This document shows positions 1 to 64,000 of a stretch of DNA of 64,000 nucleotides, piece by piece. The stretch is taken from positions 65,929 to 129,928 of the forward strand of contig NZ_RYFF01000005.1 in NCBI RefSeq assembly GCF_004138165.1. The letters are read 5' to 3'. Source of the DNA: Candidatus Chloroploca sp. Khr17. Its GTDB lineage: Bacteria; Chloroflexota; Chloroflexia; Chloroflexales; Chloroflexaceae. A model generated the notes under the pieces. It was given only the letters and a program-made list of their open reading frames with translations. It made no database searches and was not told the origin of the DNA. Position numbers and translations under genes: made by a program. Position 1 is the stretch's first letter, and each line of letters opens with the position of its first letter.

Positions 1-356
1 CACCCTCGGTGGCCGCACCGGTGAGCCAGTTCCCCAATGCCGCGCAGTTTGCGACTGACTACGAGGCGCAGTTTAATGGCCCAGCAACACCCTTCTCGGC
101 CCAGTCGTATGACTCGGCTGCCTTCTGTGTGGCTGGCATTCTTCAGGCCGCCGTTGATGCTGCTGCTGCCCCGACGCGTGCCCAGGTGGTTGACGCGATC
201 CGTGGCTTGCCGACGCTTAGTGGCATTACTGGTGACTACAAGTTCAATGAGAATGGTGATCCCGAGGTTGCGACCTACTTCGTGCTCCAGGCCAATATTG
301 TTGACTGGAACGAGAATGCCCTGATCACCCGGCTGGATATTGCGCCGCCGCAATAG
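1..356 (+). CDS. livK: Branched-chain amino acid ABC transporter substrate-binding protein, C-terminal part
   Basis: The 5' end lies outside the window; only about 118 C-terminal residues are present, in the frame that ends with TAG at 354-356. The residues seen (tyrosine-rich YDSAAF segment, an alternating helix, then a GITGDYKFNENGDP stretch and a final beta strand) fit the C-terminal lobe of a type I periplasmic-binding fold of the LivK/Leu-Ile-Val-binding family. The assignment leans strongly on the four transporter genes that follow in LivH-M-G-F order. In this family the protein is secreted or lipid-anchored and hands amino acids or small amides to the permease pair. Substrate cannot be decided. 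Confidence 0.85.
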   Translation, partial: PSVAAPVSQFPNAAQFATDYEAQFNGPATPFSAQSYDSAAFCVAGILQAAVDAAAAPTRAQVVDAIRGLPTLSGITGDYKFNENGDPEVATYFVLQANIVDWNENALITRLDIAPPQ

Positions 357-371
357 GTTGTACGCAGTGGA

Positions 372-485
372 CAAGCGTGTGTACCAAGCACGTCGTGGTC
401 ACACGCTTGCTCACCTTCACTTCTGGCCTTGTGCGGTGCTCCCGCACAAAAGCTTATCGTGCGTGCGGTATGCCGTACGCACGAT
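372..485 (+). promoter_or_regulatory. Three consecutive hairpins between livK and livH
   Basis: The 149-base gap after livK holds three inverted repeats: CAAGCGTGTG/CACACGCTTG at 372-381 and 400-409, TTGTGCGG/CCGCACAA at 429-449, and a 13-bp near-perfect stem with a TATG loop at 456-485. None is followed by a T-run. In many binding-protein transporters such structures stabilise or partly end the abundant binding-protein transcript so that permease genes are made at lower level; that role is inferred here. Confidence 0.55.
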
Positions 486-505
486 ACAATAGTCTGGTGA
501 GGTTC

Positions 506-1678
506 ATGGCTGCGGAAGCAAACGCCCAAACGTCAGCTCAAGCTGTTCGACGCCCCATCGCTGAGACCCTGCGAACCGTCTTTGGCCCTCTTGTCCAGTT
601 GTTGCTCTTTGTGATTGGCAGTGCCATCGCGTTGAGTTTGCTGGTTATTTTGCTCTCACTGGTGCAACTTGGCGCACGCCCCGATCTCTTGACCCGCACG
701 TTGACCATTCTCCCGCAGGTGCTTATCGATGGTTTGGTGCGCGGGTTTCTTTTTTCGACCATCGCGCTCGGCTATACGATGGTCTATGGGGTGCTCGAGT
801 TTATTAACTTTGCCCACGGTGAAATCTTTATGGTGGGTGGCGTCACCGGGGCGGCGGTAGGTCTCTTTCTGGCGAGTGTTGGTCTCCTGGAAGGGATGAA
901 CCCTCTGTTCTTTGTGCTGCTGGTGGTGCTGATCGGGATGATCGTCAGTGGGACGCTGGCCGTGACCGTGGAACGCATCGCCTATCGTCCATTGCGAGGT
1001 GCGCCGCGTCTGGTGCCACTGATTTCAGCCATCGGAGTGTCGCTGGTGCTCCAGGATGTTGTGCGCTTGATCATGACCAATTCCCCACTGGGGTTCAATG
1101 CGCGCTATCAGTCGCCTGATTTTGGTCCGCCTATTCGCCTCTTTGAGATGACCCTCGGTGATCGTCCCGTGCCGATTATTATCAGTCCCAAGGCCTTGGT
1201 CTTCATTACCGCTGCGGTGATAATGCTCATCGTGCTCAATTATCTGGTCAATGCAACCCGCCTTGGTAAGGCCATTCGGGCGACTGCACAGGATATGTCG
1301 ACGGCAAGTTTGATGGGCATTAATGTCAATCGCATTATTACCCTCACCTTTTTGATCGGTGGAGCCCTGGGTGGGGCCGCTGGGGCGCTCTTTGGCCTCA
1401 ATGTCGGTACCGTCAACCCCTATATGGGCTTTATTCCTGGTCTCAAGGCGTTTACCGCTGCGGTGCTCGGTGGCATCGGCAATATTACCGGTGCGATGGT
1501 TGGCGGGTTGGTGCTTGGCTTCCTTGAGGCGTTTGTGGCGTCGTATCTGTCGCTCTTTACCAATGGTGCGCTCTCTGGAGCGGCCTATGCCGATATTGCT
1601 GCCTTCAGTATCCTGATTCTGATCCTGATCTTCCGACCCTCCGGCTTGCTCGGTGAGTCGACAACGCAGAAGGTGTAG
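506..1678 (+). CDS. livH: Branched-chain amino acid ABC transporter permease LivH
   Basis: Inner-membrane permease, one of the two LivH/LivM subunits forming the translocation path. The protein is about 390 residues with many hydrophobic helices. Features typical of LivH are the segment around GYTMVYGVLEFINFAHGE near residue 85 and the cytoplasmic coupling loop with the pattern RATAQD...A...G in the last third. I chose ATG 506 because GGTGAGG lies 3-9 bases upstream and the protein then starts with a short polar tail. The open frame extends to 377, but that part overlaps the hairpins and looks non-coding. It is separated from livM by two bases. An extra N-terminal helix (residues about 25-55) makes it longer than E. 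coli LivH. Confidence 0.93.
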   Translation: MAAEANAQTSAQAVRRPIAETLRTVFGPLVQLLLFVIGSAIALSLLVILLSLVQLGARPDLLTRTLTILPQVLIDGLVRGFLFSTIALGYTMVYGVLEFINFAHGEIFMVGGVTGAAVGLFLASVGLLEGMNPLFFVLLVVLIGMIVSGTLAVTVERIAYRPLRGAPRLVPLISAIGVSLVLQDVVRLIMTNSPLGFNARYQSPDFGPPIRLFEMTLGDRPVPIIISPKALVFITAAVIMLIVLNYLVNATRLGKAIRATAQDMSTASLMGINVNRIITLTFLIGGALGGAAGALFGLNVGTVNPYMGFIPGLKAFTAAVLGGIGNITGAMVGGLVLGFLEAFVASYLSLFTNGALSGAAYADIAAFSILILILIFRPSGLLGESTTQKV

Positions 1679-1680
1679 CT

Positions 1681-3060
1681 ATGGCGACGATGTCTCCGCC
1701 AACCAATCTCTGGGAGCAGGTGAAGGCTACCTTATCGCGTGGGCCGACAGGCTATAGCTTTCTTGGTCTGTATGCGGCGATCTGTACCTGGCTCTTGCTG
1801 ACGAATCCGCGGACAAGCCTCAATACCGATATTGCCTTTGCCCTTTTTCTGCTGCTGCTGCTGCTTATTTATCGCTCGCAGGTGGCCCTTGGCTTTAAAG
1901 TGGTGCTCGGTGGTTTGATGCTGTTTGTTGTCTTGCCCATCTTTGGGACGCTCAATCCCTTCTATATTGATGTGGCGACCCAGGCTGGTATCTTTGTCGC
2001 CCTTGCCCTGGGGCTCAATGTGGTGGTCGGTTTTGCGGGCTTGCTTGACCTTGGCTATGTGGCGTTTTTTGCCGTCGGGGCCTATCTCTGGGGGATCATG
2101 AGTACTGAACAGATGACGCTCATGAATCCTGCCTGGAGCCCGGTGCCGCCGATTATGTTCTACCCCTTTATCTTGCTTGGTCTGATCGTTGGGGCTACTT
2201 TTGGTGTGCTCCTCGGACTCCCGGTGCTGCGGTTGCGCGGTGACTATCTGGCGATTGTTACCCTCGGCTTTGGTGAGGTGATCCGGGTGCTGGCCAATAA
2301 CCTTGATCGCCCGATCAATATTACCAATGGTTCACAGGGGATCCGTGGCATCGAGCGCCCGCCGCTGATTTTTGCTGATTTTGTGCGCAATACCCTTGGC
2401 TTGAACCTTGATGATCAGCAACTCTATCAGCAGTTTTTCTACTTTGCGGTGTTGCTGATTGTGATGTTGACCGTGGTGGTGGTGAGTCGCCTCAAGCACT
2501 CACGCATCGGACGCGCCTGGGAGGCGATCCGTGAGGACGAAACCGCCGCGATTGCCCAGGGCATTCCGCTGGTGCGGACCAAACTGCTGGCTTTTGCCGT
2601 TGGCGCTTCGTTTGCGGGTGCGATGGGCGTGATCTTTGCCTCCAAGCAACTCTTTATTAATCCGCCGACCTTTGATCTTATTCGGTCGATCAATATTCTG
2701 GCGATGGTCATTCTTGGTGGCATGGGTTCGATTCCTGGGGTTATGCTTGGGGCTGTGCTGGTAACGATGCTCGATCTGCAGATCTTGCCTCGTTTGGCGA
2801 CGGTGCTGCGTGATCTGCAGCGCGCCGGTGCGCCGATTCCGGCGGCTTTTGACCCGACCCAGTATCAGCGCCTTTTCTTTGGTCTGCTGCTGATCTTGAT
2901 GATGATCTTTCGCCCCACAGGGATTCTTCCCGATGAACGGCGCAAGGAAGAACTGGTGGAAGATCAGGTGGTCGATTTGCCACTCGATGATGGCGAAGTC
3001 GATAGCGGTGAGCCACCACCGCCGACCCAGGCTCCACCCGGTAGTGGTCCAATTGCCTAG
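1681..3060 (+). CDS. livM: Branched-chain amino acid ABC transporter permease LivM
   Basis: Second permease of the Liv transporter, 459 residues. The N-terminal 100 residues contain extra hydrophobic helices. The conserved LivM core follows, including GLNVVVGFAGLLDLGYVAFFAVGAY near residue 115 and LRLRGDYLAIVTLGFGEVIR near 185. The coupling segment SRIGRAWEAIREDETAA is near residue 273. The C-terminal tail is acidic and then proline-rich, beyond the usual family end. ATG 1681 follows the livH stop almost directly, so translation is probably coupled. Confidence 0.94.
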   Translation: MATMSPPTNLWEQVKATLSRGPTGYSFLGLYAAICTWLLLTNPRTSLNTDIAFALFLLLLLLIYRSQVALGFKVVLGGLMLFVVLPIFGTLNPFYIDVATQAGIFVALALGLNVVVGFAGLLDLGYVAFFAVGAYLWGIMSTEQMTLMNPAWSPVPPIMFYPFILLGLIVGATFGVLLGLPVLRLRGDYLAIVTLGFGEVIRVLANNLDRPINITNGSQGIRGIERPPLIFADFVRNTLGLNLDDQQLYQQFFYFAVLLIVMLTVVVVSRLKHSRIGRAWEAIREDETAAIAQGIPLVRTKLLAFAVGASFAGAMGVIFASKQLFINPPTFDLIRSINILAMVILGGMGSIPGVMLGAVLVTMLDLQILPRLATVLRDLQRAGAPIPAAFDPTQYQRLFFGLLLILMMIFRPTGILPDERRKEELVEDQVVDLPLDDGEVDSGEPPPPTQAPPGSGPIA

Positions 3061-3085
3061 CTTGTATGATGCGAGGGGAACCTTT

Positions 3086-3865
3086 ATGGCGCTGTTGGAA
3101 GCAACCAACGTTACCAAAACCTTTGGTGGCTTGACTGCGGTCAACGATGTAACGTTGATGATCGAAAAGGGCTCGATTGCCAGTGTGATCGGGCCCAATG
3201 GCGCAGGTAAGACGACGTTTTTTAATATGTTGACCGGGATCTACAAGCCCGATAAAGGGGCGATCCTCTTTGATGGCACGTCGATCGCTGGGATGCGCTC
3301 CGATCGGATTGCGGCCCTTGGGATGCGTCGGACGTTTCAGAATATTCGGCTCTTTAATAATATGACGGTGCTCGAAAATGTGCTGGTTGGTATGCATACC
3401 CGCCTCCATATCCCTTTCTGGCAAATTATTGCGAGCGCCCCTGGTGTCCGTCGTGAAGAGACGAAGGCGCGCGATGAGGCTCGCGAACGCCTCGCTTACG
3501 TTGGCCTTGATGCTAAACGCGAAGAGCTTGCCAAGAATTTACCCTATGGTGACCAGCGTCGCCTTGAGATTGCCCGTGCGCTCGCTGGTGATCCCAAGTT
3601 GATTTTGCTCGATGAGCCGACCGCAGGGATGAATCCTCAGGAGACCGATGCCGCTACGGGTTTGATTCGGCGTCTCCGCGATGACCTTGGTCTGACCGTG
3701 GTGTTGATCGAGCACGATATGCGCCTTGTGATGTCGATTTCTGAGCGCATTTCGGTGCTCGATTATGGAACGAAGATCGCTGAGGGCGATGCGCATACGA
3801 TTCGTTCCAATCCGCGGGTGATCGAGGCTTACCTCGGTAAGGGTGCCGCCGGGGCTGCTGCGTAG
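3086..3865 (+). CDS. livG: Branched-chain amino acid ABC transporter ATP-binding protein LivG
   Basis: ATPase that energises the LivHM permease. Visible motifs are Walker A GPNGAGKTT near residue 37, the LivG-type Q-loop/TFQN region (RRTFQNIRLF), a signature region reading LPYGDQRRLEIARAL, and Walker B LILLDEPTAGMNP. The signature LPYGDQR replaces the usual LSGGQ, which is normal for LivG. I chose ATG 3086 because GAGGGG sits 8-13 bases upstream and the protein then begins directly with the ABC domain. The in-frame extension upstream runs inside livM. 259 residues, a normal length. Confidence 0.94.
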   Translation: MALLEATNVTKTFGGLTAVNDVTLMIEKGSIASVIGPNGAGKTTFFNMLTGIYKPDKGAILFDGTSIAGMRSDRIAALGMRRTFQNIRLFNNMTVLENVLVGMHTRLHIPFWQIIASAPGVRREETKARDEARERLAYVGLDAKREELAKNLPYGDQRRLEIARALAGDPKLILLDEPTAGMNPQETDAATGLIRRLRDDLGLTVVLIEHDMRLVMSISERISVLDYGTKIAEGDAHTIRSNPRVIEAYLGKGAAGAAA

Positions 3866-3893
3866 GCGAACGATCGGCTACATAGAGGAATAT

Positions 3894-4610
3894 ATGGCTC
3901 TACTCAAGCTCGAAGATGTTCATACATACTACGGTAAAATTCACGCCTTAAAAGGCATTTCCATTACGGTCAATAAAGGTGAAATTGTTACCCTGATTGG
4001 CTCGAATGGTGCCGGGAAGAGTACGACCCTTCGGACGATCTCTGGGCTCCTTGCGCCTCGGCAGGGGCAGGTGCTGTTGAATGATGAGCGGATCGACCGG
4101 ATTCCGTCACACGAGATTGTGAAGCGCGGCATTGCCCAGTCGCCCGAGGGCCGTCGGATCTTTCCTCGTCTGACGGTGCTCGAAAATCTTGAAATGGGGG
4201 CGTATCTCCATAGTACGCGCAGTGTGACCTACCAAGAGGATCTTGAGCGTGTCTTTACGCTCTTCCCGCGCCTCCGCGAGCGCGTTTCCCAGAAGGGCGG
4301 TACTCTCTCGGGTGGCGAACAGCAGATGCTGGCGATTGGACGCGCCTTGATGACCCGCCCCCAGGTGCTGTTGCTCGATGAACCTTCTATGGGTCTCGCG
4401 CCGGTGCTGGTTGAACAGATTTTTGAGATTATCGAGACGATCAATGCCCAGGGGATGACCGTGCTGCTCGTTGAGCAGAATGCGCTCCAGGCACTCGGCA
4501 TTGCCCACCGTGGCTATGTGCTGCAGAGTGGCCGGATTATTCTTGAGGATGAAGCCAAGGTGCTGCGTGACAATGAGACGGTGCAGAAGTCGTACCTCGG
4601 CCTCGAATAA
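3894..4610 (+). CDS. livF: Branched-chain amino acid ABC transporter ATP-binding protein LivF
   Basis: Second ATPase of the Liv transporter, 238 residues. It carries Walker A GSNGAGKST, the LivF-type Q-loop stretch AQSPEGRRIFPRLTV, signature LSGGEQQMLAIGRALM, and Walker B LLLDEPSMGLAP. The start at ATG 3894 is supported by AGAGGAA a few bases upstream and by the canonical N-terminus MALLKLEDVHTYYG. It closes the operon; a strong hairpin terminator follows within 15 bases. Confidence 0.95.
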   Translation: MALLKLEDVHTYYGKIHALKGISITVNKGEIVTLIGSNGAGKSTTLRTISGLLAPRQGQVLLNDERIDRIPSHEIVKRGIAQSPEGRRIFPRLTVLENLEMGAYLHSTRSVTYQEDLERVFTLFPRLRERVSQKGGTLSGGEQQMLAIGRALMTRPQVLLLDEPSMGLAPVLVEQIFEIIETINAQGMTVLLVEQNALQALGIAHRGYVLQSGRIILEDEAKVLRDNETVQKSYLGLE

Positions 4611-4624
4611 GGCTTGATCGATCC

Positions 4625-4663
4625 CCCAACAATGTGAGCAAAGCTCGCATTGTTGGGTTTTCT
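4625..4663. terminator. Rho-independent terminator between livF and the minus-strand murF-alr
   Basis: CCCAACAATG-T-GAGC pairs with GCTC-G-CATTGTTGGG around an AAA loop (4625-4657, one T-G pair), followed by TTTTCT. It ends the liv operon and lies between two convergent genes, so it may act in both directions. Confidence 0.85.
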
Positions 4664-7229
4664 ATTCCCCAACCTCCCGCGGTACCCGTGGCAAAATGCC
4701 GGTGACGACTTCGTAGTTGATGGTGTTAAGCCAGATTGCAACGTCGTCGGCGGTAATGACGTCGTCGCCCTGTTGCCCGATGAGCACCACTGGATCACCG
4801 CGCCGTACTTCGGCAAGGTCGGTGACGTCAAGCATCGCATAGTCCATGCAGATGCGCCCTACCAGCGGGGCGCGTTGCCCCCGCACGAGCACTTCACGCC
4901 ACGCCGGGCTACGGCGCAGACCATCGGCATAGCCCACCGGAATGGTCGCGATGCGGCTGTTGCGCCTGGTGATGTAGTTGCCTCCATATGAGATTGGCGT
5001 ACCTTCCGGGTGGTCACGGATCTGGGCGATTTCACTATGAAAGCTTAAGGCCGGCCGTAGCCCTGGTGGCAGCGATACCGTTGGTGCCGGGGCCAAGCCG
5101 TAACACGCAATGCCAGGGCGGATCATGTCAAAGCAGGCCGTCGGGAGGCGCAACGTTGCGGCGCTATTGGCGGCGTGAGCAAGCGGTGGTCGCAGCCCGG
5201 CGGCTGCGAGTTCGTCGAGCAAACGGCGAAAACGCTCGATCTGCGTGGTTGTCTGCGCAAGATCTTCGGCATCGGCACTGGCAAAATGGGTGTAGATCCC
5301 GACTACTTCGAGCCCGGGGAGTTGACGTAAGCGGCTGAGAAATGGCCCGGTTTCATCGGGGGCCAGCCCGAGACGTGCCATGCCGGTGTCTACTTTGATG
5401 TGTACCCGGACGCGGCGCTCTGATGAGGCCGCCGCACTCAGTGCCCTGGCTGTATCGTCGTCAAAGAGCGTGCAGTCTAGGCCGAGTCCGACGATCGCTT
5501 CGGCTTGCCACGGTGGCGTATAGCCAAGCACCAGAATCGGCGCAAGCATGCCCTGTTCGCGCAGGGTGCGCCCCTCACCGAGCGTTGCTACGGCCACGGC
5601 ACTCGCGCCGGCCCCAAGCGCTGCCCGAGCAACACGGACGGCCCCGTGTCCATAGCCATCGCCTTTGAGCACGACCATCAAGGGCACGCCACGTAACTGT
5701 TGGAGCCAGCGAATATTCGTGGCAATCGCATCAAGATCAACCCGGAGCCATGTGGCACGGTCAGGTGCCCCGATCCGCACGCTACGCCAGGCCGGTTCTT
5801 GCCGCACTAAAAGATGGTCGAGCCGGGGTGTGGTCTGATACCCCGTGAGCGGAGTACCTCCCGGCGCATCTGGCGGATTCGCCATCAACACACGGGCCAC
5901 AAACCGTTCCATGCGTGCCTCGGCTGAGCCGCTCACCAGCACAAGATCGCCGGTACGGGTCACGGGCATTGCTCGCAAGGCTGCGTCGGTGGTATCAACA
6001 ATCGTGATCGGCAGATCGTTGCGTACTGTGCGGGCGGCGCGTGCCGCTGTGACGCCCCAGTCACCTTTGAGGATCAGGGCATCGCAGTAGCGGGCGGCGC
6101 GTTGGCCGATTGCACTGGCTACGACGGTTGCCTCGTCGAGGGTCACGTCGGTGCAAGGCCCAAGCACCGCAATGCGGCGCCGCGCTGGCAGGGCGGCCAG
6201 CGTTGTCAGCGCTGCCTCCACCGAGGGCGGTGACGCATTGAACGTATCGTCGAGCAGCATGGCCCCACTGGGCAAGCGCAATGGTCGCAGGCGCCCGGCC
6301 ATTGGCTCGATCGTCGCCAGCGCCGCAACACAGGATGCCAACGGCACGCCACAGACGAGACCGGTCGCAACGGCGGCAAGCGCGGCGTAGACCGCAGGTA
6401 GGCCAAGAAGGGGGATCGAGGCGCTCTCCACCACCCCTTGCCAGTGCAATTGGAAACGGGTGCCTTCAAGACCATAGCTGATTGCATCTGCCCGCACGTC
6501 ACAGTTGGGGCCAAGACCATAGCGGAGCAGATGGGGTGCTAGTCGTTGATCCAGTAATCCGTGCTGATCATCGCCATTCATGATCACAATGCCGTTGGTG
6601 GGCAAGGCGGCGAGAAGGGCTGCAAATTCGTTGGCTACCTGAGCGAGGGTGCCAAAGCGGTGCAGATGGACGGCCCCAACCGAGGTGACAACCGCAATCT
6701 GTGGGGGAAAGAGCACGGCCAGTGCTTCGATTTCGCCAGGGTGATCGCTGCCATATTCGAGCACCGCAAAACGATGCTCACCGCGCAGGCGGGCAAGCGC
6801 AACCGGCAAGCCTAGCAATGAATTGAAACTGCGCCGACTCTGAAACGTCGGCTGGGCTGTGGCGAGCAGGGCGGCAATGCTACGACGGGTCGTCGTTTTT
6901 CCCACGCTACCGGTGACCCCGATGACCTGTGGTGCGACCGTAGCGAGACGTGCCGAGGCCCAGCGTTGCAAAACCGCTTGTGGATCATCGGTGCGCAGCA
7001 CCGTCACCCCGGCGCTTGCCGGTGCCCAGCGACAGAGCACGCCGGTGGCCCCGGCGGCAATCGCCGCAGCGATGAAATCGTGCCCATCGGCACGCGGCGT
7101 GCGCAGGGCGACAAAACAGGATCCTGGGGTCATCAAACGTGAGTCGTAGCACCAGTCGGCAAAGGCAGTTGCCCCGGGTGGGCCTGCGAGTTGTGCGCCA
7201 GCCGCCAGCAGATCGCGAACAAAAATCAT
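4662..7229 (-). CDS. murF-alr: Bifunctional MurF (UDP-MurNAc-tripeptide:D-Ala-D-Ala ligase) and alanine racemase
   Basis: An 855-residue fusion acting in cytosolic peptidoglycan precursor synthesis. Residues about 1-450 are a Mur ligase: substrate domain, P-loop GVTGSVGKTTT with Lys111, acidic motif LEYGSDHPGEIEAL near 158, and DDTFNASPPSVEAA near 328. Residues about 490-855 are alanine racemase: the PLP lysine lies in VVLKGDGYGHG (Lys522), followed by KVDTGMARLG, THFASAD and a C-terminal IPVGYADG...VGRICMDY region. The linker near 450-490 is proline-rich. Alr makes the D-Ala that MurF, via Ddl, attaches to the stem peptide. MurF-Alr fusions are known in Bacteroidetes. ATG 7229 overlaps the upstream ABC gene by four bases (ATGA). 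Confidence 0.92.
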   Translation of the reverse strand: MIFVRDLLAAGAQLAGPPGATAFADWCYDSRLMTPGSCFVALRTPRADGHDFIAAAIAAGATGVLCRWAPASAGVTVLRTDDPQAVLQRWASARLATVAPQVIGVTGSVGKTTTRRSIAALLATAQPTFQSRRSFNSLLGLPVALARLRGEHRFAVLEYGSDHPGEIEALAVLFPPQIAVVTSVGAVHLHRFGTLAQVANEFAALLAALPTNGIVIMNGDDQHGLLDQRLAPHLLRYGLGPNCDVRADAISYGLEGTRFQLHWQGVVESASIPLLGLPAVYAALAAVATGLVCGVPLASCVAALATIEPMAGRLRPLRLPSGAMLLDDTFNASPPSVEAALTTLAALPARRRIAVLGPCTDVTLDEATVVASAIGQRAARYCDALILKGDWGVTAARAARTVRNDLPITIVDTTDAALRAMPVTRTGDLVLVSGSAEARMERFVARVLMANPPDAPGGTPLTGYQTTPRLDHLLVRQEPAWRSVRIGAPDRATWLRVDLDAIATNIRWLQQLRGVPLMVVLKGDGYGHGAVRVARAALGAGASAVAVATLGEGRTLREQGMLAPILVLGYTPPWQAEAIVGLGLDCTLFDDDTARALSAAASSERRVRVHIKVDTGMARLGLAPDETGPFLSRLRQLPGLEVVGIYTHFASADAEDLAQTTTQIERFRRLLDELAAAGLRPPLAHAANSAATLRLPTACFDMIRPGIACYGLAPAPTVSLPPGLRPALSFHSEIAQIRDHPEGTPISYGGNYITRRNSRIATIPVGYADGLRRSPAWREVLVRGQRAPLVGRICMDYAMLDVTDLAEVRRGDPVVLIGQQGDDVITADDVAIWLNTINYEVVTGILPRVPREVGE

Positions 7230-8782
7230 GTCACTTCAGATGCCACCCCTGCCATCAATAGCCCGAGCCGCTCGGGCGTCGCCTCGGTGTGGGGCAGGAT
7301 GGCGGCAATGTTCCCGGCGTGAATGACCGCGATGCGGTCGGCGAGGGCGAGGATTTCGTCGAGATCCTCTGAGATGAGCAGGATGGCCCCTCCCCGTCGC
7401 CGCAATTCGATCAGCAACTGGTGAATGGCTGCGGTTGCGCCAATATCAACGCCTCGTGTTGGTTGCGCTGCAACCAGCACTGCTGGCTCGCGCGAAAGCT
7501 CGCGCGCCATAATCACCTTTTGAATATTACCACCAGAAAGACTTTTGAGGGGCGTGTGAGGGCCGGGGGTTTTGATCTGAAAGCGCTGGATCAGATCGCG
7601 ACACGCCCGATCAACTGCCGATCGGTTGAGCAGTGGCCCACGCGCAAATGGGGCCTCAGTATGGTTACGCAGAATCAAATTCTCGGCCACGCTAAATTCT
7701 AGTACTGTCCCGTCGCGCATCCGCTCTTCGGGAATATAACTGATGCCTGCATTGGCACGCTCAGCGGGATTGCCCGTTAGGTCTTTGCCAGCCAGTTTGA
7801 TTGTGCCAGCACTGGTGGGGCGCAACCCGGCAATAACCTCGGCCAGTTCGCGTTGCCCATTGCCTGATACGCCAGCCAACCCGAGAATTTCACCTGCCCG
7901 CACTTGTAGGGTCACGCCGTGCAACGCCGGTGTATTGCGGTCGCTCTGGGCTGATATGTCCTGCAATTCTAATGCGATTGATCCAGCCCCCTCAGAGGGG
8001 TGCTTCGTGTCGGCTCGGGCGGCAATCACTTCGCGTCCAACCATCAACCGGGCCAGATCACTCCGGCTTTTGCCTGCGGTGGCAAAGGTTCCGACCAGGC
8101 GTCCATCACGCAAGACACTCACGCGGTCGCTTAGCGCAATGACTTCGCGCAGTTTGTGTGAAATAAAGATCAGCGCCCGTCCCTCGGCTCGCATCTGGCG
8201 GAGCATTGCAAATAGATCATCAACTTCTTGCGGGGTAATGACTGCCGTCGGTTCATCTAGCACCAGCAACTCGGCTCCTCGATAGAGCGCTTTGAGGATC
8301 TCAACGCGTTGCTGTTCACCAACACTCAGTTGCCAGATGTAGGCCTTGGGATCAACCCGTAGCCCATAGAGCTCAGCCAGGCGTTGTACCTCAGCCGAAA
8401 CGCGGTCAAGATCAAGGCGCAACCCACGTGATGAGCGCAGGCCAAGGGCAATGTTTTCGGCGACTGTCAGCGAGGGCACCAGCATAAAATGCTGGTGGAT
8501 CATCCCAATGCCACGCGCAATCGCATCCTGCGGCGAACTAATCGTCACTGGCTGTTCATTAATCCGCACTTCGCCTGCATCCGGCTGATAGAGCCCATAG
8601 AGGATCTTCATCAAGGTGCTCTTGCCAGCCCCGTTTTCACCAAGCAGCGCATGGATCTCGCCTCCGTGTACCGACAGATTGACCTTATCGTTGGCAATCA
8701 CGCCGGGGAAACGTTTGGTAATGCCGCGCAACTCAAGTGATGTAATCGTTGAGGTGGTGCGTTGCGGTGGAAAAGCCTGCAT
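7226..8782 (-). CDS. ABC transporter ATP-binding protein of BMP-type nucleoside/simple-sugar importer
   Basis: 518 residues with two fused ABC domains, as in RbsA, YufO and NupO. Domain 1 has Walker A GENGAGKST (about residue 50), signature LSVGEQQRVEIL and Walker B LLVLDEPTAV. Domain 2 has a degenerate Walker A (GVSGNGQRE, no lysine) but an intact signature LSGGNIQKVIM, the normal asymmetric pattern of this class. It powers the two permeases at 10128-12227. It is separated from the binding-protein gene by 242 bases holding a hairpin and a small repeat element, and it overlaps murF-alr by four bases downstream. Confidence 0.9.
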   Translation of the reverse strand: MQAFPPQRTTSTITSLELRGITKRFPGVIANDKVNLSVHGGEIHALLGENGAGKSTLMKILYGLYQPDAGEVRINEQPVTISSPQDAIARGIGMIHQHFMLVPSLTVAENIALGLRSSRGLRLDLDRVSAEVQRLAELYGLRVDPKAYIWQLSVGEQQRVEILKALYRGAELLVLDEPTAVITPQEVDDLFAMLRQMRAEGRALIFISHKLREVIALSDRVSVLRDGRLVGTFATAGKSRSDLARLMVGREVIAARADTKHPSEGAGSIALELQDISAQSDRNTPALHGVTLQVRAGEILGLAGVSGNGQRELAEVIAGLRPTSAGTIKLAGKDLTGNPAERANAGISYIPEERMRDGTVLEFSVAENLILRNHTEAPFARGPLLNRSAVDRACRDLIQRFQIKTPGPHTPLKSLSGGNIQKVIMARELSREPAVLVAAQPTRGVDIGATAAIHQLLIELRRRGGAILLISEDLDEILALADRIAVIHAGNIAAILPHTEATPERLGLLMAGVASEVT

Positions 8783-8824
8783 AGATCGCTTTCTTACAGA
8801 TCGAGTCTATAGGCCCTCAGAAAT

Positions 8825-8881
8825 CTTGCGTATGCTGGCGAAAACATCCAGCGAAGCTTGGTGTTTTCGCCAGTACGCAAG
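8825..8881. repeat. Long imperfect hairpin between ABC ATPase and bmp genes
   Basis: CTTGCGTA plus CTGGCGAAAACA (left, with a 2-nt bulge) pairs with TGTTTTCGCCAG plus TACGCAAG (right): 20 paired bases around a 15-nt loop. On the plus strand it is followed by GGTTTTT, on the minus strand by no strong T-run. It could slow or process the minus-strand transcript downstream of the binding-protein gene. Confidence 0.6.
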
Positions 8882-8882
8882 G

Positions 8883-9019
8883 GTTTTTAGGCCCAATACT
8901 TTTCAAATAAGCTCACGCGAAGACGCGAAGACGCGAAGGGTTACGCTCACCTACGCAAAAACCTTTGCGCCTTTGCGCCAAAAGAGCCGCCTTATTTGCA
9001 AGGTATTGTTTTTAGGCCC
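8883..9019. mobile_element. MITE-like element with terminal inverted repeats and 12-bp flanking direct repeat
   Basis: Terminal inverted repeats occupy 8895-8911 (AATACTTTTCAAATAAG) and 8991-9007 (reverse complement AATACCTTGCAAATAAG). Immediately outside them stands the same 12-mer GTTTTTAGGCCC, at 8883-8894 and 9008-9019, as expected for a target duplication. The 113-bp body has no open frame and contains ACGCGAAG tandem units and a TTTGCGCC pair. Related ends occur at 43773, 53937, 55250 and 56688. Confidence 0.7.
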
Positions 9020-9024
9020 ACCTC

Positions 9025-10059
9025 TTATGGCAAGACCGTTATGACACCTGAGCTAATCCCCTGGATGGCCGTATCAACGGCAGCTTGCATTTCGGGTGTG
9101 ACACCTGGGAATGCGCTGTTGAACACGATCTTCAACCCGCCATTTTCAAGGGTCAGGTCATAGGCCGTGCCACCAAGCGTACCTGCCTGGATTTTCGCAA
9201 TGATATCCTTGAGCACCCCAGTCCAGTCGTAGAGTTGAGTTGCGACAACAATGTCAGGGGCAAGTGAGGCCTGGCTGGATTGCGTGCCGAGCCAGAGTGC
9301 GCCACGCTCTTTGGCAACCCCGATGGCACCGACGACCTGTTGTGCTGAACCTGTCAACACATCGGCACCGGCGGCAATGTGCGTACTTGCTGCTTCGGCA
9401 GCGGCAGCAGTATCGCCAAACGAACCGGTATAGGTCTTATTGACCGTTGAGTCTGGCTTGACCGAGAGCACGCCTTGCTCAAAGCCATCAATATAGGCTT
9501 TGGCATCACCCGCCTCAACTGGCCCGACAATCCCGACAACATTTGATGTTGAAAGCATTGCCGCGATCACACCATTGACATAGCCACCCTCTTCGGCACT
9601 GGCATTATACGAAAAGACATTGGTAAAGCCCTCGGCCTCACCAGTATCAGTGGCCGTGCCCCAGGCAAACGAAACCTCGGGGAAATCGCGGGCCACCTCA
9701 AACATTGACGTCCCGTACTGGGTGCCGTGGGCAATGACCAGTTGATTGCCTGCCGATGCATAATCGCGGAGCGCCGCCGCTGCATCGGTGACATTGAACA
9801 TATTCTCGGAAATCGAGATCTGCATCGCCGCTTCACCACCCATTTCGGCCTGAATGCTACGCAATGCATCAATCATCGCCTGGCTCCAGGCTAGATCAGT
9901 TTCGGTACTCGGCATGACCACTGCAACCTTGAAGGGTTCAGCGGCAACCGGGGCATCTGTAGCTGCAGGGGCAGCGGGGGCTGCGGGCGCACCTCCACAG
10001 GCCGTTAAGAGCACTGCCAGAACAAAAGCTACCACGACCAGCGTTCCACGTTTGAACAT
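9025..10059 (-). CDS. BMP family ABC transporter substrate-binding lipoprotein
   Basis: 344 residues. The N-terminus is a lipoprotein signal: hydrophobic core, then LLTAC with cleavage before Cys21, followed by an Ala/Pro-rich tether. The mature part matches the BMP/Med family (PnrA, TmpC): an initial beta strand KVAVVMPSTETDLAWSQAM, a middle FAWGTATDTGEA section, and a GSAQQVVGAIGVAKERGALWLGTQS segment. Members bind purine nucleosides or related small molecules outside the membrane; the ligand here is not determined. Gene order permease-permease-binding protein-ATPase on the minus strand supports one transporter. Confidence 0.9.
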   Translation of the reverse strand: MFKRGTLVVVAFVLAVLLTACGGAPAAPAAPAATDAPVAAEPFKVAVVMPSTETDLAWSQAMIDALRSIQAEMGGEAAMQISISENMFNVTDAAAALRDYASAGNQLVIAHGTQYGTSMFEVARDFPEVSFAWGTATDTGEAEGFTNVFSYNASAEEGGYVNGVIAAMLSTSNVVGIVGPVEAGDAKAYIDGFEQGVLSVKPDSTVNKTYTGSFGDTAAAAEAASTHIAAGADVLTGSAQQVVGAIGVAKERGALWLGTQSSQASLAPDIVVATQLYDWTGVLKDIIAKIQAGTLGGTAYDLTLENGGLKIVFNSAFPGVTPEMQAAVDTAIQGISSGVITVLP

Positions 10060-10127
10060 ACAACTTCCTCCTCATCCGCGATATACCGGGCGCGTCGGCA
10101 ACACTGACGGATCGCGCAAAAACCACG

Positions 10128-11060
10128 CTATGCCATGCCCCGATTGAAGGGGCGAGTCAAGGCTGCCGGCTGTCCCGTGCGCCGCGGGGCGAGGGCCAGG
10201 GCGATAATGGTCAAAATATAGGGCAGCATCACTGCCAGATCAGACGGAATGCCGATGCCAACCAGTTGGAGCCAGATCTGGAGGGCGCTGACGAGGCTGA
10301 AGAGCAGGATGCCGAGCATCACCCCAACTGGACGCCAGCCGCCAAAATAGACGAGCGCCACCGCGATGAAGCCAATGCCGCCCGTCATATTTTCCTGGAA
10401 AATATTGACTGCGGAGATCGACAGTGAAGCGCCGCCCATCGCAGCCATTGCCCCTCCCACGGTAACGGTGGCATAACGGATCGCGATCACCGGCACCCCG
10501 AGCGTGTCGGCTGCCTGGGGATTATCGCCAACCGCCCGAATATTCAGCCCCCAGGTCGTACGATTGAGCAGGTAAGCCACCATGGGCACAAGGGCAAAGG
10601 CAACATAGACCAACAGCGAATGCTTGAAGAGTGCCGGTCCAAGCACCGGAATGCTGCTCAGCCCTGGAAGAGCAAGCTCGGCAAAACCACGCACACTCTG
10701 TACTGATCCAAGGGTCAACCGAAAGAGCAGGCTTGACAGGCCTAACCCGAGCAGATACATGCCAATGCCACTGATGCCCTGTTCAGCGCGAAAACTGACA
10801 CTGACGAGCGCCATCAGCAACCCGAGCAAGGCCCCCACAAAGATAGCGGCGACGACCCCACCGAGCAGGCTCCCCGTGGTGACAACGACAAAAAAGGCGG
10901 CAAAGGCCCCCATAAGCATCTGGCCCTCGACGCCCAGATTCAGCACCCCCGAACGCTGGCTGATTGTCTCACCCAGTGAAGCAAAGAGGTACGGTGTTGC
11001 CAGGCGGATGGTGGAATGCAAAATTCCGGTCAGGGTCGTCAGGGTAAAGAGTTGTTCCAT
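10128..11060 (-). CDS. BMP-type ABC transporter permease 2 (NupQ/YufQ-like)
   Basis: 310 residues, strongly hydrophobic, about eight predicted membrane helices. Diagnostic stretches of the family are ATPYLFASLGETISQRSGVLNLGVEGQMLMGAF near residue 22 and RAVGDNPQAADTLGV near 173, which contains the ATPase-contact loop. It pairs with the longer permease just upstream; three bases separate the two genes, so they are probably coupled. It is the shorter second permease of the pair. Confidence 0.9.
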   Translation of the reverse strand: MEQLFTLTTLTGILHSTIRLATPYLFASLGETISQRSGVLNLGVEGQMLMGAFAAFFVVVTTGSLLGGVVAAIFVGALLGLLMALVSVSFRAEQGISGIGMYLLGLGLSSLLFRLTLGSVQSVRGFAELALPGLSSIPVLGPALFKHSLLVYVAFALVPMVAYLLNRTTWGLNIRAVGDNPQAADTLGVPVIAIRYATVTVGGAMAAMGGASLSISAVNIFQENMTGGIGFIAVALVYFGGWRPVGVMLGILLFSLVSALQIWLQLVGIGIPSDLAVMLPYILTIIALALAPRRTGQPAALTRPFNRGMA

Positions 11061-11063
11061 AGT

Positions 11064-12227
11064 TTAGAGATCCGGCGTCAAATGTGCATCAAGTGGCGGT
11101 TCGTCCTTCGCATGCGCTTCGCTTGGCCGCGCTGCCTCACTCTGCCGCCGCGCAATGCGCTGCTGACTCCAATAGGCACTGCTTACCACCATCAACACCA
11201 CCAACCCGTTCAACGCCGTAATGAGCGCTGCTGGCACCTGCACGGCTCGTTGCATCTGGTCTGCCCCAACAAGCAGTCCGCCAAATAAAAAAGCGGACGG
11301 GATCACGCCGAGTGGATGCAGGCGCCCAAAGAGTGCCACGACAATGCCATTGAAGCCGTATCCACCCGAGATGCCCTCGACAATGCGCCGATGTACCCCC
11401 ATCACCTCAATTGCGCCGGCCAGGCCAGCAAAGCTTCCACCGAGCACCATGGCAAGCGTAATGACGGTAGCCACTGGTATCCCGGCATAGCGTGCGGCAG
11501 CAGGATTGAAGCCGACAGCACGAATGCGATAGCCGAGCGTCGTTCGCCACAGCAGAATCGTGACCGCGATTGCCAGTGCAAGCGCCAGAAAGAACCCCCA
11601 GTGGAAGAGGGTGCGCGGGACAACGCGCTCGATCCAGACTTGCGCCGGCAGTGCCGCTGATTGAGGAATGTTGGTTCCTGCTGCAATCTGCGCGGGATCG
11701 AGCATCGGCCCGCGCAAGAGAAAATTCATCAACTGAAGGGCAATTGCATTCATCATCACCGTACTGAGAATCTCGTTCACGGCGAGGCGTGCCTTGAGCA
11801 GCCCTGGCACCAGGCCCCAGAGCCCACCGGCGAGTGCCCCCATCAGGGCAGTGAGCGGCAATAAGAACCAGCCGGGCCATTGGGCAAAGCTAAGGGCAAA
11901 GGCAGTTGCGCCTAAGGCTCCGACGATAATCTGTCCTTCCGCCCCAATATTGATCACTTGGGCTCGAAAGGCAATGGTGACCCCAAGCCCAACCAGAATC
12001 AGTGGTGTTGCCTTGGCAAGTGTCTGTGTCAGCCCTGACGCTGTGCCAAATGCACCTCGAAACATCGCTCCATAGGCAAGGAGCGGATCTTTGCCCAGAC
12101 CAAGCAAGACCAATGCTCCAATACAGAGTGCCACGACAACCGCAATGAAGGGCATAAGTGCGTCAAGCGCAATAGCGCGCCAGAGCCGCCATGTACCTCG
12201 ACTTGGAGAGGTCAGATGTAGACGCAT
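11064..12227 (-). CDS. BMP-type ABC transporter permease 1 (NupP/YufP-like)
   Basis: 387 residues, multi-spanning. Family marks are ATPLILVGLGVTIAFRAQVINIGAEGQIIVGA near residue 72 and RAVGFNPAAARYAGIPV near 232. A charged C-terminal tail follows the last helix. It is the first gene of the minus-strand operon; the probable promoter is at 12264-12291. No strong ribosome-binding site precedes ATG 12227, so the exact start is less certain than the frame. Confidence 0.9.
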   Translation of the reverse strand: MRLHLTSPSRGTWRLWRAIALDALMPFIAVVVALCIGALVLLGLGKDPLLAYGAMFRGAFGTASGLTQTLAKATPLILVGLGVTIAFRAQVINIGAEGQIIVGALGATAFALSFAQWPGWFLLPLTALMGALAGGLWGLVPGLLKARLAVNEILSTVMMNAIALQLMNFLLRGPMLDPAQIAAGTNIPQSAALPAQVWIERVVPRTLFHWGFFLALALAIAVTILLWRTTLGYRIRAVGFNPAAARYAGIPVATVITLAMVLGGSFAGLAGAIEVMGVHRRIVEGISGGYGFNGIVVALFGRLHPLGVIPSAFLFGGLLVGADQMQRAVQVPAALITALNGLVVLMVVSSAYWSQQRIARRQSEAARPSEAHAKDEPPLDAHLTPDL

Positions 12228-12263
12228 GGGTTTGCTTTCGCCGAGAACGGTAGCACATCCTGC

Positions 12264-12291
12264 ATAGTAACGTTTCTTTTTCTCCTGTCTA
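12264..12291 (-). promoter_or_regulatory. Candidate sigma70 promoter of the nucleoside transporter operon
   Basis: On the minus strand TAGACA (12291-12286) and TACTAT (12269-12264) are spaced by 16 bases, leaving a leader of about 30 bases before ATG 12227. Sequence match only. Confidence 0.4.
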
Positions 12292-12368
12292 TAGGCGATT
12301 TATCCGAATATGAAGCACCTCAAACTGGCTAGTTTGCCCTACATCGGCCTTGATCCGGGTTAGCACGG

Positions 12369-12374
12369 TATAAT
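12369..12374 (+). promoter_or_regulatory. Candidate -10 box for ldhA
   Basis: TATAAT exactly matches the -10 consensus 40 bases before the chosen ldhA start. No good -35 lies at the normal distance; TTGATC at 12350 is only 13 bases away. Confidence 0.4.
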
Positions 12375-12413
12375 GAGGACGTTGGCCCTCACCTAATGAA
12401 AGGTATATCTCGT

Positions 12414-13400
12414 ATGCGAGTGCTAGTTTACGATACCCATTCCTATGATCGAACTTTTCTCGATACCGCGAATGCCGGGCGGCATCAGCTTGACTATACC
12501 TCGGCCCAGCTTGATCTCCAGACCGCGGCTCTGGCCGAGGGCTATGATGCTGTCTGCCTCTTTGTCAGCGACTATGCTCCGGCCCCCGTGATAGAGCGTC
12601 TGGCTAATGCCGGGGTGCGCATGATCGCGCAGCGCTCGACCGGTTTCAACAATCTTGACCTGGAAGCAGCCTCCCGTCTTGGCTTGACCTGTATGCGTGT
12701 TGGGTACTATTCGCCCTATGCCGTCGCCGAGTTTGCCGTCGGTCTGTTGCAGACGCTCAATCGGCGCATTCACCGTGCCTACAACCGTACCCGTGAATTC
12801 AATTTCCGCCTGGCTGGCCTGCTTGGGCACGACATTTATGGGCGTACGGTCGGTGTGGTGGGAACTGGCAAGATCGGGGCCATTTTTGCCCGCATTATGC
12901 ATGGCTTCGGGTGCCCTATTCTGGCCTATGACGTCCAGGAAAACCCTGATTGTCTTGCGCTCGGGGCAACGTATGTATCCCTGGAAGAGTTGCTCAGTCG
13001 CGCCGATATTATTAGCCTCCATGTTCCGCTGATGCCCCAGACCTACCATATGATCAATGCCCAGAGTCTGGCTTCAATGAAACGTGGGGTGATGATTATC
13101 AATACGAGTCGGGGTGGCTTAATTGATACCGAGGCCCTGATTGCGGCGATCGAACGTGGTCATATCGCTGCCGTCGGCCTCGATGTCTATGAAGAGGAAG
13201 AGGGCAAGTTCTTTCGCGATCTCTCGGATGTGGTCATCGACGATGATGTGCTTGCTCGCCTGATGACCTTCCCCAACGTGTTGTTGACCAGTCACCAGGC
13301 CTTCTTTACCCACGAAGCAATGACAACCATTGCCGAGACGACCATTCGCAATCTGACCGATTTTGAAGAGGGGCGCACAAACGAGAATCTGTTGCGCTAG
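12414..13400 (+). CDS. ldhA: D-lactate dehydrogenase (fermentative, LdhA type)
   Basis: About 328 residues; NADH-dependent reduction of pyruvate to D-lactate in the cytosol. The match to E. coli LdhA is close: VGYYSPYAVAEFAVGL...TLNRRIHRAYNRTR near residue 100, NAD-binding GTGKIG near 150, and NTSRGGLIDT. The catalytic Arg/Glu/His set is carried by that NTSRG arginine, the VYEEE region and SHQAF. ATG 12414 is preferred over ATG 12396 because GAAAGG lies 10 bases upstream and the protein then starts like LdhA (MRVLVYDTHSYDR). It stands alone, divergent from the transporter operon. Confidence 0.93.
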   Translation: MRVLVYDTHSYDRTFLDTANAGRHQLDYTSAQLDLQTAALAEGYDAVCLFVSDYAPAPVIERLANAGVRMIAQRSTGFNNLDLEAASRLGLTCMRVGYYSPYAVAEFAVGLLQTLNRRIHRAYNRTREFNFRLAGLLGHDIYGRTVGVVGTGKIGAIFARIMHGFGCPILAYDVQENPDCLALGATYVSLEELLSRADIISLHVPLMPQTYHMINAQSLASMKRGVMIINTSRGGLIDTEALIAAIERGHIAAVGLDVYEEEEGKFFRDLSDVVIDDDVLARLMTFPNVLLTSHQAFFTHEAMTTIAETTIRNLTDFEEGRTNENLLR

Positions 13401-13558
13401 GGCAAGGTTCCAGCCTCCTTTACCGTTCGAAAGTGCGCATCGCATCCTGGTGCGCTCGGCTATTTCCTCTTTTCTATTTTCTGAATCCTTGTCTATGGGG
13501 CGTATCTTTTCCCCTTCCCGTGCGGTAGATCAAGTAATTTTAATCACGGGGTAAGGGT
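13401..13558. other. Intergenic gap ldhA-comM
   Basis: 158 bases without an open frame. No terminator hairpin or convincing promoter is visible; a pyrimidine-rich stretch (CTATTTCCTCTTTTC) near 13460 and AT-rich TAATTTTAATC near 13535 are the only notable features. Confidence 0.5.
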
Positions 13559-15079
13559 ATGATTGCCAAAGTCTATAGCTGTGCGGTCATCGGGCTCGAA
13601 GGGGTGCTGGTTGAAGTTGAGGTGGATATTGCCAACGGGATGCCGATGTTTGCGGTCGTTGGCCTGGGTGATGCTTCAGTGCAAGAGAGTCGCGAACGGG
13701 TGCGTGCGGCGATTCGCAATTCCGGCCTCAACTTTCCCATGAAACGCCTGACTGTCAATCTTGCTCCTGCTGATCTGCGCAAGGCTGGTCCATCCTATGA
13801 TCTGCCCATTGCGGTGGGCCTGTTGCTCGCCTCGGGGCAGGTGACCGAGAGTTTTGCCAAGACGGTCTTTATTGGTGAATTGAGTCTTGATGGCGGCCTC
13901 CGTCATACCGATGGCATTTTGCCGATGGCGGCTATTGCGCGTGCCTGTGGGATGACGACTGTCTATGTGCCCGCTGAGGATGCCGCCGAAGCGGCGCTCG
14001 TCAATGGCCTGACGATTATGCCGGTGCCCTCGCTCAGCGACCTGGCGGCTCATATCAGCGGTGAGCGGCGCCTGTCACCCTATGCGCCACGGCCGCCTGC
14101 CGCTGGGCAGGCAACGCATTTCCCTGTTGATTTTCAACATATCAAGGGCCAGGAACACGTCAAACGTGCCCTGGAAGTTGCGGCTGCTGGTGGACATAAT
14201 GCCTTGCTTTGGGGAACCCCCGGTTCGGGCAAGACGATGCTGGCGCGGGCGATGCTTTCGATCTTGCCCCCGATGAGTCTCGAGGAGGCGCTCGAGGTGA
14301 CCAAGATCTACAGTGTGTGCGGCCAGTTACCCAAAGATACCCCACTGGTGCAGCGCCGCCCCTTCTGTGCGCCGCACCATACGACCTCGCTGGCGGGTCT
14401 GGTCGGCGGAGGTGCCGGTCGTGCGCGCCCAGGGATGATCAGCATGGCTCACCGTGGCCTGCTCTTCCTGGATGAACTACCCGAATTTGGCCCCAAGCTT
14501 GAGGTTTTGCGTCAGCCGCTGGAAGATCGGGTCGTCACCCTGAGCCGTTCGGTGGTGAGTGTCACCTATCCGGCGGCTTTTATGTTGATTGCGGCCATGA
14601 ATCCCTGCCCGTGCGGCTGGCACGGTGATCCCGAGCGTGAGTGTACCTGTAGCCCGGCGCTGGTAACGCGCTATCAAAAACGCATCTCGGGGCCACTACT
14701 TGATCGAATCGACATTCACGTCGAAGTTCCTCGCATCAACTACGAAAAACTCAGTTCGAATCGTCTTGGCGAGCCATCAGAAGCGATTCGTGCCCGTGTC
14801 GCCGCCGCGCGGGTACGTCAGCGTTCCCGCTTGGGGCCTGATGGTTCCGCTTTTACCAATGCCGATCTTGGCCCTGGTCAGATGCGTGAGGATTGTCGCC
14901 TTGATGCGGCAGGACATGCCCTGATGAAAGCCGCTGTGCGGCAACTCAACCTTTCGGCACGTGGCTATCACCGCGTACTCAAAGTGGCCCGTACCATCGC
15001 TGACCTTGCCGGGGCCGACATCATTGGCCCGGCCCATCTTGCTGAGGCTATCCAGTACCGCCCGCGGCGAAGCGAGTAG
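13559..15079 (+). CDS. comM: YifB/ComM family Mg-chelatase-like AAA+ ATPase
   Basis: 506 residues. The N-terminal domain (residues 1-165) has the Lon-protease-like ChlI fold and starts with the family pattern VYSCAVIGLEGVLVEVEVDI. The AAA+ core has Walker A WGTPGSGKTMLAR near 220, Walker B LLFLDELPEF near 301 and a zinc-finger-like NPCPCGWHGDPERECTC insertion near 350. The C-terminal helical lid ends with RGYHRVLKVARTIADL. In Haemophilus and Vibrio, ComM is a helicase that promotes branch migration during natural transformation. That role here is by family only; no other competence gene is nearby. Confidence 0.93.
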   Translation: MIAKVYSCAVIGLEGVLVEVEVDIANGMPMFAVVGLGDASVQESRERVRAAIRNSGLNFPMKRLTVNLAPADLRKAGPSYDLPIAVGLLLASGQVTESFAKTVFIGELSLDGGLRHTDGILPMAAIARACGMTTVYVPAEDAAEAALVNGLTIMPVPSLSDLAAHISGERRLSPYAPRPPAAGQATHFPVDFQHIKGQEHVKRALEVAAAGGHNALLWGTPGSGKTMLARAMLSILPPMSLEEALEVTKIYSVCGQLPKDTPLVQRRPFCAPHHTTSLAGLVGGGAGRARPGMISMAHRGLLFLDELPEFGPKLEVLRQPLEDRVVTLSRSVVSVTYPAAFMLIAAMNPCPCGWHGDPERECTCSPALVTRYQKRISGPLLDRIDIHVEVPRINYEKLSSNRLGEPSEAIRARVAAARVRQRSRLGPDGSAFTNADLGPGQMREDCRLDAAGHALMKAAVRQLNLSARGYHRVLKVARTIADLAGADIIGPAHLAEAIQYRPRRSE

Positions 15080-15223
15080 GGGTGTGGCCCTTAGGAAAAC
15101 TTGCATGTGCAGGTGTAAACAGCCAGCATACAAGGGCAAGGGCTACATGGACTTTCCATCCGGGTCAGGTTTGGTATACAATGGGAAGAACGATGGTTCT
15201 GCTTGAACTACCCGGAGGTCACC

Positions 15224-15940
15224 ATGAGCACTGAACTTGCGACACCAATTGCGTCTTCTCTGATCTATCCAGATAGCGACGGACAACCATTGTCGGATAA
15301 TACCCTTCAGTTTGAATGGATTATGCGTCTCAAAAGCAATTTTGATGCGCTCTTTGCTGATCGTCCGGATGTATTTGTGGCCGGGGATTTGCTCTGGTAT
15401 CCGGTCGAAGGTCGGCCTGATATTCGACGTGCCCCTGATGCGCTCGTTGTCTTTGGGCGACCTAAGGGGTATCGGGGTTCATATATGCAGTGGCGCGAGG
15501 ATCAGATTGCCCCGCAGGTTGTCTTTGAAGTGCTTTCGCCCAAGAATACTCTGTCTGAAATGGCGCGTAAGTTGGAATTTTATGATCTGTATGGGGTCGA
15601 AGAGTATTATCTCTATGATCCTGAACGCAATGATCTGAGTGGTTGGTTGCGCCAGGCTGAGCGTTTGCGCCCGCTAGAAACGGTTGATGGCTGGCTTAGC
15701 CCGCGTTTGGGGGTTCGTTTTGTCCTTGATCCTCAAGAGCTTCAGCTTATCCGTCCAGATGGTCGTCCGTTTCTGAGTTTTGTTGAGGTATACCAGCGGG
15801 CAGACGAGGCGCAGCAGCGGGCAGACGAGGCGCAGCAGCGGGCAGACGAGGCGCAGCAGCGGGCAGATGAGGCGCAGCAGCGGGCAATGCTCCTAGCTGA
15901 ACGCTTGCGTGCGTTTGGAATTGATCCCGAGGCAGGCTAG
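15224..15940 (+). CDS. Uma2 family (DUF820) PD-(D/E)XK-type nuclease with heptad-repeat tail
   Basis: 238 residues. The core (residues about 25-185) is the Uma2/DUF820 restriction-like fold common in cyanobacteria and Chloroflexi: RPDIRRAPDALVVFG supplies the catalytic Asp, and VVFEVLSPKNT gives the ExK-like pair. The C-terminus carries four exact copies of the seven-residue unit QRADEAQ plus QRA, predicted to be a coiled coil. I take ATG 15224, with GGAGGT four bases upstream, over TTG 15203. The family function is unknown; many copies per genome are usual. A possible -10 box TACAAT lies at 15177. Confidence 0.85.
   Translation: MSTELATPIASSLIYPDSDGQPLSDNTLQFEWIMRLKSNFDALFADRPDVFVAGDLLWYPVEGRPDIRRAPDALVVFGRPKGYRGSYMQWREDQIAPQVVFEVLSPKNTLSEMARKLEFYDLYGVEEYYLYDPERNDLSGWLRQAERLRPLETVDGWLSPRLGVRFVLDPQELQLIRPDGRPFLSFVEVYQRADEAQQRADEAQQRADEAQQRADEAQQRAMLLAERLRAFGIDPEAG
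15794..15886 (+). repeat. 21-bp in-frame tandem repeat (4.4 copies) in the Uma2 gene
   Basis: The unit CAGCGGGCAGACGAGGCGCAG is repeated four times with one base change (GAC to GAT in copy 4), then nine more bases. Because the unit is a multiple of three and of one heptad, changes in copy number lengthen the coiled coil without breaking the frame. Confidence 0.95.
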
Positions 15941-15970
15941 GACTGCGTGTCCGAGACTCTTTTCCGAGAC

Positions 15971-16086
15971 GGGGCACCCGCAAGGGGTGCCCCTACACCG
16001 GGCCCGCCCCCCGCCCCGGTAGGTGCGGGTACCCCTTGCGGGTGCCTTGGCCCCGTACGGGCACCGCTTGCGGGTGCCTTGGCGGG
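15971..16086. repeat. GC-rich alternating inverted repeats
   Basis: The 19-mer starting GGCACCCGCAAGGGG (15973-15991) forms its own hairpin and recurs inverted at 16028-16046 with one change. CTTGCGGGTGCCTTGGC is then directly repeated at about 16035 and 16068. The rest of the 15941-16166 gap has no gene. Reason for the structure is unknown. Confidence 0.75.
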
Positions 16087-16166
16087 GTGCATACACGGAA
16101 GATGCAATCGCCCTGCATCAGTTGCTTGCTGTCATCGGGAGCGCATAAACGTGGTATGCTAGACAT

Positions 16167-16763
16167 ATGTTTGATCAATCTTCACGTGGCATGCCCATCT
16201 GGATCTGGGGGGCTCTCCTCGGTCTGATGTTGATTGCGATCAGCACGGGTGGGCGTATGCTTCCCGGCAGCAATGCTGCCCTCCGCCAGGTTTTTGCGGC
16301 GCAACCCCCTGGAACAGGGGTTGGTGCCGGTGCTGATGGGGTTGCTTGGCTCCCTTCTTTTGAACTTGGCTCGCTGCCGACTGAGTTGCAGCAGGGCGCA
16401 CGCGATCTATTGACGCGCCTCGGCGCAGGTTCAAGTGGACGTCCGGTTGAGCCGATTGCGATTACGCCCCGCCTGCGCGTCGAAGTCAAGGAACTGCGGC
16501 CGGTTGCCGATGGCATTGAAGTGCTTGGCTCGATCACAAATCTGAGTTCCGATGATCTGCTTGTGCCGATTAGTGCATTTGAATTGCACGATAGCACGGG
16601 TACAACGTATCTCGCCGGAGGTGGGGCGAGTGCCACGCTGCGCTCTGGTGAGAGTACGGCGCTTGAGTTGACGGTGCCGCTGCCTGAAGGCCGTGGTCTG
16701 CTCTTGATCACCAATCTGCCCCCTGATCCGCCGGTACAACAACGGTTGATCGTAGTTGAGTAA
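16167..16763 (+). CDS. Membrane-anchored protein of unknown function with Ig-like domain
   Basis: 198 residues. One N-terminal membrane helix (residues 11-27, WIWGALLGLMLIAIS) is followed by a Gly/Ala-rich linker. From about residue 95 comes a beta-rich domain with the pattern of DUF4352/telokin-like domains: RLRVEVKELRPV...VLGSITNLSSDDLLVPISAFEL...SGESTALELTVPL. It probably faces the outside of the cell membrane. No Shine-Dalgarno is visible before ATG 16167, while TATGCT lies seven bases upstream, so the mRNA may be leaderless. It precedes yggS by five bases. I do not recognise a specific family name. Confidence 0.75.
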   Translation: MFDQSSRGMPIWIWGALLGLMLIAISTGGRMLPGSNAALRQVFAAQPPGTGVGAGADGVAWLPSFELGSLPTELQQGARDLLTRLGAGSSGRPVEPIAITPRLRVEVKELRPVADGIEVLGSITNLSSDDLLVPISAFELHDSTGTTYLAGGGASATLRSGESTALELTVPLPEGRGLLLITNLPPDPPVQQRLIVVE

Positions 16764-16768
16764 CGTAT

Positions 16769-17527
16769 ATGCCAGTCTCCCCTGAAACGATTGCTGACCG
16801 TGTTGCGCTTGTACGCGAACGCATTGAGCGTGCCGCCCGCCAGTCTGGACGCGATCCGGCGTCGGTGACGCTTGTGGCGGTGACCAAGACGCATCCACCT
16901 GCGTTGATTGAGGAAGTGCTTGCGGCAGGTGTTGCTGATCTTGGTGAAAATCGTGTGCAGGAAGCGGCCTCGAAAGTCGAAACGTTCCGTCAAGCTGGGC
17001 ACGACGTGCGCTGGCACCTGATTGGGCATTTGCAGCGGAACAAAGCTCGGGTCGCCCTTGGTCTCTTTGATGTTGTCCATTCGGTTGATAGCCTGCGCCT
17101 CGCCGAGACCCTGGATCGTCAGTTGCGTGAAACTACGCTGTCAGCAGAGCATGTTTCAGGTCGGCGCTTGCCAATCTTGTTGCAGATCAATGTGAGTGGC
17201 GAAGCCAGCAAAGAGGGGTTTGCCTTACCTGGTGGATGCGCCAACAAACCAGGGATGGCGTCCTTGCTAGGTGAAATCGAGCGCGTTGTTGCCTTGCCAG
17301 GGCTCGACGTGCGTGGCCTGATGACGATTGCCCCACTGGTTGACGATCCAGAACTGGCCCGCCCCACATTTCGTATGCTCCGCGAACTGCGCGACGAACT
17401 TGCTCGTCAGGTGCCGACGGTTCACTGGAACGAACTCTCGATGGGGATGACGGATGACTTCGAGGTTGCTATCAGCGAAGGGGCCACGCTGGTGCGGGTC
17501 GGGCGAGCCCTGTTTGGTGAGCGTTAA
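16769..17527 (+). CDS. yggS: YggS/PLPBP family pyridoxal-5'-phosphate homeostasis protein
   Basis: 252 residues, single-domain TIM-barrel PLP carrier of the cytosol. The PLP lysine is in LVAVTKTHPP (about residue 36), followed by GENRVQEAASK and WHLIGHLQRNKAR, then a C-terminal ELSMGMTDDFEVAISEGATLVRVGRALFG signature. Family members keep free PLP low and affect amino acid pools; no enzymatic activity is known. A short insert (GGCANKPG, near 155) is not usual in the family. It is five bases from the upstream membrane protein gene, probably one transcript. Confidence 0.93.
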   Translation: MPVSPETIADRVALVRERIERAARQSGRDPASVTLVAVTKTHPPALIEEVLAAGVADLGENRVQEAASKVETFRQAGHDVRWHLIGHLQRNKARVALGLFDVVHSVDSLRLAETLDRQLRETTLSAEHVSGRRLPILLQINVSGEASKEGFALPGGCANKPGMASLLGEIERVVALPGLDVRGLMTIAPLVDDPELARPTFRMLRELRDELARQVPTVHWNELSMGMTDDFEVAISEGATLVRVGRALFGER

Positions 17528-17631
17528 CGGAAGGTGCTAACGCACGTGTTCACGCTGGTGTTGACACTGACCAGGTATGCTGGGTTTCAGGAACCGCATA
17601 CACTCAAGTGAAAAGACAAAGGAAACCAAAC

Positions 17632-18183
17632 ATGACCTGGACAATTGATGCTGGCCATTCGCACATTCAGTTTAGCGCTCGCCATATGATGATCGCGAAG
17701 GTGCGCGGGCGTTTTCAAACGTTCACTGGGAATGTCGAGTTTGATGAGCAGAATCCGGCCAATTCGTCGGTAAACGTCGAGATCGAGGTTGCCAGCATTG
17801 ATACGCGTGACGAAAAGCGTGATGGGCACCTGACCTCGCCTGATTTTCTTGATGCAGCCAATTATCCCTCCATGACATTTGTGAGCAAGCGGATTGAGAT
17901 GGTGAACGCGACCCACGCCAAGATTATTGGCGACCTGACGATGCGCGGCGTCACCCGTGAAGTCACGCTTGATACCGAGTACAATGGTCAGGCCAAGTCG
18001 CCCTGGGGCACCACCAGCGCTGGTTTCGCCGCGAGCACCAAGATCAACCGCAAAGACTGGGGCCTCACCTGGAACGTCGCGCTTGAGACTGGTGGCGTGC
18101 TGGTCGGTGAAGAGATTACCATTGAGATCGAGCTCGAAATGGTCAAGATGGTGCTCGAGGAAGCCGCAGGCGTAGCTGCGTAA
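17632..18183 (+). CDS. YceI family lipocalin-like protein
   Basis: 183 residues matching YceI/TT1927b: starts WTIDAGHSHIQFSARHMMI, with RGRFQTFTGNVEFDE, ASIDTRDEKRDGHLTSPDFLDA and TKINRKDWGLTWN. The fold is an extended beta-barrel that binds polyprenoids or similar lipids. There is no signal peptide, so it is probably cytosolic here, unlike E. coli YceI. AAGGAAA upstream supports ATG 17632 over GTG 17608. A good terminator follows. Confidence 0.93.
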   Translation: MTWTIDAGHSHIQFSARHMMIAKVRGRFQTFTGNVEFDEQNPANSSVNVEIEVASIDTRDEKRDGHLTSPDFLDAANYPSMTFVSKRIEMVNATHAKIIGDLTMRGVTREVTLDTEYNGQAKSPWGTTSAGFAASTKINRKDWGLTWNVALETGGVLVGEEITIEIELEMVKMVLEEAAGVAA

Positions 18184-18231
18184 GGCTTAACGATGCAATA
18201 GCAACCCAACGGGTTTATAAAAACATGTGAG

Positions 18232-18276
18232 TGGCTGCTCGTGGCGTACCCGCGAGCAGCCATTTGGTTCTTTCTT
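18232..18276 (+). terminator. Rho-independent terminator after the YceI gene
   Basis: TGGCTGCTCG (18232-18241) pairs perfectly with CGAGCAGCCA (18253-18262), followed by TTTGGTTCTTTCTTT. Confidence 0.8.
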
Positions 18277-18340
18277 TATGCATGATTCAGAGCTACGCTA
18301 CGTAAGGCATGTTTCAAACGAGCTTGACCGTTTGCGGTGA

Positions 18341-18386
18341 TTGGAGTGCCCACTTCAGTCGGCTGAAGTAAAAAGTCGACTGAAGA
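18341..18386. repeat. Diverged palindromic repeat TTGGAGTGCC..ACTTCAG/CTGAAGT
   Basis: ACTTCAG and CTGAAGT pair at 18352-18369 after the word TTGGAGTGCC, and a further AGTCGACT palindrome follows. The same leading word plus a GGCTTCAGCCGGC hairpin is seen at 52500-52549, so this is probably a decayed member of that family. The remaining 18387-18509 has no gene; TACAAT at 18446 could be a -10 box for the next gene. Confidence 0.5.
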
Positions 18387-18509
18387 ATGAACATTCTTCC
18401 ACACGCAAAGCCTGTCGTTGTCACCCAAGCGTCAGCTTTTTCGTTTACAATAGAAAGGATTTCTTGAACAATACTGGGAATTTCCCACAGATCAGGATCA
18501 ATCCAGTAT

Positions 18510-20579
18510 ATGAAAGTTATGTCATTTGATGTTTTTGATACGCTGCTGACCAGAGTTACTGGCCAACCCGGCGCAATCTTTCTCTTCCTGGGACGTCAGT
18601 TAGCCCAGGAGGGCCTGTTGCCGTGTTCACCTGAGGTTTTTGCCCGTCTGCGCTCAGAGGCTGAACAGCGTGCTTTTGAAAATGCTGGTGGACTTGACTC
18701 GCATGTGGATCTTGCGCGAATTTATGAAGAACTCGGCGTTGTTCTCGGTCTTGATGCATCACAGCGTCAGATGATGATGAAGGCTGAGTTGGAGCTCGAA
18801 ACGCGGTTTCTTCGTCCAATTCCAGCGATGGCTGAACGGTTGGTTCGTCTTCGTGCCTCTGGACAACGCGTCGTCTTTACCTCGGATATGTATCTTTCAG
18901 CTCAGACGATTCTTGAGTGGCTTGCCGCTCATGGTCTTGCCACGTCAGATGATACTTGCTATGCCTCGAGCGATTATGGACGCGCAAAGGTTTCTGGCGC
19001 TTTGTTTGATCTGCTCGTGCAACGTGAAGGGGTTGCGCCAAAAGAGGTGCTCCATATTGGCAACAATGCGCGTGCTGATTTTCGTGGTGCAAAAATGGCA
19101 GGTCTGCAGGCTGAGTTGGTGACTGACGGCAATCTGAATCGCTATGAAGAGGCACTGAGTCATTTTACCTATGCGACGGATGGCCTGGCGGCGCTTTTGG
19201 CGGGGGCTTCACGGCTGACGCGTTTAGCGCTCCCAGCTGCTACTGCTCATCAGCGAGCCTTGCGTGATATTAGTGCTGGGGTGGCAGCCCCTCTCCTTGT
19301 GGGCTTTACGCTCTGGATCTTATCTGAAGCACAACGGCTTGGCTTGCGCCGACTCTATTTTGCGGCGCGTGATGGACAGATGGTGCTAGAGCTGGCGAAG
19401 CGTATTGCGCCTAAACTCGGTCTGGAAGTCGATCTCCGTTATTTGTATAGTAGTCGTCAGGCGTGGTGTCTTCCTGCGATAACTGCTGATGAACAACTCT
19501 TACTTCAACGGATCCTTAGTACGTACGAATTGAAATCACTCGAGTTTTTGTCAGTTGAAGGTCTTCTGCATCGAGTGAATATTCGACCAGAGGAAATTGC
19601 TGCCCACCTGGTTGCTGTGCAATTGCATCCAGACGATTGGCAACGCAATCTAACCGTGGCCGAGCGCTTGGCAGTTCAGAAAGCGTTGTTTAAGGATCCT
19701 TTCCTCAATGCCTTGATTGTGGAACGGGCTTCTGAAGCACGGGCTTTGCTGCTCACATATTTGCAACAGGAGGGGATGCTGGATGGGACGCCGTTTGCGC
19801 TGGTTGATCTCGGTACCGGTGGAACCCTCCATATTGCCCTTGAGCTTGTCCTCGCAACAGTTGGTATGTCTCCCTTGACAAGTTTTTATCTTGGGTTTAC
19901 AAATGAACCAACACATCATACTGGGAAGCTCTTGCCCTACCTCTTTGCGCGCCATACGGGGATGGGTTTCCCTAATGTGATGGGGTTAGTGCAGCTTGTT
20001 GAGATTGTTTGTACGGCTGATCATGGCACGGTCTTGGGTTTTCAACATAATGGTGCGCAGGTTGTGCCAATCTTGCAGGAGCAATTTAATACAGCAGCCT
20101 ATGCTTGGGGCTATGCGTTTGTGCGCGAAACAATCTGTCATTTTGCCGATGTGCTTGAACTTAGCCCTGATCTGGTGAATGTACGTGTTGATGTGCGTCC
20201 AGCGGCAGTTGAGGCTATCAGCCACTTTTGGCGTCATCCTACGCGTGAAGAAGCGGTAGCCTGGGGCGCGTTTCCTTTTGATGATGGCTGGGGCAAAGAA
20301 CTCTTTTTCTCTCCTCTAGCACGGCCCTATCAATGGTCAGATCTCCCGCGCATTCTTCGTACTGGACATATGGCGCATCCTCGCCATAATTGGCAGCGTG
20401 GTTCGCTGGTGCTTACGCATTCCAGGGTGCTGCGCAACCTTCTCCGTGCTTTGTTAACGCTCCACGAAGCAATCAAGTCGTCGCGAACCAAGCGTGGCCT
20501 CCGATTGCTCCGGCGTTGGGTTCAGCGCTTGATCCGCATACCTCAGGGGATTATGCCCGTTGAGCATCCCAAGAGTTAG
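18510..20579 (+). CDS. Large HAD-superfamily protein of glycan clusters (COG5610-like)
   Basis: 689 residues. Residues 1-215 are a HAD hydrolase: motif I SFDVFDTLLTR (Asp7), motif II VVFTSDMYLS near 125 and the motif IV region LHIGNNARADFRGAKMAG near 182. The C-terminal two thirds (about 250-640) match the partner domain seen in COG5610-type proteins, including LYFAARDGQMVLELAKRI near 284 and FALVDLGTGGTLHIAL near 430. Such proteins sit in polysaccharide loci; substrate unknown. It opens a run of eight same-strand genes. Confidence 0.8.
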   Translation: MKVMSFDVFDTLLTRVTGQPGAIFLFLGRQLAQEGLLPCSPEVFARLRSEAEQRAFENAGGLDSHVDLARIYEELGVVLGLDASQRQMMMKAELELETRFLRPIPAMAERLVRLRASGQRVVFTSDMYLSAQTILEWLAAHGLATSDDTCYASSDYGRAKVSGALFDLLVQREGVAPKEVLHIGNNARADFRGAKMAGLQAELVTDGNLNRYEEALSHFTYATDGLAALLAGASRLTRLALPAATAHQRALRDISAGVAAPLLVGFTLWILSEAQRLGLRRLYFAARDGQMVLELAKRIAPKLGLEVDLRYLYSSRQAWCLPAITADEQLLLQRILSTYELKSLEFLSVEGLLHRVNIRPEEIAAHLVAVQLHPDDWQRNLTVAERLAVQKALFKDPFLNALIVERASEARALLLTYLQQEGMLDGTPFALVDLGTGGTLHIALELVLATVGMSPLTSFYLGFTNEPTHHTGKLLPYLFARHTGMGFPNVMGLVQLVEIVCTADHGTVLGFQHNGAQVVPILQEQFNTAAYAWGYAFVRETICHFADVLELSPDLVNVRVDVRPAAVEAISHFWRHPTREEAVAWGAFPFDDGWGKELFFSPLARPYQWSDLPRILRTGHMAHPRHNWQRGSLVLTHSRVLRNLLRALLTLHEAIKSSRTKRGLRLLRRWVQRLIRIPQGIMPVEHPKS

Positions 20580-20590
20580 GGAAAGCTTGT

Positions 20591-21820
20591 ATGAAGACCC
20601 TCTTAGTCGCTCCCTTTAGCCCCTTCCCGCTCGTCTTTGGTGGTGCCATTCGGGTTCATTATCTGATGAAAATGCTGGCCTCCTTTTCCGAGGTTACTTT
20701 GCTGGCCTATCGTTCCTGGGCGGATGTCGAGGCGGAAGCGGTGCAAGACTACCTTGAGACGATTTGTCACCGCGTGATGCTCGTTGATGGCAAGCCGGCG
20801 GTGACTAATGTTGACCGGGTGCGTTCGGTGTTTTGCATGCGGTCTTTTCAATACGATGTACACTACAGCCAGCATTTTCAATTGATCATTGATGATCTGC
20901 TCGCTGCCGAGCAATTCGATGTCATTGTGGTCGAAATGACCCAGATGGGCTATTTTCGCTACCACCAACCAGGGGCTTTGCGTGTCCTTGATATGCAGAA
21001 TATCGAGTACGAGTTGTTGTTCCGTCGGGCCGAGATGGTTGCCCATCCCCTGAAACGGGCAGCCTTCTGGCTCGAAGCTCAAAAGTGCTACCGCGATGAA
21101 ATCGCGATCTGTCGTTCGTATGATCTGATCTTTACCCCTTCTGACCGTGAACGTCTGATTCTGCAACGCTTCAAGCAGATGCCCCCCGTGGAGACGTTGC
21201 CGAATACGATTGATGTTGATTACTTTGCCTTCCACCCCCAGCGCCCAATAACCAATCAGATCACCTTTATTGGGGCCACGCAAGTTGATGCCAATCGCGA
21301 TGGCTTGCGCTATTTTATGACGCAGATCTTGCCCTTGATTGAACAGCACGTCCCTGATGTCCGGGTGTCAATTGTTGGCGGTGACCCGCCTCCTGAGATT
21401 GTGGCTTTTGGGCAACGACCAAATGTCGAAGTCACCGGCTTTGTGCCAGATGTGCGCACCTATATGGAGCAAGCAACGGTCCTGGTTGTGCCGCTGCGGA
21501 GTGGTGGGGGGACGCGGTTGAAAATTCTCGAAGGCCTCGCGTTTGGCGTGCCGACGATTTCGACGTCGGTCGGCGCGGAAGGTCTGAATCTGGTGGCTGG
21601 TGAGCATCTGCTGATTGCTGATACGCCTCAGGCGTTTGCGACGCACGTGGTACAGGCGTTGACCGATTCTGCGTTGCAAAAGCGCTTGAGTGTGGCCGGA
21701 CGAAGGTTTGTCGAGGTACATTATTCGTGGCGGAACGTTGCCATCCAGTTGCACACCCAGCTTGAGCGTGCCTTAGGGTTAAGATCGACTGTTCCAGACG
21801 TTCACTCCACTCGCGCCTAG
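20591..21820 (+). CDS. Glycosyltransferase family 4
   Basis: 409 residues, GT-B fold. The N-terminal acceptor domain begins TLLVAPFSPFPLVFGGAIRVHYL, with a Gly-Gly loop typical of GT4. The C-terminal donor domain has ITFIGATQVDANRDGLRYF, the conserved VPLRSGGGTRLKILEGLAFGVPTISTSVGAEGL region with the E-x7-E type donor site, and a terminal RRFVEVHYSW. GGGAAAG precedes ATG 20591. It probably adds a sugar to a lipid-linked or cell-surface glycan; donor and acceptor unknown. Confidence 0.9.
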   Translation: MKTLLVAPFSPFPLVFGGAIRVHYLMKMLASFSEVTLLAYRSWADVEAEAVQDYLETICHRVMLVDGKPAVTNVDRVRSVFCMRSFQYDVHYSQHFQLIIDDLLAAEQFDVIVVEMTQMGYFRYHQPGALRVLDMQNIEYELLFRRAEMVAHPLKRAAFWLEAQKCYRDEIAICRSYDLIFTPSDRERLILQRFKQMPPVETLPNTIDVDYFAFHPQRPITNQITFIGATQVDANRDGLRYFMTQILPLIEQHVPDVRVSIVGGDPPPEIVAFGQRPNVEVTGFVPDVRTYMEQATVLVVPLRSGGGTRLKILEGLAFGVPTISTSVGAEGLNLVAGEHLLIADTPQAFATHVVQALTDSALQKRLSVAGRRFVEVHYSWRNVAIQLHTQLERALGLRSTVPDVHSTRA

Positions 21821-21842
21821 CCGTTCAGGAGGAACGAACACT

Positions 21843-22949
21843 GTGTATACCATCGGGTTTGTCATCGAACAAGTACTGGGCCATATTACCCATACACAGA
21901 ATTTGCGGGCCAATGTGGGTGACGATGCTGACGTGCGCACCGAGTGGGTTCTCGTACCGTATGAGGTTGCGGGCCTGGCTCGTCATCTGCCTGTGTATGC
22001 AACGAACTGGACGATCCGTGCTGGTCTGGGGGCTCGACGTGGGCTTGCGCACATGGTTCGTGAGGTGCGCCCTGATGTGCTCTTCTTTCATACCCAGGTT
22101 CCAGCAATGCTGGCGGTGGATTGGCTGCGCCGCTTTCCCAGCATCATCTCGCTTGATGCAACGCCCTTGCAGTATGATCGGCTCGGTGAGTTCTATGCCC
22201 ATCAGAAGGGTTCGTTGACGAGCGAACTCTTGAAGTGGCGTCTGAGTCGGGTCTGTTTTGAACTGGCGCGCCATCTTGTTGTCTGGAGCAACTGGGCCAA
22301 GCAGGGCTTGATCGATGAGTATGTTGTCCCTGCCGAGAAAATTACGGTTATTCCTCCAGGGGTCAATGTGCGCGAATGGGTCCGCCCTACCCCGCTTACG
22401 CCTGATGGTCATCAGTTGAAAATCCTGTTTGTGGGTGGCAACCTCGAACGGAAGGGCGGCCTCTTGTTACTTGAGGCGTTCCGTTCGTTGCGCCACCTCG
22501 GGATCGAGTTGCACCTCGTCACTCGTGATCCCGTTGCGCCCGAACCGGGTGTTTTTGTCTACCATGATATGCAACCCAACAGTGATCGCCTCAAGGCGTT
22601 GTACCATTGCTGCGATATCTTTGCCTTGCCAACCTATGGCGATTGCTTGCCTATGGTGCTTTCCGAAGCGGGTGCGGCTGGCATGGCCACGGTTTCGACC
22701 CGCGTGGGGGCTATTCCTGAGGTGGTACGCCATGCTGAGACGGGTTTGTTGGTTGAGCCTGGCGATGGGGCCGGGTTGACGCTGGCTCTACAACAGTTGG
22801 TGCTCAATCCCGCGTTGCGGCTGAGGCTGGCTCATGCCGCCGTCGCGCATATTCGGCAGGCCTATGATCTGCAGGTGAATTCCCGCCTTCTCTTTGAGCT
22901 GTTGAAGCATGAAGCGGCTGCGGCCCGTGGGCAAGTGAGGGTGGCATGA
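21843..22949 (+). CDS. Glycosyltransferase family 4
   Basis: 368 residues. GT-B features are SIISLDATPLQYDRLGEFY in the acceptor half, VIPPGVNVREW as inter-domain hinge, ILFVGGNLERKGGLLLLEAF as start of the donor domain, and YGDCLPMVLSEAGAAGMATVSTRVGAIPEVV as the nucleotide-sugar site. It starts with GTG 21843, supported by AGGAGG 10 bases upstream. It overlaps the next glycosyltransferase by four bases (ATGA), so the two are translationally coupled. Confidence 0.9.
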   Translation: MYTIGFVIEQVLGHITHTQNLRANVGDDADVRTEWVLVPYEVAGLARHLPVYATNWTIRAGLGARRGLAHMVREVRPDVLFFHTQVPAMLAVDWLRRFPSIISLDATPLQYDRLGEFYAHQKGSLTSELLKWRLSRVCFELARHLVVWSNWAKQGLIDEYVVPAEKITVIPPGVNVREWVRPTPLTPDGHQLKILFVGGNLERKGGLLLLEAFRSLRHLGIELHLVTRDPVAPEPGVFVYHDMQPNSDRLKALYHCCDIFALPTYGDCLPMVLSEAGAAGMATVSTRVGAIPEVVRHAETGLLVEPGDGAGLTLALQQLVLNPALRLRLAHAAVAHIRQAYDLQVNSRLLFELLKHEAAAARGQVRVA

Positions 22950-24046
22950 CCAATCAAGTTCTCTTGACCGTCGCTGGAACTATTCCTGCTGATCTTGTTG
23001 ATCAGATTGAACGCGGCCAGCGTCCGCGTGCTGACTATCTTGAATTGGCGCGTCATTGCGGCGCTGATCTGATCGATTATGCCCGTGCGCACCACGAGAC
23101 GGGCCTGTTTGGGCGCCTTCTTGCCAGGCTTGGTGGTGCTGATCTGACCCTTGCCTGGGCCTGTTTTCGGCACCGCCACCGCTATCAGGCGATCATTACT
23201 GATGGCGAACAGGTCGGCCTCCCTCTGGCGACGCTGTTCAAGTTCTTGGCTTTGGGTAAACGACCGAAACACTTGATGATAACACATATTATTTCGGTGC
23301 CAAAGAAAATGTTTTTTCTTGATGTGTTACGTGTGCAAGATCACATTGATCGGTTTCTTGTCTATGCGACCCGTCAAAAACACTTTATTGAACAACGCTG
23401 GAAGCTTGCGCCCGAACGGGTCTTGTTCACGCCATTTATGGTGGATAGCCGTTTTTTTGCGCTGGAACATGTGGAGCCGGCGCATTTGGCGCGCCCGCAG
23501 ATCTGTGCCGTGGGTCTCGAACGCCGTGATTACCCGACGTTGTTGCAGGCGGTTGATGGGTTGCCGGTTGATGTAGTGATTGCTGCGGCGAGCCCCTGGT
23601 CAAAGCGGCAGGATAGCACCGCTGGCCAGCGCATCCCCGCCAATGTGACGGTGCGTCGGTTTACCCAGTACGAGTTGCGCCAACTTTATGCTGATAGCGC
23701 GTTTCTTGTGATGCCCCTTGAACCGGTTGAATTCCAGGCCGGGATCACGGCTATCCTTGAGGCGATGGCGATGGAGCGTGCCGTGATCTGTTCGCGTGTG
23801 GCTGGTCAGACCGATGTGATCCGTGACCAGGAACATGGCCTTTATGTTGCTCCTGGTGATCCGGTTGCGCTACGCCGTGCGATTGAAATGTTGCTTGCGA
23901 ACCCTGATCAAGCTGCTACAATGGGACGTAACGGGCGCCTGCTGGTGATGCAAGCGATGAATCTGGATCAGTATGCCGAGCGATTGAATGGCTTTGTGCA
24001 GGCGACGCTTGCTCGTGTAGCCCGTACGCCTTCTTCTTCTGCGTAG
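22946..24046 (+). CDS. Glycosyltransferase (GT4-like, GT-B fold)
   Basis: 366 residues. The C-terminal donor half is recognisable: ICAVGLERRDYPTLLQAV, RFTQYELRQLYADSAFLVMPL, then an E-rich donor site (EFQAGITAILEAMAMERAVICSRVAGQTDVI). The N-terminal half is less typical and lacks the usual Gly-rich loop, so the acceptor differs from its neighbours. It overlaps the previous gene by four bases and is followed by 70 bases before the first oxidoreductase. Confidence 0.85.
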   Translation: MTNQVLLTVAGTIPADLVDQIERGQRPRADYLELARHCGADLIDYARAHHETGLFGRLLARLGGADLTLAWACFRHRHRYQAIITDGEQVGLPLATLFKFLALGKRPKHLMITHIISVPKKMFFLDVLRVQDHIDRFLVYATRQKHFIEQRWKLAPERVLFTPFMVDSRFFALEHVEPAHLARPQICAVGLERRDYPTLLQAVDGLPVDVVIAAASPWSKRQDSTAGQRIPANVTVRRFTQYELRQLYADSAFLVMPLEPVEFQAGITAILEAMAMERAVICSRVAGQTDVIRDQEHGLYVAPGDPVALRRAIEMLLANPDQAATMGRNGRLLVMQAMNLDQYAERLNGFVQATLARVARTPSSSA

Positions 24047-24116
24047 AACGCTCTTTCTGCTTTCAAGCCTGCCAGGAACACCCCGGGCAGCACCTGCTCG
24101 ATAGGAGAGTTACCCA

Positions 24117-25229
24117 ATGAAGATTGCCCTGGTTGGTTGCGGTTTTGTCGCTGACTATTACCTCAAGACCTTGCCAGAACATCCTGAACTCACGTTGCTC
24201 GGGGTCTATGACCGTAATCAGGCGCGTGCCAGGACGTTTTCGGCGTACCATAAGGTGCCTACCTACGCTTCGTTGCCGGCGCTGCTGGCTGATCGTCAGG
24301 TTGACATGGTGTTGAACCTGACGAATCCGCGTAGTCACTATGAGGTGTCGCGGGCGTGCCTTGAGGCAGGCAAGCATGTCTACTCGGAGAAGCCGTTGGC
24401 GATGACCTTGTCTGAGGCGCGTGAACTGGTCGAGATGGCTGAGCACCGTGGGTTGCTCATTATTTCGGCACCGTGTAGCTTGCTGGGCGAGACTGCCCAG
24501 ACGGTCTGGAAAGCCATTCGTAAGCAGGTCATCGGTGCAGTGCGCCTGGTCTATGCAGAAATGGATGAGGGCATGGTCTTTAAGATGCCCTACAAAAAGT
24601 GGATCAGCGCTTCTGGGGCACCCTGGCCGTATAAAGATGAGTTTGAGATTGGTACTACCCTTGAACACGCGGGCTATGTGGCGACCTGGTTGCCGGCTTT
24701 TTTTGGTCCCGTGCAGTCAATTGCGGGTTTTTCAGCGTGCCTGGTTCCCGATAAGGGTACGCCGCTGGATGTCCTTGCCCCCGATTATGTGTCAGCTTCA
24801 CTGCATTTTGCGTCAGGTGTGGTGGCTCGTTTGACCTGTAGTTTGCTTGCGCCCCACGATCACTCGCTACGGATTATTGGTGATAAAGGGGTTGTGTATA
24901 CCGACGATACGTGGTACTACACGTCGCCGGTCTATGTGCGTCGCTGGTTCAATCTGCGGCGCCGTCATCTCGCATGGCCGCGCCGCACCTATCCGCTGGT
25001 TGGCAAAGGCACGCGCTATAAGTATCGCGGTACCCAGCAGATGGATTTTGCGCGTGGCCCCGCTGAACTGGCCGCAGCGGTGCGTGAGGGTCGCCCTGCA
25101 CGCCTCTCGCCGCGCTATTCGTTGCATGTCAATGAACTTGTTCTGGCGGTACAAAATGAATTGCAGGGTGGTGCGACGTACAAGATGACAACGACGTTCG
25201 ATCCGCTTGAACCGATGTCCTGGGTGTAG
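24117..25229 (+). CDS. Gfo/Idh/MocA family NAD(P)-dependent sugar oxidoreductase
   Basis: 370 residues. The Rossmann start KIALVGCGFVADYYLKTL and the conserved EKP-lysine motif (YSEKPLAMTLSEARELV near residue 91) define the family. The C-terminal alpha/beta substrate domain is less typical, lacking the usual GG..D.G.H and carrying GTTLEHAGYVATWLPAFFG instead. Members oxidise or epimerise sugar nucleotides; here it probably makes an unusual sugar for the neighbouring transferases. AGGAGAG precedes ATG 24117. Confidence 0.88.
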   Translation: MKIALVGCGFVADYYLKTLPEHPELTLLGVYDRNQARARTFSAYHKVPTYASLPALLADRQVDMVLNLTNPRSHYEVSRACLEAGKHVYSEKPLAMTLSEARELVEMAEHRGLLIISAPCSLLGETAQTVWKAIRKQVIGAVRLVYAEMDEGMVFKMPYKKWISASGAPWPYKDEFEIGTTLEHAGYVATWLPAFFGPVQSIAGFSACLVPDKGTPLDVLAPDYVSASLHFASGVVARLTCSLLAPHDHSLRIIGDKGVVYTDDTWYYTSPVYVRRWFNLRRRHLAWPRRTYPLVGKGTRYKYRGTQQMDFARGPAELAAAVREGRPARLSPRYSLHVNELVLAVQNELQGGATYKMTTTFDPLEPMSWV

Positions 25230-25280
25230 GGTGTAGGGCAAGGGGTGAGTTCTGCCGTCGTTGTAGTTGGGAGTGCGTTT

Positions 25281-26378
25281 ATGTCGAAGCAGATTCGCTG
25301 GGGAATTCTGGGTGCAGGCCGCATTGCACGTGGTTTTGCGCAAGGATTACGGATATTGCCCGAGGCCAAGCTGGTGGGCATCGCGTCGCGTACGTCTGAG
25401 ACGGTACGCCAATTTACCCGGATGCATCCGGTCGAGCGGGTTTATGCTTCATATGAAGAGATGGTGCGTGATCCGTCGCTTGATGTGATCTATGTTGCGA
25501 CACCGCACAACCGCCATGTCCACGATGTGACGCTTTGTCTTGAGCATGGCAAAGCGGTGTTGTGTGAAAAACCGTTTACCGTCAATGCCCGTCAGACGCG
25601 TCAGGTGATTGAACTCGCCCGTGCCCGGCGGCTCTTTTGTATGGAAGCGATGTGGATGCGGTTCATTCCGCTGATCCGCCGGGTGGCTGAGCTTGCTGCC
25701 AGCGATCAACTTGGCGATCTGCGGATGTTTATGGCTGATTTCGGGGTAGCCAATGCGTATCAGCCCCAGACCCGTCTCTACAATCCGGCCCTGGCGGGCG
25801 GTGCGTTGCTCGACCGCGGTGTCTATCCAATCTCGCTGGCCCATATGCTCTTTGGCAAACCCGAAGAGGTGGTAGGGTTGGCCGGGATGACGCGGGAGGG
25901 GGTTGATGAGCATTCAGCGCTGGTGCTGCGTTTTCCCAAGGGGCGGCTTGCGGTACTTGCTTCGTCACTGAGTAGCTTTGGCTCGAATGGTGCCATTCTG
26001 TCGGGAACCCACGGTAAAATTCAGATCCATGCGCCTTTCTTTTGCCCTCAGCGGATGACGATCGAGCGCTATCAGCCGACTCTTGATCCGGTTGGCGGTG
26101 ATCTCACGCTCAAACATCGTCTCGTGGAGGCAATCAAACAGAATCCGGTGCTCAACCGGGTCTACCCTGTGATGCGTTCGCTGGTACGCCCACGTCCACG
26201 CGATGTAACCATGCGCATCAAGGGCAATGGCTATAACTACGAGGCCGCTGAAGTCATGCGTTGCCTCCGCCTCGGCCTGACCGAGAGTCCGTTGATGCCC
26301 CTTGACGAGACCTTGCAGATTATGGAGACAATGGATACGGTCAGGGCCGCCTGGGGTCTCAAGTATCCTGGCGAGTAA
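25281..26378 (+). CDS. Gfo/Idh/MocA family NAD(P)-dependent oxidoreductase
   Basis: 365 residues. Starts IRWGILGAGRIARGFAQGL (Rossmann GxGxxA type), with the catalytic-lysine motif VLCEKPFTVNARQTRQVIE near residue 93 and GGALLDRGVYPISLAHMLFG in the C-terminal domain. This resembles the dihydrodiol/glucose-fructose dehydrogenase branch. ATG 25281 is chosen because it gives the conserved start and GGGAG lies seven bases upstream. It probably acts on a nucleotide sugar with the upstream paralogue. Confidence 0.9.
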   Translation: MSKQIRWGILGAGRIARGFAQGLRILPEAKLVGIASRTSETVRQFTRMHPVERVYASYEEMVRDPSLDVIYVATPHNRHVHDVTLCLEHGKAVLCEKPFTVNARQTRQVIELARARRLFCMEAMWMRFIPLIRRVAELAASDQLGDLRMFMADFGVANAYQPQTRLYNPALAGGALLDRGVYPISLAHMLFGKPEEVVGLAGMTREGVDEHSALVLRFPKGRLAVLASSLSSFGSNGAILSGTHGKIQIHAPFFCPQRMTIERYQPTLDPVGGDLTLKHRLVEAIKQNPVLNRVYPVMRSLVRPRPRDVTMRIKGNGYNYEAAEVMRCLRLGLTESPLMPLDETLQIMETMDTVRAAWGLKYPGE

Positions 26379-26488
26379 GCTAACCAACTTGGCGATTTAG
26401 CGCAGTTCAATGGGCGAAAGCCTCCCAAGCGGGGCGTTCTTCCCAGGGCTGAAGTTCCTGAATTTCCGTGCCTAAAGGCAAGCATCCT

Positions 26489-27475
26489 ATGAACCAATCT
26501 AGCCTGTCATCCTCGCCCTCCATCGATATTATCATCCCCACCCGCGGTCGTGGTGAGCTGATCACCACGACTATTGCCAGCATCCGCACCCTACGTGACG
26601 TATACTTTACGCTTTGGGTGATTGATCAAAGTGATGATGATCGCACTGAACAGTGTGTGCGTCGCCATGCGCTGGAAGATCCGCGGATCTGCTATCGGCG
26701 CACCCCCACTGTTGGTGCCAGCACGGCACGTAATCTTGGCGTGTCATTTGGGCAGGCTCCTTTCATTCTATTCACCGATGATGATTGTTACGTGCATCCC
26801 GACTGGGCTAGTTCGATGCTTGCCGAGTTGCGCAAACCGTCGATCTGGGCGGTCTTTGGGCGGGTGTTGCCTGCCACGCATGGTGCCGAGGATGCGACTG
26901 TGCTTCGCGGTGGTACGGTCGCCATCAAACCAGTTCAAGCGCCACAGGTGTATTCGGGCAATCGCCTTGATCTCAGCTTTGGCCATGGTGCGAGCATGGG
27001 CGTACAGCGTGACCGTATGGTGCAGTTGGGGGGCTTTGATGAGTTGCTCGGCGCGGGGGGCCCCTTGCATTCATGGGAAGACCGTGATGTTGGCTATCGG
27101 ATTCTTGCGGCAGGGGGGCACATTGCGTATACCCCTGCTGCCCTCATTTACCATCGCCAGTGGCGTGATTGGGACGCGATTCGGCGGGTCTTTCGTGGGT
27201 ATGCCATTGGGGCGGGGGCGTCGGCAAGCAAGTATGTGCGTTGTGGCGATCCCGTGGGGGTCGCGATCTTTACTGAGTGGATGTTCAGTCAAGGCCTGCG
27301 CCAGGCTGTCTCGGCGATCCTGAAATGGCGCAGTTGGCCCAAGCTCCAGGTTGCCCTTGAACAGTTTGTCTATCCTTGGTATGGGTTTGTCCAGGGGTTC
27401 CGCTATCCCGTTGATTGTACGCATTGCTTGTATCAGACGGGAACACAACCAGCAGAAGTGGTGCAAGCGCCCTAA
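26489..27475 (+). CDS. Glycosyltransferase family 2
   Basis: 328 residues, GT-A fold. IDIIIPTRGRGELITTTIASI at the N-terminus binds UDP/GDP; the metal-binding motif is FTDDDCYVHPDW near residue 96; the acceptor region GGFDELLGAGGPLHSWEDRDVGYRI near 180 carries the ED motif. A C-terminal segment of about 80 residues may lie on the membrane. ATG 26489 is preferred over GTG 26468 because AAAGG precedes it at suitable distance. Confidence 0.9.
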   Translation: MNQSSLSSSPSIDIIIPTRGRGELITTTIASIRTLRDVYFTLWVIDQSDDDRTEQCVRRHALEDPRICYRRTPTVGASTARNLGVSFGQAPFILFTDDDCYVHPDWASSMLAELRKPSIWAVFGRVLPATHGAEDATVLRGGTVAIKPVQAPQVYSGNRLDLSFGHGASMGVQRDRMVQLGGFDELLGAGGPLHSWEDRDVGYRILAAGGHIAYTPAALIYHRQWRDWDAIRRVFRGYAIGAGASASKYVRCGDPVGVAIFTEWMFSQGLRQAVSAILKWRSWPKLQVALEQFVYPWYGFVQGFRYPVDCTHCLYQTGTQPAEVVQAP

Positions 27476-27554
27476 CTCAGACCGCTCTCGGGTGCAGCGA
27501 CCTTCAGATGCAATCATGTATGGCGGCAGTGCAGTTGAAAATCGGAGCTAACGG

Positions 27555-28889
27555 GTGCTTCATGCCATCAAAGTCCTGGAACTTGAACTTACCCTCCCGC
27601 TCGTTGATCTGATCAATCTGGGGGCTTATCGCCGAGCGCACATCCTTGTTCGGTTGCAGGGCAGGCCGCTCGCCACCATCAGTCTGGAGGTGCAAGACGG
27701 TCGGATTCCTGCCACCGCACTGCGTGAGGCGCTGCTGCGCGAATGTGCCTGGATGCTTGTTGGTCAGCATCTGCAAGGCTTGTTGAACACTCCGCCTGCA
27801 CAGCCTTGGACGCTCGATGATCTTGCGGTAGCGCCCCTGCCTCCGGTGTATGATGGCCCCTGGCCTTCGGTGACGGTGGCCGTTTGTACGCGGGATCGGC
27901 CCGAGGCCGTGGTGCGCTGTGTGCAGGCGCTCCTTGCCCTTGATTACCCTGGGGCGCTGGAATTGATCGTCGTTGATAATGCTCCATCCGACGATCGTGT
28001 GCCGCGTGCGCTTGAATCATACGCGCCCCACGTGCGTTATGTGCGTGAGCCGCGCCCCGGCCTTGATTGGGCGCGCAATCGCGCTCTTCGTGAGGCCCGT
28101 GGCGATATTCTGGCGTATACCGATGATGATGTACTGGTTGATCCGCTCTGGGTCCGTAGTCTGGCGCAAGTCTTTGCCCAGCATCCGGCGGTGATGGCGG
28201 TAACTGGCCTGGTGGAGCCATATGAATTGGAGACCGAGGCGCAGTTGGCGTTTGAGCAGTACGGTGGCTTTGGGCAGGGGTATGAGCAGCGCTGGTACGC
28301 GATCAATCGGCCGGCCGATCAACCAGCGACGATCTATGCCGCAACCGGCAAGTTTGGCACTGGTGCGAATATGGCCTATCGCCGTGAGCTTTTTGCTTCG
28401 CTTGGAGGCTTTGATCCGGCACTTGATGTGGGAACCCTCGCGAATGGGGGCGGTGATCTTGAGATGTTCTTTCGCGTGATCAAGGCAGGCCATATTCTGG
28501 TCTATGAGCCGCGTGCGCTGGTCTGGCATTGTCATCGGCGCGAAGCGGCCCAGTTTCATCAGCAGATTGCCAATAATGGCGTCGGGTTCTATGCGTATCT
28601 GGTACGGCTTTTTCTGCACTATGCTGACGAACGCCGCCACCTGCTCCGTTTCGCGGTCTGGTGGTTTTGCTCGTGGTATCTCTATCGTTGGGGGCGCTCG
28701 TATGTGGCACCGGTCAATACGACCCGCGACCTGATCGTTGCTGAGATGCGTGGAGCTTTGCTTGGGCTTGGTCGCTATCAGCGTGCGGTTCGCGTGGCGC
28801 GCCAGATGGTTCGACCCGATGATCTGCCCGATAGGTGCGCTAACCCTTCGCGCCTTCGCGTCAGCTTCTTTGAAAAGGAGTGGCCTTAG
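27555..28889 (+). CDS. Glycosyltransferase family 2 with N-terminal extension
   Basis: 444 residues. Residues 1-95 form an extra N-terminal domain also found in other actinobacterial and chloroflexal GT2 proteins. The catalytic GT-A domain starts at VTVAVCTRDRPEAVVRCV; the DXD motif is YTDDDVLVDPLW near 190, and the acceptor loop is GGFDPALDVGTLANGGGDLEMFFR near 285. The start is GTG 27555 with GGAG seven bases upstream. The last 18 or so residues are encoded by part of a dispersed repeat (28833-28877) and do not look like native family sequence. Its stop is four bases from the convergent gene's stop. Confidence 0.88.
   Translation: MLHAIKVLELELTLPLVDLINLGAYRRAHILVRLQGRPLATISLEVQDGRIPATALREALLRECAWMLVGQHLQGLLNTPPAQPWTLDDLAVAPLPPVYDGPWPSVTVAVCTRDRPEAVVRCVQALLALDYPGALELIVVDNAPSDDRVPRALESYAPHVRYVREPRPGLDWARNRALREARGDILAYTDDDVLVDPLWVRSLAQVFAQHPAVMAVTGLVEPYELETEAQLAFEQYGGFGQGYEQRWYAINRPADQPATIYAATGKFGTGANMAYRRELFASLGGFDPALDVGTLANGGGDLEMFFRVIKAGHILVYEPRALVWHCHRREAAQFHQQIANNGVGFYAYLVRLFLHYADERRHLLRFAVWWFCSWYLYRWGRSYVAPVNTTRDLIVAEMRGALLGLGRYQRAVRVARQMVRPDDLPDRCANPSRLRVSFFEKEWP
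28833..28877. repeat. Repeat-element fragment forming the 3' end of the GT2 gene
   Basis: The reverse complement of this stretch (word order: CCTTTTCAAAGAAG, CTGACGCGAAGGCGCGAAGGGTTAGCGCACC) lines up with the left half of the element at 8895-8950, with a few changes and an 8-9 base shorter CGCGAAG run. The coding frame runs through it to the stop codon. Confidence 0.6.
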
Positions 28890-28893
28890 GTGG

Positions 28894-30441
28894 TCATGCT
28901 GATGTTGCCGTGGCAATATCCGGATAGAGGTTGAGGATCGTCTCAAGTTTGACGAGTTTCAAGGTACGGAGCACGTCACTCGAGCAGTTGGTAATGCGGA
29001 GTTCGCCCTCACGCCCGCGGGCGGCTCGGTCAACCTTAATCAGGGTTGACATACCAATGCTGGCGAGAAAGACGACCTCGCTCATATCAACAATCAATTT
29101 CGGATGGTGCTTGAGCTGTTCCATGCAGAGCTCGAGCATCGTTGAAGCTGTGGACGCATCAAAGAGGCGTGGGCTACGAATGATGTGCCATCCGCCCGTA
29201 CCGGGCTTGGCATCGCTCACTTCGTTCGTCTTCAAGCGACGGTCTTCGGCGGCAGCCGGGCTCGCCATGATCTCAAAGAAGTGGTGCAGATTCACCAGAG
29301 TCAGAATTTCGCGGATCGGCCGAGGCACTTCGACGAGCCAGACATCGCCGCCACCAGCGCGGGCCTGATTTGCTAGGGCGACGAGCGCACCCAGCGCACT
29401 GCTGTCGAGGAATTCGGCTTCGGCCAGACTAATAATAAGATAGGGGTTGCCTTGCAACAACTGGTTGGCCTGTTGCACAAAGGTTGCCTGATTACTCACA
29501 TCAAGCCGCCCACGAATACGCATGATTGGTGTCGTCTGCGTTGCGACCGCTGCGACTGGAACCGGTGTTGCCACCGAAGCTTCGTCGCCGTCTGCTGTCA
29601 CTAGGATCGGCTCGGCAGGTGGGGGAGGGGGAGGCGGAGTCTCGATGGTGGTGGTGACGGGAATCATGTTGATCCCACCGCCGGAACGCATGGCCCACCA
29701 CTGACGGGCAAAAAAATAGCCGAAGTAGCCAAAATCGTGCAGATACCGCTTGAGGAGGCGCTGTGGTTCTTGCGCCAGACGATAGATCCACTCGAGACCA
29801 GTGCGTTGCATCCAGGCGGGGGCGCGACGTGTGACCCCGACGATCATATCGAGGGTGCCCCCGATCCCGATGCAGATCGGCACTTGAAGGGTTGGCGCGT
29901 GCATTCGGATCCACTTTTCTTGTTTTGGATTGCCAAACGCAACGAGCAGAATATCGGGGCGGGCCGCTTTGATCGCATCCACGATGCCCTGATCCATCTC
30001 GAGCACCGAGGCGGGTGGCGGTGAAAGTACACCGGCGACCTTGAGGCCAGGGTTGCGTTGTTGCAAGATGTCAGCTGCACGGTCTGCAATGCCGGGCCCT
30101 GCCCCCAGAAAAAAGATCGAATAACCTTTGTGGGCGGCGCGATGGGCCAGGGTTGGTACCATATCGGCCCCTGTGACCCGGCCTGGCAGGGAACCACCTA
30201 GTAGGCGCGAGGCCCAGACAAGCGGCATGCCATCGGCGGTTGCCATATCGGCTTCTTGCAGAATACGGCGTAATTCAGGGTCGTGCAGTGAGTTGACCAC
30301 AAAATCAGCGTTGACCGTTGCTATCTGATGGGTTCTACCAGTGGTTCTTCCATGGGCAATGAATTTGTCACAGCGCTCCAGCGCTTCTTCCATGGTTAGA
30401 TTATCAATTGGGACGCCCAGAACGATGAGCAATTTGCGCAT
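28894..30441 (-). CDS. WecG/TagA/CpsF glycosyltransferase fused to two STAS domains
   Basis: 515 residues. Residues 1-250 are a GT26 enzyme: VLGVPIDNLTMEEAL, NADFVVNSLHDPELRRIL, ATADGMPLVWASRL with the catalytic Asp, GADMVPTL, and FGNPKQEKWIRMHA. This family transfers ManNAc-type sugars to undecaprenyl-linked acceptors at the inner membrane face. A Pro/Ala-rich linker spans about 265-303. Two STAS domains follow, at 305-395 (FLDSSALGAL, phosphorylatable Ser347/348) and 417-510 (FLASIGMSTL, Ser461). STAS domains are partners of anti-sigma kinases. The combination is unusual and suggests phosphorylation-controlled glycan synthesis. Confidence 0.88.
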   Translation of the reverse strand: MRKLLIVLGVPIDNLTMEEALERCDKFIAHGRTTGRTHQIATVNADFVVNSLHDPELRRILQEADMATADGMPLVWASRLLGGSLPGRVTGADMVPTLAHRAAHKGYSIFFLGAGPGIADRAADILQQRNPGLKVAGVLSPPPASVLEMDQGIVDAIKAARPDILLVAFGNPKQEKWIRMHAPTLQVPICIGIGGTLDMIVGVTRRAPAWMQRTGLEWIYRLAQEPQRLLKRYLHDFGYFGYFFARQWWAMRSGGGINMIPVTTTIETPPPPPPPAEPILVTADGDEASVATPVPVAAVATQTTPIMRIRGRLDVSNQATFVQQANQLLQGNPYLIISLAEAEFLDSSALGALVALANQARAGGGDVWLVEVPRPIREILTLVNLHHFFEIMASPAAAEDRRLKTNEVSDAKPGTGGWHIIRSPRLFDASTASTMLELCMEQLKHHPKLIVDMSEVVFLASIGMSTLIKVDRAARGREGELRITNCSSDVLRTLKLVKLETILNLYPDIATATSA

Positions 30442-30662
30442 GGTGCCACCAGCCTCTGCTGTGCAGTCAATCGAATCGGTTTTTTTAGAGCAACACCAGA
30501 TCGTGCAGGTGCATTGCTAGCTGCCTCTGGCAATGTACCAGGCTTAGTGAAAGATTTGCTGACAGTTATTGCTGCTCTTGATGAACATTCGTTCATCCAT
30601 CAGAATGACAGACAGCAGATATGAGGTGCCGTATCCTGGCGATACAGGTCTGCTCTGGATCC

Positions 30663-30684
30663 AGACTCATTATAGCCTGAGTCT
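30663..30684 (-). promoter_or_regulatory. Palindrome with embedded -10 box upstream of the TagA-STAS gene
   Basis: AGACTCA and TGAGTCT (7-bp arms) flank an 8-base centre. On the minus strand this gives TATAAT at 30674-30669, about 230 bases upstream of the gene start. No clear -35; could be a regulated promoter or chance. Much of 30442-31036 otherwise holds no gene, only the repeats listed at 30889 and 30952. Confidence 0.3.
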
Positions 30685-30888
30685 CGTGATTTGGTGAAGG
30701 CTGACGACGGTTAGGTGTCGGGCGGAGGAAACCTGCCAGGTGTGCGCCGCCGCGATCCTGGGGGGAGCGGAAGTTTCACCCAAGGTCTGACGGGGATTGC
30801 CCGGCCCGCGCCGGGGCATGGGTTGGCACGCACCCATGCAGCGGTGGAGCGCACGGGAACGCCCGTAACCGCGCAGGTGGCACCGGCT

Positions 30889-30921
30889 AGACCTCACAGG
30901 TCTCGCAGACCTGTGAGGTCT
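30889..30921. repeat. AGACCTCACAGGTCT / AGACCTGTGAGGTCT hairpin
   Basis: Two 15-mers that are exact reverse complements, separated by three bases (CGC). Each arm is itself palindromic at its ends. The same pair occurs at 43799, 43896 and 56714 with 28-base spacers. Confidence 0.9.
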
Positions 30922-30951
30922 GGTCGAGCGGATTCATTTCTGGAAGACCAT

Positions 30952-31009
30952 TAGCCGGCTGAAGCCGGCACTCCCTTCGGCAGCAGAGCAGAAAACTTAC
31001 GTTACACAC
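30952..31009 (-). repeat. GCCGGC hairpin repeat downstream of the gasdermin gene
   Basis: Read on the minus strand: GTGTGTAACGTA, GTTTTCTGCTCTGCTGCC, GGAGTGCCGGCTTCAGCCGGC, in that order. It matches 52472-52530 nearly base for base. The core GCCGGCT/AGCCGGC hairpin lies at 30954-30969. Both copies begin a few tens of bases after a stop codon, so this could be a 3' processing or weak termination element. Confidence 0.7.
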
Positions 31010-31036
31010 TATGTAGCGCCGCAGAAGCTGTGCCGA

Positions 31037-31855
31037 TCAGGGAAGCGTGTGATCCCAGATCAACAGACCCGGACCATGACTCAGCACAACATGGGGCTGT
31101 GGTTCAGCTAAACTCAGCGTGCGCTGCTGCGGATCGGGGGGCAGCGCAATAATTTCGCCTTCGGAGCTGAAGATGACCCGGACGCACGTGAAGGCAAAGG
31201 TTAGTTCGGCCTGGCTTTGCAGGGTCAACTCGAGATCACTGTCACTATTTGCCCCGACACTGCCGCCAAGCTCGGTCATTGTTTCACGCAGGACGCTCAT
31301 ATCAACGTTGAGTCGTCGCCCGCGGGCCGAACTGAGTACGATGCTGATCTGACGACTAATCAGGATTGAGTCGATTAACAACAATTCATAGCCTGACTCG
31401 TTGAACAGAATCGAGGCGGCGGGGTTTTGCCGATCAATGCGGCGTTCGGTTAGCGCCCACCCGAGGGCGTTGGGATCAACGGCGCGCCGTCGTGCTTCTG
31501 GAAAGGCGAAAGTGAGGTGGGCCGCGCCTGCAAACCCCGCTTCAAGGTCGGCATACGGCAAGCCAAAACCCCGTAGAAAGCCGCGCAAGATGTGCAACCC
31601 CAGGTCGAGATTCACTTTGCGTGATCGCCGCCCCGAAATATCGGTGAGCAACGACTCTTCAATTGGTAACCCGAGTGGGCGCGCATCTTCGAGCATTGGC
31701 AACAAGGAACCACGAAAATACGTGCGTTTGTGGTGGTGGAGCAGTACCGTCAACGGAACCACGCGGGCATCGGGGATGCGCACGATATTCGCGTTGAAGA
31801 GATCATGCACCAGCCCGGTGAGCGGATCTTCACGACAGAGGGGGATAATGGTCAT
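31037..31855 (-). CDS. Bacterial gasdermin (pore-forming death effector)
   Basis: 272 residues. By recall it aligns along its length with characterised bacterial gasdermins, notably the Vitiosangium protein. Shared landmarks are an N-terminal cysteine (Cys7, palmitoylated in the family), then DP..L, a NIVRIPDARVVPL-like strand, GSL near residue 50, ISGRRS...LDLGLHILRGFLRGFG near 93-115, a LTFAFPEARR strand, and LTFAFTCVRVIF..EGEI near 215-232. The last 30-35 residues would be the autoinhibitory C-terminal peptide removed by a protease. In the family, cleavage frees a membrane-inserting domain that makes very large inner-membrane pores. AAGGAA six bases before ATG 31855 follows the ftsZ stop directly. 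Last gene of the operon, downstream of a CHAT protease and NACHT gene. Confidence 0.87.
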   Translation of the reverse strand: MTIIPLCREDPLTGLVHDLFNANIVRIPDARVVPLTVLLHHHKRTYFRGSLLPMLEDARPLGLPIEESLLTDISGRRSRKVNLDLGLHILRGFLRGFGLPYADLEAGFAGAAHLTFAFPEARRRAVDPNALGWALTERRIDRQNPAASILFNESGYELLLIDSILISRQISIVLSSARGRRLNVDMSVLRETMTELGGSVGANSDSDLELTLQSQAELTFAFTCVRVIFSSEGEIIALPPDPQQRTLSLAEPQPHVVLSHGPGLLIWDHTLP

Positions 31856-31864
31856 TACAGTTCC

Positions 31865-33028
31865 TTACGCCTGGCGAAAGCGCTTTAAGAAGGGTGGAAT
31901 GTCTAGGGCATCCTGTTCGCGTACGCTGACTGGCTCGGTGGGGGCCGCGCGTGGTTTGACCTGGTTGATGCGGGAGGGCATCGCATATGGTTGCGCCAAT
32001 GGCACGGGCTCTTGCAGGCTAAACCCGGTGGCGACGAGCGTGACTTTGACCGAGCCGTTGTTCATTGTGGGGTCGATGGTTGCCCCCAGGATGATGTTGG
32101 CGTCGGGATCAATGGTGCGTGCGACCATCTCGGCGACCCGTTCCACTTCGAAGAGCCCCAGGTCTTCGTCACCTGAGACATGCAAGAGGAGGCGGCTGGC
32201 CCCCTCAAGACGCCCTTCGAGCAAGGGGCAGGCCATGGCTCGGCGGGCCGCTTCGACGGCACGGTCGGCCCCCTGCGCCGAGCCGATGCCCAGTAAGGCC
32301 GGGCCGGCTTCACTCATGATCGTGCGTACGTCGGCGAAATCAACATTGATTAGGCCATGGTTGGTGACCAGGTCGGCAATGCCCTGAACGCCATGGCGCA
32401 GCACTGCATCAGCCATGCTGAACGATTCGCGCACCGTGGTGCTGCGTCCCGCTACTTGCAACAGGCGATCGTTGGGCACGACGATGACTGTGTCGGCAAC
32501 GGCGCGCAGTGCCTCAAGGCCCTCTTCGGCGGTGCGCGCTCGTCGCCGCCCTTCAAATGAGAAGGGACGGGTCACCAGTGCCACGGTGAGCGCCCCAAGT
32601 TCGCGGGCGACTTCCGCCACAATTGGGGCCGCCCCGGTGCCCGTGCCTCCGCCCATGCCAGCCGCAATAAAGACCATATCAGCCCCACGCAGCGCGGCGG
32701 TCAGGGCTTTGAGCGACTCTTCAGCCGCATGACGCCCAACCTCTGGGTTGCCGCCCGCCCCCAGCCCCCGGGTGAGGTTTTCCCCGAGGCAAATGAGACC
32801 GCCTGCTCGTCCGCCCGATAATGCCTGCCGATCCGTATTTGCCGCAAGTGTGTCAATTGCCGCCATCCGATGCTTGACCAGGCAGTTGATGACATTGCCA
32901 CCCGCCCCCCCTACTCCGATAACCCTGATCCGTAATTCGGGCGGACTTACCGTGAGGACGTCAGTGTCGGTTTGGAAGGGCGCCTGATCGTAGGTTGATG
33001 CTGGAAAGAAGATCAATCGCTCAGCCAT
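31865..33028 (-). CDS. ftsZ: FtsZ GTPase encoded inside the gasdermin operon
   Basis: 387 residues with all core FtsZ motifs: GVGGAGGNVIN near the start, NTDRQAL, RGLGAGGNPEVGRHAAEES, the tubulin signature GGGTGTGAAPIVAEVA, PNDRLL, NVDFADVRTIMSEAG, and a C-terminal peptide DIPPFLKRF like the FtsA/SepF-binding tail. The T7-loop residues are present, so it should bind and hydrolyse GTP and polymerise. I chose ATG 33028: AAGGAA lies eight bases upstream and the start overlaps the amidase stop by eight bases. Typical division neighbours (ftsA, mur genes) are absent. It may be a second FtsZ dedicated to this system or the cell's main copy; the sequence cannot tell. Confidence 0.92.
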   Translation of the reverse strand: MAERLIFFPASTYDQAPFQTDTDVLTVSPPELRIRVIGVGGAGGNVINCLVKHRMAAIDTLAANTDRQALSGGRAGGLICLGENLTRGLGAGGNPEVGRHAAEESLKALTAALRGADMVFIAAGMGGGTGTGAAPIVAEVARELGALTVALVTRPFSFEGRRRARTAEEGLEALRAVADTVIVVPNDRLLQVAGRSTTVRESFSMADAVLRHGVQGIADLVTNHGLINVDFADVRTIMSEAGPALLGIGSAQGADRAVEAARRAMACPLLEGRLEGASRLLLHVSGDEDLGLFEVERVAEMVARTIDPDANIILGATIDPTMNNGSVKVTLVATGFSLQEPVPLAQPYAMPSRINQVKPRAAPTEPVSVREQDALDIPPFLKRFRQA

Positions 33029-34952
33029 GGACGTATTCCTTTGCATAGCCTGCGTTGCGCAGGACACGAATCCGTTCGGAGGGGATCTGCAGGGTGGTTG
33101 AGAGGGAGCGTACTAGCCACGAAAGTGCACGACGTTGGATCGTGTCAGCGTCGGATGGTCCTCCTTCAACGGCAATGACGATTGAGCGCTCACCAAGCGC
33201 GGTATCGGGTGCAGCAGTCGCAACGCAGGCTTCGTCGCACAGGCGATAGATGGCTCCGGTTGCGTCAATGTAATAATGCCAGCGCCCTGCCGCTGCTTCA
33301 TGGTAGAGGTCGTTGCCAACCGGGCCTGTCGTTGCCGTGATCAAGATGGTGTCGGTTTGTGGGCGGGTGCGTTGCTGATGCTGGTGCAGCGAGGTGCCCA
33401 TATCAAAGATGATCGGTTGGGCCGCCGGACTGCCGAGCAGGGCTGTCGGTTCTTCTGGTTCGTGCTGGTTCCAGGTGAGGCCCAGGTGGACACGTTGACG
33501 GAGCCGGGTCAGCGGGTGATCTGGATGCCCGCCCAGGAGGATCCCGGTCAGGCCGCCGACCCGTGCCGCATTGTTGTTGAGGCCGATGACCTTTGTTTCG
33601 CTGGGCAGGGCTTTGTCGAGCGGCCAGTCGACCGAGGGCAACTGGCAGGCCAGGATATCAAGGGCAAAGGGCATCAGCAGATAGGCTTCGGTCTGCACCA
33701 TGACGACTTCGGGGCGCCCGAGGGGTGCACCGAGGCGTCGCCGTTCGGCCTGGCGGATCAAAAGGGCTTCGGCATCGTAGCGCCGCCCTGTCCGCGCACG
33801 GTAGAGGTCGTCGAGCAAGGTGCGGCGCAGGGTGCTGGTCGTGTCGGCATCGAGTCCGGCGAGGGTGCGATTCATTTCGCTCAGACGATAGACGGTCTGC
33901 CAGTCGTCAGCCGGTGAACAGAGGCTGTCGAGGCTGAAGTGCTGGCAGGTGAAGGCCTGGCGCCCGTTGATCGTCAGGCGGTGATTGGCCCCAATGGGAA
34001 CCCCCAACCGGGCTGGTTGTTTGAGATAGGCCTGGTGAAAGGCCCACGCGGGCTTGAAGCCATGTAACGGGTCGGCAGAGCGAAAGAGCAGGTCAAGCAA
34101 GGCATCGCGCAGCGGGCCTGCGGGGGTTTGTTGCAGCCGCTTGGTCTGCTGCTGCGCCGGTGGCTCATCATCTGGCCCGTTGGCCTCGGCATAGATCAGG
34201 TCACGCGCATAGGCCTCGATGAGCAGGGGGGCCTGACCTGGCAGACGTACGGCGCGATCACGGTCATCCTGGCCCGTGCCGCCGCTCTGTCCGGTTGGGC
34301 GGGTCGTAATGACGGCCACTGGCAGCCCGAGACTCTGGCGGCGTGCGGCAGCAAAGAGCGGCCAGTCGGCAGCGATGCCGGTACCTGCGGCACGGTAGGC
34401 GAGATCGAGCATCAGGTTGCGCACCTGATCCTGGGGGGACGCGCTGCCTGCCTCACTGTTGGTATACACGCGCGCCACAAAGGTTTGCCACGGGAACCCG
34501 GCAGGATCAGTTTTGCGCCCCGGACTGATATCGAGGTGCCGCACGAGTTGGGGACGGGGCACATTGTAGCGTTCGACCAACATCCGGGTGAGTGCGACGG
34601 TTGCCGCTACCTGGGCCTCGGGGTAGGGGTCGCGCCCGGTATTGAGATTCTCCAACTCGATGCCGACCGAGACGGTGTTGAGGTTGTCGCGCATCTGCCC
34701 ATCGATCATCCAGCGACTCACCCCGGCATGCCAAGCGATGTCTTCATCCTTCACCAACTGGCTGATCCGTCCGGCTTTATCAATGTAATAGTGACACGAG
34801 ATTGGTCGGCGTTCGTCACCACCTTTGCGGAGCCACCCGAGATCACCGGGTCCCCGGCCTGCTGTGGCGTGGATCACAATGGCTCGAATCCGCTCGGCGC
34901 TGCCACGTTGAAAATGTTGGCGGGTCATTCCGACCCACGTAATGTTGCCCAT
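33021..34952 (-). CDS. N-acetylmuramoyl-L-alanine amidase/PGRP protein with degenerate second amidase-like domain
   Basis: 643 residues. Residues about 20-165 are an Amidase_2/PGRP domain with zinc ligands in IVIHATAG and VRHLDISPGRKTDP, plus the substrate strand ISCHYYIDKAGRISQLV and IAWHAG. Such enzymes cut the MurNAc-L-Ala bond. The middle (about 165-540) is uncharacterised, mostly helical. Residues about 545-643 resemble the same fold again (ILITATTG, WHYYIDATGAIYRLCDE, RSIVIAVEG) but lack the zinc histidines, so this copy could only bind. There is no signal peptide: the enzyme should stay in the cytosol unless the membrane opens. 90 bases separate it from the CHAT gene upstream. Confidence 0.87.
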   Translation of the reverse strand: MGNITWVGMTRQHFQRGSAERIRAIVIHATAGRGPGDLGWLRKGGDERRPISCHYYIDKAGRISQLVKDEDIAWHAGVSRWMIDGQMRDNLNTVSVGIELENLNTGRDPYPEAQVAATVALTRMLVERYNVPRPQLVRHLDISPGRKTDPAGFPWQTFVARVYTNSEAGSASPQDQVRNLMLDLAYRAAGTGIAADWPLFAAARRQSLGLPVAVITTRPTGQSGGTGQDDRDRAVRLPGQAPLLIEAYARDLIYAEANGPDDEPPAQQQTKRLQQTPAGPLRDALLDLLFRSADPLHGFKPAWAFHQAYLKQPARLGVPIGANHRLTINGRQAFTCQHFSLDSLCSPADDWQTVYRLSEMNRTLAGLDADTTSTLRRTLLDDLYRARTGRRYDAEALLIRQAERRRLGAPLGRPEVVMVQTEAYLLMPFALDILACQLPSVDWPLDKALPSETKVIGLNNNAARVGGLTGILLGGHPDHPLTRLRQRVHLGLTWNQHEPEEPTALLGSPAAQPIIFDMGTSLHQHQQRTRPQTDTILITATTGPVGNDLYHEAAAGRWHYYIDATGAIYRLCDEACVATAAPDTALGERSIVIAVEGGPSDADTIQRRALSWLVRSLSTTLQIPSERIRVLRNAGYAKEYVHG

Positions 34953-35042
34953 CCCTGGTTCTCGCTTTATTTCATGACAACGGTTCGAGCCTGAAGCTAG
35001 TCGCTCAGTGCCTCTGCGTTAACCCAAACCGACCCAACGCTT

Positions 35043-36419
35043 CTACCCAACTACCCGCATTGTGACATCTTGAATCGAAGCCCCGCTATCAGCAATGACG
35101 CGCTGGTTGCTGCGGGGGCGCCCTTGAATGCTGAGTGAGCGAATGACCGCCCCCCGGCGTGCCAGGACACTCTGGCGCACATCATCGGGCTTGGCCGCCC
35201 CTGCCGACAAGGTGCGCGCCGGTTCGCGCAGGTAAAAGGGGCCACCGGTGCGATTCCGTAGGTAGAGTGCTGGGACGTACCACGATGCCCCGTCCGCTTC
35301 TTCGACAAAGAGAACCCGCCGCGCCTGGGCAACGCCCTCCTGGAGGCTCCTGCCGTCGGCAAGGGTGCGATAGATCGCCGCAGCCGCCCGGCTCGCTGCG
35401 GTTGAACGCACGGCTAGTTGCATGCCCAGCACTGCTGGTATGCCTGCCGCCACGAGCGCCTGGGCGACGCCGCCGAGCAGCGGATCACCTATCCCCCCAC
35501 CGACACTGGCCCCTTCGCAGGCATAGAGGGCGACCAACCCGACCTTGCCGAGCAGGGCGACAAAGGCTTCGGCAGGTACCCAGCTTGCGCCGTTGGCATC
35601 ATCAAGCAAGAGTTCGCCCAGGCCGCCGCGCAAACGCCCGTGCCCGTAAAAGTGCAGAATGTCAGGTGGCTCGCCTCCCAACGCCCGTACTAGTCCGGCG
35701 CGATCGGCTGGCTCTAATTCTTCGATGATCGCCTGCCCTTTTTCGACCAGTGGCGCGAGCGCTTCGTTGCGTGCAGCTCGCTCGACATAACGTAGCTCGG
35801 TGCTAATTCCAGCTTCAGGCGAGACGGCGAGGATGCGCAGCGGGCCGTGTCTACGGCGTAGCGGCGGCAAGGCCTGCGGAAGATCGAGGCGGCGCGTAAG
35901 ACTGCTCGCTTCGCCGCGCCCGAGCAGCAACGGGGCTGAGCCGTCATCCCAGAGCAATTCCCAAGGGAGCGCTGCAAGCCGTACGGCGTCGGGCGGAAAG
36001 CAGAGTTCGATCGCCAGCGGCACCCCCGTCGCTGTGGCGTGATTACGTGTACTCTCGAGCGCTTCGCGCCCAGCAGGATCGGCCGTCAAGGCGGTGTAGA
36101 GCCGCCGCCCGATCCGTCGCGGCGCATCCAGCGGCACCCGCTCGTTGCTTTCCCAGAGCCCCAGGGTCTCAAGGCGGGTTCGTTCTTCGGGGGTAAAGCT
36201 GAAGTGGCGTTCTTGCATCGCCGTACGCGCATAGGGATAGGTGGGATCTTGCAGCACATCAAGCGCACGCAAGATGAGCGCCAGTTCACTCGCTGGAATC
36301 GGGGGCACCATACGACTCTGGCGTACCCCAATGATGTCGGCTTCCCAGCGTACCGTCGCCCCGGCCCCACGGGGCAGCAAGATCAGTCGCAGGGCTACTG
36401 GTTCCAGTGCGTTGCTCAC
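35043..36419 (-). CDS. CHAT-domain (caspase-like) protease
   Basis: 458 residues. The CHAT domain spans about 140-400: LPWELLWDDG near 151, catalytic His260 in ILHFYGHGRL, catalytic Cys301 in GLVALYACEGA, then GGVAQALVAAGIPAVLGMQ. Residues 1-130 are a separate N-terminal domain. The C-terminal 40 residues contain short beta-hexad-like repeats (GAVIRSLSIQG, GASIQDVTMRV). CHAT proteases next to gasdermins are known to cut them. The start is GTG 36419, overlapping the NACHT stop by four bases, with GAGGTGA six bases upstream. Most likely the activating protease of the gasdermin. Confidence 0.9.
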   Translation of the reverse strand: MSNALEPVALRLILLPRGAGATVRWEADIIGVRQSRMVPPIPASELALILRALDVLQDPTYPYARTAMQERHFSFTPEERTRLETLGLWESNERVPLDAPRRIGRRLYTALTADPAGREALESTRNHATATGVPLAIELCFPPDAVRLAALPWELLWDDGSAPLLLGRGEASSLTRRLDLPQALPPLRRRHGPLRILAVSPEAGISTELRYVERAARNEALAPLVEKGQAIIEELEPADRAGLVRALGGEPPDILHFYGHGRLRGGLGELLLDDANGASWVPAEAFVALLGKVGLVALYACEGASVGGGIGDPLLGGVAQALVAAGIPAVLGMQLAVRSTAASRAAAAIYRTLADGRSLQEGVAQARRVLFVEEADGASWYVPALYLRNRTGGPFYLREPARTLSAGAAKPDDVRQSVLARRGAVIRSLSIQGRPRSNQRVIADSGASIQDVTMRVVG

Positions 36420-39400
36420 GACGTCACCTCTTCGGTTGTCCAGACCATACGGAAGCCCAGGAGGTTATAGCGCTGGGCGGGGTGAAACCAGTAATGCGTG
36501 CCGCAGCGCAGGGCGTCGCCGTCCCAGTTGAAGGCGCCCCCTTTGATCGCAGGCATTTGCTCGGGCGAGACATCGTGACAGGGCGTGCGTTCGTTGAGCC
36601 GCTCGGCCACGCTGGCGGTCCATTCCCAGATGTTGCCGGCCAGATCGAGGGTTCCACAGCAGGCTGCCCCGGTGGGAAAGACGCCGACTGGTGATGGGGC
36701 GCGCACGCCGGTATCGGTGTAATTGGCTCGTTCTGGGGTTACTGCTTCGTCGCCCCACGGAAACGTCCGCTGGTCGGTATGACGTGCCGCCCGTTCCCAT
36801 TCCAGGGCCGTTGGCAGGCGCAAGACCTCGCCAGGGTAGAGCCAGCCTGCCGTGCGCCCGAGCGCCGTGAGCCAGGCACAGTAGGCACTCGCTTCGTACC
36901 ACGAGACGCCAACGACGGGTTGGTTGGGGTTATTGTATTGCCCATTTGTCCAGAGGGCTGGCTGGGTAATCGGGACGATCACGTCGTCGGACGAAGGCAT
37001 GCGCCCGCCGTAGTCGAGAAAGGTGCGCCCCTCTGATGTCCACCAGCGCTCGTCACGGTAGCCGCCGGCTTCGATAAAACGCTGATACTCGCTGTTCGTC
37101 ACCGGATAGCGGGCCAGACGAAAGCTATAGCCTAGGTAGGTCTGGTGAAGCCCACTGCTGCGCCCGTGTTTGAGCCGTTCGTCGCCCGACCAGAAGTGCC
37201 CCGCAGCGACATCACACCAGTAATCGGCAATCCGGGCTTCGCTGCCACCGGTCGCCCGGCCATCGCTCAGGTTGAGCAGCCGTGGATCGCCGAGTTGACC
37301 CAGCACGAGCCCTCCGCTGATGCGGGTCGTGAGCGGAGTCGCCGGATCCATTGCTAGTTGCACCAGTGCGCCAGTCACGGCTTGCCAGGCTCGCCCGCCG
37401 GCACCATTCCGCCCGACATCAAGCAGACACTCACCCGCAAGAACGACGGGGTGGATGCCAGCGCGTTCGCCTGACGGCGCTTCGAGCAGGGCGAGCAAGA
37501 GGCGCCCGGCTTCACGCTGCGGCGCTGCGGCGACCGCGAGACGGATGACCTCGCGCCAGCGTGGATCATTGGCATAGTTTTGCAGCAAGAGGGCCGGATC
37601 TTCGATCGCAACCGACTCGAGCAACCCGCGTGCGGCCAGGTACTCCTGAAAGGTCAAGTGCAAAAAGGCGAACTTCCCGAAACCACGCTCTTGTAACAGC
37701 CCCGTATCGCGACGCATCAACTCGACAAAAGCCAGGGCCATCCGTCGGGCGCGGCGCCGTGGCATCCCATCCGTCTGTTCGAGCGTCTCGGCCAGACGTT
37801 TTTCGAGATCGACCTGTTCGATCAAGCCCTCGGCATGTTCGCTGTGCATCCAGAGCGCCAGCGGCCCCAACAGATTCACGACAAAGCGCTCGTCGAGCAA
37901 TTCATCGCCGAGATAGACCTCGACGGGGCGTCCGCTCAGTGAGCGAGCGCGGTTCCATGTTTCGGCCAGCGCGGCCACGCAGAGCCGGTAGAGTTCGACC
38001 CGTCGATCAGGCAGGCGCGCGCCCTGGTTGTGGATCAAAGCGAGAATCGTGAGCAGCAGCGGGTTCCGGGCGAGTTCGGTGACGTGGGGAACCGCAAAGA
38101 CCGCTTCGGTGAGCGACGCGCTGTAGGCCGCGACGCGCTGTTCGTGTTCAACCGCAGCCGACTCACGCACGAGATCATGCAAGAGTTCGTCGACCGGAGC
38201 AACTGCGGGCATGCTGCTCGCGGCATAGGCCTGGCTCCAGCGCTGAATAAAACTACGAATCTGGTCGTCACTGAGTGGTTGGATCGTCACCACCGCAAAG
38301 AGCGCTGGATCAAGCGGCGCATCATCGTAGCCCACAATCCGTGAGGTCGCGAGGAACCGGTTCCCCGGCGCGTCCCATTCGCGCACAAAGGCTTCAAGCA
38401 CCCGAATCGTCGCCTGCCGGTCGGTGCGCACCTCATCGAGGCCGTCGAGCAGCATCATCGCCCGCCCAGTTGTCAGGGCGCGCTGAAAGAGCGACCCATA
38501 ATCGGGCTGGGAGAGGCCGCGGTAATAATCGGCAAGGTATGCGAGCGGCGCGAGATCTTCTTTGCCGGGGCGACGGCGGGCCGCCGCAAAAGCAGCCACC
38601 GGAAAGAAGATTGGCAACCAGATCGGATCAAGCCCCAGGCGCTCGCGGGCATCGTTGCGGGTCAGGGCTAGCATCAGATAGCGCACCAGCGTACTCTTGC
38701 CACTGCCCGGATTGCCGAGCACAACCAAGAGCGGCTGTTCACAGACAAAGGTATGTAACGATACACCATTGCCCTGTGGCCCAAGTGCCTCAACCGGAAT
38801 ATAGATCTGTTCTAGATTGAGCCGACTGATAGTCTGGATCTGAAGTAGCCCACGAAAATCGAGTTGATTGAAATTCTCGTTGATAAAGGCCCGATAGCGC
38901 GCATAGAGCAGCGCAAGATCGGGGCTAGACGCTCCTGCCAGCGTATAGAGGTTGCCCCGGACAATCGTCTGCTGCACGTGGTGGATCGCAGCCCCATTGG
39001 TCGCCACAATGCCCTGGGCAAACTGTTCGGCAAGGGGGGCAACCGGCGTGACTCGCGCACTGCGAAGCAGATCAATCGCGGTGCGCTCGTCCGGGTTTGG
39101 CAGCAGTCGCCGCAGGCGGGCGTGATCGGCGAGGGCCTGGGGCACAAGTTGCCCGAGGAGACGGATCAGCGCGGGACCCGCTACGCGCCATGGTGGCAAC
39201 GTCACCTCGGCGTTTGCCAAACAGGGCCGTACCTCACGTCGGTACAACTCAACGAGCCGATTCAGATCAGGCTCACCAGCGAGCAACAGCTCTTCCACCG
39301 CAGCCGCCCGAAACCGGGCGGCCACGGGCGCTTCGTCGGTGAGCAGCGTCAGCAGCAACGCAACCGCCGGATCGGCCTCTTCCTGACCCAGGCGTTCGGT

Positions 39401-39574
39401 TGCCCGGGTCACGGCACGGGCAAATGGTGCGATCAGTGGCGGTTCAGCGAGACTCGCGAGGGCCGTCAACCGCTCGTGGAGCGTTGCGGGTGTGGCCTCG
39501 GTTGCGGCCTGGTCTTCGAGTTCCAGCGCAACGGCCCCCAGCGTCGCGGCCAGGGCACGGGCCAGGTCACTCAT
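36416..39574 (-). CDS. NLR-like NACHT ATPase with C-terminal FGE-sulfatase (SUMF1-like) domain
   Basis: 1052 residues. Residues 1-190 are helical and unassigned; a CARD- or death-like adaptor is possible but not shown. A short beta motif, GAAIHHVQQTIVRGN, follows near 194. The NACHT module starts near 270: Walker A VVLGNPGSGKST (286-294), Walker B MLLDGLDEV (374-382), sensor ATSRIVGY, and a winged-helix/helical part to about 650 with FLHLTFQEYLAAR. Helical repeats follow to 770. From about 800 to 1045 is a formylglycine-generating-enzyme-like domain (RYPVTNSEYQRFI, PVVGVSWYEASAYCAWL, RLPTALEWERAAR, GNIWEWTAS, GFRMVW). In place of leucine-rich repeats this is probably the ligand sensor. ATG 39574 overlaps the previous stop (TAATG). 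Confidence 0.9.
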   Translation of the reverse strand: MSDLARALAATLGAVALELEDQAATEATPATLHERLTALASLAEPPLIAPFARAVTRATERLGQEEADPAVALLLTLLTDEAPVAARFRAAAVEELLLAGEPDLNRLVELYRREVRPCLANAEVTLPPWRVAGPALIRLLGQLVPQALADHARLRRLLPNPDERTAIDLLRSARVTPVAPLAEQFAQGIVATNGAAIHHVQQTIVRGNLYTLAGASSPDLALLYARYRAFINENFNQLDFRGLLQIQTISRLNLEQIYIPVEALGPQGNGVSLHTFVCEQPLLVVLGNPGSGKSTLVRYLMLALTRNDARERLGLDPIWLPIFFPVAAFAAARRRPGKEDLAPLAYLADYYRGLSQPDYGSLFQRALTTGRAMMLLDGLDEVRTDRQATIRVLEAFVREWDAPGNRFLATSRIVGYDDAPLDPALFAVVTIQPLSDDQIRSFIQRWSQAYAASSMPAVAPVDELLHDLVRESAAVEHEQRVAAYSASLTEAVFAVPHVTELARNPLLLTILALIHNQGARLPDRRVELYRLCVAALAETWNRARSLSGRPVEVYLGDELLDERFVVNLLGPLALWMHSEHAEGLIEQVDLEKRLAETLEQTDGMPRRRARRMALAFVELMRRDTGLLQERGFGKFAFLHLTFQEYLAARGLLESVAIEDPALLLQNYANDPRWREVIRLAVAAAPQREAGRLLLALLEAPSGERAGIHPVVLAGECLLDVGRNGAGGRAWQAVTGALVQLAMDPATPLTTRISGGLVLGQLGDPRLLNLSDGRATGGSEARIADYWCDVAAGHFWSGDERLKHGRSSGLHQTYLGYSFRLARYPVTNSEYQRFIEAGGYRDERWWTSEGRTFLDYGGRMPSSDDVIVPITQPALWTNGQYNNPNQPVVGVSWYEASAYCAWLTALGRTAGWLYPGEVLRLPTALEWERAARHTDQRTFPWGDEAVTPERANYTDTGVRAPSPVGVFPTGAACCGTLDLAGNIWEWTASVAERLNERTPCHDVSPEQMPAIKGGAFNWDGDALRCGTHYWFHPAQRYNLLGFRMVWTTEEVTS

Positions 39575-39807
39575 TACGGTTCCCTCCCGCCCGGGATCTG
39601 CTCGTCAAGCAGGCGGCGCAACATCTCATCCGACGACATCGCTCGGGCGGGCGGCCTGGCCGTGGCCGTGGCCGTGGCCGTTGGGCTGGACGATATTCCG
39701 GCACAGAGGCCGCGTTCAGCCTGGAGGATACCGCGCAGTCGTGTACGGGCCGTGGTAGCACTACCGACCTCTGGTTCAACATACACAGGGCGAGACAGGC
39801 GCAACAT
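39574..39807 (-). CDS. Small protein of unknown function, first gene of the gasdermin operon
   Basis: 77 residues, no recognised family. Its reading is supported by an excellent GGGAGG ribosome-binding site six bases before ATG 39807 and by TAATG coupling to the NACHT gene. The N-terminal half is basic (TTARTRLRGILQAERG), the middle is a low-complexity Thr-Ala run encoded by a hexanucleotide repeat, and the C-terminal helix SSDEMLRRLLDEQIP is amphipathic. It could be an adaptor or inhibitor for the NACHT protein. A longer in-frame start at 39849 lacks a ribosome-binding site. Confidence 0.65.
   Translation of the reverse strand: MLRLSRPVYVEPEVGSATTARTRLRGILQAERGLCAGISSSPTATATATARPPARAMSSDEMLRRLLDEQIPGGREP
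39657..39681 (-). repeat. Hexanucleotide tandem repeat in the small leader gene
   Basis: TGGCCG is repeated four times (plus-strand reading), giving alternating Ala-Thr on the minus strand. Slippage would change length without shifting frame. Confidence 0.9.
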
Positions 39808-39873
39808 CGCAGTACCTCCCAGCTCTTCAGAACGCTCAGCGCAGCCCATTTGATCCTTGTTAGGGTCTTATGA

Positions 39874-39897
39874 GTTGCTTATCAGGTTGCTAATCAA
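39874..39897. repeat. 12-bp tandem repeat at the start of the gasdermin operon transcript
   Basis: GTTGCTTATCAG is followed directly by GTTGCTAATCAA (10 of 12 identical). It covers the expected transcription start of the operon promoter at 39902-39930, so it could be a repressor site. Confidence 0.55.
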
Positions 39898-39901
39898 CTA
39901 T

Positions 39902-39930
39902 ACTATAGCACATAGTAGGTTTTTTGTTAA
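39902..39930 (-). promoter_or_regulatory. Sigma70-type promoter of the NACHT-CHAT-gasdermin operon
   Basis: Minus-strand TTAACA (39930-39925), 17-base spacer, TATAGT (39907-39902). Expected start near 39895, giving a leader of about 88 bases before ATG 39807. The surrounding region is AT-rich compared with its neighbours. The rest of 39931-40207 holds no gene. Confidence 0.65.
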
Positions 39931-40207
39931 GTCCCTCTCGCGGGTGCTTTTCGGGTGGTTTTCGGGGGGAATTGCCCGGTTTTGACTCTTGCAAAGTAGT
40001 ACGATGTGTTGTAGTATATCGTATACCAGGGTCATATGCAAGCTATACACCCGCTTTTGACCCTTAAAATCCCTTTCTAAGGCCGCTCGTTGACGTGAGC
40101 GTGTTCGCCAGACAGATCTGAGGAGGTGGAACGAACCCCACAGTTCTTGCCCGATCACCGGACATCAATATCATCCAAATGTACGCCAATAAGAACCCGA
40201 TAAGGTA

Positions 40208-40236
40208 TAGACAAGTGGCCCGAACTATGCTAGAAT
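40208..40236 (+). promoter_or_regulatory. Extended -10 promoter for the divergent gene pair
   Basis: TAGACA (40208-40213), 17-base spacer, TAGAAT (40231-40236) with TG at the extended position (TGCTAGAAT). It sits 34 bases before ATG 40270, which has GAAAGGAAC as ribosome-binding site. Confidence 0.65.
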
Positions 40237-40269
40237 AAGACCCGACGAGACCCTGAAAGGAACCCGGTA

Positions 40270-40713
40270 ATGACTACGTCTCGTGACGAAACCCAGAATG
40301 AGGCTTCGGAGGAGCAGTTGGCCGTGACGGTGCCGCTCAAAGTTTTGGGCATTGCTACTGCCTATGCAGCCATCCTGAGCTACCTTGAACGACGCTTTCC
40401 CATTAAGCCTGACCATATCTGGGCTGAAGTAGCTGGAGGAGTACTTATTTCGTTGGTGCCGGTTGCGTTGATCGCCCGCAAGTCCAGACAGTTGGATTGG
40501 CGGGTCTATGAAGGGACTATCTGGCGTAGCTTTATTGCTTCCGGGACGCCGATCATTCTCTGGCAGATCGGTGAGGCAGTGCTCCGTCAGATGGAACTCC
40601 TGAATTACACGACGGCACGTGAGTTACAAAGGCCAGATGCCTATGCCTACGATACCACGCCGCTGGCCCATCGAAGTGGAGAGCGAGCGCGAGGAGGCAA
40701 TTCGCTCAGCTAA
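40270..40713 (+). CDS. Small membrane protein of unknown function
   Basis: 147 residues. After an acidic N-terminus there are about three membrane helices: near residues 20-40 (LKVLGIATAYAAILSYL), 52-70 (WAEVAGGVLISLVPVALIA), and 90-110 (FIASGTPIILWQIGEAVL). The last 35 residues are polar and overlap the start of the next gene in another frame. A good promoter and ribosome-binding site precede it. It is transcribed away from the gasdermin operon; a functional link is possible but unproven. The overlap could also hide a frameshift joining it to the next gene. Confidence 0.65.
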   Translation: MTTSRDETQNEASEEQLAVTVPLKVLGIATAYAAILSYLERRFPIKPDHIWAEVAGGVLISLVPVALIARKSRQLDWRVYEGTIWRSFIASGTPIILWQIGEAVLRQMELLNYTTARELQRPDAYAYDTTPLAHRSGERARGGNSLS

Positions 40714-41137
40714 TGAGGCGGCTCAGATCCTTCAGAAAGCTCAGGCGACCCTTGATAGCGCTCGGGCAAAAGTCAATGCCCATCAGAGCTTTGCCTTGGT
40801 GCTGGTGACCGATACCGAGCGCTATCTCGCAGATGCACTTACGCGTACCGAACGCGTGCGCCGTTATCTCTCGGTCGCCCGTAGCAAGTCTATCAATGGC
40901 CGCTGGCCCCAGGGGGTTTCCCGCCAGCGCGAAGAAGCCGAAGAAGCCCTTGATCGTGCGATTGATCTTCTCTATGATGGCGAACGTGGCCTTGCCCCGC
41001 TCCGTGAAAAAGTAACCAAAAATCCGGCGCTCTGTGATGCGATGATTGCCGATCTCTCGCTTGCCCTGGCCCGTTCCCTCAATCAGATCGAACGCGTTGT
41101 GCGCCTTTTGACGGAAGCTGGCCTTGGGCGTGGTTGA
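40637..41137 (+). CDS. Coiled-coil protein of unknown function
   Basis: About 166 residues, almost entirely charged alpha helix (EREEAIRSANEAAQILQKAQATLDSARAK... and a C-terminal LARSLNQIERVVRLL). No membrane segment or motif is seen. Starts possible at GTG 40619, ATG 40637 or ATG 40643; AAAGG before 40637 favours that one. It overlaps the upstream membrane-protein gene by 77 bases, an unusually long overlap. A clean terminator follows at 41159. Confidence 0.65.
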   Translation: MPMPTIPRRWPIEVESEREEAIRSANEAAQILQKAQATLDSARAKVNAHQSFALVLVTDTERYLADALTRTERVRRYLSVARSKSINGRWPQGVSRQREEAEEALDRAIDLLYDGERGLAPLREKVTKNPALCDAMIADLSLALARSLNQIERVVRLLTEAGLGRG

Positions 41138-41158
41138 TTCTCCCGCTTGACACCGCTT

Positions 41159-41195
41159 CAACCCACGGCTACAATCCGCCGTGGGTTTGTTTTGC
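41159..41195 (+). terminator. Rho-independent terminator before pheT
   Basis: AACCCACGGC (41160-41169) pairs with GCCGTGGGTT (41178-41187), then TTGTTTTG. It ends the 40270-41137 transcript. pheT starts only 15 bases later, so pheT may instead use read-through or this hairpin as an attenuator. Confidence 0.7.
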
Positions 41196-41209
41196 CTTGC
41201 GGGGTCGTC

Positions 41210-43768
41210 ATGAAAGTACCGTTGAGTTGGCTGAAAGAGTTTGTTGCGGTTGAGTGCTCGCCTGATGAGTTGGCCCATCGCCTTACCTTCGGTGGTCTTG
41301 AGGTTGCCCAGGTACGCTATCTTGGGCTTGAAGGTGCTGAGTTGCCCTGGGATCCTGATCTGATTGTGACCTGCAATATTCTTGAGGTGTTGCCTCATCC
41401 CAATGCGGATCGCCTGGTGCTCGCTACTGTTGATTATGGGGCCGCTCAGCCTCATACGGTTGTCACCGGTGCGCCTAATCTCTTTCCGTATCGTGGCCTT
41501 GGACCCCTCACCCATCCCCTCAAGGCGGTCTTTGCCCGTGAGGGCGCTCGCCTCTATGACGGCCACGCCGATGGATGGGTCATCACGACCCTCAAGGCGC
41601 GCCCCGTCCGTGGGGTGCTTAGCGATGCGATGCTCTGCTCTGAAAAGGAACTCGGTATCTCTGAGGAGCACGATGGCATTCTCTTGCTCGAAGATGAAAT
41701 GCCCGTCGGTCGCCCCCTTCGCGATCTGCTCGGTGAGGTGATCTTTGAAATTGAGATTACCCCGAATTATGCTCGCGCCCTCTCGATTGTTGGCGTCGCT
41801 CGTGAGGTCGCTGCGTTGACCGGTGTACCTTTGACTCTCCCTGATCCCCAGGTGCTCGCCGAAGGTGCGCCCATCGTAGGCCGTGCTGCGGTGACGATCA
41901 AGGCTCCCGAGTTGTGCCCCCGCTTTGCGGTCGGGCTCGCTGAAGGGGTGCAGATTGGCCCTTCCCCTCAGTGGATGCAGCGCCGCCTCGTCAATGCTGG
42001 GATGCGCCCGATTAGCAATGTAGTCGATATCTCCAACTATGTGATGCTCGAGTGGGGCCAGCCAACCCACGCCTTCGATGCCGCTAAAGTTGTTGATCGC
42101 CATCTGATTGTGCGCCCTGCCCAGCCTGGTGAACGCCTCGTTACCCTCGATGATAAGGATCGCGATCTGACCCCTGGCTCGGCCAGTGGCCTCGAACGGA
42201 CGCCTCTGATGGTCTGTGATGCCTCGGGGCCGCTTGCGGTCGCCGGGGTGATGGGCGGCGCTTCCAGTGAGGTCAGCCCGACCACGACATCCGTCCTCCT
42301 TGAGGCGGCCATCTGGGAACCAACGCAGATCCGGAAGACCGCCCGCGGCATGAAGTTGCCCAGTGAGGCCTCGCGCCGCTTTGAACGCGGGGTGGATTAT
42401 GCGCTGCCTCCCATTGCGCTGCGGCGTGCCCTCGAGTTGATGCGCCGCTATGCCGGCGCGACGATTGCCCAGGGCTTTGTTGATGTCTATCCCCGCCCCT
42501 GGCAGCCGCTGGTGCTTGACCTTCCAACCGCCGAGGTTGCGCGCATGCTTGGCATTCATCTAACGGCTGCTGAGCTCGCCGCGCTGCTGCAACGCCTCGG
42601 TTTTGGCGGTACGCCCTATGAAGCCTCTGTCCCCTATGTGGCCGTCGAGGTGCCTTCGTTTCGCCAGGATGTGACCATCCGCGCCGATCTCTGCGAGGAG
42701 GTTGCACGCGTCTATGGCTATGACCAGATCCCGCTTACCCGCCTTGCCGATGAGTTGCCCCCGGCGATGCAGTCGCCTGAACTTGCCCTCGAACAGCGCG
42801 TCCGCGAGGTGCTCGTTGGCGCGGGTTTGACTGAGTTGATCACCCATTCGCTCATTGATATGCCGCTCGTCGCAACCGTGGCCCCCTCAGAGGCCGTTGC
42901 GACGCGCTATTTGAAACTCACTAATCCGAATACTCCCGAAAAGACTTTTTTACGCCGTTCGCTCCTGCCCTCACTTGGGGCCGCACTGACGATGAATCTC
43001 CGTGAACGCGAACGGGTAACCGTCTTTGAAATCGGGCGTGTCTACCTCAAGGCCGAGGATGCCTGGCTCCCCGCCGAGCCGCGTCGCCTTGCGCTTGCGC
43101 TCGCTGGTCCGCGTGAGGCTGAAGGCTGGGAGCCGGCCCACCGCGAGCTCTATGATTTTTATGATCTCAAAGGCATGGTCGAGTTGCTGCTCGCTCGCCT
43201 CGGCTTGACCGACCGGATCAGCTTTGTCCCGCTCACTGACGACGAGCGGTTCCACCCCGGTCGTTCTGCTACGCTGATGCTCATGCCCGAGAGTTCTGGG
43301 GGCAAGGTGATCCCCCAACGCGACAATGGTCAGGCGCCAGGGGTGGCGATCGGGGCTCTTGGTGAAATGCATCCTGCCGTCCGTGTCCGCCTCGAACTTG
43401 GGGTGGCGCGGGCGGTCTTCGCCGAGCTTGACCTCGCTGCGCTCATCGCGGCGGCGCAACCACCAACCTTCCGCCCAATCTCCCGTTTCCCCGCAACGGT
43501 GCAGGATCTCTCGATTGTGGCCCCCCTCGAGGTTTCGGCAACCCGCGTGGCTGCGCTTATCCGGCGGGGTGCCGGCGATCTGCTCGAAGACTTGACGCTC
43601 TTCGATGTCTATACTGGCCCCCAGGTCGGCGAAGGCAAACGCAGCCTCACCTATCACCTGACCTTCCGTGCCCCCGATCGTACCCTCAGCGACGAGGCGT
43701 TGACCCGCGTGCGCCGCAAGATCATCACCGGCCTCGAACGCGAGCTTGGTGCAACCATGCGGAGCTAG
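41210..43768 (+). CDS. pheT: Phenylalanine-tRNA ligase beta subunit
   Basis: 852 residues. Domains in order: N-terminal MKVPLSWLKEFV helix, EMAP-like tRNA-binding domain (about 42-160), B3/B4 editing domain (about 215-390, ending near the FERGVDY region), B5 (about 410-480), the catalytic-like core with NPNTPEKTFLRRSLLPSL near 585, and the C-terminal anticodon-binding FDX-ACB domain (ISRFPATVQDLSIVAPL onward). Charges tRNA-Phe together with PheS, which is not adjacent here. ATG 41210 gives the universal N-terminus; the open frame upstream crosses the terminator. Confidence 0.96.
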   Translation: MKVPLSWLKEFVAVECSPDELAHRLTFGGLEVAQVRYLGLEGAELPWDPDLIVTCNILEVLPHPNADRLVLATVDYGAAQPHTVVTGAPNLFPYRGLGPLTHPLKAVFAREGARLYDGHADGWVITTLKARPVRGVLSDAMLCSEKELGISEEHDGILLLEDEMPVGRPLRDLLGEVIFEIEITPNYARALSIVGVAREVAALTGVPLTLPDPQVLAEGAPIVGRAAVTIKAPELCPRFAVGLAEGVQIGPSPQWMQRRLVNAGMRPISNVVDISNYVMLEWGQPTHAFDAAKVVDRHLIVRPAQPGERLVTLDDKDRDLTPGSASGLERTPLMVCDASGPLAVAGVMGGASSEVSPTTTSVLLEAAIWEPTQIRKTARGMKLPSEASRRFERGVDYALPPIALRRALELMRRYAGATIAQGFVDVYPRPWQPLVLDLPTAEVARMLGIHLTAAELAALLQRLGFGGTPYEASVPYVAVEVPSFRQDVTIRADLCEEVARVYGYDQIPLTRLADELPPAMQSPELALEQRVREVLVGAGLTELITHSLIDMPLVATVAPSEAVATRYLKLTNPNTPEKTFLRRSLLPSLGAALTMNLRERERVTVFEIGRVYLKAEDAWLPAEPRRLALALAGPREAEGWEPAHRELYDFYDLKGMVELLLARLGLTDRISFVPLTDDERFHPGRSATLMLMPESSGGKVIPQRDNGQAPGVAIGALGEMHPAVRVRLELGVARAVFAELDLAALIAAAQPPTFRPISRFPATVQDLSIVAPLEVSATRVAALIRRGAGDLLEDLTLFDVYTGPQVGEGKRSLTYHLTFRAPDRTLSDEALTRVRRKIITGLERELGATMRS

Positions 43769-43772
43769 TAGC

Positions 43773-43953
43773 AATACCTTGCAAAGAAGGACGAGAAAAG
43801 ACCTCACAGGTCTTGATGGGGGCATTCCAATGCCAACGCGCAGACCTGTGAGGTCTCGCTTTGCCTCGCTTTGCCGATCAAGGATGGCAAGGAAAAGACC
43901 TCACAGGTCTTGATGGGGGCATTCCAATGCCAACGCGCAGACCTGTGAGGTCT
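43773..43953. repeat. Repeat element: one 17-bp terminal repeat plus two AGACCT-palindrome cores
   Basis: AATACCTTGCAAAGAAG at 43773-43789 equals the terminal repeat of the element at 56688. Two identical 58-bp cores follow at 43799-43856 and 43896-43953, each with AGACCTCACAGGTCT, a 28-base spacer containing GGCATTCCAATGCC, and AGACCTGTGAGGTCT. No matching right terminal repeat is present. The remaining gap up to 44016 has no gene. Confidence 0.85.
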
Positions 43954-44016
43954 TGCTTTGCCTCGCGCCGTGCTGATCAAGGATCACCCGCGCAGAAAAC
44001 GTATTTCCCAGACTAC

Positions 44017-45036
44017 CTACCTGATCAGGATCGGTACGTAGACCTGCGTCCCAATGCGTGGGATCATGGGCAAGCCTCCAGGATGCCACGCCACCCGTTG
44101 CACCCCAATGCGCTCGCCGTATCCCATCAGGTATGAAGCTAGCCAGCCTTGCTCGTCACGATAAAAGTCATAGGCCCACCCATACCCAGCACGTACCTCG
44201 GTCTGCCATGGCCCAAAAGGCGAGACCGACCAGCGCCATACCTGACGTGCTCCATCCCGCCCTGAGCTGTTGTAGAAGAGATAGAACAAACCTTCGTGCT
44301 CAACAACGTACGGCGATTCAGGGATCCGGCCAGGCTCTCTTTCTTGATACACCGCCCCAAGATCATGCCACGGGCCTTCGGGATGCTCTGCAAAGGCGAG
44401 GCCAACTATGGGCCCTTGCGTGTTCACCCCGGTGTAGTAGAGATAGTAGCGGCCCTGATAGAAGAGTACCATCGGATCACGGCAGTCTGACCAGTAATCT
44501 GGGCCTGGATAGAAGGCCTCAGGATGGTGTGGGGTAAAGATCACCCCCTTTTTTTGCCAACTTGCTGGATCGGCTGGATTCGTGCTTGTGGCCAGCATTA
44601 TTGTCTGGGCGATCTGGTTGTTCACCCCGGTATAGTACATGTAGAAGGTTCCGTCGCGCTCAATCACATGAGGGGCCCAGATCTCCCACTCGTCAGGCTC
44701 ACCTGCTTCACCATGCTCAAGCGGCATCGCGAGCTCTTCCCAAAAACAAAAATCACGCGTTCGTGCATAGGCAAAGCGCCCTTCAAGCCGTTCGCTTGAG
44801 CGCAGGGGGCTGACTGCTTTGTCCCGGGCGCTGCTCCCACTGGCCGGTTCAACGCGGATCGAGACCACGTAGTACCAGCCGTCAAAAAAGAAGAGGCTGT
44901 GGTCTTTGAGGCGTACCCCGGCAATGTGCAGGGGCGTGTTGCACGCGCTGCTGCTTGTTGCAGGCAGTTGGCTGAAGCTATGGATGCTCGTGCTGAGCAG
45001 GCTAAGGAGAAGCAAAACAACGAGTCGGTGGATCAT
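44017..45036 (-). CDS. Secreted five-bladed beta-propeller glycosidase-like protein (GH43/GH32 superfamily)
   Basis: 339 residues with an N-terminal signal peptide (LVVLLLLSLLSTSIHSFS). The blade repeats are visible: HSLFFFDGWYYVVSI, EIWAPHVIERDGTFYMYYTGV, CRDPMVLFYQGRYYLYYTGV, and ESPYVVEHEGLFYLFYNSS. The acidic residues in WAPHV, RDPMV and ESPYVV contexts fit the family's active-site triad. Likely cuts or binds arabinan-, xylan- or fructan-type glycans outside the cell; specificity unknown. It is eight bases from the upstream membrane gene. Confidence 0.82.
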   Translation of the reverse strand: MIHRLVVLLLLSLLSTSIHSFSQLPATSSSACNTPLHIAGVRLKDHSLFFFDGWYYVVSIRVEPASGSSARDKAVSPLRSSERLEGRFAYARTRDFCFWEELAMPLEHGEAGEPDEWEIWAPHVIERDGTFYMYYTGVNNQIAQTIMLATSTNPADPASWQKKGVIFTPHHPEAFYPGPDYWSDCRDPMVLFYQGRYYLYYTGVNTQGPIVGLAFAEHPEGPWHDLGAVYQEREPGRIPESPYVVEHEGLFYLFYNSSGRDGARQVWRWSVSPFGPWQTEVRAGYGWAYDFYRDEQGWLASYLMGYGERIGVQRVAWHPGGLPMIPRIGTQVYVPILIR

Positions 45037-45044
45037 TAATGGGC

Positions 45045-46406
45045 TTATTCCCTGTTCGCCTCACGTTCCAGCGTGCGTAGCGACTGCTCGGCTTGCTCGG
45101 CCTCGTCACGCCCAACCCCCTCGGGGTGGTAGCGTGCCTGTTCGTAGAGTTGGGTCATTGTGGTGAGCGTCGGTTTGGATGGGCTGTCGGATCCGGCGGT
45201 GTGCGCAAATTCGGTGGGCGTCTGGGCGACCTGTCGCATAACCCCCTTCGCTTCGAGGTGCAAGAGCATCCGAATATAGGCTCGCCGTGTGCGTGTGGTG
45301 GCATCATCGCTCTTCAGTCCTGCCAGCGCTGCCCGTAAGCCGGTGCGATGAGCGCCAAACGGCTTACGTAGGCGGCTCAACAGGCTTCGCAAGTCTTCGC
45401 CAAGGCTCTGTAGCACGCCGAGCGACTCGCGTTCTTCGTTCATCTGGGGATTGGTGCTGGTGCGTCGACGCCAGAGCATAATCGCGATGATCAGCAGGAT
45501 CAGCGGGATGACCGCCAGCAGCAGACTTGCTCCCTCCACCAGTGCTCCGATCGATGGCACTGGCGCGAGCACCTCAACCCCCGGTTGACCGCCCTCGGGT
45601 GGTGCTACAGGGCGCACGTTGAACCCGTCGAGCGCTTCCAGCACCCGCTCGAGCAACCAGCGTAGAGGTTCGCCAAAGATCGTCAGCACGAGCCAGACAA
45701 GCACCCCGCCGATGAGCGCAAACGGTAGCACCACGATGTGCAGCCCAAACTCGACCGCTCCGAGCAGTTCAGCGCCACCGATGAGCCCTACGCCAAGGAT
45801 CGCCAGGCCGATTACTGTCGCTACAGCTCCGAGCATCGTTGCCAGCCAGCGCCAGTTCAGGGCCCGATCTCCATCGTTGGCCGTCTGCGCATGCGAGAGT
45901 GCCAGCGCGAGCAACCCGGTTGCCCCAAAAGCCACAATCTGGGCCAGCATCACCGGAGCATTCAACGGCCTGCCCGTGCCCATCAAGGTTCCCAGCAGCA
46001 AACTTGCCACGGCCAGCGCCGCACCGCGCCCAAAGAGCACCCCGGCGGCATTGCCGTCACGATGATCGATCTGCATCCCGCGCCAGAAGAGCACGAGGCC
46101 CACCAGCACGAGCGTATACGCCCCGGCAAAACCGGGTTGACCTGGTTGAAGGCGTTGGAAGAGCGTAGCGACGTTCCCCGCCGCAAAGAGTGGCAATAGC
46201 AGCGCACTGGCAATGGCGCTCACGGCGAGCAACCCACGCTGCAGCCCCAGGCTTTGCTGTCGCGTTGCATGTTCGCTCAGCCAACCCAGGCCTACCACAA
46301 GGAAGAGCAGCGGCCATGGGGCTGTCAGCGTCGTCAACGCAAGCAACGGTAGGCTCACCACCGTCGTCGTAAGGGCTAGCAGAACGAGCACAAAAAAGAG
46401 GCGCAT
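45045..46406 (-). CDS. Multi-spanning membrane protein with C-terminal DUF4129 domain
   Basis: 453 residues. About nine membrane helices fill residues 1-330, a basic cytosolic stretch follows, and residues about 375-450 match DUF4129 (ARRAYIRMLLHLEAKGVMRQVAQTPTEFAH...LTTMTQLYEQARYHP). In other bacteria DUF4129 is the C-terminal part of transglutaminase-like proteins next to MoxR/DUF58 genes; none of those are here. Function unknown, probably envelope-related. Confidence 0.8.
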   Translation of the reverse strand: MRLFFVLVLLALTTTVVSLPLLALTTLTAPWPLLFLVVGLGWLSEHATRQQSLGLQRGLLAVSAIASALLLPLFAAGNVATLFQRLQPGQPGFAGAYTLVLVGLVLFWRGMQIDHRDGNAAGVLFGRGAALAVASLLLGTLMGTGRPLNAPVMLAQIVAFGATGLLALALSHAQTANDGDRALNWRWLATMLGAVATVIGLAILGVGLIGGAELLGAVEFGLHIVVLPFALIGGVLVWLVLTIFGEPLRWLLERVLEALDGFNVRPVAPPEGGQPGVEVLAPVPSIGALVEGASLLLAVIPLILLIIAIMLWRRRTSTNPQMNEERESLGVLQSLGEDLRSLLSRLRKPFGAHRTGLRAALAGLKSDDATTRTRRAYIRMLLHLEAKGVMRQVAQTPTEFAHTAGSDSPSKPTLTTMTQLYEQARYHPEGVGRDEAEQAEQSLRTLEREANRE

Positions 46407-46462
46407 ACAGGGGGAAAAGCAGCGAGGGCAGGCTCATCGGCCTGCCCTCACCTGGTCGCAAC

Positions 46463-46627
46463 TTACTTTGTTTCGCGGTAGGTCACGTGGCGTCGCACCA
46501 GGGGGTCATACTTGCGGAGTTCGATCCGGCTAGGATCATTCCGCCGATTCTTCATCGTTGTATACGAATGACCACTCTCGGTGCTCTTCAACTTAATCAC
46601 GATCCGATTGCCCTTTTTCGAAGCCAT
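46463..46627 (-). CDS. rpmG: 50S ribosomal protein L33
   Basis: 54 residues read directly from the sequence: starts [19 protein letters not shown], includes [21 protein letters not shown] and ends HVTYRETK. This is the Cys-free (zinc-independent) type of L33. AGAGGAA precedes ATG 46627. It is too short for most open-frame lists. It probably has its own promoter at 46681-46689. Confidence 0.95.
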
Positions 46628-46680
46628 GGCTCAATTCCTCTCTGGCGCAGCAAAACGCGCACTCTGGCGCACTGTCGGCC

Positions 46681-46689
46681 ATTGTAGCA
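46681..46689 (-). promoter_or_regulatory. Extended -10 box for rpmG
   Basis: On the minus strand TGCTACAAT, an extended -10 pattern, lies just after the arsA-like stop codon and 54 bases before the L33 start. Confidence 0.45.
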
Positions 46690-47886
46690 TTATTTCTCAG
46701 CACCGGCAAGCGGGGCCGTTACTTCCGCCTTACGGAAGATGATCCGCAGTGCATCGTTTTCAAAATACGCATCTTGGGCACGCAGCCGGGCGAGACTCTG
46801 GGGCAGCACAATGCGGTGGCGGTGCCAGCCTACCGAGATCAGCAACTCGTCGGCACTCTGCGCCAGGTGTACCTGATCCTCTGAAGCAAACGGGAGCGGA
46901 ATGATCAGATCAAACCCGCCAGCCATTTTTTCGACCCGTTGCACCGGCCCACGATAGAGGAACTCGGCTGGATCTTGCTGATCAAACAGATGATCGGCCA
47001 AGCGACTGAGGTTCTCGATCCCAACAATCTCACGCTCAAAGTGAGGCGCACGCAGGATCGGCAGCGGCTCGAACATCTCATTCACGAGCGGTGCATACTC
47101 TTGCTGCATATTCCGCCACGAGGTAAAGTGGCGATCGACGTCTGTCGGCAAAATGCGGTTGACGACCACCGCATCAACGGCATACCCAAAGAGGCTCAGA
47201 TAGGTCAGGCTCCGCTGGGCTTCACGGATCACCATCTTTTCGAGGTTCATCACAATGCGTGCCGTTGTCACCTGCTGATCCGTCAGAATATGGCGCACAT
47301 CAACGAGGGCATCAATCGCCTGCTGGGCCGACGCGAGCACATCATCGGCGGCGATCGGCATATCAGTCACCCGTTTGGCGACCGGGCGGACGACTTTGAG
47401 CAACGCACGGGCAATCGGAAAGAGCCGCCCGATCCACCAGCGCATAATATCGGGCAGTGACAGCAAGCGCAAGGTCTCACCAGTCGGCGCGGCGTCAACG
47501 ACCAGCACATCATACTTTTGCTCATCATAGTGCCGCTTGATCTGCAAGAGACTGAAGAGTTCTTCGGTTCCGGGAATGACTGACAGCTCACCCTGGGCAA
47601 TCGTCTCGACGCCCTGCCATGCCAGCAGATCCGCGAGGTACTGCGACACCTGCCCCCAACTTGACTCGAGCTCGTGCAGTGCATTGATCTCTTGCGCCCA
47701 AAGATTCGGATGCACCAGGATCGGCTCGGCGCGCAACTCGACCCCGAGCGAGTCGCCAAGTGAGTGGGCTGCATCGGTACTCAAGACAATCGTACGATAG
47801 CCACGCTGGGCACAGCGCAGCGCGGTTGCGGAGGCAACACTTGTCTTGCCGACCCCGCCTTTGCCAGTATAAAAAAGGATGCGCAT
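46690..47886 (-). CDS. ArsA/Get3 family ATPase
   Basis: 398 residues. P-loop YTGKGGVGKTSVA with the deviant lysine, switch I DAAHSLGDSLG, switch II VVDAAPTGETLRLLSLP, and EMFEPLPILRAPHFEREIVG near 285 identify a single-NBD Get3/ArsA ATPase. The last 75 residues (GGFDLIIPLPFASEDQVHLAQSADELLISVGWHRHRIVLP) are the Hsp20-like ArsA_HSP20 extension. No arsenic genes are nearby, so a role in tail-anchored or membrane-protein handling is as likely as metal export. Common as duplicated genes in Chloroflexi. Confidence 0.92.
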   Translation of the reverse strand: MRILFYTGKGGVGKTSVASATALRCAQRGYRTIVLSTDAAHSLGDSLGVELRAEPILVHPNLWAQEINALHELESSWGQVSQYLADLLAWQGVETIAQGELSVIPGTEELFSLLQIKRHYDEQKYDVLVVDAAPTGETLRLLSLPDIMRWWIGRLFPIARALLKVVRPVAKRVTDMPIAADDVLASAQQAIDALVDVRHILTDQQVTTARIVMNLEKMVIREAQRSLTYLSLFGYAVDAVVVNRILPTDVDRHFTSWRNMQQEYAPLVNEMFEPLPILRAPHFEREIVGIENLSRLADHLFDQQDPAEFLYRGPVQRVEKMAGGFDLIIPLPFASEDQVHLAQSADELLISVGWHRHRIVLPQSLARLRAQDAYFENDALRIIFRKAEVTAPLAGAEK

Positions 47887-47923
47887 GGAGACCCTATCTA
47901 GAGGAGACGAACATCAGACACGT

Positions 47924-48679
47924 TCAGGTACGTTGACCTTGGGTTGGTTCTCGTAAAGCCAGTTCGACCTGTTCCCACCAGCCACGCACAATCGCGGCAT
48001 TCGTACCATACCATGGAAGGTCAGGGCGTGGATCGTGACGTAGCCCGGGAATGATAACTTTGCGTGAACCCTCAAGCAACCCGGCGGTAAGCGGCACCAC
48101 CCCATCACCCCACTGTTCACCCGACCCATCGATCATTGCATAGCTCTGCCATGCCCCGCGTTCTGGGGGTTGGCCCTGTTGCACCCCATAGATGCCTCGC
48201 CCCATCACGCTAATATAATGCATGAAACGCCAGTACGCCCCAGGATAGCGTGCCTGGACAAACGCGATCTGATTGAGCCCACCCTGGCGCCCGAGACGCG
48301 TCGTTGTATGGGGCGTTCCCAGGGTTACCAGGGCGCTGACGTGGTTGAACCCATTGTACACGAGGCGACGTGGGCCATACGGCTGATCGCCCAGATAGAT
48401 CCGACAAAGAACCCCACCTGCACTGTGCGCCACCAGGATGACTTTGCGGGCGTGTTGTTCGGCCAGGATATCACGAACAGCCAGATCGAGCACTCGCAAC
48501 AGCGCTCCGTAGCTATCACTGGCGATGACGCCACTCCATTCAAAGAGGGTAATCGGCGCAACTTTGACGACGCGCCCGCTGACCTGACCTAGCAATTGCT
48601 GCAACTGATTGTACAACGAGTAGTTGCTTCCAAAGCCGCCTACAATCAGGATTGGCTCTTTGCCGATAATGTCACTCAT
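47924..48679 (-). CDS. Lipase-like alpha/beta hydrolase
   Basis: 251 residues, no signal peptide. The nucleophile elbow is VAHSAGG (Ser near residue 88), after PILIVGGFGSNYSLYNQL, which fits a triacylglycerol-lipase/PGAP1-like fold with an oxyanion-hole strand. VTLGTPHTT follows the active-site serine as in lipases; the acid and base are probably Asp in GEQWGDGVVPL and His in GLRHDPRPDLPW. Substrate unknown. It is transcribed divergently from trmB. Confidence 0.85.
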   Translation of the reverse strand: MSDIIGKEPILIVGGFGSNYSLYNQLQQLLGQVSGRVVKVAPITLFEWSGVIASDSYGALLRVLDLAVRDILAEQHARKVILVAHSAGGVLCRIYLGDQPYGPRRLVYNGFNHVSALVTLGTPHTTTRLGRQGGLNQIAFVQARYPGAYWRFMHYISVMGRGIYGVQQGQPPERGAWQSYAMIDGSGEQWGDGVVPLTAGLLEGSRKVIIPGLRHDPRPDLPWYGTNAAIVRGWWEQVELALREPTQGQRT

Positions 48680-48722
48680 CGGCTCGTCCTCGTTTCACGG
48701 CAACGTAGCTTCCCTGCAGGCT

Positions 48723-48755
48723 ATTATAACAAAATTGCAAGCCATGGGGTATAAT
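48723..48755. promoter_or_regulatory. Compact divergent promoter region (lipase gene / trmB)
   Basis: Two -10 boxes face away from each other: TATAAT on the minus strand at 48728-48723 and TATAAT on the plus strand at 48750-48755. The -35 elements are weak in both directions. Confidence 0.45.
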
Positions 48756-48805
48756 CGCGTGGCTTCATTGGCAAATGTCAACTTCTACGGTAGCAGGAAA
48801 GCAAC

Positions 48806-49501
48806 ATGGGACGTGGACGTTATCCGGCGCGCCTAAAAGTAGTGCCGCCGCCCGAAGAACTTACCGCACGCTATCTGCACGTCTGGCCTGGGCACATGCT
48901 CTATGCCCACGCTGAACAGTTTCCGCCACTCTCATCGCCGGGGCTCTTTGGCAACGAGCAGCCGCTCGCCCTTGATTTCGGGTGTGCCACTGGCGATCTC
49001 GTGCTGGCCCTTGCCGCAGCCTCTCCAGATCGAAACTATGTTGGGCTCGACATTGTGGCCAAGCCGCTCTGGCGCGCGGTCGAACGCGCCGCAGCGGCGG
49101 ATCTGCGCAATGTCTGTTTTATCCAGGCTGATGCCCGCTTGGCCTATCGCCAGATCCCTGCTGCCAGCCTCGCCATGGCCTATGTGCATTTTCCTGCCCC
49201 CCTCTTGCGCAACCGTCAACGCAATCAGCGCCTCATTTCGCCAATCCTGTTGACCCAGATGGAGCGTTGCCTTGCCCCTGAGGGCCGCTTGAGCATTATG
49301 ACTGACCAGCCGGCCCTTTTTGCCGAATTCCAAACGCTGCTCCTTCACCATCCAGGTTTGCGCCCTTTGCCCCCCGAGCATTGGTCCCCAGCCCTGACTG
49401 GCATGATCAAATCACATTACTACCAGCGCTGGGAGGCCCGCGGACGCCCGATCCTTCGCCTTGAAGTGATGCACAACCTTCGCACAGCGTCGGATGGGTG
49501 A
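48806..49501 (+). CDS. trmB: tRNA (guanine-N7-)-methyltransferase family protein
   Basis: 231 residues. SAM-binding motif LALDFGCATGDLVLALA near residue 52 and YVGLDIVAKPLWRAVERA near 78 match TrmB; FIQADARL is the next motif. The usual FPDPWPKxRH loop is replaced by HFPAPLLRNRQRNQRL, as seen in diverged members. It would make m7G46 in tRNA variable loops using S-adenosylmethionine. AGGAAAG precedes ATG 48806. Confidence 0.85.
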   Translation: MGRGRYPARLKVVPPPEELTARYLHVWPGHMLYAHAEQFPPLSSPGLFGNEQPLALDFGCATGDLVLALAAASPDRNYVGLDIVAKPLWRAVERAAAADLRNVCFIQADARLAYRQIPAASLAMAYVHFPAPLLRNRQRNQRLISPILLTQMERCLAPEGRLSIMTDQPALFAEFQTLLLHHPGLRPLPPEHWSPALTGMIKSHYYQRWEARGRPILRLEVMHNLRTASDG

Positions 49502-49585
49502 TATATGCACAACTTTTGTTGCGAGATTACAATATAATCCCACCCCTCCTGAACCGTCTAGCGCATTCTGATGCCGTAGAATCAA

Positions 49586-49631
49586 TTGTGCATTTCATTG
49601 ACACCGTTTGTGCATCATGCTACAATGTGCA
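49586..49631 (+). promoter_or_regulatory. Promoter of the CarH-type gene with phased TGTGCA operator repeats
   Basis: TTGACA (49598-49603), 17-base spacer, TACAAT (49621-49626) is a near-consensus sigma70 promoter. TGTGCA occurs at 49587, 49609 and 49626. The first two are exactly 22 (2 x 11) bases apart with TTGACA itself in the 11-base register between them. CarH proteins bind 11-bp direct repeats across promoters, so autoregulation is likely. Inverse TGCACA lies at 49506. Confidence 0.7.
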
Positions 49632-49687
49632 AAGACAAAGGAACACCTTTTGTCCAGGGTCTCAACCTTTCAGGAAGGCAGCCAGTC

Positions 49688-50635
49688 ATGGCCCAGCAGC
49701 ATTTTTTGACTCAATTCTCTGACAAGCCACGCTACAATACCAAGGCCGTTGCTCAGGAGACAGGTGTCCCGGCGGATACTTTTCGTGCCTGGGAGCGGCG
49801 CTACGGTGTGCCGCGGCCGCAACGTACTGAAGGTGGGCACCGACTCTACTCTGAGCGCGATATTGCCACGATTCGCTGGTTACGTGATCGCACCGCTGAA
49901 GGTCTGACGATCAGCCAGGCGATTGCGTTGATGACCGACGGTAACGAGGCAAATCTTTCGTGGCTGAGTACGGCGGTTGATACGGAACCACACACCTGGG
50001 AGCGGCTGAACAGTCGGCTCTTTTCCGCGCTGACCGATTTTGACTCAACGCGCGCTGAACAGATCCTCGGTGAAGGTTTTGCCCTTTATCCTATGGAAGA
50101 GGTCTTTCTCAAACTGGTTCAGCCAGTGATGGTTGAAATTGGTGAGCAGTGGCACGCCGGGCGGATCACCGTCACCGCCGAGCATTTTGCGACCCAGTTT
50201 GTGCGCCGTAAGCTTTCGAGTCTCTTCAATACCTACAATATTACCGACGGGCGTGGCCTCGTTCTGCTTGCCTGTGCGCCGAGCGAGCAGCACGATCTTG
50301 GGGTTCTGATGCTCGCGGTCTTCCTCGTGCGTCACGGCTGGCAGGTGATTTATCTTGGCCCTGAAGTGCCCGTTCGTGATCTGATTGATACGGTGCGTCA
50401 TTTGCAACCTGATATTGTTGCGGTTGCAGCCTCTACCACCGAGTCGGCGACCCAACTCCTCGAAGCGGGACGATCCATTACGGCGCTTCCACCGCCTACG
50501 CCTCACTTTGGTTATGGTGGGCGCGCCTTTAATCTGAATCCGATGCTGATCCAGCGTATGCCTGGTGCGTTCCTTGGTCGCGATGCCCAGGAAGCCGTTG
50601 ATACCATTGCCGATCTGTTGAGTTCTAGTCGCTAA
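49688..50635 (+). CDS. carH: MerR-type regulator with B12-binding domain (CarH-like light sensor)
   Basis: 315 residues. Residues about 12-80 are a MerR winged helix (YNTKAVAQETGVPADTFRAWERRYGVPRPQRTEGGHRLYSERDI). A four-helix bundle follows with the W-x9-EH motif (WHAGRITVTAEH) that caps adenosylcobalamin in CarH. The Rossmann cobalamin domain then starts with E-x-H-x-x-G (SEQHDLG). In CarH, AdoB12 holds a DNA-bound tetramer in the dark and light breaks it, freeing carotenoid genes. The next gene is phytoene synthase, which fits. ATG 49688 is supported by AGGAAGG nine bases upstream. Confidence 0.9.
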   Translation: MAQQHFLTQFSDKPRYNTKAVAQETGVPADTFRAWERRYGVPRPQRTEGGHRLYSERDIATIRWLRDRTAEGLTISQAIALMTDGNEANLSWLSTAVDTEPHTWERLNSRLFSALTDFDSTRAEQILGEGFALYPMEEVFLKLVQPVMVEIGEQWHAGRITVTAEHFATQFVRRKLSSLFNTYNITDGRGLVLLACAPSEQHDLGVLMLAVFLVRHGWQVIYLGPEVPVRDLIDTVRHLQPDIVAVAASTTESATQLLEAGRSITALPPPTPHFGYGGRAFNLNPMLIQRMPGAFLGRDAQEAVDTIADLLSSSR

Positions 50636-50667
50636 GCTTTCTGCCTACCAATGTGTTCTGTTTGAAC

Positions 50668-50695
50668 AAAAAAGCCAGCGTCGCTGGCTTTTTTG
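50668..50695. terminator. Terminator after carH
   Basis: AAAAAAGCCAGC and GCTGGCTTTTTT are perfect complements around a GTC loop. The A and T tracts make it usable in both directions. Confidence 0.9.
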
Positions 50696-50769
50696 TGTCT
50701 GTAAAGTAGCTATGCGTAGCACCTGACGCCCTCATGTTGATGTGCATGGGCCGCACGCTCCCTCCCTTC

Positions 50770-50833
50770 TAACCCACTTCTGGCTCTTACGGGCCAGAAG
50801 TGGGTTGCCTTCTGGCACTGATTCACGTATTAT
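50770..50833 (+). promoter_or_regulatory. Upstream region of the phytoene synthase gene: hairpin and candidate promoter
   Basis: AACCCACTTCTGGC (50770-50783) is fully complementary to GCCAGAAGTGGGTT (50792-50805). TTGCCT (50804-50809) and TATTAT (50828-50833) are spaced by 18 bases and could be the promoter, overlapping the hairpin arm. A TGTGCAT word like those before carH stands at 50741-50747. Sequence match only. Confidence 0.4.
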
Positions 50834-50888
50834 GAAAAGAGAACACTTTGTGATCTTCGTGTGTGTCTCAAGTTTGAAGGAGAGCCGC

Positions 50889-51884
50889 GTGTCGCTGAAC
50901 TCCGTGCCCTCACTGGCGCTTCACGCAACCGGTACGCGTCGAGCCCAACCTTTGCCTGCGGAGGAGCAGCTCGCGCTGTTGTTTCATCTGACTGATCTTG
51001 CTCCCCAGGTTGGCTCTGATGAATGGCCGCCCCATCCACCTGATGCGACGGCTGCAGCGTATCTCGAGTGTGAACGCATTATCCGCCAGCATTCCAAGAG
51101 TTTCTATTTTAGTTCGCAGTTTCTCGCCCCTGATGTGCGCAAGGCGGTACGTGCCCTCTATGCGTTCTGCCGTATGACCGATGATACGGTTGATATGGCA
51201 ACGGGTGATCCGGCTCGTGCGCTTGCCGCTTGGGTGCAACAGGTGCGTGCCCCACGCCCGGTTCCCGATAATCCGGTGCTTGTTGCCTGGTACGATACCC
51301 GTGTGCGTTATCAATTGGCCCCCCAGCTTGTTGATGAGTTGCTCGCCGGGGTGGCGATGGATCTGACCATCAATCGCTACGAGACGTTTGCTGACCTCTG
51401 GCTCTATTGCTATCGGGTGGCTTCGGTTGTTGGTCTGTTGGTGATGGGTATTACCGGCCACGCTCCTGGAGCAGAACCCTATGCCATTAAGCTGGGGGTC
51501 GCCCTCCAGATGACCAATATTCTGCGCGATGTCGGTGAAGATGCGCGCCGTGGCCGGGTCTATCTGCCCCAGGAAGATCTGGAACGGTTTGGTTTGACTG
51601 CCGATGATATCCTGGCTGGGGTCTATGATCGCCGTTTCCGCGATCTGATGCGCTTTGAAATTGACCGCGCCCATCGCCTCTATGATGAGAGTTGGCCCGG
51701 TATTGCGCTCTTGCCCCCTGAGAGCCGGTTTGCGGTTGCTGCGGCGAGCCGTGTTTATCAGGGTATTCTTGATAAAATTGTCTTGAACCATTATGACGCC
51801 CATACCCGCCGAGCCTATTTGAAGCTCCACGAGAAACTGGTGCGTATGCCCCGGATCTGGTGGGGTGTGAGGAGATTTAAGTAA
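50889..51884 (+). CDS. crtB: Phytoene/squalene synthase family enzyme, probably phytoene synthase
   Basis: 331 residues. Both aspartate-rich motifs for diphosphate binding are present: AFCRMTDDTVDMA (about residue 95) and TNILRDVGEDARRGRVYLPQEDLERFG (about 215), with DLTINRYETF between. It condenses two geranylgeranyl diphosphates to phytoene, the first carotenoid step; squalene-synthase-like HpnD is the alternative. The CarH-type gene just upstream favours carotenoids. GTG 50889 with AAGGAG seven bases upstream is preferred to the in-frame ATG at 50832 and the start at 50742. Confidence 0.88.
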   Translation: MSLNSVPSLALHATGTRRAQPLPAEEQLALLFHLTDLAPQVGSDEWPPHPPDATAAAYLECERIIRQHSKSFYFSSQFLAPDVRKAVRALYAFCRMTDDTVDMATGDPARALAAWVQQVRAPRPVPDNPVLVAWYDTRVRYQLAPQLVDELLAGVAMDLTINRYETFADLWLYCYRVASVVGLLVMGITGHAPGAEPYAIKLGVALQMTNILRDVGEDARRGRVYLPQEDLERFGLTADDILAGVYDRRFRDLMRFEIDRAHRLYDESWPGIALLPPESRFAVAAASRVYQGILDKIVLNHYDAHTRRAYLKLHEKLVRMPRIWWGVRRFK

Positions 51885-51888
51885 TTCT

Positions 51889-52461
51889 ATGACGACGATG
51901 GTTGCCGTCAATCGTAGCAAGGCTCCCCAGGTCTGGCCGCAGTGGCTCTTTGATACTTTTTTGTGGGTGCTCTTGCTTGGCCCGATTATCTCGCCGCTCT
52001 TCCGGGCGACCGGGTTGCCGCTGGTGAGCGATGCCGGGGTGCTCGCTCGCGATCTGCTCTCCATCTATGTCTGTCCAACCCCTGAGCGCTCGTATCTGCT
52101 CTTTGGGTTGCCGATGGCTGTCTGTGCGCGCTGCTGGGGCGCAACGCTTGGTCTCTGGGGGGCACGCTTGCTCGTTGGCCGCTGGACGGCTGATGGTGCC
52201 CGCCCGCCCGCCGTAGTCGGCTGGTTCCTAGGCCTGCCCTGGCCGATACGCCTGTTGCTCTGCGCGCTCCCGTTTTTGCTCTGGCCCCTTGAAATTGTCG
52301 GCCATTATCAGGGCCTCTGGTTTGCCCCAATGTGGCTCTTGCTGCTCAATGGCATTCAGGCCGGGTTTGCGGCCGGTCTCTTCTTCTGCTCGATCTGGCC
52401 CGGGATGTGGACCTCCGCTCACCATCACCAGGCTGCAAGCTTGTCAGGAACGGTACGTTAG
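51889..52461 (+). CDS. DUF2085 family membrane protein
   Basis: 190 residues, four to five membrane helices. The DUF2085 signature is the Cys pair context AVCARCWGATLGLWGARL near residue 80, preceded by CPTPERSYLLFGLPM; the cysteines may bind metal or form a redox site. A short His-rich tail (SAHHHQ) ends the protein. It starts four bases after crtB, so it is probably co-transcribed. Its last codons and stop lie inside the first of two 22-bp direct repeats. Confidence 0.82.
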   Translation: MTTMVAVNRSKAPQVWPQWLFDTFLWVLLLGPIISPLFRATGLPLVSDAGVLARDLLSIYVCPTPERSYLLFGLPMAVCARCWGATLGLWGARLLVGRWTADGARPPAVVGWFLGLPWPIRLLLCALPFLLWPLEIVGHYQGLWFAPMWLLLLNGIQAGFAAGLFFCSIWPGMWTSAHHHQAASLSGTVR

Positions 52462-52572
52462 ACACTAATGCGTGTGTAACGTACGTTTTCCGCTCTGCTG
52501 CCTTTTGGAGTGCTGGCTTCAGCCGGCTAAAGCCGGCACTCCAGAAGGCCAGGAATGGTACGTTAGACACTA
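52446..52572. repeat. GCCGGC hairpin repeat flanked by 22-bp direct repeats
   Basis: A 22-bp word starting AGGAACGGTACGTTAG (52446-52467) returns at 52551-52572 with one change. Between them, 52472-52549 matches the repeat downstream of the gasdermin gene and ends in a hairpin GCCTTTTGGAGTGCTGGCTT/AAGCCGGCACTCCAGAAGGC (52500-52549). The flanking repeats look like a target duplication. Confidence 0.75.
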
Positions 52573-52598
52573 CTAATAATAGTCTGGAAGGCTGCATC

Positions 52599-53870
52599 GT
52601 GCGTTTTTTGCTTCTCTGCGGGTTGTGTCTGCTGCTTGCCGGGTGTTCCCTCCCGTCAATGCCGGTTGGCCAACGCCCTGATCCGACGGTTGAGGCTATT
52701 CAGACCCAGGTTGCGCTGATGACCGAGGAACAGTTGCTGATGCTTGAGGCAACTCCGACCCCTCGCCCGCCGTTGCCTGTGCTGCCAACGCTTCCTCCAG
52801 TTCCGCCTCAGCCGACCCTTGGCGCTGAACTGACTGAACCATTGCTCAGTCAGGAGCGCTTGCTGGTTGAGTTGTTTCGTCGCGCTAATCCGGCTGTGGT
52901 GAGCATTGATGTACTGGGCAGTAGTTTGCCCAGCGATCATCCGGCTATTCCTGGCTTGCCTGATGTCCGTTCCGGGCAGGGCTCTGGGTTTCTCTATGAT
53001 GATCAGGGCCATATTGTGACCAATAATCACGTGGTTGCCCAGTCGTCACAGTTGCAGGTGCGCTTTTTTGATGGGACGACGGCGCTCGCTGATCTGGTGG
53101 GCACCGATCCTGATAGCGATCTCGCGGTGATCAGAGTTCGTCGTCTGCCTGAAGGTGTCGGCCCCCTTACCCTTGGCGAGTCACGTGCGGTTGAGGTTGG
53201 TCAGACGGCTGTCGCGATTGGGAGTCCCTTTGGTGAGCAAAATACCTTGACGGTTGGCGTGGTCAGCGGTCTTGGCCGTACCCTTCGTGGCCCAACTCGT
53301 TCGATTGGAACCTATAGCATTCCGAATATTATTCAGACCGATGCGTCGATCAATCCTGGCAATTCGGGCGGCCCACTGCTGAATATTCGGGGTGAAGTCA
53401 TTGGGGTCAATACGGCGATTGCGGTCAGTCAGGGCAATAGCTCGTTTGAAGGGGTTGGCTATGCTGTGCCCGCGAGCACTGTGGCCAAGGTTGTTCCTGG
53501 CCTGATCAGTGAAGGCCGTTTTAACCATCCCTGGATGGGGATCGCTATGCTCTCGCTTGATGCACTGATGGCTGAAACCCTTGGTCTTGACGTTGATCGT
53601 GGCGTCTTGATTACCGATGTGCGCTCGCCTAGCCCTGCTCAGCGGGCTGGCTTGCGGGCGGGTACCGGTGAGTTGATTGAAGGCATGATGTCGCTCCGCG
53701 CTGGTGGCGATATTATTATTGCCATTGGTGGTCAACCTGTTGCTGACAGCGATCAACTGCTTGGCTTGCTCGATCTCAATTACCGTGCTGGCGATACGGC
53801 GGTGCTGACGGTTGTCCGTGCCAATGGTACCACCGAAGAGGTTGACCTGTTGCTGGAAGCTCGTCCCTAA
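52599..53870 (+). CDS. HtrA/DegP-type S1C serine protease, lipoprotein
   Basis: 423 residues. A lipoprotein signal ends in LLLAGC (Cys17); a Pro-rich linker follows to about residue 75. The trypsin-like domain has catalytic His in TNNHVVA, Asp in DSDLAVIRV and Ser in NPGNSGGPL. One C-terminal PDZ domain spans about 315-420 (GVLITDVRSPSPAQRAGLRAGTG). It would degrade or refold damaged proteins outside the membrane. GTG 52599 is chosen because GGAAGG lies eight bases upstream and it gives a clean lipoprotein signal; the longer open frame runs through the repeat. Confidence 0.92.
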   Translation: MRFLLLCGLCLLLAGCSLPSMPVGQRPDPTVEAIQTQVALMTEEQLLMLEATPTPRPPLPVLPTLPPVPPQPTLGAELTEPLLSQERLLVELFRRANPAVVSIDVLGSSLPSDHPAIPGLPDVRSGQGSGFLYDDQGHIVTNNHVVAQSSQLQVRFFDGTTALADLVGTDPDSDLAVIRVRRLPEGVGPLTLGESRAVEVGQTAVAIGSPFGEQNTLTVGVVSGLGRTLRGPTRSIGTYSIPNIIQTDASINPGNSGGPLLNIRGEVIGVNTAIAVSQGNSSFEGVGYAVPASTVAKVVPGLISEGRFNHPWMGIAMLSLDALMAETLGLDVDRGVLITDVRSPSPAQRAGLRAGTGELIEGMMSLRAGGDIIIAIGGQPVADSDQLLGLLDLNYRAGDTAVLTVVRANGTTEEVDLLLEARP

Positions 53871-53884
53871 AGCCGCTCTTTGCA

Positions 53885-53918
53885 CACAAAAACGCCAGCT
53901 AAGCTGGCGTTTTTGTGT
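53885..53918 (+). terminator. Terminator after the HtrA gene
   Basis: CACAAAAACGCCAGCT and AGCTGGCGTTTTTGTG (16 bp each) pair around one base; effectively a GC stem with a TAA loop and T-run, usable in both directions. Confidence 0.9.
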
Positions 53919-53936
53919 TTCCACGTCCCTAGGCTC

Positions 53937-54020
53937 AATACCATGCAAATAAGCTCATGCCAAGCCGCGAAGGGTGAGCGCATCTCCGCTCAAAATGTTG
54001 CGTCTTTGCGCCTTTGCGTC
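53937..54020. mobile_element. Partial copy of the terminal-inverted-repeat element
   Basis: AATACCATGCAAATAAG (53937-53953) matches the left terminal repeat at 8895, and the following CGCGAAGGG...TTTGCGCCTTTGCG matches its body. The right terminal repeat is missing; the copy runs into the terminator at 54021. Confidence 0.6.
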
Positions 54021-54066
54021 AAAAAAATGCCTTAAAGGAACGCTCATTGCGTTCCTTTAAGGCATT
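54021..54066 (-). terminator. Terminator of the LGFP-like protein gene
   Basis: AATGCCTTAAAGGAACGC and GCGTTCCTTTAAGGCATT are perfect 18-bp arms around TCATT. On the minus strand the stem is followed by seven T, and it overlaps the stop codon. Confidence 0.9.
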
Positions 54067-55024
54067 AGCGTTGCAACACAAAGGCCGCCACGCGCACCTG
54101 ATTGCTGCGTAATCCCTGCCCCACAATGCTCCAGTGCCCCACAGGATCGCGGGTCTCGGTGAGAAAGCCGATCAGGATTGAGCCATCGCTGTTGGCCCGC
54201 GCCAGATAGGGCAGCGCACGTGTGGTGCCATTGGGCAAGTTTAACCAGAGCGCAATGTCTTCGCCGGGTTGATACCCATGCGCTTCAAAGCCTTGCACTG
54301 TGCCAGGTGATGTCGGATCGGGGAAGACCCGCGAATTCAAATTCACTGGCGGTGGACAGGTGCTTGGGTCGCCTTCAGGGATCGGGCCAGTCGGAGGTGC
54401 GTTCGGTGGCAGGGGCAGGCGGAGTTGGCACGGTACCAGGACGCTGCCCAGGGTGCTCAGGCGCACATTGCTCCCGACCAGTTCAAAGCGCCCGCGCTCA
54501 AAATACTGGACAACATAGTTGCCTCTGCCGTCAAGCTCCTGAACGAGCTCTTCACTGATGGGAAAGCCAAAAATTGGCAGCCCACCACGGCGTTCCCAGA
54601 ACGTGCGAAATGCCCCGCGCAGGGTATGACCTGTCTCGGGGAAATAGCGCACGCCGGGCTGATTGACCGGGGCCAGCCGGGGGAAGCCCTGCCCGGTTGC
54701 CGCCAGATATTCACGCCCTACCAGGCCTAGGCTGACCACCGCAGTATTGTTGACAACATCGAGCTCGAAGCGTGCCCGTTCAAAAAACTGCGCAACTCGT
54801 CCGTCCCTATTCTGGATAAACTCCTCGGAAAGGGGATAACCAAAAATTTCGACCCCACCGTTGCGTTCCCAGAAGGAGCGAAACGCCCCACCAAGATAAT
54901 GTCCCGTTTGCGGAAAATAGATCTTGCTCTGAGCCTCAGCGGGCGCGGCTGGCATGGTACCAAAAAGCATCAAACCTGCCAGGACGACCAAGAGCCCTGC
55001 CCACCATCTGTGTCGCTGCCTCAT
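54065..55024 (-). CDS. Secreted protein with two LGFP-like repeats
   Basis: 319 residues with a signal peptide (LLVVLAGLMLFGTMPAAPAEAQ). Two tandem repeats of about 75 residues follow, each with the pattern YFP-TGH-L-GAFR-FWER-GG--IFG-P-SEE-------G---QFFER-RFE (starting near residues 36 and 128). This resembles LGFP-type cell-wall-associated modules that are abundant in Chloroflexi. A Pro-rich spacer leads to a beta-rich C-terminal domain (about 225-319). Probably a surface protein; function unknown. It ends in a strong terminator. Confidence 0.8.
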   Translation of the reverse strand: MRQRHRWWAGLLVVLAGLMLFGTMPAAPAEAQSKIYFPQTGHYLGGAFRSFWERNGGVEIFGYPLSEEFIQNRDGRVAQFFERARFELDVVNNTAVVSLGLVGREYLAATGQGFPRLAPVNQPGVRYFPETGHTLRGAFRTFWERRGGLPIFGFPISEELVQELDGRGNYVVQYFERGRFELVGSNVRLSTLGSVLVPCQLRLPLPPNAPPTGPIPEGDPSTCPPPVNLNSRVFPDPTSPGTVQGFEAHGYQPGEDIALWLNLPNGTTRALPYLARANSDGSILIGFLTETRDPVGHWSIVGQGLRSNQVRVAAFVLQR

Positions 55025-55163
55025 GTCTTTTTCCTTACCATAGCGTAAAGCGAATTCTTGCCACTCTGGAGTAGTTCGGCCTTGTCTTTACCTGCTTTGT
55101 GCATGGTAAAATGACCGTTTTATCGTTTACACGCCTTCAGGCTCATCATACGCGATGGGATCT

Positions 55164-55217
55164 TTGCTGTCAAGGGTATGAGCGGCGCATATACGCCGCT
55201 CATACCCTTGACAGCAA
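55164..55217. repeat. Perfect 24-bp inverted repeat between the LGFP-like gene and hisD
   Basis: The arm starting TTGCTGTCAAGGGTATG (55164-55187) is exactly complementary to 55194-55217, with a CATATA loop. There is no T-run, and the region is upstream of both divergent genes, so a terminator is unlikely. A lone terminal repeat of the small element family (reverse of AACACCTTGCAAAGAAG) stands nearby at 55250-55266. Confidence 0.8.
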
Positions 55218-55306
55218 GGTGGACAGCGCCTTGGCGTCAAAAAAATCACCTTCTTTGCAAGGTGTTGGGATGAGGCGCCGGCCAGCGGCTTTGCGAGTAA
55301 AAGCTG

Positions 55307-55312
55307 TATAAT
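55307..55312 (+). promoter_or_regulatory. Candidate -10 box for hisD
   Basis: TATAAT, 58 bases before the hisD start; no good -35 at the expected distance. Confidence 0.4.
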
Positions 55313-55369
55313 AGAAGCAACAAGCAAGTCCCTTTGTGTCAGGCTGGAGTTGCGTCGAAAGGTAGAACG

Positions 55370-56683
55370 ATGACGACCATTCCGATCATTGTTGATCCTG
55401 CTGTTGCCCGCAAGAGTGTGCTCTATCGCGCACCGCTTGATGAGGATCAGACAACAGCACAAGCGGTGGCCGCCATTGTGGCTGAAGTTCGTGCGGGTGG
55501 CGATGCGGCGCTACGTATCCTGAGTGAGCGTTTTGATGGTGTTGCGCCCGCAGCGATCGACGTACCCCGTGCGCAGTGGGCTGCTGCGGCTGAAACCTTG
55601 CCCCCCGATGTACGGGCTGCCCTCGAACTGTCGGTCACGGAAATTCGTCGTTTTCATGAGCGTCAGGCCCGCAACTCCTGGATCGATTTCAGCGTCGAAG
55701 GGGTGCGCGGTCAACTGGTGGTTCCTCTTCAGCGGGTCGGGGTCTATGCCCCGGGTGGGGCGGCTCCCTTGCCTTCGTCGTTGATCCATGCGGCCGTACC
55801 TGCTCAGGTGGCTGGCGTGGAACAGATTGTCGTCTGTTCGCCCCCCCAGGTGGCGACGGGCAAGCCCTCGACGCTTGTGCTCGCTGCGGCGCATCTCGTG
55901 GGGGTTGATCAGGTCTTTGCGGTCGGTGGAGCCCAGGCGATCGCCGCGATGGCCTATGGGACCGAGAGTATCCCGCGGGTCGATAAAATTGCTGGCCCCG
56001 GGAATCGTTTTGTCATCCAGGCCAAGCGCCTGGTTTATGGATCGGTAGGCATCGAGAGTCTGCCAGGACCGACTGAGACCCTGGTGATTGCCGATCGGTC
56101 GGCGAATCCGCGGTATGTGGCCGCCGATCTGCTTGCCCAGGCTGAACATGTTGAGGCAAGCGCGATCTTGCTTACGCCGTCACCCGAACTCGCCGTGGCG
56201 GTGCAGACCGAACTTGAACGGCAGTTGAAATTGCTGCCCGAGCCAAATGCAACGGCGGCGGCTGAAGCGGTGAGCCAGCGTGGTGCGATTGTGCTGGTAC
56301 GCGATCTTGAAATGGCGTTTGCTCTGTCGAATGAGTATGGCCCGGAACATCTCTGTTTGTTACTCGAAGAGACCTGGCCGTATGTCGGGATGGTGCGCAA
56401 TGCCGGGGGCATCTTTCTTGGGGAACAATCCTTTGAGGTGCTCGGCGATTATTGTGCCGGGCCTTCACATATTATGCCCACCGAGGGAACGGCGCGGTAT
56501 GCTTCGCCTGTGAATGTTGATGATTTTCGCAAGGTGATCTCGTTGGTTGGGCTCAATGCAACCGGGCTTGCCCGGATTGGCCCCGCAGCACAGCGCCTGG
56601 CCGAGGCTGAAGGGTTGTATGCCCACGCTGCGGCGGTGCGTATCCGCCGCGAACACGCTGAGGCTGCGGATGACAATGGCTGA
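55370..56683 (+). CDS. hisD: Histidinol dehydrogenase
   Basis: 437 residues. Catalyses the last two steps of histidine synthesis, histidinol to histidine with two NAD+. Family motifs are RVGVYAPGGAAPLPSS, the long signature DKIAGPGNRFVIQAKR...G-VGIESLPGPTE, the zinc-ligand Gln/His region LLAQAEHVEASA, NEYGPEHL, and CAGPSHIMPTEGTARYASP. ATG 55370 follows GAAAGGT and gives a normal length; the frame is open upstream to 55334. No other his genes are adjacent. Confidence 0.95.
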   Translation: MTTIPIIVDPAVARKSVLYRAPLDEDQTTAQAVAAIVAEVRAGGDAALRILSERFDGVAPAAIDVPRAQWAAAAETLPPDVRAALELSVTEIRRFHERQARNSWIDFSVEGVRGQLVVPLQRVGVYAPGGAAPLPSSLIHAAVPAQVAGVEQIVVCSPPQVATGKPSTLVLAAAHLVGVDQVFAVGGAQAIAAMAYGTESIPRVDKIAGPGNRFVIQAKRLVYGSVGIESLPGPTETLVIADRSANPRYVAADLLAQAEHVEASAILLTPSPELAVAVQTELERQLKLLPEPNATAAAEAVSQRGAIVLVRDLEMAFALSNEYGPEHLCLLLEETWPYVGMVRNAGGIFLGEQSFEVLGDYCAGPSHIMPTEGTARYASPVNVDDFRKVISLVGLNATGLARIGPAAQRLAEAEGLYAHAAAVRIRREHAEAADDNG

Positions 56684-56687
56684 GACC

Positions 56688-56786
56688 AATACTTTGCAAA
56701 GAAGGACAAGAAGAGACCTCACAGGTCTTGATGATGGCGCCCCAAGGCGGACAAGCAGACCTGTGAGGTCTTCTTTGCAAGGTATT
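56688..56786. mobile_element. Complete copy of the small terminal-inverted-repeat element
   Basis: Terminal repeats AATACTTTGCAAAGAAG (56688-56704) and, inverted, AATACCTTGCAAAGAAG (56770-56786) enclose an AGACCT palindrome core (56714-56728 and 56757-56771). The 12 bases outside each end (left ATGGCTGAGACC, right CGGGCTAAGACT) agree at 8 of 12 positions, suggesting an old target duplication. The left flank contains the hisD stop codon. Confidence 0.75.
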
Positions 56787-56857
56787 CGGGCTAAGACTGG
56801 TGGGTTGGGTTGGTTCGGTGTTTGGAAGTAAAAAATCTTTGCTGAAAGGTAGTCTCT

Positions 56858-57112
56858 ATGTCCGGCTTTTTTGTGACCTTTATCAACTTGCTCTTTCAAG
56901 TTTTATTGTTTGCCATTCTTGGGCGGGTCATCGTCTCGTGGATTGATCCGATGGGCAATATGCGCGTGACGCAGATCCTGCGTGAGTTGACCGAGCCAAT
57001 CCTGGCCCCGATCCGCAGTGTTTTGCCGACAATGGGTATGATTGATCTCTCACCTCTGGTGGCGCTGCTCTTGCTTCAGCTGCTCCAGAGCCTCATTCTG
57101 CGAGCAATCTAA
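56858..57112 (+). CDS. YggT family membrane protein
   Basis: 84 residues with two membrane helices, the single-repeat form of YggT/CCB3. The family motif is visible in LLFAILGRVIVSWIDP, followed by LRELTEPILAPIRSVLP. Members are linked to cell division, osmotic adaptation or cytochrome assembly in different lineages; role here unknown. Its TAA is directly followed by the next gene's ATG. Confidence 0.9.
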   Translation: MSGFFVTFINLLFQVLLFAILGRVIVSWIDPMGNMRVTQILRELTEPILAPIRSVLPTMGMIDLSPLVALLLLQLLQSLILRAI

Positions 57113-58777
57113 ATGGCGCGTCGTGACCGCTTTTTATTCGTGGTTGTCTTTCTGGCCGGTGTTGGTACGCTGGGGATCGAGATGGTGATGCCACGGTTGC
57201 TGGCGCCCTTTTTTGGGACGTCGCAACCGATCTGGGCTGTGGTAATCGGGATGACGCTCGCTTATCTCGCGGTGGGCTATTGGCTTGGCGGGCGCCTCGC
57301 TGATCGTTACCCCGATGAACGTTTGCTCTACTGGTTCATTGCCTGGGCCGGGTTGCTGTGTGCGGTTATTCCGCTCATTGCCCGGCCCGTGCTGCTCTTT
57401 GCCCAGGGGGCGCTGCGTACGGTCGCCGCAGGTGGGTTTGTTGGGGCGCTGCTTGTTGTCCTGTTGCTCTTTGCCGCCCCGGTGATTCTGATGGCGACCG
57501 TGGGTCCGTTTGCGGTCCGTCTGCGCCTACGTGAGGCTGCCCGTGGGGTGGAAGAAGCAGGCCGCACGGCCGGAACCATTTCGGCCCTCTCGACGGTTGG
57601 TTCGATTGTCGGTACGTTTCTGACGGTGCTCCTCCTGATACCCCTGATTGGCTCCAGTGCGACCCTCTTTCTCTTTGCGGCCTTTCTGATCGTGCTGGCC
57701 TTTGTTGGGCTGCGTGATTGGCGCGTTGGGCTTATGCTTGCGGTTGTTGCGGCACTCTTTGGGGTGCATACGTTCAATGTGGGCACCATCAAGCGTGCGG
57801 ATTGTGGGGGTTGCCGCCTGCTTGCAGAACGTGAGTCGAACTATAACTATATTCAGGTGGCCGAACAAGAGGTGATCTACCAGGGTGGCCGGGTTGATCC
57901 CCGCCGTGTCCTGATGCTCAATGAGGGTCAGGCTTTGCACTCGATCTATCGGCTCCGCTACCGCGAGACGGGGAATCCGCTTGATCTGCTGACCGATGGT
58001 GGCCCGTGGGATTATTTTACGGTCGCGCCGTTTGTCTATGCCGCTAAGGATCCGCAGCAGGTGCAAAGCTTTGCTATGCTTGGCTCGGCGGCTGGCAGCA
58101 TTCCCAAACAGTTCCTGGCGATCTATGGTCCGCAGACGCGCATTGATGCCGTTGAAATTGATGGGCGGATTGTCGAGATGGGCCGTCGCTATTTTGATCT
58201 CGAGGATCGCGATCCGGCCTTCCCCTTCTATACAACGTATGTCGCCGATGCACGTTACTGGCTTGCCACGACTGATCAACAGTATGATGTGATTGGCATG
58301 GATGCCTATCATCAACCCTATATCCCCTTTCACCTCACCACGGTTGAGTTTTTTACCGAAGTCAAGGCACGCCTCAAACCTCAGGGCGTTGCCGTCGTCA
58401 ATGCCGGTCGTCCGGCTAGTGGTGACGATCGTCTCGTCAATGCCCTTGGCTCCACGATGCTCGCTGTCTTTCCCGAGGTCTATGTCATTGATACGCGTTT
58501 TGCCAATGCGATCCTGATTGGTGTCAATACGCCAGCCGGTGATGGCGTGACCAACTTTATCCGCAATGCCGAAACTATTGCGACGCTCGCCGAAACGAAG
58601 ACGCAGTATCAGGCTTTGCAACTCGTGATGTACTGGTCGCTCAATGACGGTCGTTTTGGCCCTGTGCGTCCGTTTACCCCCGCCCAGGCGCGTTTTACGC
58701 CCTTTACCGATGATCTTGCCCCCGTTGAACGCCTGATCGATGGCTTGATTCTGCGTGAAGCCATAGGGGGATCATGA
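57113..58777 (+). CDS. Membrane-fused spermidine-synthase-like protein
   Basis: 554 residues. Residues 1-235 hold about seven membrane helices, including GMTLAYLAVGYWLGGRLADRY as in fused spermidine synthases. Residues about 250-500 resemble a spermidine synthase/methyltransferase domain: GSAAGSIPKQFL as cofactor loop, VDAVEIDGRIVEMGRRYF, and DVIGMDAYHQPYIP in place of the classic DxxDP. The altered glycine loop makes true aminopropyl transfer uncertain; the substrate is unknown. It starts immediately after the yggT stop. Confidence 0.82.
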   Translation: MARRDRFLFVVVFLAGVGTLGIEMVMPRLLAPFFGTSQPIWAVVIGMTLAYLAVGYWLGGRLADRYPDERLLYWFIAWAGLLCAVIPLIARPVLLFAQGALRTVAAGGFVGALLVVLLLFAAPVILMATVGPFAVRLRLREAARGVEEAGRTAGTISALSTVGSIVGTFLTVLLLIPLIGSSATLFLFAAFLIVLAFVGLRDWRVGLMLAVVAALFGVHTFNVGTIKRADCGGCRLLAERESNYNYIQVAEQEVIYQGGRVDPRRVLMLNEGQALHSIYRLRYRETGNPLDLLTDGGPWDYFTVAPFVYAAKDPQQVQSFAMLGSAAGSIPKQFLAIYGPQTRIDAVEIDGRIVEMGRRYFDLEDRDPAFPFYTTYVADARYWLATTDQQYDVIGMDAYHQPYIPFHLTTVEFFTEVKARLKPQGVAVVNAGRPASGDDRLVNALGSTMLAVFPEVYVIDTRFANAILIGVNTPAGDGVTNFIRNAETIATLAETKTQYQALQLVMYWSLNDGRFGPVRPFTPAQARFTPFTDDLAPVERLIDGLILREAIGGS

Positions 58778-58936
58778 TCGCTCAGCCGTAGGGGGTGATT
58801 GAGTGGTCTGTAACGATACTCCCGCATACCAGGAAACGTCGTTGACAGAGGATTGAGCCGCTCAAGACACGGTGCATGACGCTGCAGTGAACCGTTCCCG
58901 GCAACCTTGAGGAAAGCTCAGAAAGGACTGGCTGTT

Positions 58937-59632
58937 ATGGTACAACGAGTTGGTCTGGCTCTTCTGCTCTGCTTGCTGCTGCTGCTCGCACTCGATAGTT
59001 TCTTTATCTACATGAGTACGACGGTCGATCCGCGCTTCATCGCCTATACCGCCAATGGCACGCCATACTCACGCTCGCCCACAGTCAACTGGCGCTGGCT
59101 GCTTGAAGGTGAAGGCTCGTATGGTGAGCGGTTTGAATATGCGAAAGAATTTCTTCTTACGCTTGTCTTCCTGACAGTGTTTTGGCGTACACGAGCACCG
59201 CTCGCGCTTGTAGGGGCCGCTTTCTTTTTCTATACCTTCTTTGATGATATGCTGGGTTGGCATGAAGCAATCGCCTTCTGGCTCAAGCATACTCTGGGTA
59301 CGAGCATTTCCCTGATGGGCCGCCAAAGTCTCAACGAAGTGCTGGCGTTTGCTGCGTTCGGCGGCTTCTTTGCGTTTCTGACATTGCTTGCTTATCGCCG
59401 GAGTAGCCCTGGTGAGCGTCAGGTGGCCCATATTTTCTTTGGATTGCTCGGGTTCCTCTTTTTCTGTGGGGTTGGCCTCGATCTCTTGCATGCGCTCTTT
59501 AAGTCAATAACGGTGTTGCCCCTCCTTGAAGATGGCGGCGAGATGCTTGCGACGAGCCTGCTGCTTGTGGCGTCGCTGGTGGTCTTGCGTTTTGTGACTC
59601 TTGGGCCACCGTCCCATGCGGATTACGTGTAG
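58937..59632 (+). CDS. Multi-spanning membrane protein of unknown function
   Basis: 231 residues with about six hydrophobic helices: an N-terminal signal-anchor (LALLLCLLLLLALDSFFIY), an external loop to about 70, then helices near 80-95, 100-115, 145-165, 175-195 and 205-225. Polar motifs inside the membrane part are FFDDMLGWHEAIAFWLKHT and GLDLLHALFKS. ATG 58937 has GAAAGGAC nine bases upstream; TTG 58907 is in frame but less likely. No family recognised. Confidence 0.7.
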   Translation: MVQRVGLALLLCLLLLLALDSFFIYMSTTVDPRFIAYTANGTPYSRSPTVNWRWLLEGEGSYGERFEYAKEFLLTLVFLTVFWRTRAPLALVGAAFFFYTFFDDMLGWHEAIAFWLKHTLGTSISLMGRQSLNEVLAFAAFGGFFAFLTLLAYRRSSPGERQVAHIFFGLLGFLFFCGVGLDLLHALFKSITVLPLLEDGGEMLATSLLLVASLVVLRFVTLGPPSHADYV

Positions 59633-59696
59633 GCCCCGCCCGCGCTCCCAGTTGCAAAGCGGCCCCCACGTGCGAGCAAGTTATGCCAGAGGCTGT

Positions 59697-60050
59697 TTGA
59701 CAAGCAGACGGGAGATATGCTACTGTTAAGATGTAGGCAAAAATGGCATCGTCCTGCTGTCGCAGGGCAAGGGTAGCAAAGGTCTGTCAGGTGATCAACA
59801 ACGGATCGCGAGCATATGTCCGGCGTCGGTGCGGCGCTAACCGAGGGGCGGTGATGATACAGCCAGACCGGGCTGATCGTGCCGCGTCCCGTCGTAGCCC
59901 CGGCATCGGTGTGGCACTGCAAGCTATCCAGTCTGTCTCGACGCGCTGTCAGACCTGGGATCAAACGCTCTAGCCGGGGCACCATGCATCACCCCCGTGC
60001 GAAGAGCTTTTGTTTCAGCAACAAAGGGTTCTTTGAAGGGGGTGGGCACC
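59697..60050 (+). promoter_or_regulatory. Promoter and long structured leader before the HNH gene
   Basis: TTGACA (59697-59702) and TGCTACTGT (extended -10 ending 59726) are spaced by 18 bases. Transcription from about 59733 would give a leader near 318 bases. It has no convincing open frame and contains a CCTGC/GCAGG hairpin near 59753 and a long-range GCCCCGGC/GCCGGGGC pair (59897-59904 with 59973-59980). It may hold a regulatory RNA; no known class recognised. Confidence 0.45.
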
Positions 60051-60557
60051 TTGGGCCAGCGTGTTCTCGTCCTTAATGCGAGCTACGAGCCACTGCAACT
60101 CATCTCGGTTCGTCGTGCCGTTGTCTTGCTCCTCCAGGAAAAAGCTGAACTCGTTGAGGCTGCGGAGGCTCAGCTTCGCGCCAGAGCGATCAGTTTTGAT
60201 GTGCCTCTGGTGATTCGTCTCGTACGGTATATTCGCATCCCGCGCAAGCTCAAGTTGCCCTGCTCGCGTCGGGGGGTCTTTGCGCGTGACCGTGAGACGT
60301 GTCAGTATTGTGGAACCCAACCCGGACGAGCGCATTTGACGATGGATCATGTGCTGCCGCGTTCGCAGGGTGGTATGACTACCTGGGACAATGTGGTGAC
60401 GGCTTGCCGTGATTGCAACCATCGCAAAGGTGGTCGCACACCTGAACAGGCGCATATGCTGCTGTTGAGCACGCCTCGTCAGCCCCAGTATATGGCCTTT
60501 GCGCTGCTTGGTGAGCTCGAACGCCACGATGTCTGGCGTAAGTATGCCTTTGGCTAA
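60051..60557 (+). CDS. HNH endonuclease
   Basis: 168 residues of the McrA-like HNH type common in cyanobacteria and Chloroflexi. Starts RVLVLNASYEPLQLISVRRAVVLLL. The HNH core contains two zinc-binding Cys pairs (CQYCG and CRDCN) and the catalytic motif LTMDHVLPRSQGG...WDNVVTACRDCNHRKGG. Cuts DNA with a metal ion, biological role unknown. TTG 60051 is preferred because GAAGGGGGTG lies seven bases upstream and homologues of this type begin there; GTG 59997 is in frame but lacks a site. Confidence 0.88.
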   Translation: MGQRVLVLNASYEPLQLISVRRAVVLLLQEKAELVEAAEAQLRARAISFDVPLVIRLVRYIRIPRKLKLPCSRRGVFARDRETCQYCGTQPGRAHLTMDHVLPRSQGGMTTWDNVVTACRDCNHRKGGRTPEQAHMLLLSTPRQPQYMAFALLGELERHDVWRKYAFG

Positions 60558-60918
60558 TCATGATCTTGGGCGGTTTGGTGAAGCCGCTGCGGCTGCACAC
60601 CTGCGACGGGCAGGCTATGTGATTGTAGACCGTAATTGGCGGTGCCCACTTGGTGAACTTGATCTGGTCGCTCGTAAGGGCGACCAGTTGCTGTTTGTCG
60701 AAGTCAAGACCCGCCACGTGGGGGCCTGGTTGCCCGAAGATGCCCTTGGCCCCGCCAAGGCTCGGCGCCTTGTGCAATTGGCCTATACCTATCTCACCGA
60801 GTTGCAGGTGCCACTTGATAGCTCTTGGCGGATCGATTTGATCGCCATTGAGCTGGATGCCTCTGGGCGCATCTGCCGCCTTGAACATATTGAAGGCGCA
60901 GTCGAGGGCGAAGGTTAA
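60544..60918 (+). CDS. YraN family (UPF0102) nuclease-fold protein
   Basis: 124 residues. The pattern GRFGEAAAAAHLRRAGYVIVDRNWRCPLGELDLVARKGDQLLFVEVKTR is diagnostic of UPF0102: a PD-(D/E)XK-like fold with GE(L)D and E-V-K residues. Usually found near ribonuclease HII; no substrate is established. ATG 60544 overlaps the HNH gene by 14 bases. The open frame reaches back to 60499, but homologues start at the chosen methionine. Confidence 0.9.
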   Translation: MPLANHDLGRFGEAAAAAHLRRAGYVIVDRNWRCPLGELDLVARKGDQLLFVEVKTRHVGAWLPEDALGPAKARRLVQLAYTYLTELQVPLDSSWRIDLIAIELDASGRICRLEHIEGAVEGEG

Positions 60919-60971
60919 TTGATTGTCACCGATCGTGGTCATATTGCACCTTGTAGTTTATGCCATGAAGA

Positions 60972-61001
60972 TTGACTTTTATGTCATGGCTCTGTTATAC
61001 T
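60972..61001 (+). promoter_or_regulatory. Extended -10 promoter before the DHH-like gene
   Basis: TTGACT (60972-60977), 18-base spacer, TATACT (60996-61001) with TG at the extended position. Start expected near 61008, 35 bases before the gene. Confidence 0.6.
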
Positions 61002-61042
61002 TGAAGCCTCAAAGGTTAGAATGGGCCTAGAATGAGAGAACC

Positions 61043-61858
61043 TTGCGTTTGCTCCACACACCTGTTATCGTCGGCCATCTGGCCCCTGATCTCGATTGTC
61101 TGGTGGCGATCTGGCTTTTGATGCGTTTTGGTGACGCTGCTGACGCTGAACTGGAGTTTGTTCCAGCCGGACGTACCCTCGATGATCAGCCAGTTGATGC
61201 TGAACCATCTATCATCCACGTTGATACCGGTAGCGGTCGTTTTGATCACCACGATGCCGCTGATCCTACCTTGAGTGCCGCTGAACTGGTGCGCCGTGAG
61301 GTTGCCCCTGATGACGAGGCGTTACGTCGTCTTGTTGATCAAGTGACCCGCATTGACAATGCTCAAGCGTATGGTGATCGCCAGCCGATTTTCTTTAATA
61401 TTACCGATCTCATCGCTGGCTACAACGCGCTCTTCCCGAATCGCCCCTATCACGTTGCTCAGGCGATGTTGCCTAATCTTGATGCATGGTACGAGCATGA
61501 GCAGCGCAGTTTGCGCCTTGAGCGTGCGTTTAACCGTAGGCTTGAGTTCCAGACACGGTGGGGCCTTGGCATTGCGATGGCAAGCGAGGATGGCGGTTCA
61601 AGCCGGCTTGCCTATAGCTGTGGCGCGGTGCTCTATGCCTATCGCGATGGTCACGGCTATATGGGGGTCGCGGCCCAGAATCGTTCCTGCGTCGATCTTG
61701 GCGTGGTCTACCGTGATTTGAAGCGCGTTGACGCTGATGCCGATTGGTATTTGCATCCTGGAAAACGGATGTTGCTCTGTGGTACCCCCAAGTCCCCGCC
61801 ACGTGTGCCTTCCGCCCTCTCGCTCGAAGAACTGGTGGATGTCTTGAAGCGACGGTGA
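61043..61858 (+). CDS. DHH-superfamily-like hydrolase
   Basis: 271 residues. The N-terminal domain has HLAPDLDCLVAIWLL (metal-binding His and Asp residues like HxxPDxD) and HVDTGSGRFDHHDA (DHH-type motif near residue 72). This resembles phosphoesterases of the DHH/MYG1-like group. No RecJ, NrnA or PPase-specific C-terminal motif is recognised; the C-terminal half has a beta-rich ...GAVLYAYRDGHGYMGVAAQ segment. The start is TTG 61043 with GAGAGAA close upstream; no in-frame ATG is near. Function and substrate unknown. Confidence 0.65.
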   Translation: MRLLHTPVIVGHLAPDLDCLVAIWLLMRFGDAADAELEFVPAGRTLDDQPVDAEPSIIHVDTGSGRFDHHDAADPTLSAAELVRREVAPDDEALRRLVDQVTRIDNAQAYGDRQPIFFNITDLIAGYNALFPNRPYHVAQAMLPNLDAWYEHEQRSLRLERAFNRRLEFQTRWGLGIAMASEDGGSSRLAYSCGAVLYAYRDGHGYMGVAAQNRSCVDLGVVYRDLKRVDADADWYLHPGKRMLLCGTPKSPPRVPSALSLEELVDVLKRR

Positions 61859-61870
61859 GCGCGGGGCCTG

Positions 61871-61879
61871 TGCTATAAT
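61871..61879 (+). promoter_or_regulatory. Extended -10 box before the DUF3048 gene
   Basis: TGCTATAAT matches the extended -10 consensus; expected start near 61886, leader about 40 bases. Confidence 0.55.
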
Positions 61880-61926
61880 GCCGTCGCATGGAATACCCGC
61901 TAGGTTCGCGGAGAGAAAATGACAGC

Positions 61927-62958
61927 ATGATACGATACCTCGTTCGTACCCTACTCCTTTTGGCTGTGTGTACCCTGTTTTTGACCGCCTCCCCCGCGCT
62001 GGCGGCTTTTCCCGATGACGTTACCCTCCACCACATCAAGCCCCAGCCACCTGTGTCGCCACTGACGCTTGTCCGGGGGAGAGTGACGGCACGCCCCTAT
62101 GCGGTGATGCTCGATAACCATCCGATGGCGTATCCGCAGGTTGGCCTCAACCAGGCCCCGCTGGTCTTTGAGGCGCTCGCCGAGTTTGGCATTACCCGCT
62201 ATATGGCGCTGTTTGTACCCGGCATAACGCCCGAGTTGCCCACCATTGGCCCGGTGCGCAGCGCCCGTGCGTATTTTGTGGAGTATGCTAAGGGGATGCA
62301 GGCTGTTTATGTGCATGCAGGCGGTGCCCCCGATGCGTTGACGATGGCGCGTACCTCGCTCGAATTGCTTGATGTGGATGCGCTTCGCGTCGATGCGGAA
62401 CGCTATTTTCGTCGCGTGGGCGATCGCCAGGCTCCGCATAATCTTTTTACTTCAACACGCGAACTCGCGGCCTTTGCCGAGGCGCAAGCGCTCGCCGAGG
62501 TTGATCTGAGCGAACTGGGTTTTTTGATCAAGCCAGATTTGCCCCTGGCTCGTCGGCCTGAGGCCCAACAACTTAGCTATTATTTCTTGTACCGTGAGTC
62601 GTTTGTGGCCTGGAAGTATGACCGCATCAGCAATAGCTATCTCTATTTTCGGCAGAACCGCCCGCATGTTGACGGAGCGACGGGGCAGCAACTTCGTTTT
62701 AAGAATGTGGTTGTGTTGGAAGTGCCCGAACGCCCTATTCCTGGCGATCCCAAGCAGCGCATTGAACAACAGGTGCTCGGTGAAGGCTCTGCCCGGGTCT
62801 TTCTGGATGGTCGCATGATCGAGGCGACTTGGCGCAAGGGCGCTGGCTTTGCGCCATTGCGTATCTATGGCCCCGGTGGAACCGAACTGACCCTGAATAG
62901 TGGGCCGGTCTGGATTGCCGTGTTGCCGTCACTCGATCATTTGACGGTAGAGTTATGA
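61927..62958 (+). CDS. Secreted DUF3048 (YerB-like) protein
   Basis: 343 residues with a signal peptide (TLLLLAVCTLFLTASPALA). DUF3048 landmarks are RPYAVMLDNHPMAYPQVGLNQAPLVFEALAEFGITRYMALF, PTIGPVRSARAYFVEYA, YVHAGGAPDAL and APHNLFTSTREL. Family function is unknown; Bacillus YerB is a lipoprotein of this type. GGAGAG precedes ATG 61927. It overlaps the next secreted-protein gene by four bases (ATGA), so both are probably exported together. Confidence 0.9.
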   Translation: MIRYLVRTLLLLAVCTLFLTASPALAAFPDDVTLHHIKPQPPVSPLTLVRGRVTARPYAVMLDNHPMAYPQVGLNQAPLVFEALAEFGITRYMALFVPGITPELPTIGPVRSARAYFVEYAKGMQAVYVHAGGAPDALTMARTSLELLDVDALRVDAERYFRRVGDRQAPHNLFTSTRELAAFAEAQALAEVDLSELGFLIKPDLPLARRPEAQQLSYYFLYRESFVAWKYDRISNSYLYFRQNRPHVDGATGQQLRFKNVVVLEVPERPIPGDPKQRIEQQVLGEGSARVFLDGRMIEATWRKGAGFAPLRIYGPGGTELTLNSGPVWIAVLPSLDHLTVEL

Positions 62959-64000
62959 CCCTTGTCAGACTCTGCAATCGGTTGAGCGTTGTGCTGCTAG
63001 GTTTGCTTGTCCTGGTTGCGGCGCATGTAGAGGCTGCCCCGTTGCCGCAACAGGCGCAACAGGCCTTGGCCCCAACCTATCGTATCTTTGCCACGCGCGA
63101 AGGCCTGGTGGGTGAGATGACGGGCAATGGGCATATTATTCAGCCACGTGACCGCTTTGTGGCGTTGCCTTCGTGGGCGGTGCTCTCCCCAAAAGGAAGC
63201 GACCGCTATCGCGTACGGGTTACCTATAAGGGTCGTAGTGTGGTGGTGCCTGTCTGGGATGTTGGCCCGTGGAATACGCGTGACGATTATTGGACCCCGG
63301 ATCGCCTCTATCGCGATCTGCCGGTTGGACGCCCGATGGCCGAGGCGGCCTTTTTTGATGGCTATAATGGCGGCCTCGATGAACGGGGCCGCCGGATTAA
63401 TAATCCCAATGGGATCGATATTGCCGATGGAACTTTCTGGGACGACCTCTTGATGACGCGCAATGATTGGGTCGAGGTGAGCTTTCTCTGGCTGGGGGCC
63501 GATCCTGGCCCTGGTGCGGCGATTACGATCAATCCTCCCCCACCCTCTGCGCCGCCTGCCCCGCCGCCTGCGCCAACGAGTGTTCCTGCCCCGCCCGTTG
63601 AGGCCGAAGCAGGGTCAAGCGTTGTCGACGATGAGGCCGAGGGGTATCGTGCGCAAGGCAGTGGCTGGAATAATGCCAGTTGTGGTATGAATGGCAGTCA
63701 TGCCTGGATCGCTTCAACGTCTGATGCCACCCGCTCAACGGCAGCAGCGGCATGGACGCCATCCTTGCCTTCGGCTGGGAGTTATGAGGTGCTGGCCTAT
63801 CTCCCGAACTGTGGGAACCCGGCCACCACATCGGCGCGTTATCAGGTGACCCACGATGATGCGGTGACCAGTGTCACGATTAACCAGCAGGCTTTGGCGG
63901 GAACCTGGGTCTCGTTGGGTACCTACAGTTTTGGCCGCGTCGTTGGGGTGCAGCCTCAGGTTGCCTTGACTGATTTGACTGATGAGAATGGGCGCACCGT
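62955..64000 (+). CDS. Secreted double-psi-barrel/golvesin-type protein, truncated by the window end
   Basis: Open from ATG 62955 to the last base (about 348 residues) with no stop. Signal peptide LSVVLLGLLVLVAAHVEA. Residues about 70-185 contain YRVRVTYKGRSVVVPVWDVGPWNTRDDYW, a chloroflexal RlpA-like double-psi beta-barrel variant. A Pro-rich linker follows (about 200-218), then a golvesin/xanthan-lyase C-terminal-like domain from about 235 (GSYEVLAYLPNCGNPATTSARYQV). Probably an envelope or extracellular glycan-binding protein. The 3' end, and any further domain, lies outside. Confidence 0.8.
   Translation, partial: MTLVRLCNRLSVVLLGLLVLVAAHVEAAPLPQQAQQALAPTYRIFATREGLVGEMTGNGHIIQPRDRFVALPSWAVLSPKGSDRYRVRVTYKGRSVVVPVWDVGPWNTRDDYWTPDRLYRDLPVGRPMAEAAFFDGYNGGLDERGRRINNPNGIDIADGTFWDDLLMTRNDWVEVSFLWLGADPGPGAAITINPPPPSAPPAPPPAPTSVPAPPVEAEAGSSVVDDEAEGYRAQGSGWNNASCGMNGSHAWIASTSDATRSTAAAAWTPSLPSAGSYEVLAYLPNCGNPATTSARYQVTHDDAVTSVTINQQALAGTWVSLGTYSFGRVVGVQPQVALTDLTDENGRT

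Follow-up and report, generated by a model that had tools for sequence, protein, structure and literature searches.

A predicted GT26 glycosyltransferase fused to two STAS domains as the likely target of a partner-switching operon in Chloroflexota

The most familiar role of partner switching is the release of sigma factors. The window that we analyzed, the whole 64-kb stretch (64,000 nucleotides) of DNA from Candidatus Chloroploca sp. Khr17, encodes on its minus strand a protein in which a glycosyltransferase domain is followed by two STAS domains, raising the question of whether an enzyme of glycan synthesis might itself be the target of such a switch. We examined the protein, its relatives and the genes that accompany them, and weighed the explanations that the fusion allows.

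Architecture of the fusion protein and its candidate phosphoserines

The open reading frame (28894..30441, minus strand, as are all features of the gene given below) begins with an ATG start codon and encodes 515 residues, and is supported by Pfam and NCBIfam profiles, by orthologues in 15 other genomes of our phylum sample and by dN/dS. The preliminary description of this DNA, which did not give the strand, had read the protein as a GT26 domain, a proline-rich linker and two STAS domains, an architecture that was borne out by the exact reading frame, both profile collections and a structure model. Pfam Glyco_tran_WecG (PF03808) matched residues 64-233 (E=4e-60, 202.8 bits, cut-off 27.4) and Pfam STAS (PF01740) matched with E=2e-28, split over two stretches. 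NCBIfam TIGR00696, the WecB/TagA/CpsF superfamily model, scored 143.8 bits against a cut-off of 69, and TIGR00377 (ant_ant_sig) scored 86.6 bits against 53.45, again over two stretches. The equivalog models for specific activities all stayed below their cut-offs (TarA 121.5/350, WecG 103.5/323 and EpsA 176.7/500 bits), as did the SpoIIAA equivalog of NCBIfam. The MlaB equivalog gave 26.8 bits, far under its cut-off of 90, so the criterion for an MlaB-type STAS domain was not met; neither was that for a stressosome protein (RsbR/RsbS), since the N-terminal domain is a GT26 enzyme and not a sensor. The criteria that were met are the GT26 profile with its catalytic residues, and the TIGR00377 profile with a SpoIIAA-like fold and a Ser at helix alpha-2. 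Judged from its sequence, the protein belongs to the GT26 enzymes, its donor being undetermined, and carries two anti-anti-sigma-type STAS domains.

We modeled the protein with AlphaFold2 from a 55-sequence alignment (mean pLDDT 89.4, pTM 0.86); an earlier model from 16 close sequences was weaker (pLDDT 68). The GT26 catalytic domain with its TagA-type C-terminal appendage occupies residues 1-255 (29677..30441), as indicated by PF03808, invariant residues and the TagA fold, and Foldseek matched it to TagA chains with TMt 0.92-0.93 (7mpk_B 0.93). T42, N44 and D70 aligned with Thr37, Asn39 and Asp65 of Thermoanaerobacter italicus TagA (7mpk), and R221 and R228 with the appendage residues Arg214 and Arg221; all five were invariant in 55/55 relatives. 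In TagA, Asp65 is the general base, roles have been assigned to the appendage Arg residues, and the enzyme becomes active only once the appendage folds on the membrane and so completes the active site (PMC6493773). By the alignment, D70 (30232..30234) is the equivalent of the general base. A helix at residues 226-253 (29683..29766) forms the aromatic-rich end of the appendage directly before the linker; its first part is homologous to the membrane-associating appendage of TagA, and we infer a membrane role for it. The disordered, Pro-rich linker (residues 256-300; 29542..29676) was the low-confidence part of an otherwise confident model, with pLDDT mostly <50, and varied in length among orthologues. 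STAS1 covers about residues 301-398 (29248..29541; PF01740 and HMM bounds) and STAS2 about residues 416-513 (28903..29196; second Pfam stretch and HMM bounds). The STAS part matched SpoIIAA/RsbV structures (1th8_B, TMt 0.79; 6m36_B, 0.83), and several of the matched chains stem from kinase complexes. From the conserved residues and the fold, we predict that the protein is very probably active as a GT26 enzyme; that it transfers a sugar to an acceptor linked to a polyprenyl carrier is inferred.

The preliminary description had also named candidate phospho-serines at 347/348 and 461. S347 (29401..29403), the first Ser of a D-S-S motif, aligned with Ser58 of SpoIIAA, which we take to be the phosphosite and the first Ser of the DSSG motif; S348 did not, and we dropped it. 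S461 (29059..29061), within A-S-I-G, aligned with Ser58 as well, with A in place of D before it. Each of the two residues opens helix alpha-2 in the model. Within the Chloroflexota-group loci the Ser was kept at the S347 position in 42/42 STAS1 domains and at the S461 position in 40/41 STAS2 domains, where the preceding D is replaced by A, S or T. The conservation did not extend to other phyla, where only 10/31 STAS1 domains have the Ser and most Acidobacteria and Armatimonadota fusions have lost it. The non-Ser versions there often carry P, A, G or T, and the frequency of these residues suggests that the fold of the fusion does not in itself demand a Ser here.

The fusion in other genomes and the operon that accompanies it

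We evaluated the possibility that the fusion arose from an assembly or frameshift error. It was present in 16 genomes of a 400-genome sample of the phylum (that of the window and 15 others), some of them single-contig, and the same architecture in the 15 others excludes such an artefact. The best named relatives were those of Candidatus Chloroploca asiatica (93% identity) and C. mongolica (89%), and 80 loci were located among 84,980 species genomes scanned, extending the architecture to further phyla. Pfam STAS was found in 54/55 members of the cross-phylum alignment. A STAS HMM detected two domains in nearly all complete Chloroflexota-group proteins, only one being found in L147, and one or two, a few with weak scores, at the Armatimonadota, Acidobacteriota and Desulfobacterota loci.

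We scanned the neighborhoods with HMMs built from the kinases, phosphatases and STAS proteins of the window's own genome. The scan included 44 Chloroflexota-group loci (L114-L157), 34 of which have enough downstream sequence to be informative. The recurrent order, on one strand throughout, was a gene for a phosphoglycosyl transferase (PGT; Bac_transf), GT26-STAS-STAS, a nucleotidyltransferase-LbH-Bac_transf fusion (the NTP gene), a solo STAS, a GAF-SpoIIE phosphatase, an HATPase_c_2 kinase and a response regulator, the last often present, with a GT2 gene often upstream. This arrangement spans Chloroflexia- and Anaerolineae-type loci. A same-strand RsbW-like kinase lay downstream in 31/34 informative loci (its assignment to the RsbW rather than the RsbT type does not rest on a tree), and 29 of those 31 also have the solo STAS and the SpoIIE-type phosphatase, so that all three occur in 29/34. 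The loci without a kinase were two from Chloroploca and L143, in which the glycosyltransferase operon is present and no kinase lies within 6 kb; two Viridilinea loci have the kinase without an adjacent phosphatase or solo STAS. One of the 31, L154, is a metagenome-assembled genome labelled Gracilibacteria, in which the gene is frameshifted and the operon resembles those of Chloroflexales. Residues E53/N57 of the kinase N-box, those of its G-box, the metal-site motifs of the phosphatase and D54-S55 of the solo STAS are conserved. With a cognate STAS protein, an HATPase_c_2 kinase and a PP2C-type phosphatase encoded together, the gene-content criterion for a partner-switching module was met, and no sigma-factor gene was found among the recurrent genes of the operon.

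We attempted to relate the module to the fusion by several comparisons. In a control of limited size, no genes of this kind lay within about 10 kb of the two GT26 genes of the window's genome that lack STAS. The NTP gene of the operon and the fusion were present or absent together in 22/23 family genomes (p=3e-5, shared ancestry uncorrected). STAS1 had its Ser in 32/32 kinase-linked loci, compared to 9/30 loci in other phyla whose flank has no kinase (p=8e-10), a comparison that is confounded by phylogeny. Outside Chloroflexota, the Armatimonadota locus L159 repeats the order PGT, GT26-STAS, NTP and STAS, keeps the Ser and has a CBS-CBS-HATPase_c_2 protein downstream. The fusion of the Acidobacteria locus L170 adjoins GT2 and Poly_export genes, and the Desulfoluna-type fusions of L176 and L186 adjoin DUF3485 genes; an HMM scan found no kinase in the fetched flank of these three example loci.

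We also considered a recent origin of the fused STAS domains by copying of the solo STAS. A 78-domain tree rejected this for STAS2, separating its Chloroflexota members (99/98) from the solo clade (98/93); the placement of STAS1 was unresolved, and the origin of the fusion is not settled.

Two other proteins met in the scan are recorded as separate observations. The CBS-CBS-HATPase_c_2 protein of L159 (9812-10786 of that locus) is a candidate RsbW-like kinase with nucleotide-sensing domains of its own. The NTP gene product (L103:7559-9262 and orthologues) unites a sugar nucleotidyltransferase, a left-handed beta-helix and a C-terminal bacterial sugar transferase, and is thus another unusual fusion in the operon, adjoining GT26-STAS in most Chloroflexota-group loci.

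The relocated gene of Chloroploca

The preliminary description had suggested looking in the genome for orphan kinases and phosphatases. Partners are indeed encoded there, but as a dedicated set and not as orphans, and neither a kinase nor a phosphatase was found in the 64-kb window. The operons of C. asiatica (L216) and C. mongolica (L217) are contiguous and lack only the GT26-STAS gene, with a gap of about 50 bp between the PGT and NTP genes. In the window's genome, contig C128 carries the PGT and NTP genes, running towards its end, and contig C5 starts with the genes for the solo STAS, phosphatase, kinase and response regulator; the C5 STAS groups with the operon STAS of Chloroflexales (100/95 in the 78-domain tree). 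Since the genus has kept the operon complete except for this gene, the most likely course suggested by these gene orders is that GT26-STAS was relocated to its place in the window in the ancestor of Chloroploca. The C23 kinase cluster of the window's genome was rejected as the cognate module (kinase identity 45-47% versus 50-53%; STAS not an orthologue of that in the operon). Within the genus, dN/dS was 0.11-0.15 for the gene, 0.09-0.12 for the glycosyltransferase part, 0.02-0.13 for the STAS part and highest, 0.26-0.46, for the linker. By this estimate, the relocated gene is under purifying selection in all domains.

Several features of these loci were observed in passing. Promoter and terminator scans around the gene gave nothing better than shuffled sequence. 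The 595-bp leader upstream of it contains a near-perfect inverted repeat (30884-30926; 20-nt arms, 3-nt loop), possibly a dispersed repeat linked to the relocation. On the minus strand at 31037-39574 are consecutive genes for a gasdermin (padloc bGSDM, E=2e-72), an FtsZ-family protein, an Amidase_2 protein, a CHAT protease and a NACHT-FGE protein, resembling a bacterial NLR-caspase-gasdermin death or defence cluster, which adjoins the relocated gene in all three Chloroploca genomes. On the plus strand at 18510-28889 lies a separate glycan cluster, convergent with GT26-STAS, in which several GT4 and GT2 glycosyltransferase genes accompany those for a HAD-domain protein and a GFO/IDH/MocA-type oxidoreductase. 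In C. mongolica, the end of the kinase gene and the start of the response-regulator gene are partly repeated between these two genes (L217:5496-6565), which is either a small tandem duplication or an assembly error.

Proposed switch, its alternatives and its relation to known systems

The gene neighborhoods support the earlier proposal that surface-glycan synthesis is controlled by partner switching; neither phosphorylation nor an effect on activity has been shown. On support that is comparative only, we consider it quite likely that the glycosyltransferase is the target of the operon's module. It is also likely, by inference from the genes and residues described above, that a dedicated partner-switching module has as its direct output an active GT26 enzyme, one adding a sugar to a polyprenyl-linked acceptor of an exopolysaccharide or surface glycan, with phosphorylation unproven and no biochemistry at hand. 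In the scheme that we propose, the kinase would bind and phosphorylate STAS1 (S347) and probably also STAS2 (S461) of the glycosyltransferase. By binding or by phosphorylation, the kinase would control whether the enzyme engages the membrane or docks to the PGTs, and so turn glycan initiation off; binding could block membrane engagement because the STAS domains directly follow the TagA-type appendage. The signal-responsive, GAF-bearing phosphatase would dephosphorylate the solo STAS, which would then compete for the kinase and release the glycosyltransferase. We lean towards the dephosphorylated, kinase-free enzyme as the active state, by analogy with SypA of Vibrio fischeri, which is active when unphosphorylated (PMC4517449). 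That the switch acts directly and post-translationally on a glycosyltransferase of polyprenyl-linked glycans, via STAS domains placed behind a membrane-gated active site and without a transcription factor, is a view that we only slightly favor.

The absence of the usual Asp before the Ser of STAS2 speaks against the scheme, as do the missing kinase of L143 and the two Viridilinea loci whose kinase has no phosphatase or solo STAS beside it; the kinase and phosphatase may act on the solo STAS alone, no biochemistry being available, and the Ser at the helix N-cap may be kept for structural reasons. STAS serves as a docking module in MlaB and in SLC26 proteins, and the fused domains could likewise be phospho-independent modules holding the glycosyltransferase by the PGTs, with the kinase, phosphatase and solo STAS regulating something else, such as transcription of glycan genes via a sigma factor. 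A fused STAS can evidently be retained without a switch, since most Acidobacteria and Armatimonadota fusions lack both the Ser and a nearby kinase, and the separation of the fused domains from the solo STAS fits docking too. We nevertheless regard docking alone as unlikely in view of the invariant STAS1 Ser wherever the kinase is adjacent, the lack of a recurrent sigma-factor gene, and STAS scores above the anti-anti-sigma cut-off and far below that of MlaB.

Even less support was found for the glycosyltransferase as a sensor, whose substrate- or membrane-bound state would expose the STAS domains, titrate the kinase and report the flux of glycan precursors to other targets of the module. Because competition for the kinase decides the outcome of partner switching, every STAS protein could serve as input as well as output, and gene content does not fix the direction; with a separate sensor already in the phosphatase GAF domain, a response regulator present and no other output encoded in the operon, we think this reading very doubtful. 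The reading that we consider most improbable is that the Chloroploca gene is a decaying remnant without function. It stands outside the operon in all three Chloroploca genomes, between the gasdermin cluster and glycosyltransferase genes, with no kinase in the window, but the low dN/dS of the whole gene and of its STAS part is at odds with decay, and the catalytic residues, both Ser and the rest of the operon have all been kept. The preferred reading remains that of an enzyme controlled by the module.

The components of this scheme have counterparts in known systems. TagA/TarA of T. italicus (5wb4, 5wfg, 7mpk, 7n41) shares the fold, the catalytic Thr/Asn/Asp and the appendage Arg residues but lacks the linker and STAS domains; the Chloroploca enzyme is under the TarA cut-off, and its donor and acceptor are untested. 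The Rsb and SpoIIA systems (RsbV-RsbW-RsbU; SpoIIAA-SpoIIAB-SpoIIE) consist of proteins from the same three families, whose catalytic and phosphosite residues are conserved, and differ in that their known output is a sigma factor, whereas in the Chloroflexota operon the STAS domains are carried by an enzyme. SypA/SypE of V. fischeri is, as here, a STAS phosphoserine switch in a polysaccharide locus, but SypA is a stand-alone STAS whose target is stated as unknown, SypE unites kinase and phosphatase domains, and no glycosyltransferase fusion is described (PMC4517449). In Nostoc punctiforme the separate phosphatase, STAS and kinase HmpU/HmpV/HmpW control polysaccharide and motility, with the STAS as output; the target of HmpV is undefined, and no GT26 fusion is described (PMC8256260, PMC6495340). 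All4160 of Anabaena PCC 7120 is cited as a glycosyltransferase with a STAS domain and, according to the title that PMC8256260 gives for Wang 2007, is required for heterocyst envelope polysaccharide; its STAS is single and N-terminal, compared to two C-terminal domains in the Chloroploca protein. Given this cited precedent, a glycosyltransferase with STAS is not wholly new, which qualifies the preliminary statement that the architecture was unknown from described systems. That statement held for GT26-STAS: the open-access literature searched yielded no description of it, nor of a GT-STAS fusion as part of a complete partner-switching operon; other papers are not excluded.

A STAS domain covalently joined to a glycosyltransferase that is encoded with a kinase, a phosphatase and a solo STAS across distant Chloroflexota provides a concrete candidate for an enzyme target of partner switching. 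If the direct post-translational switch holds true, the unknown target of SypA and HmpV may be a membrane glycosyltransferase, and GT26 enzymes, which are gated by membrane-induced folding, would gain a plausible regulatory handle. The question of whether the enzyme is the target of the switch thereby becomes directly testable with purified proteins.
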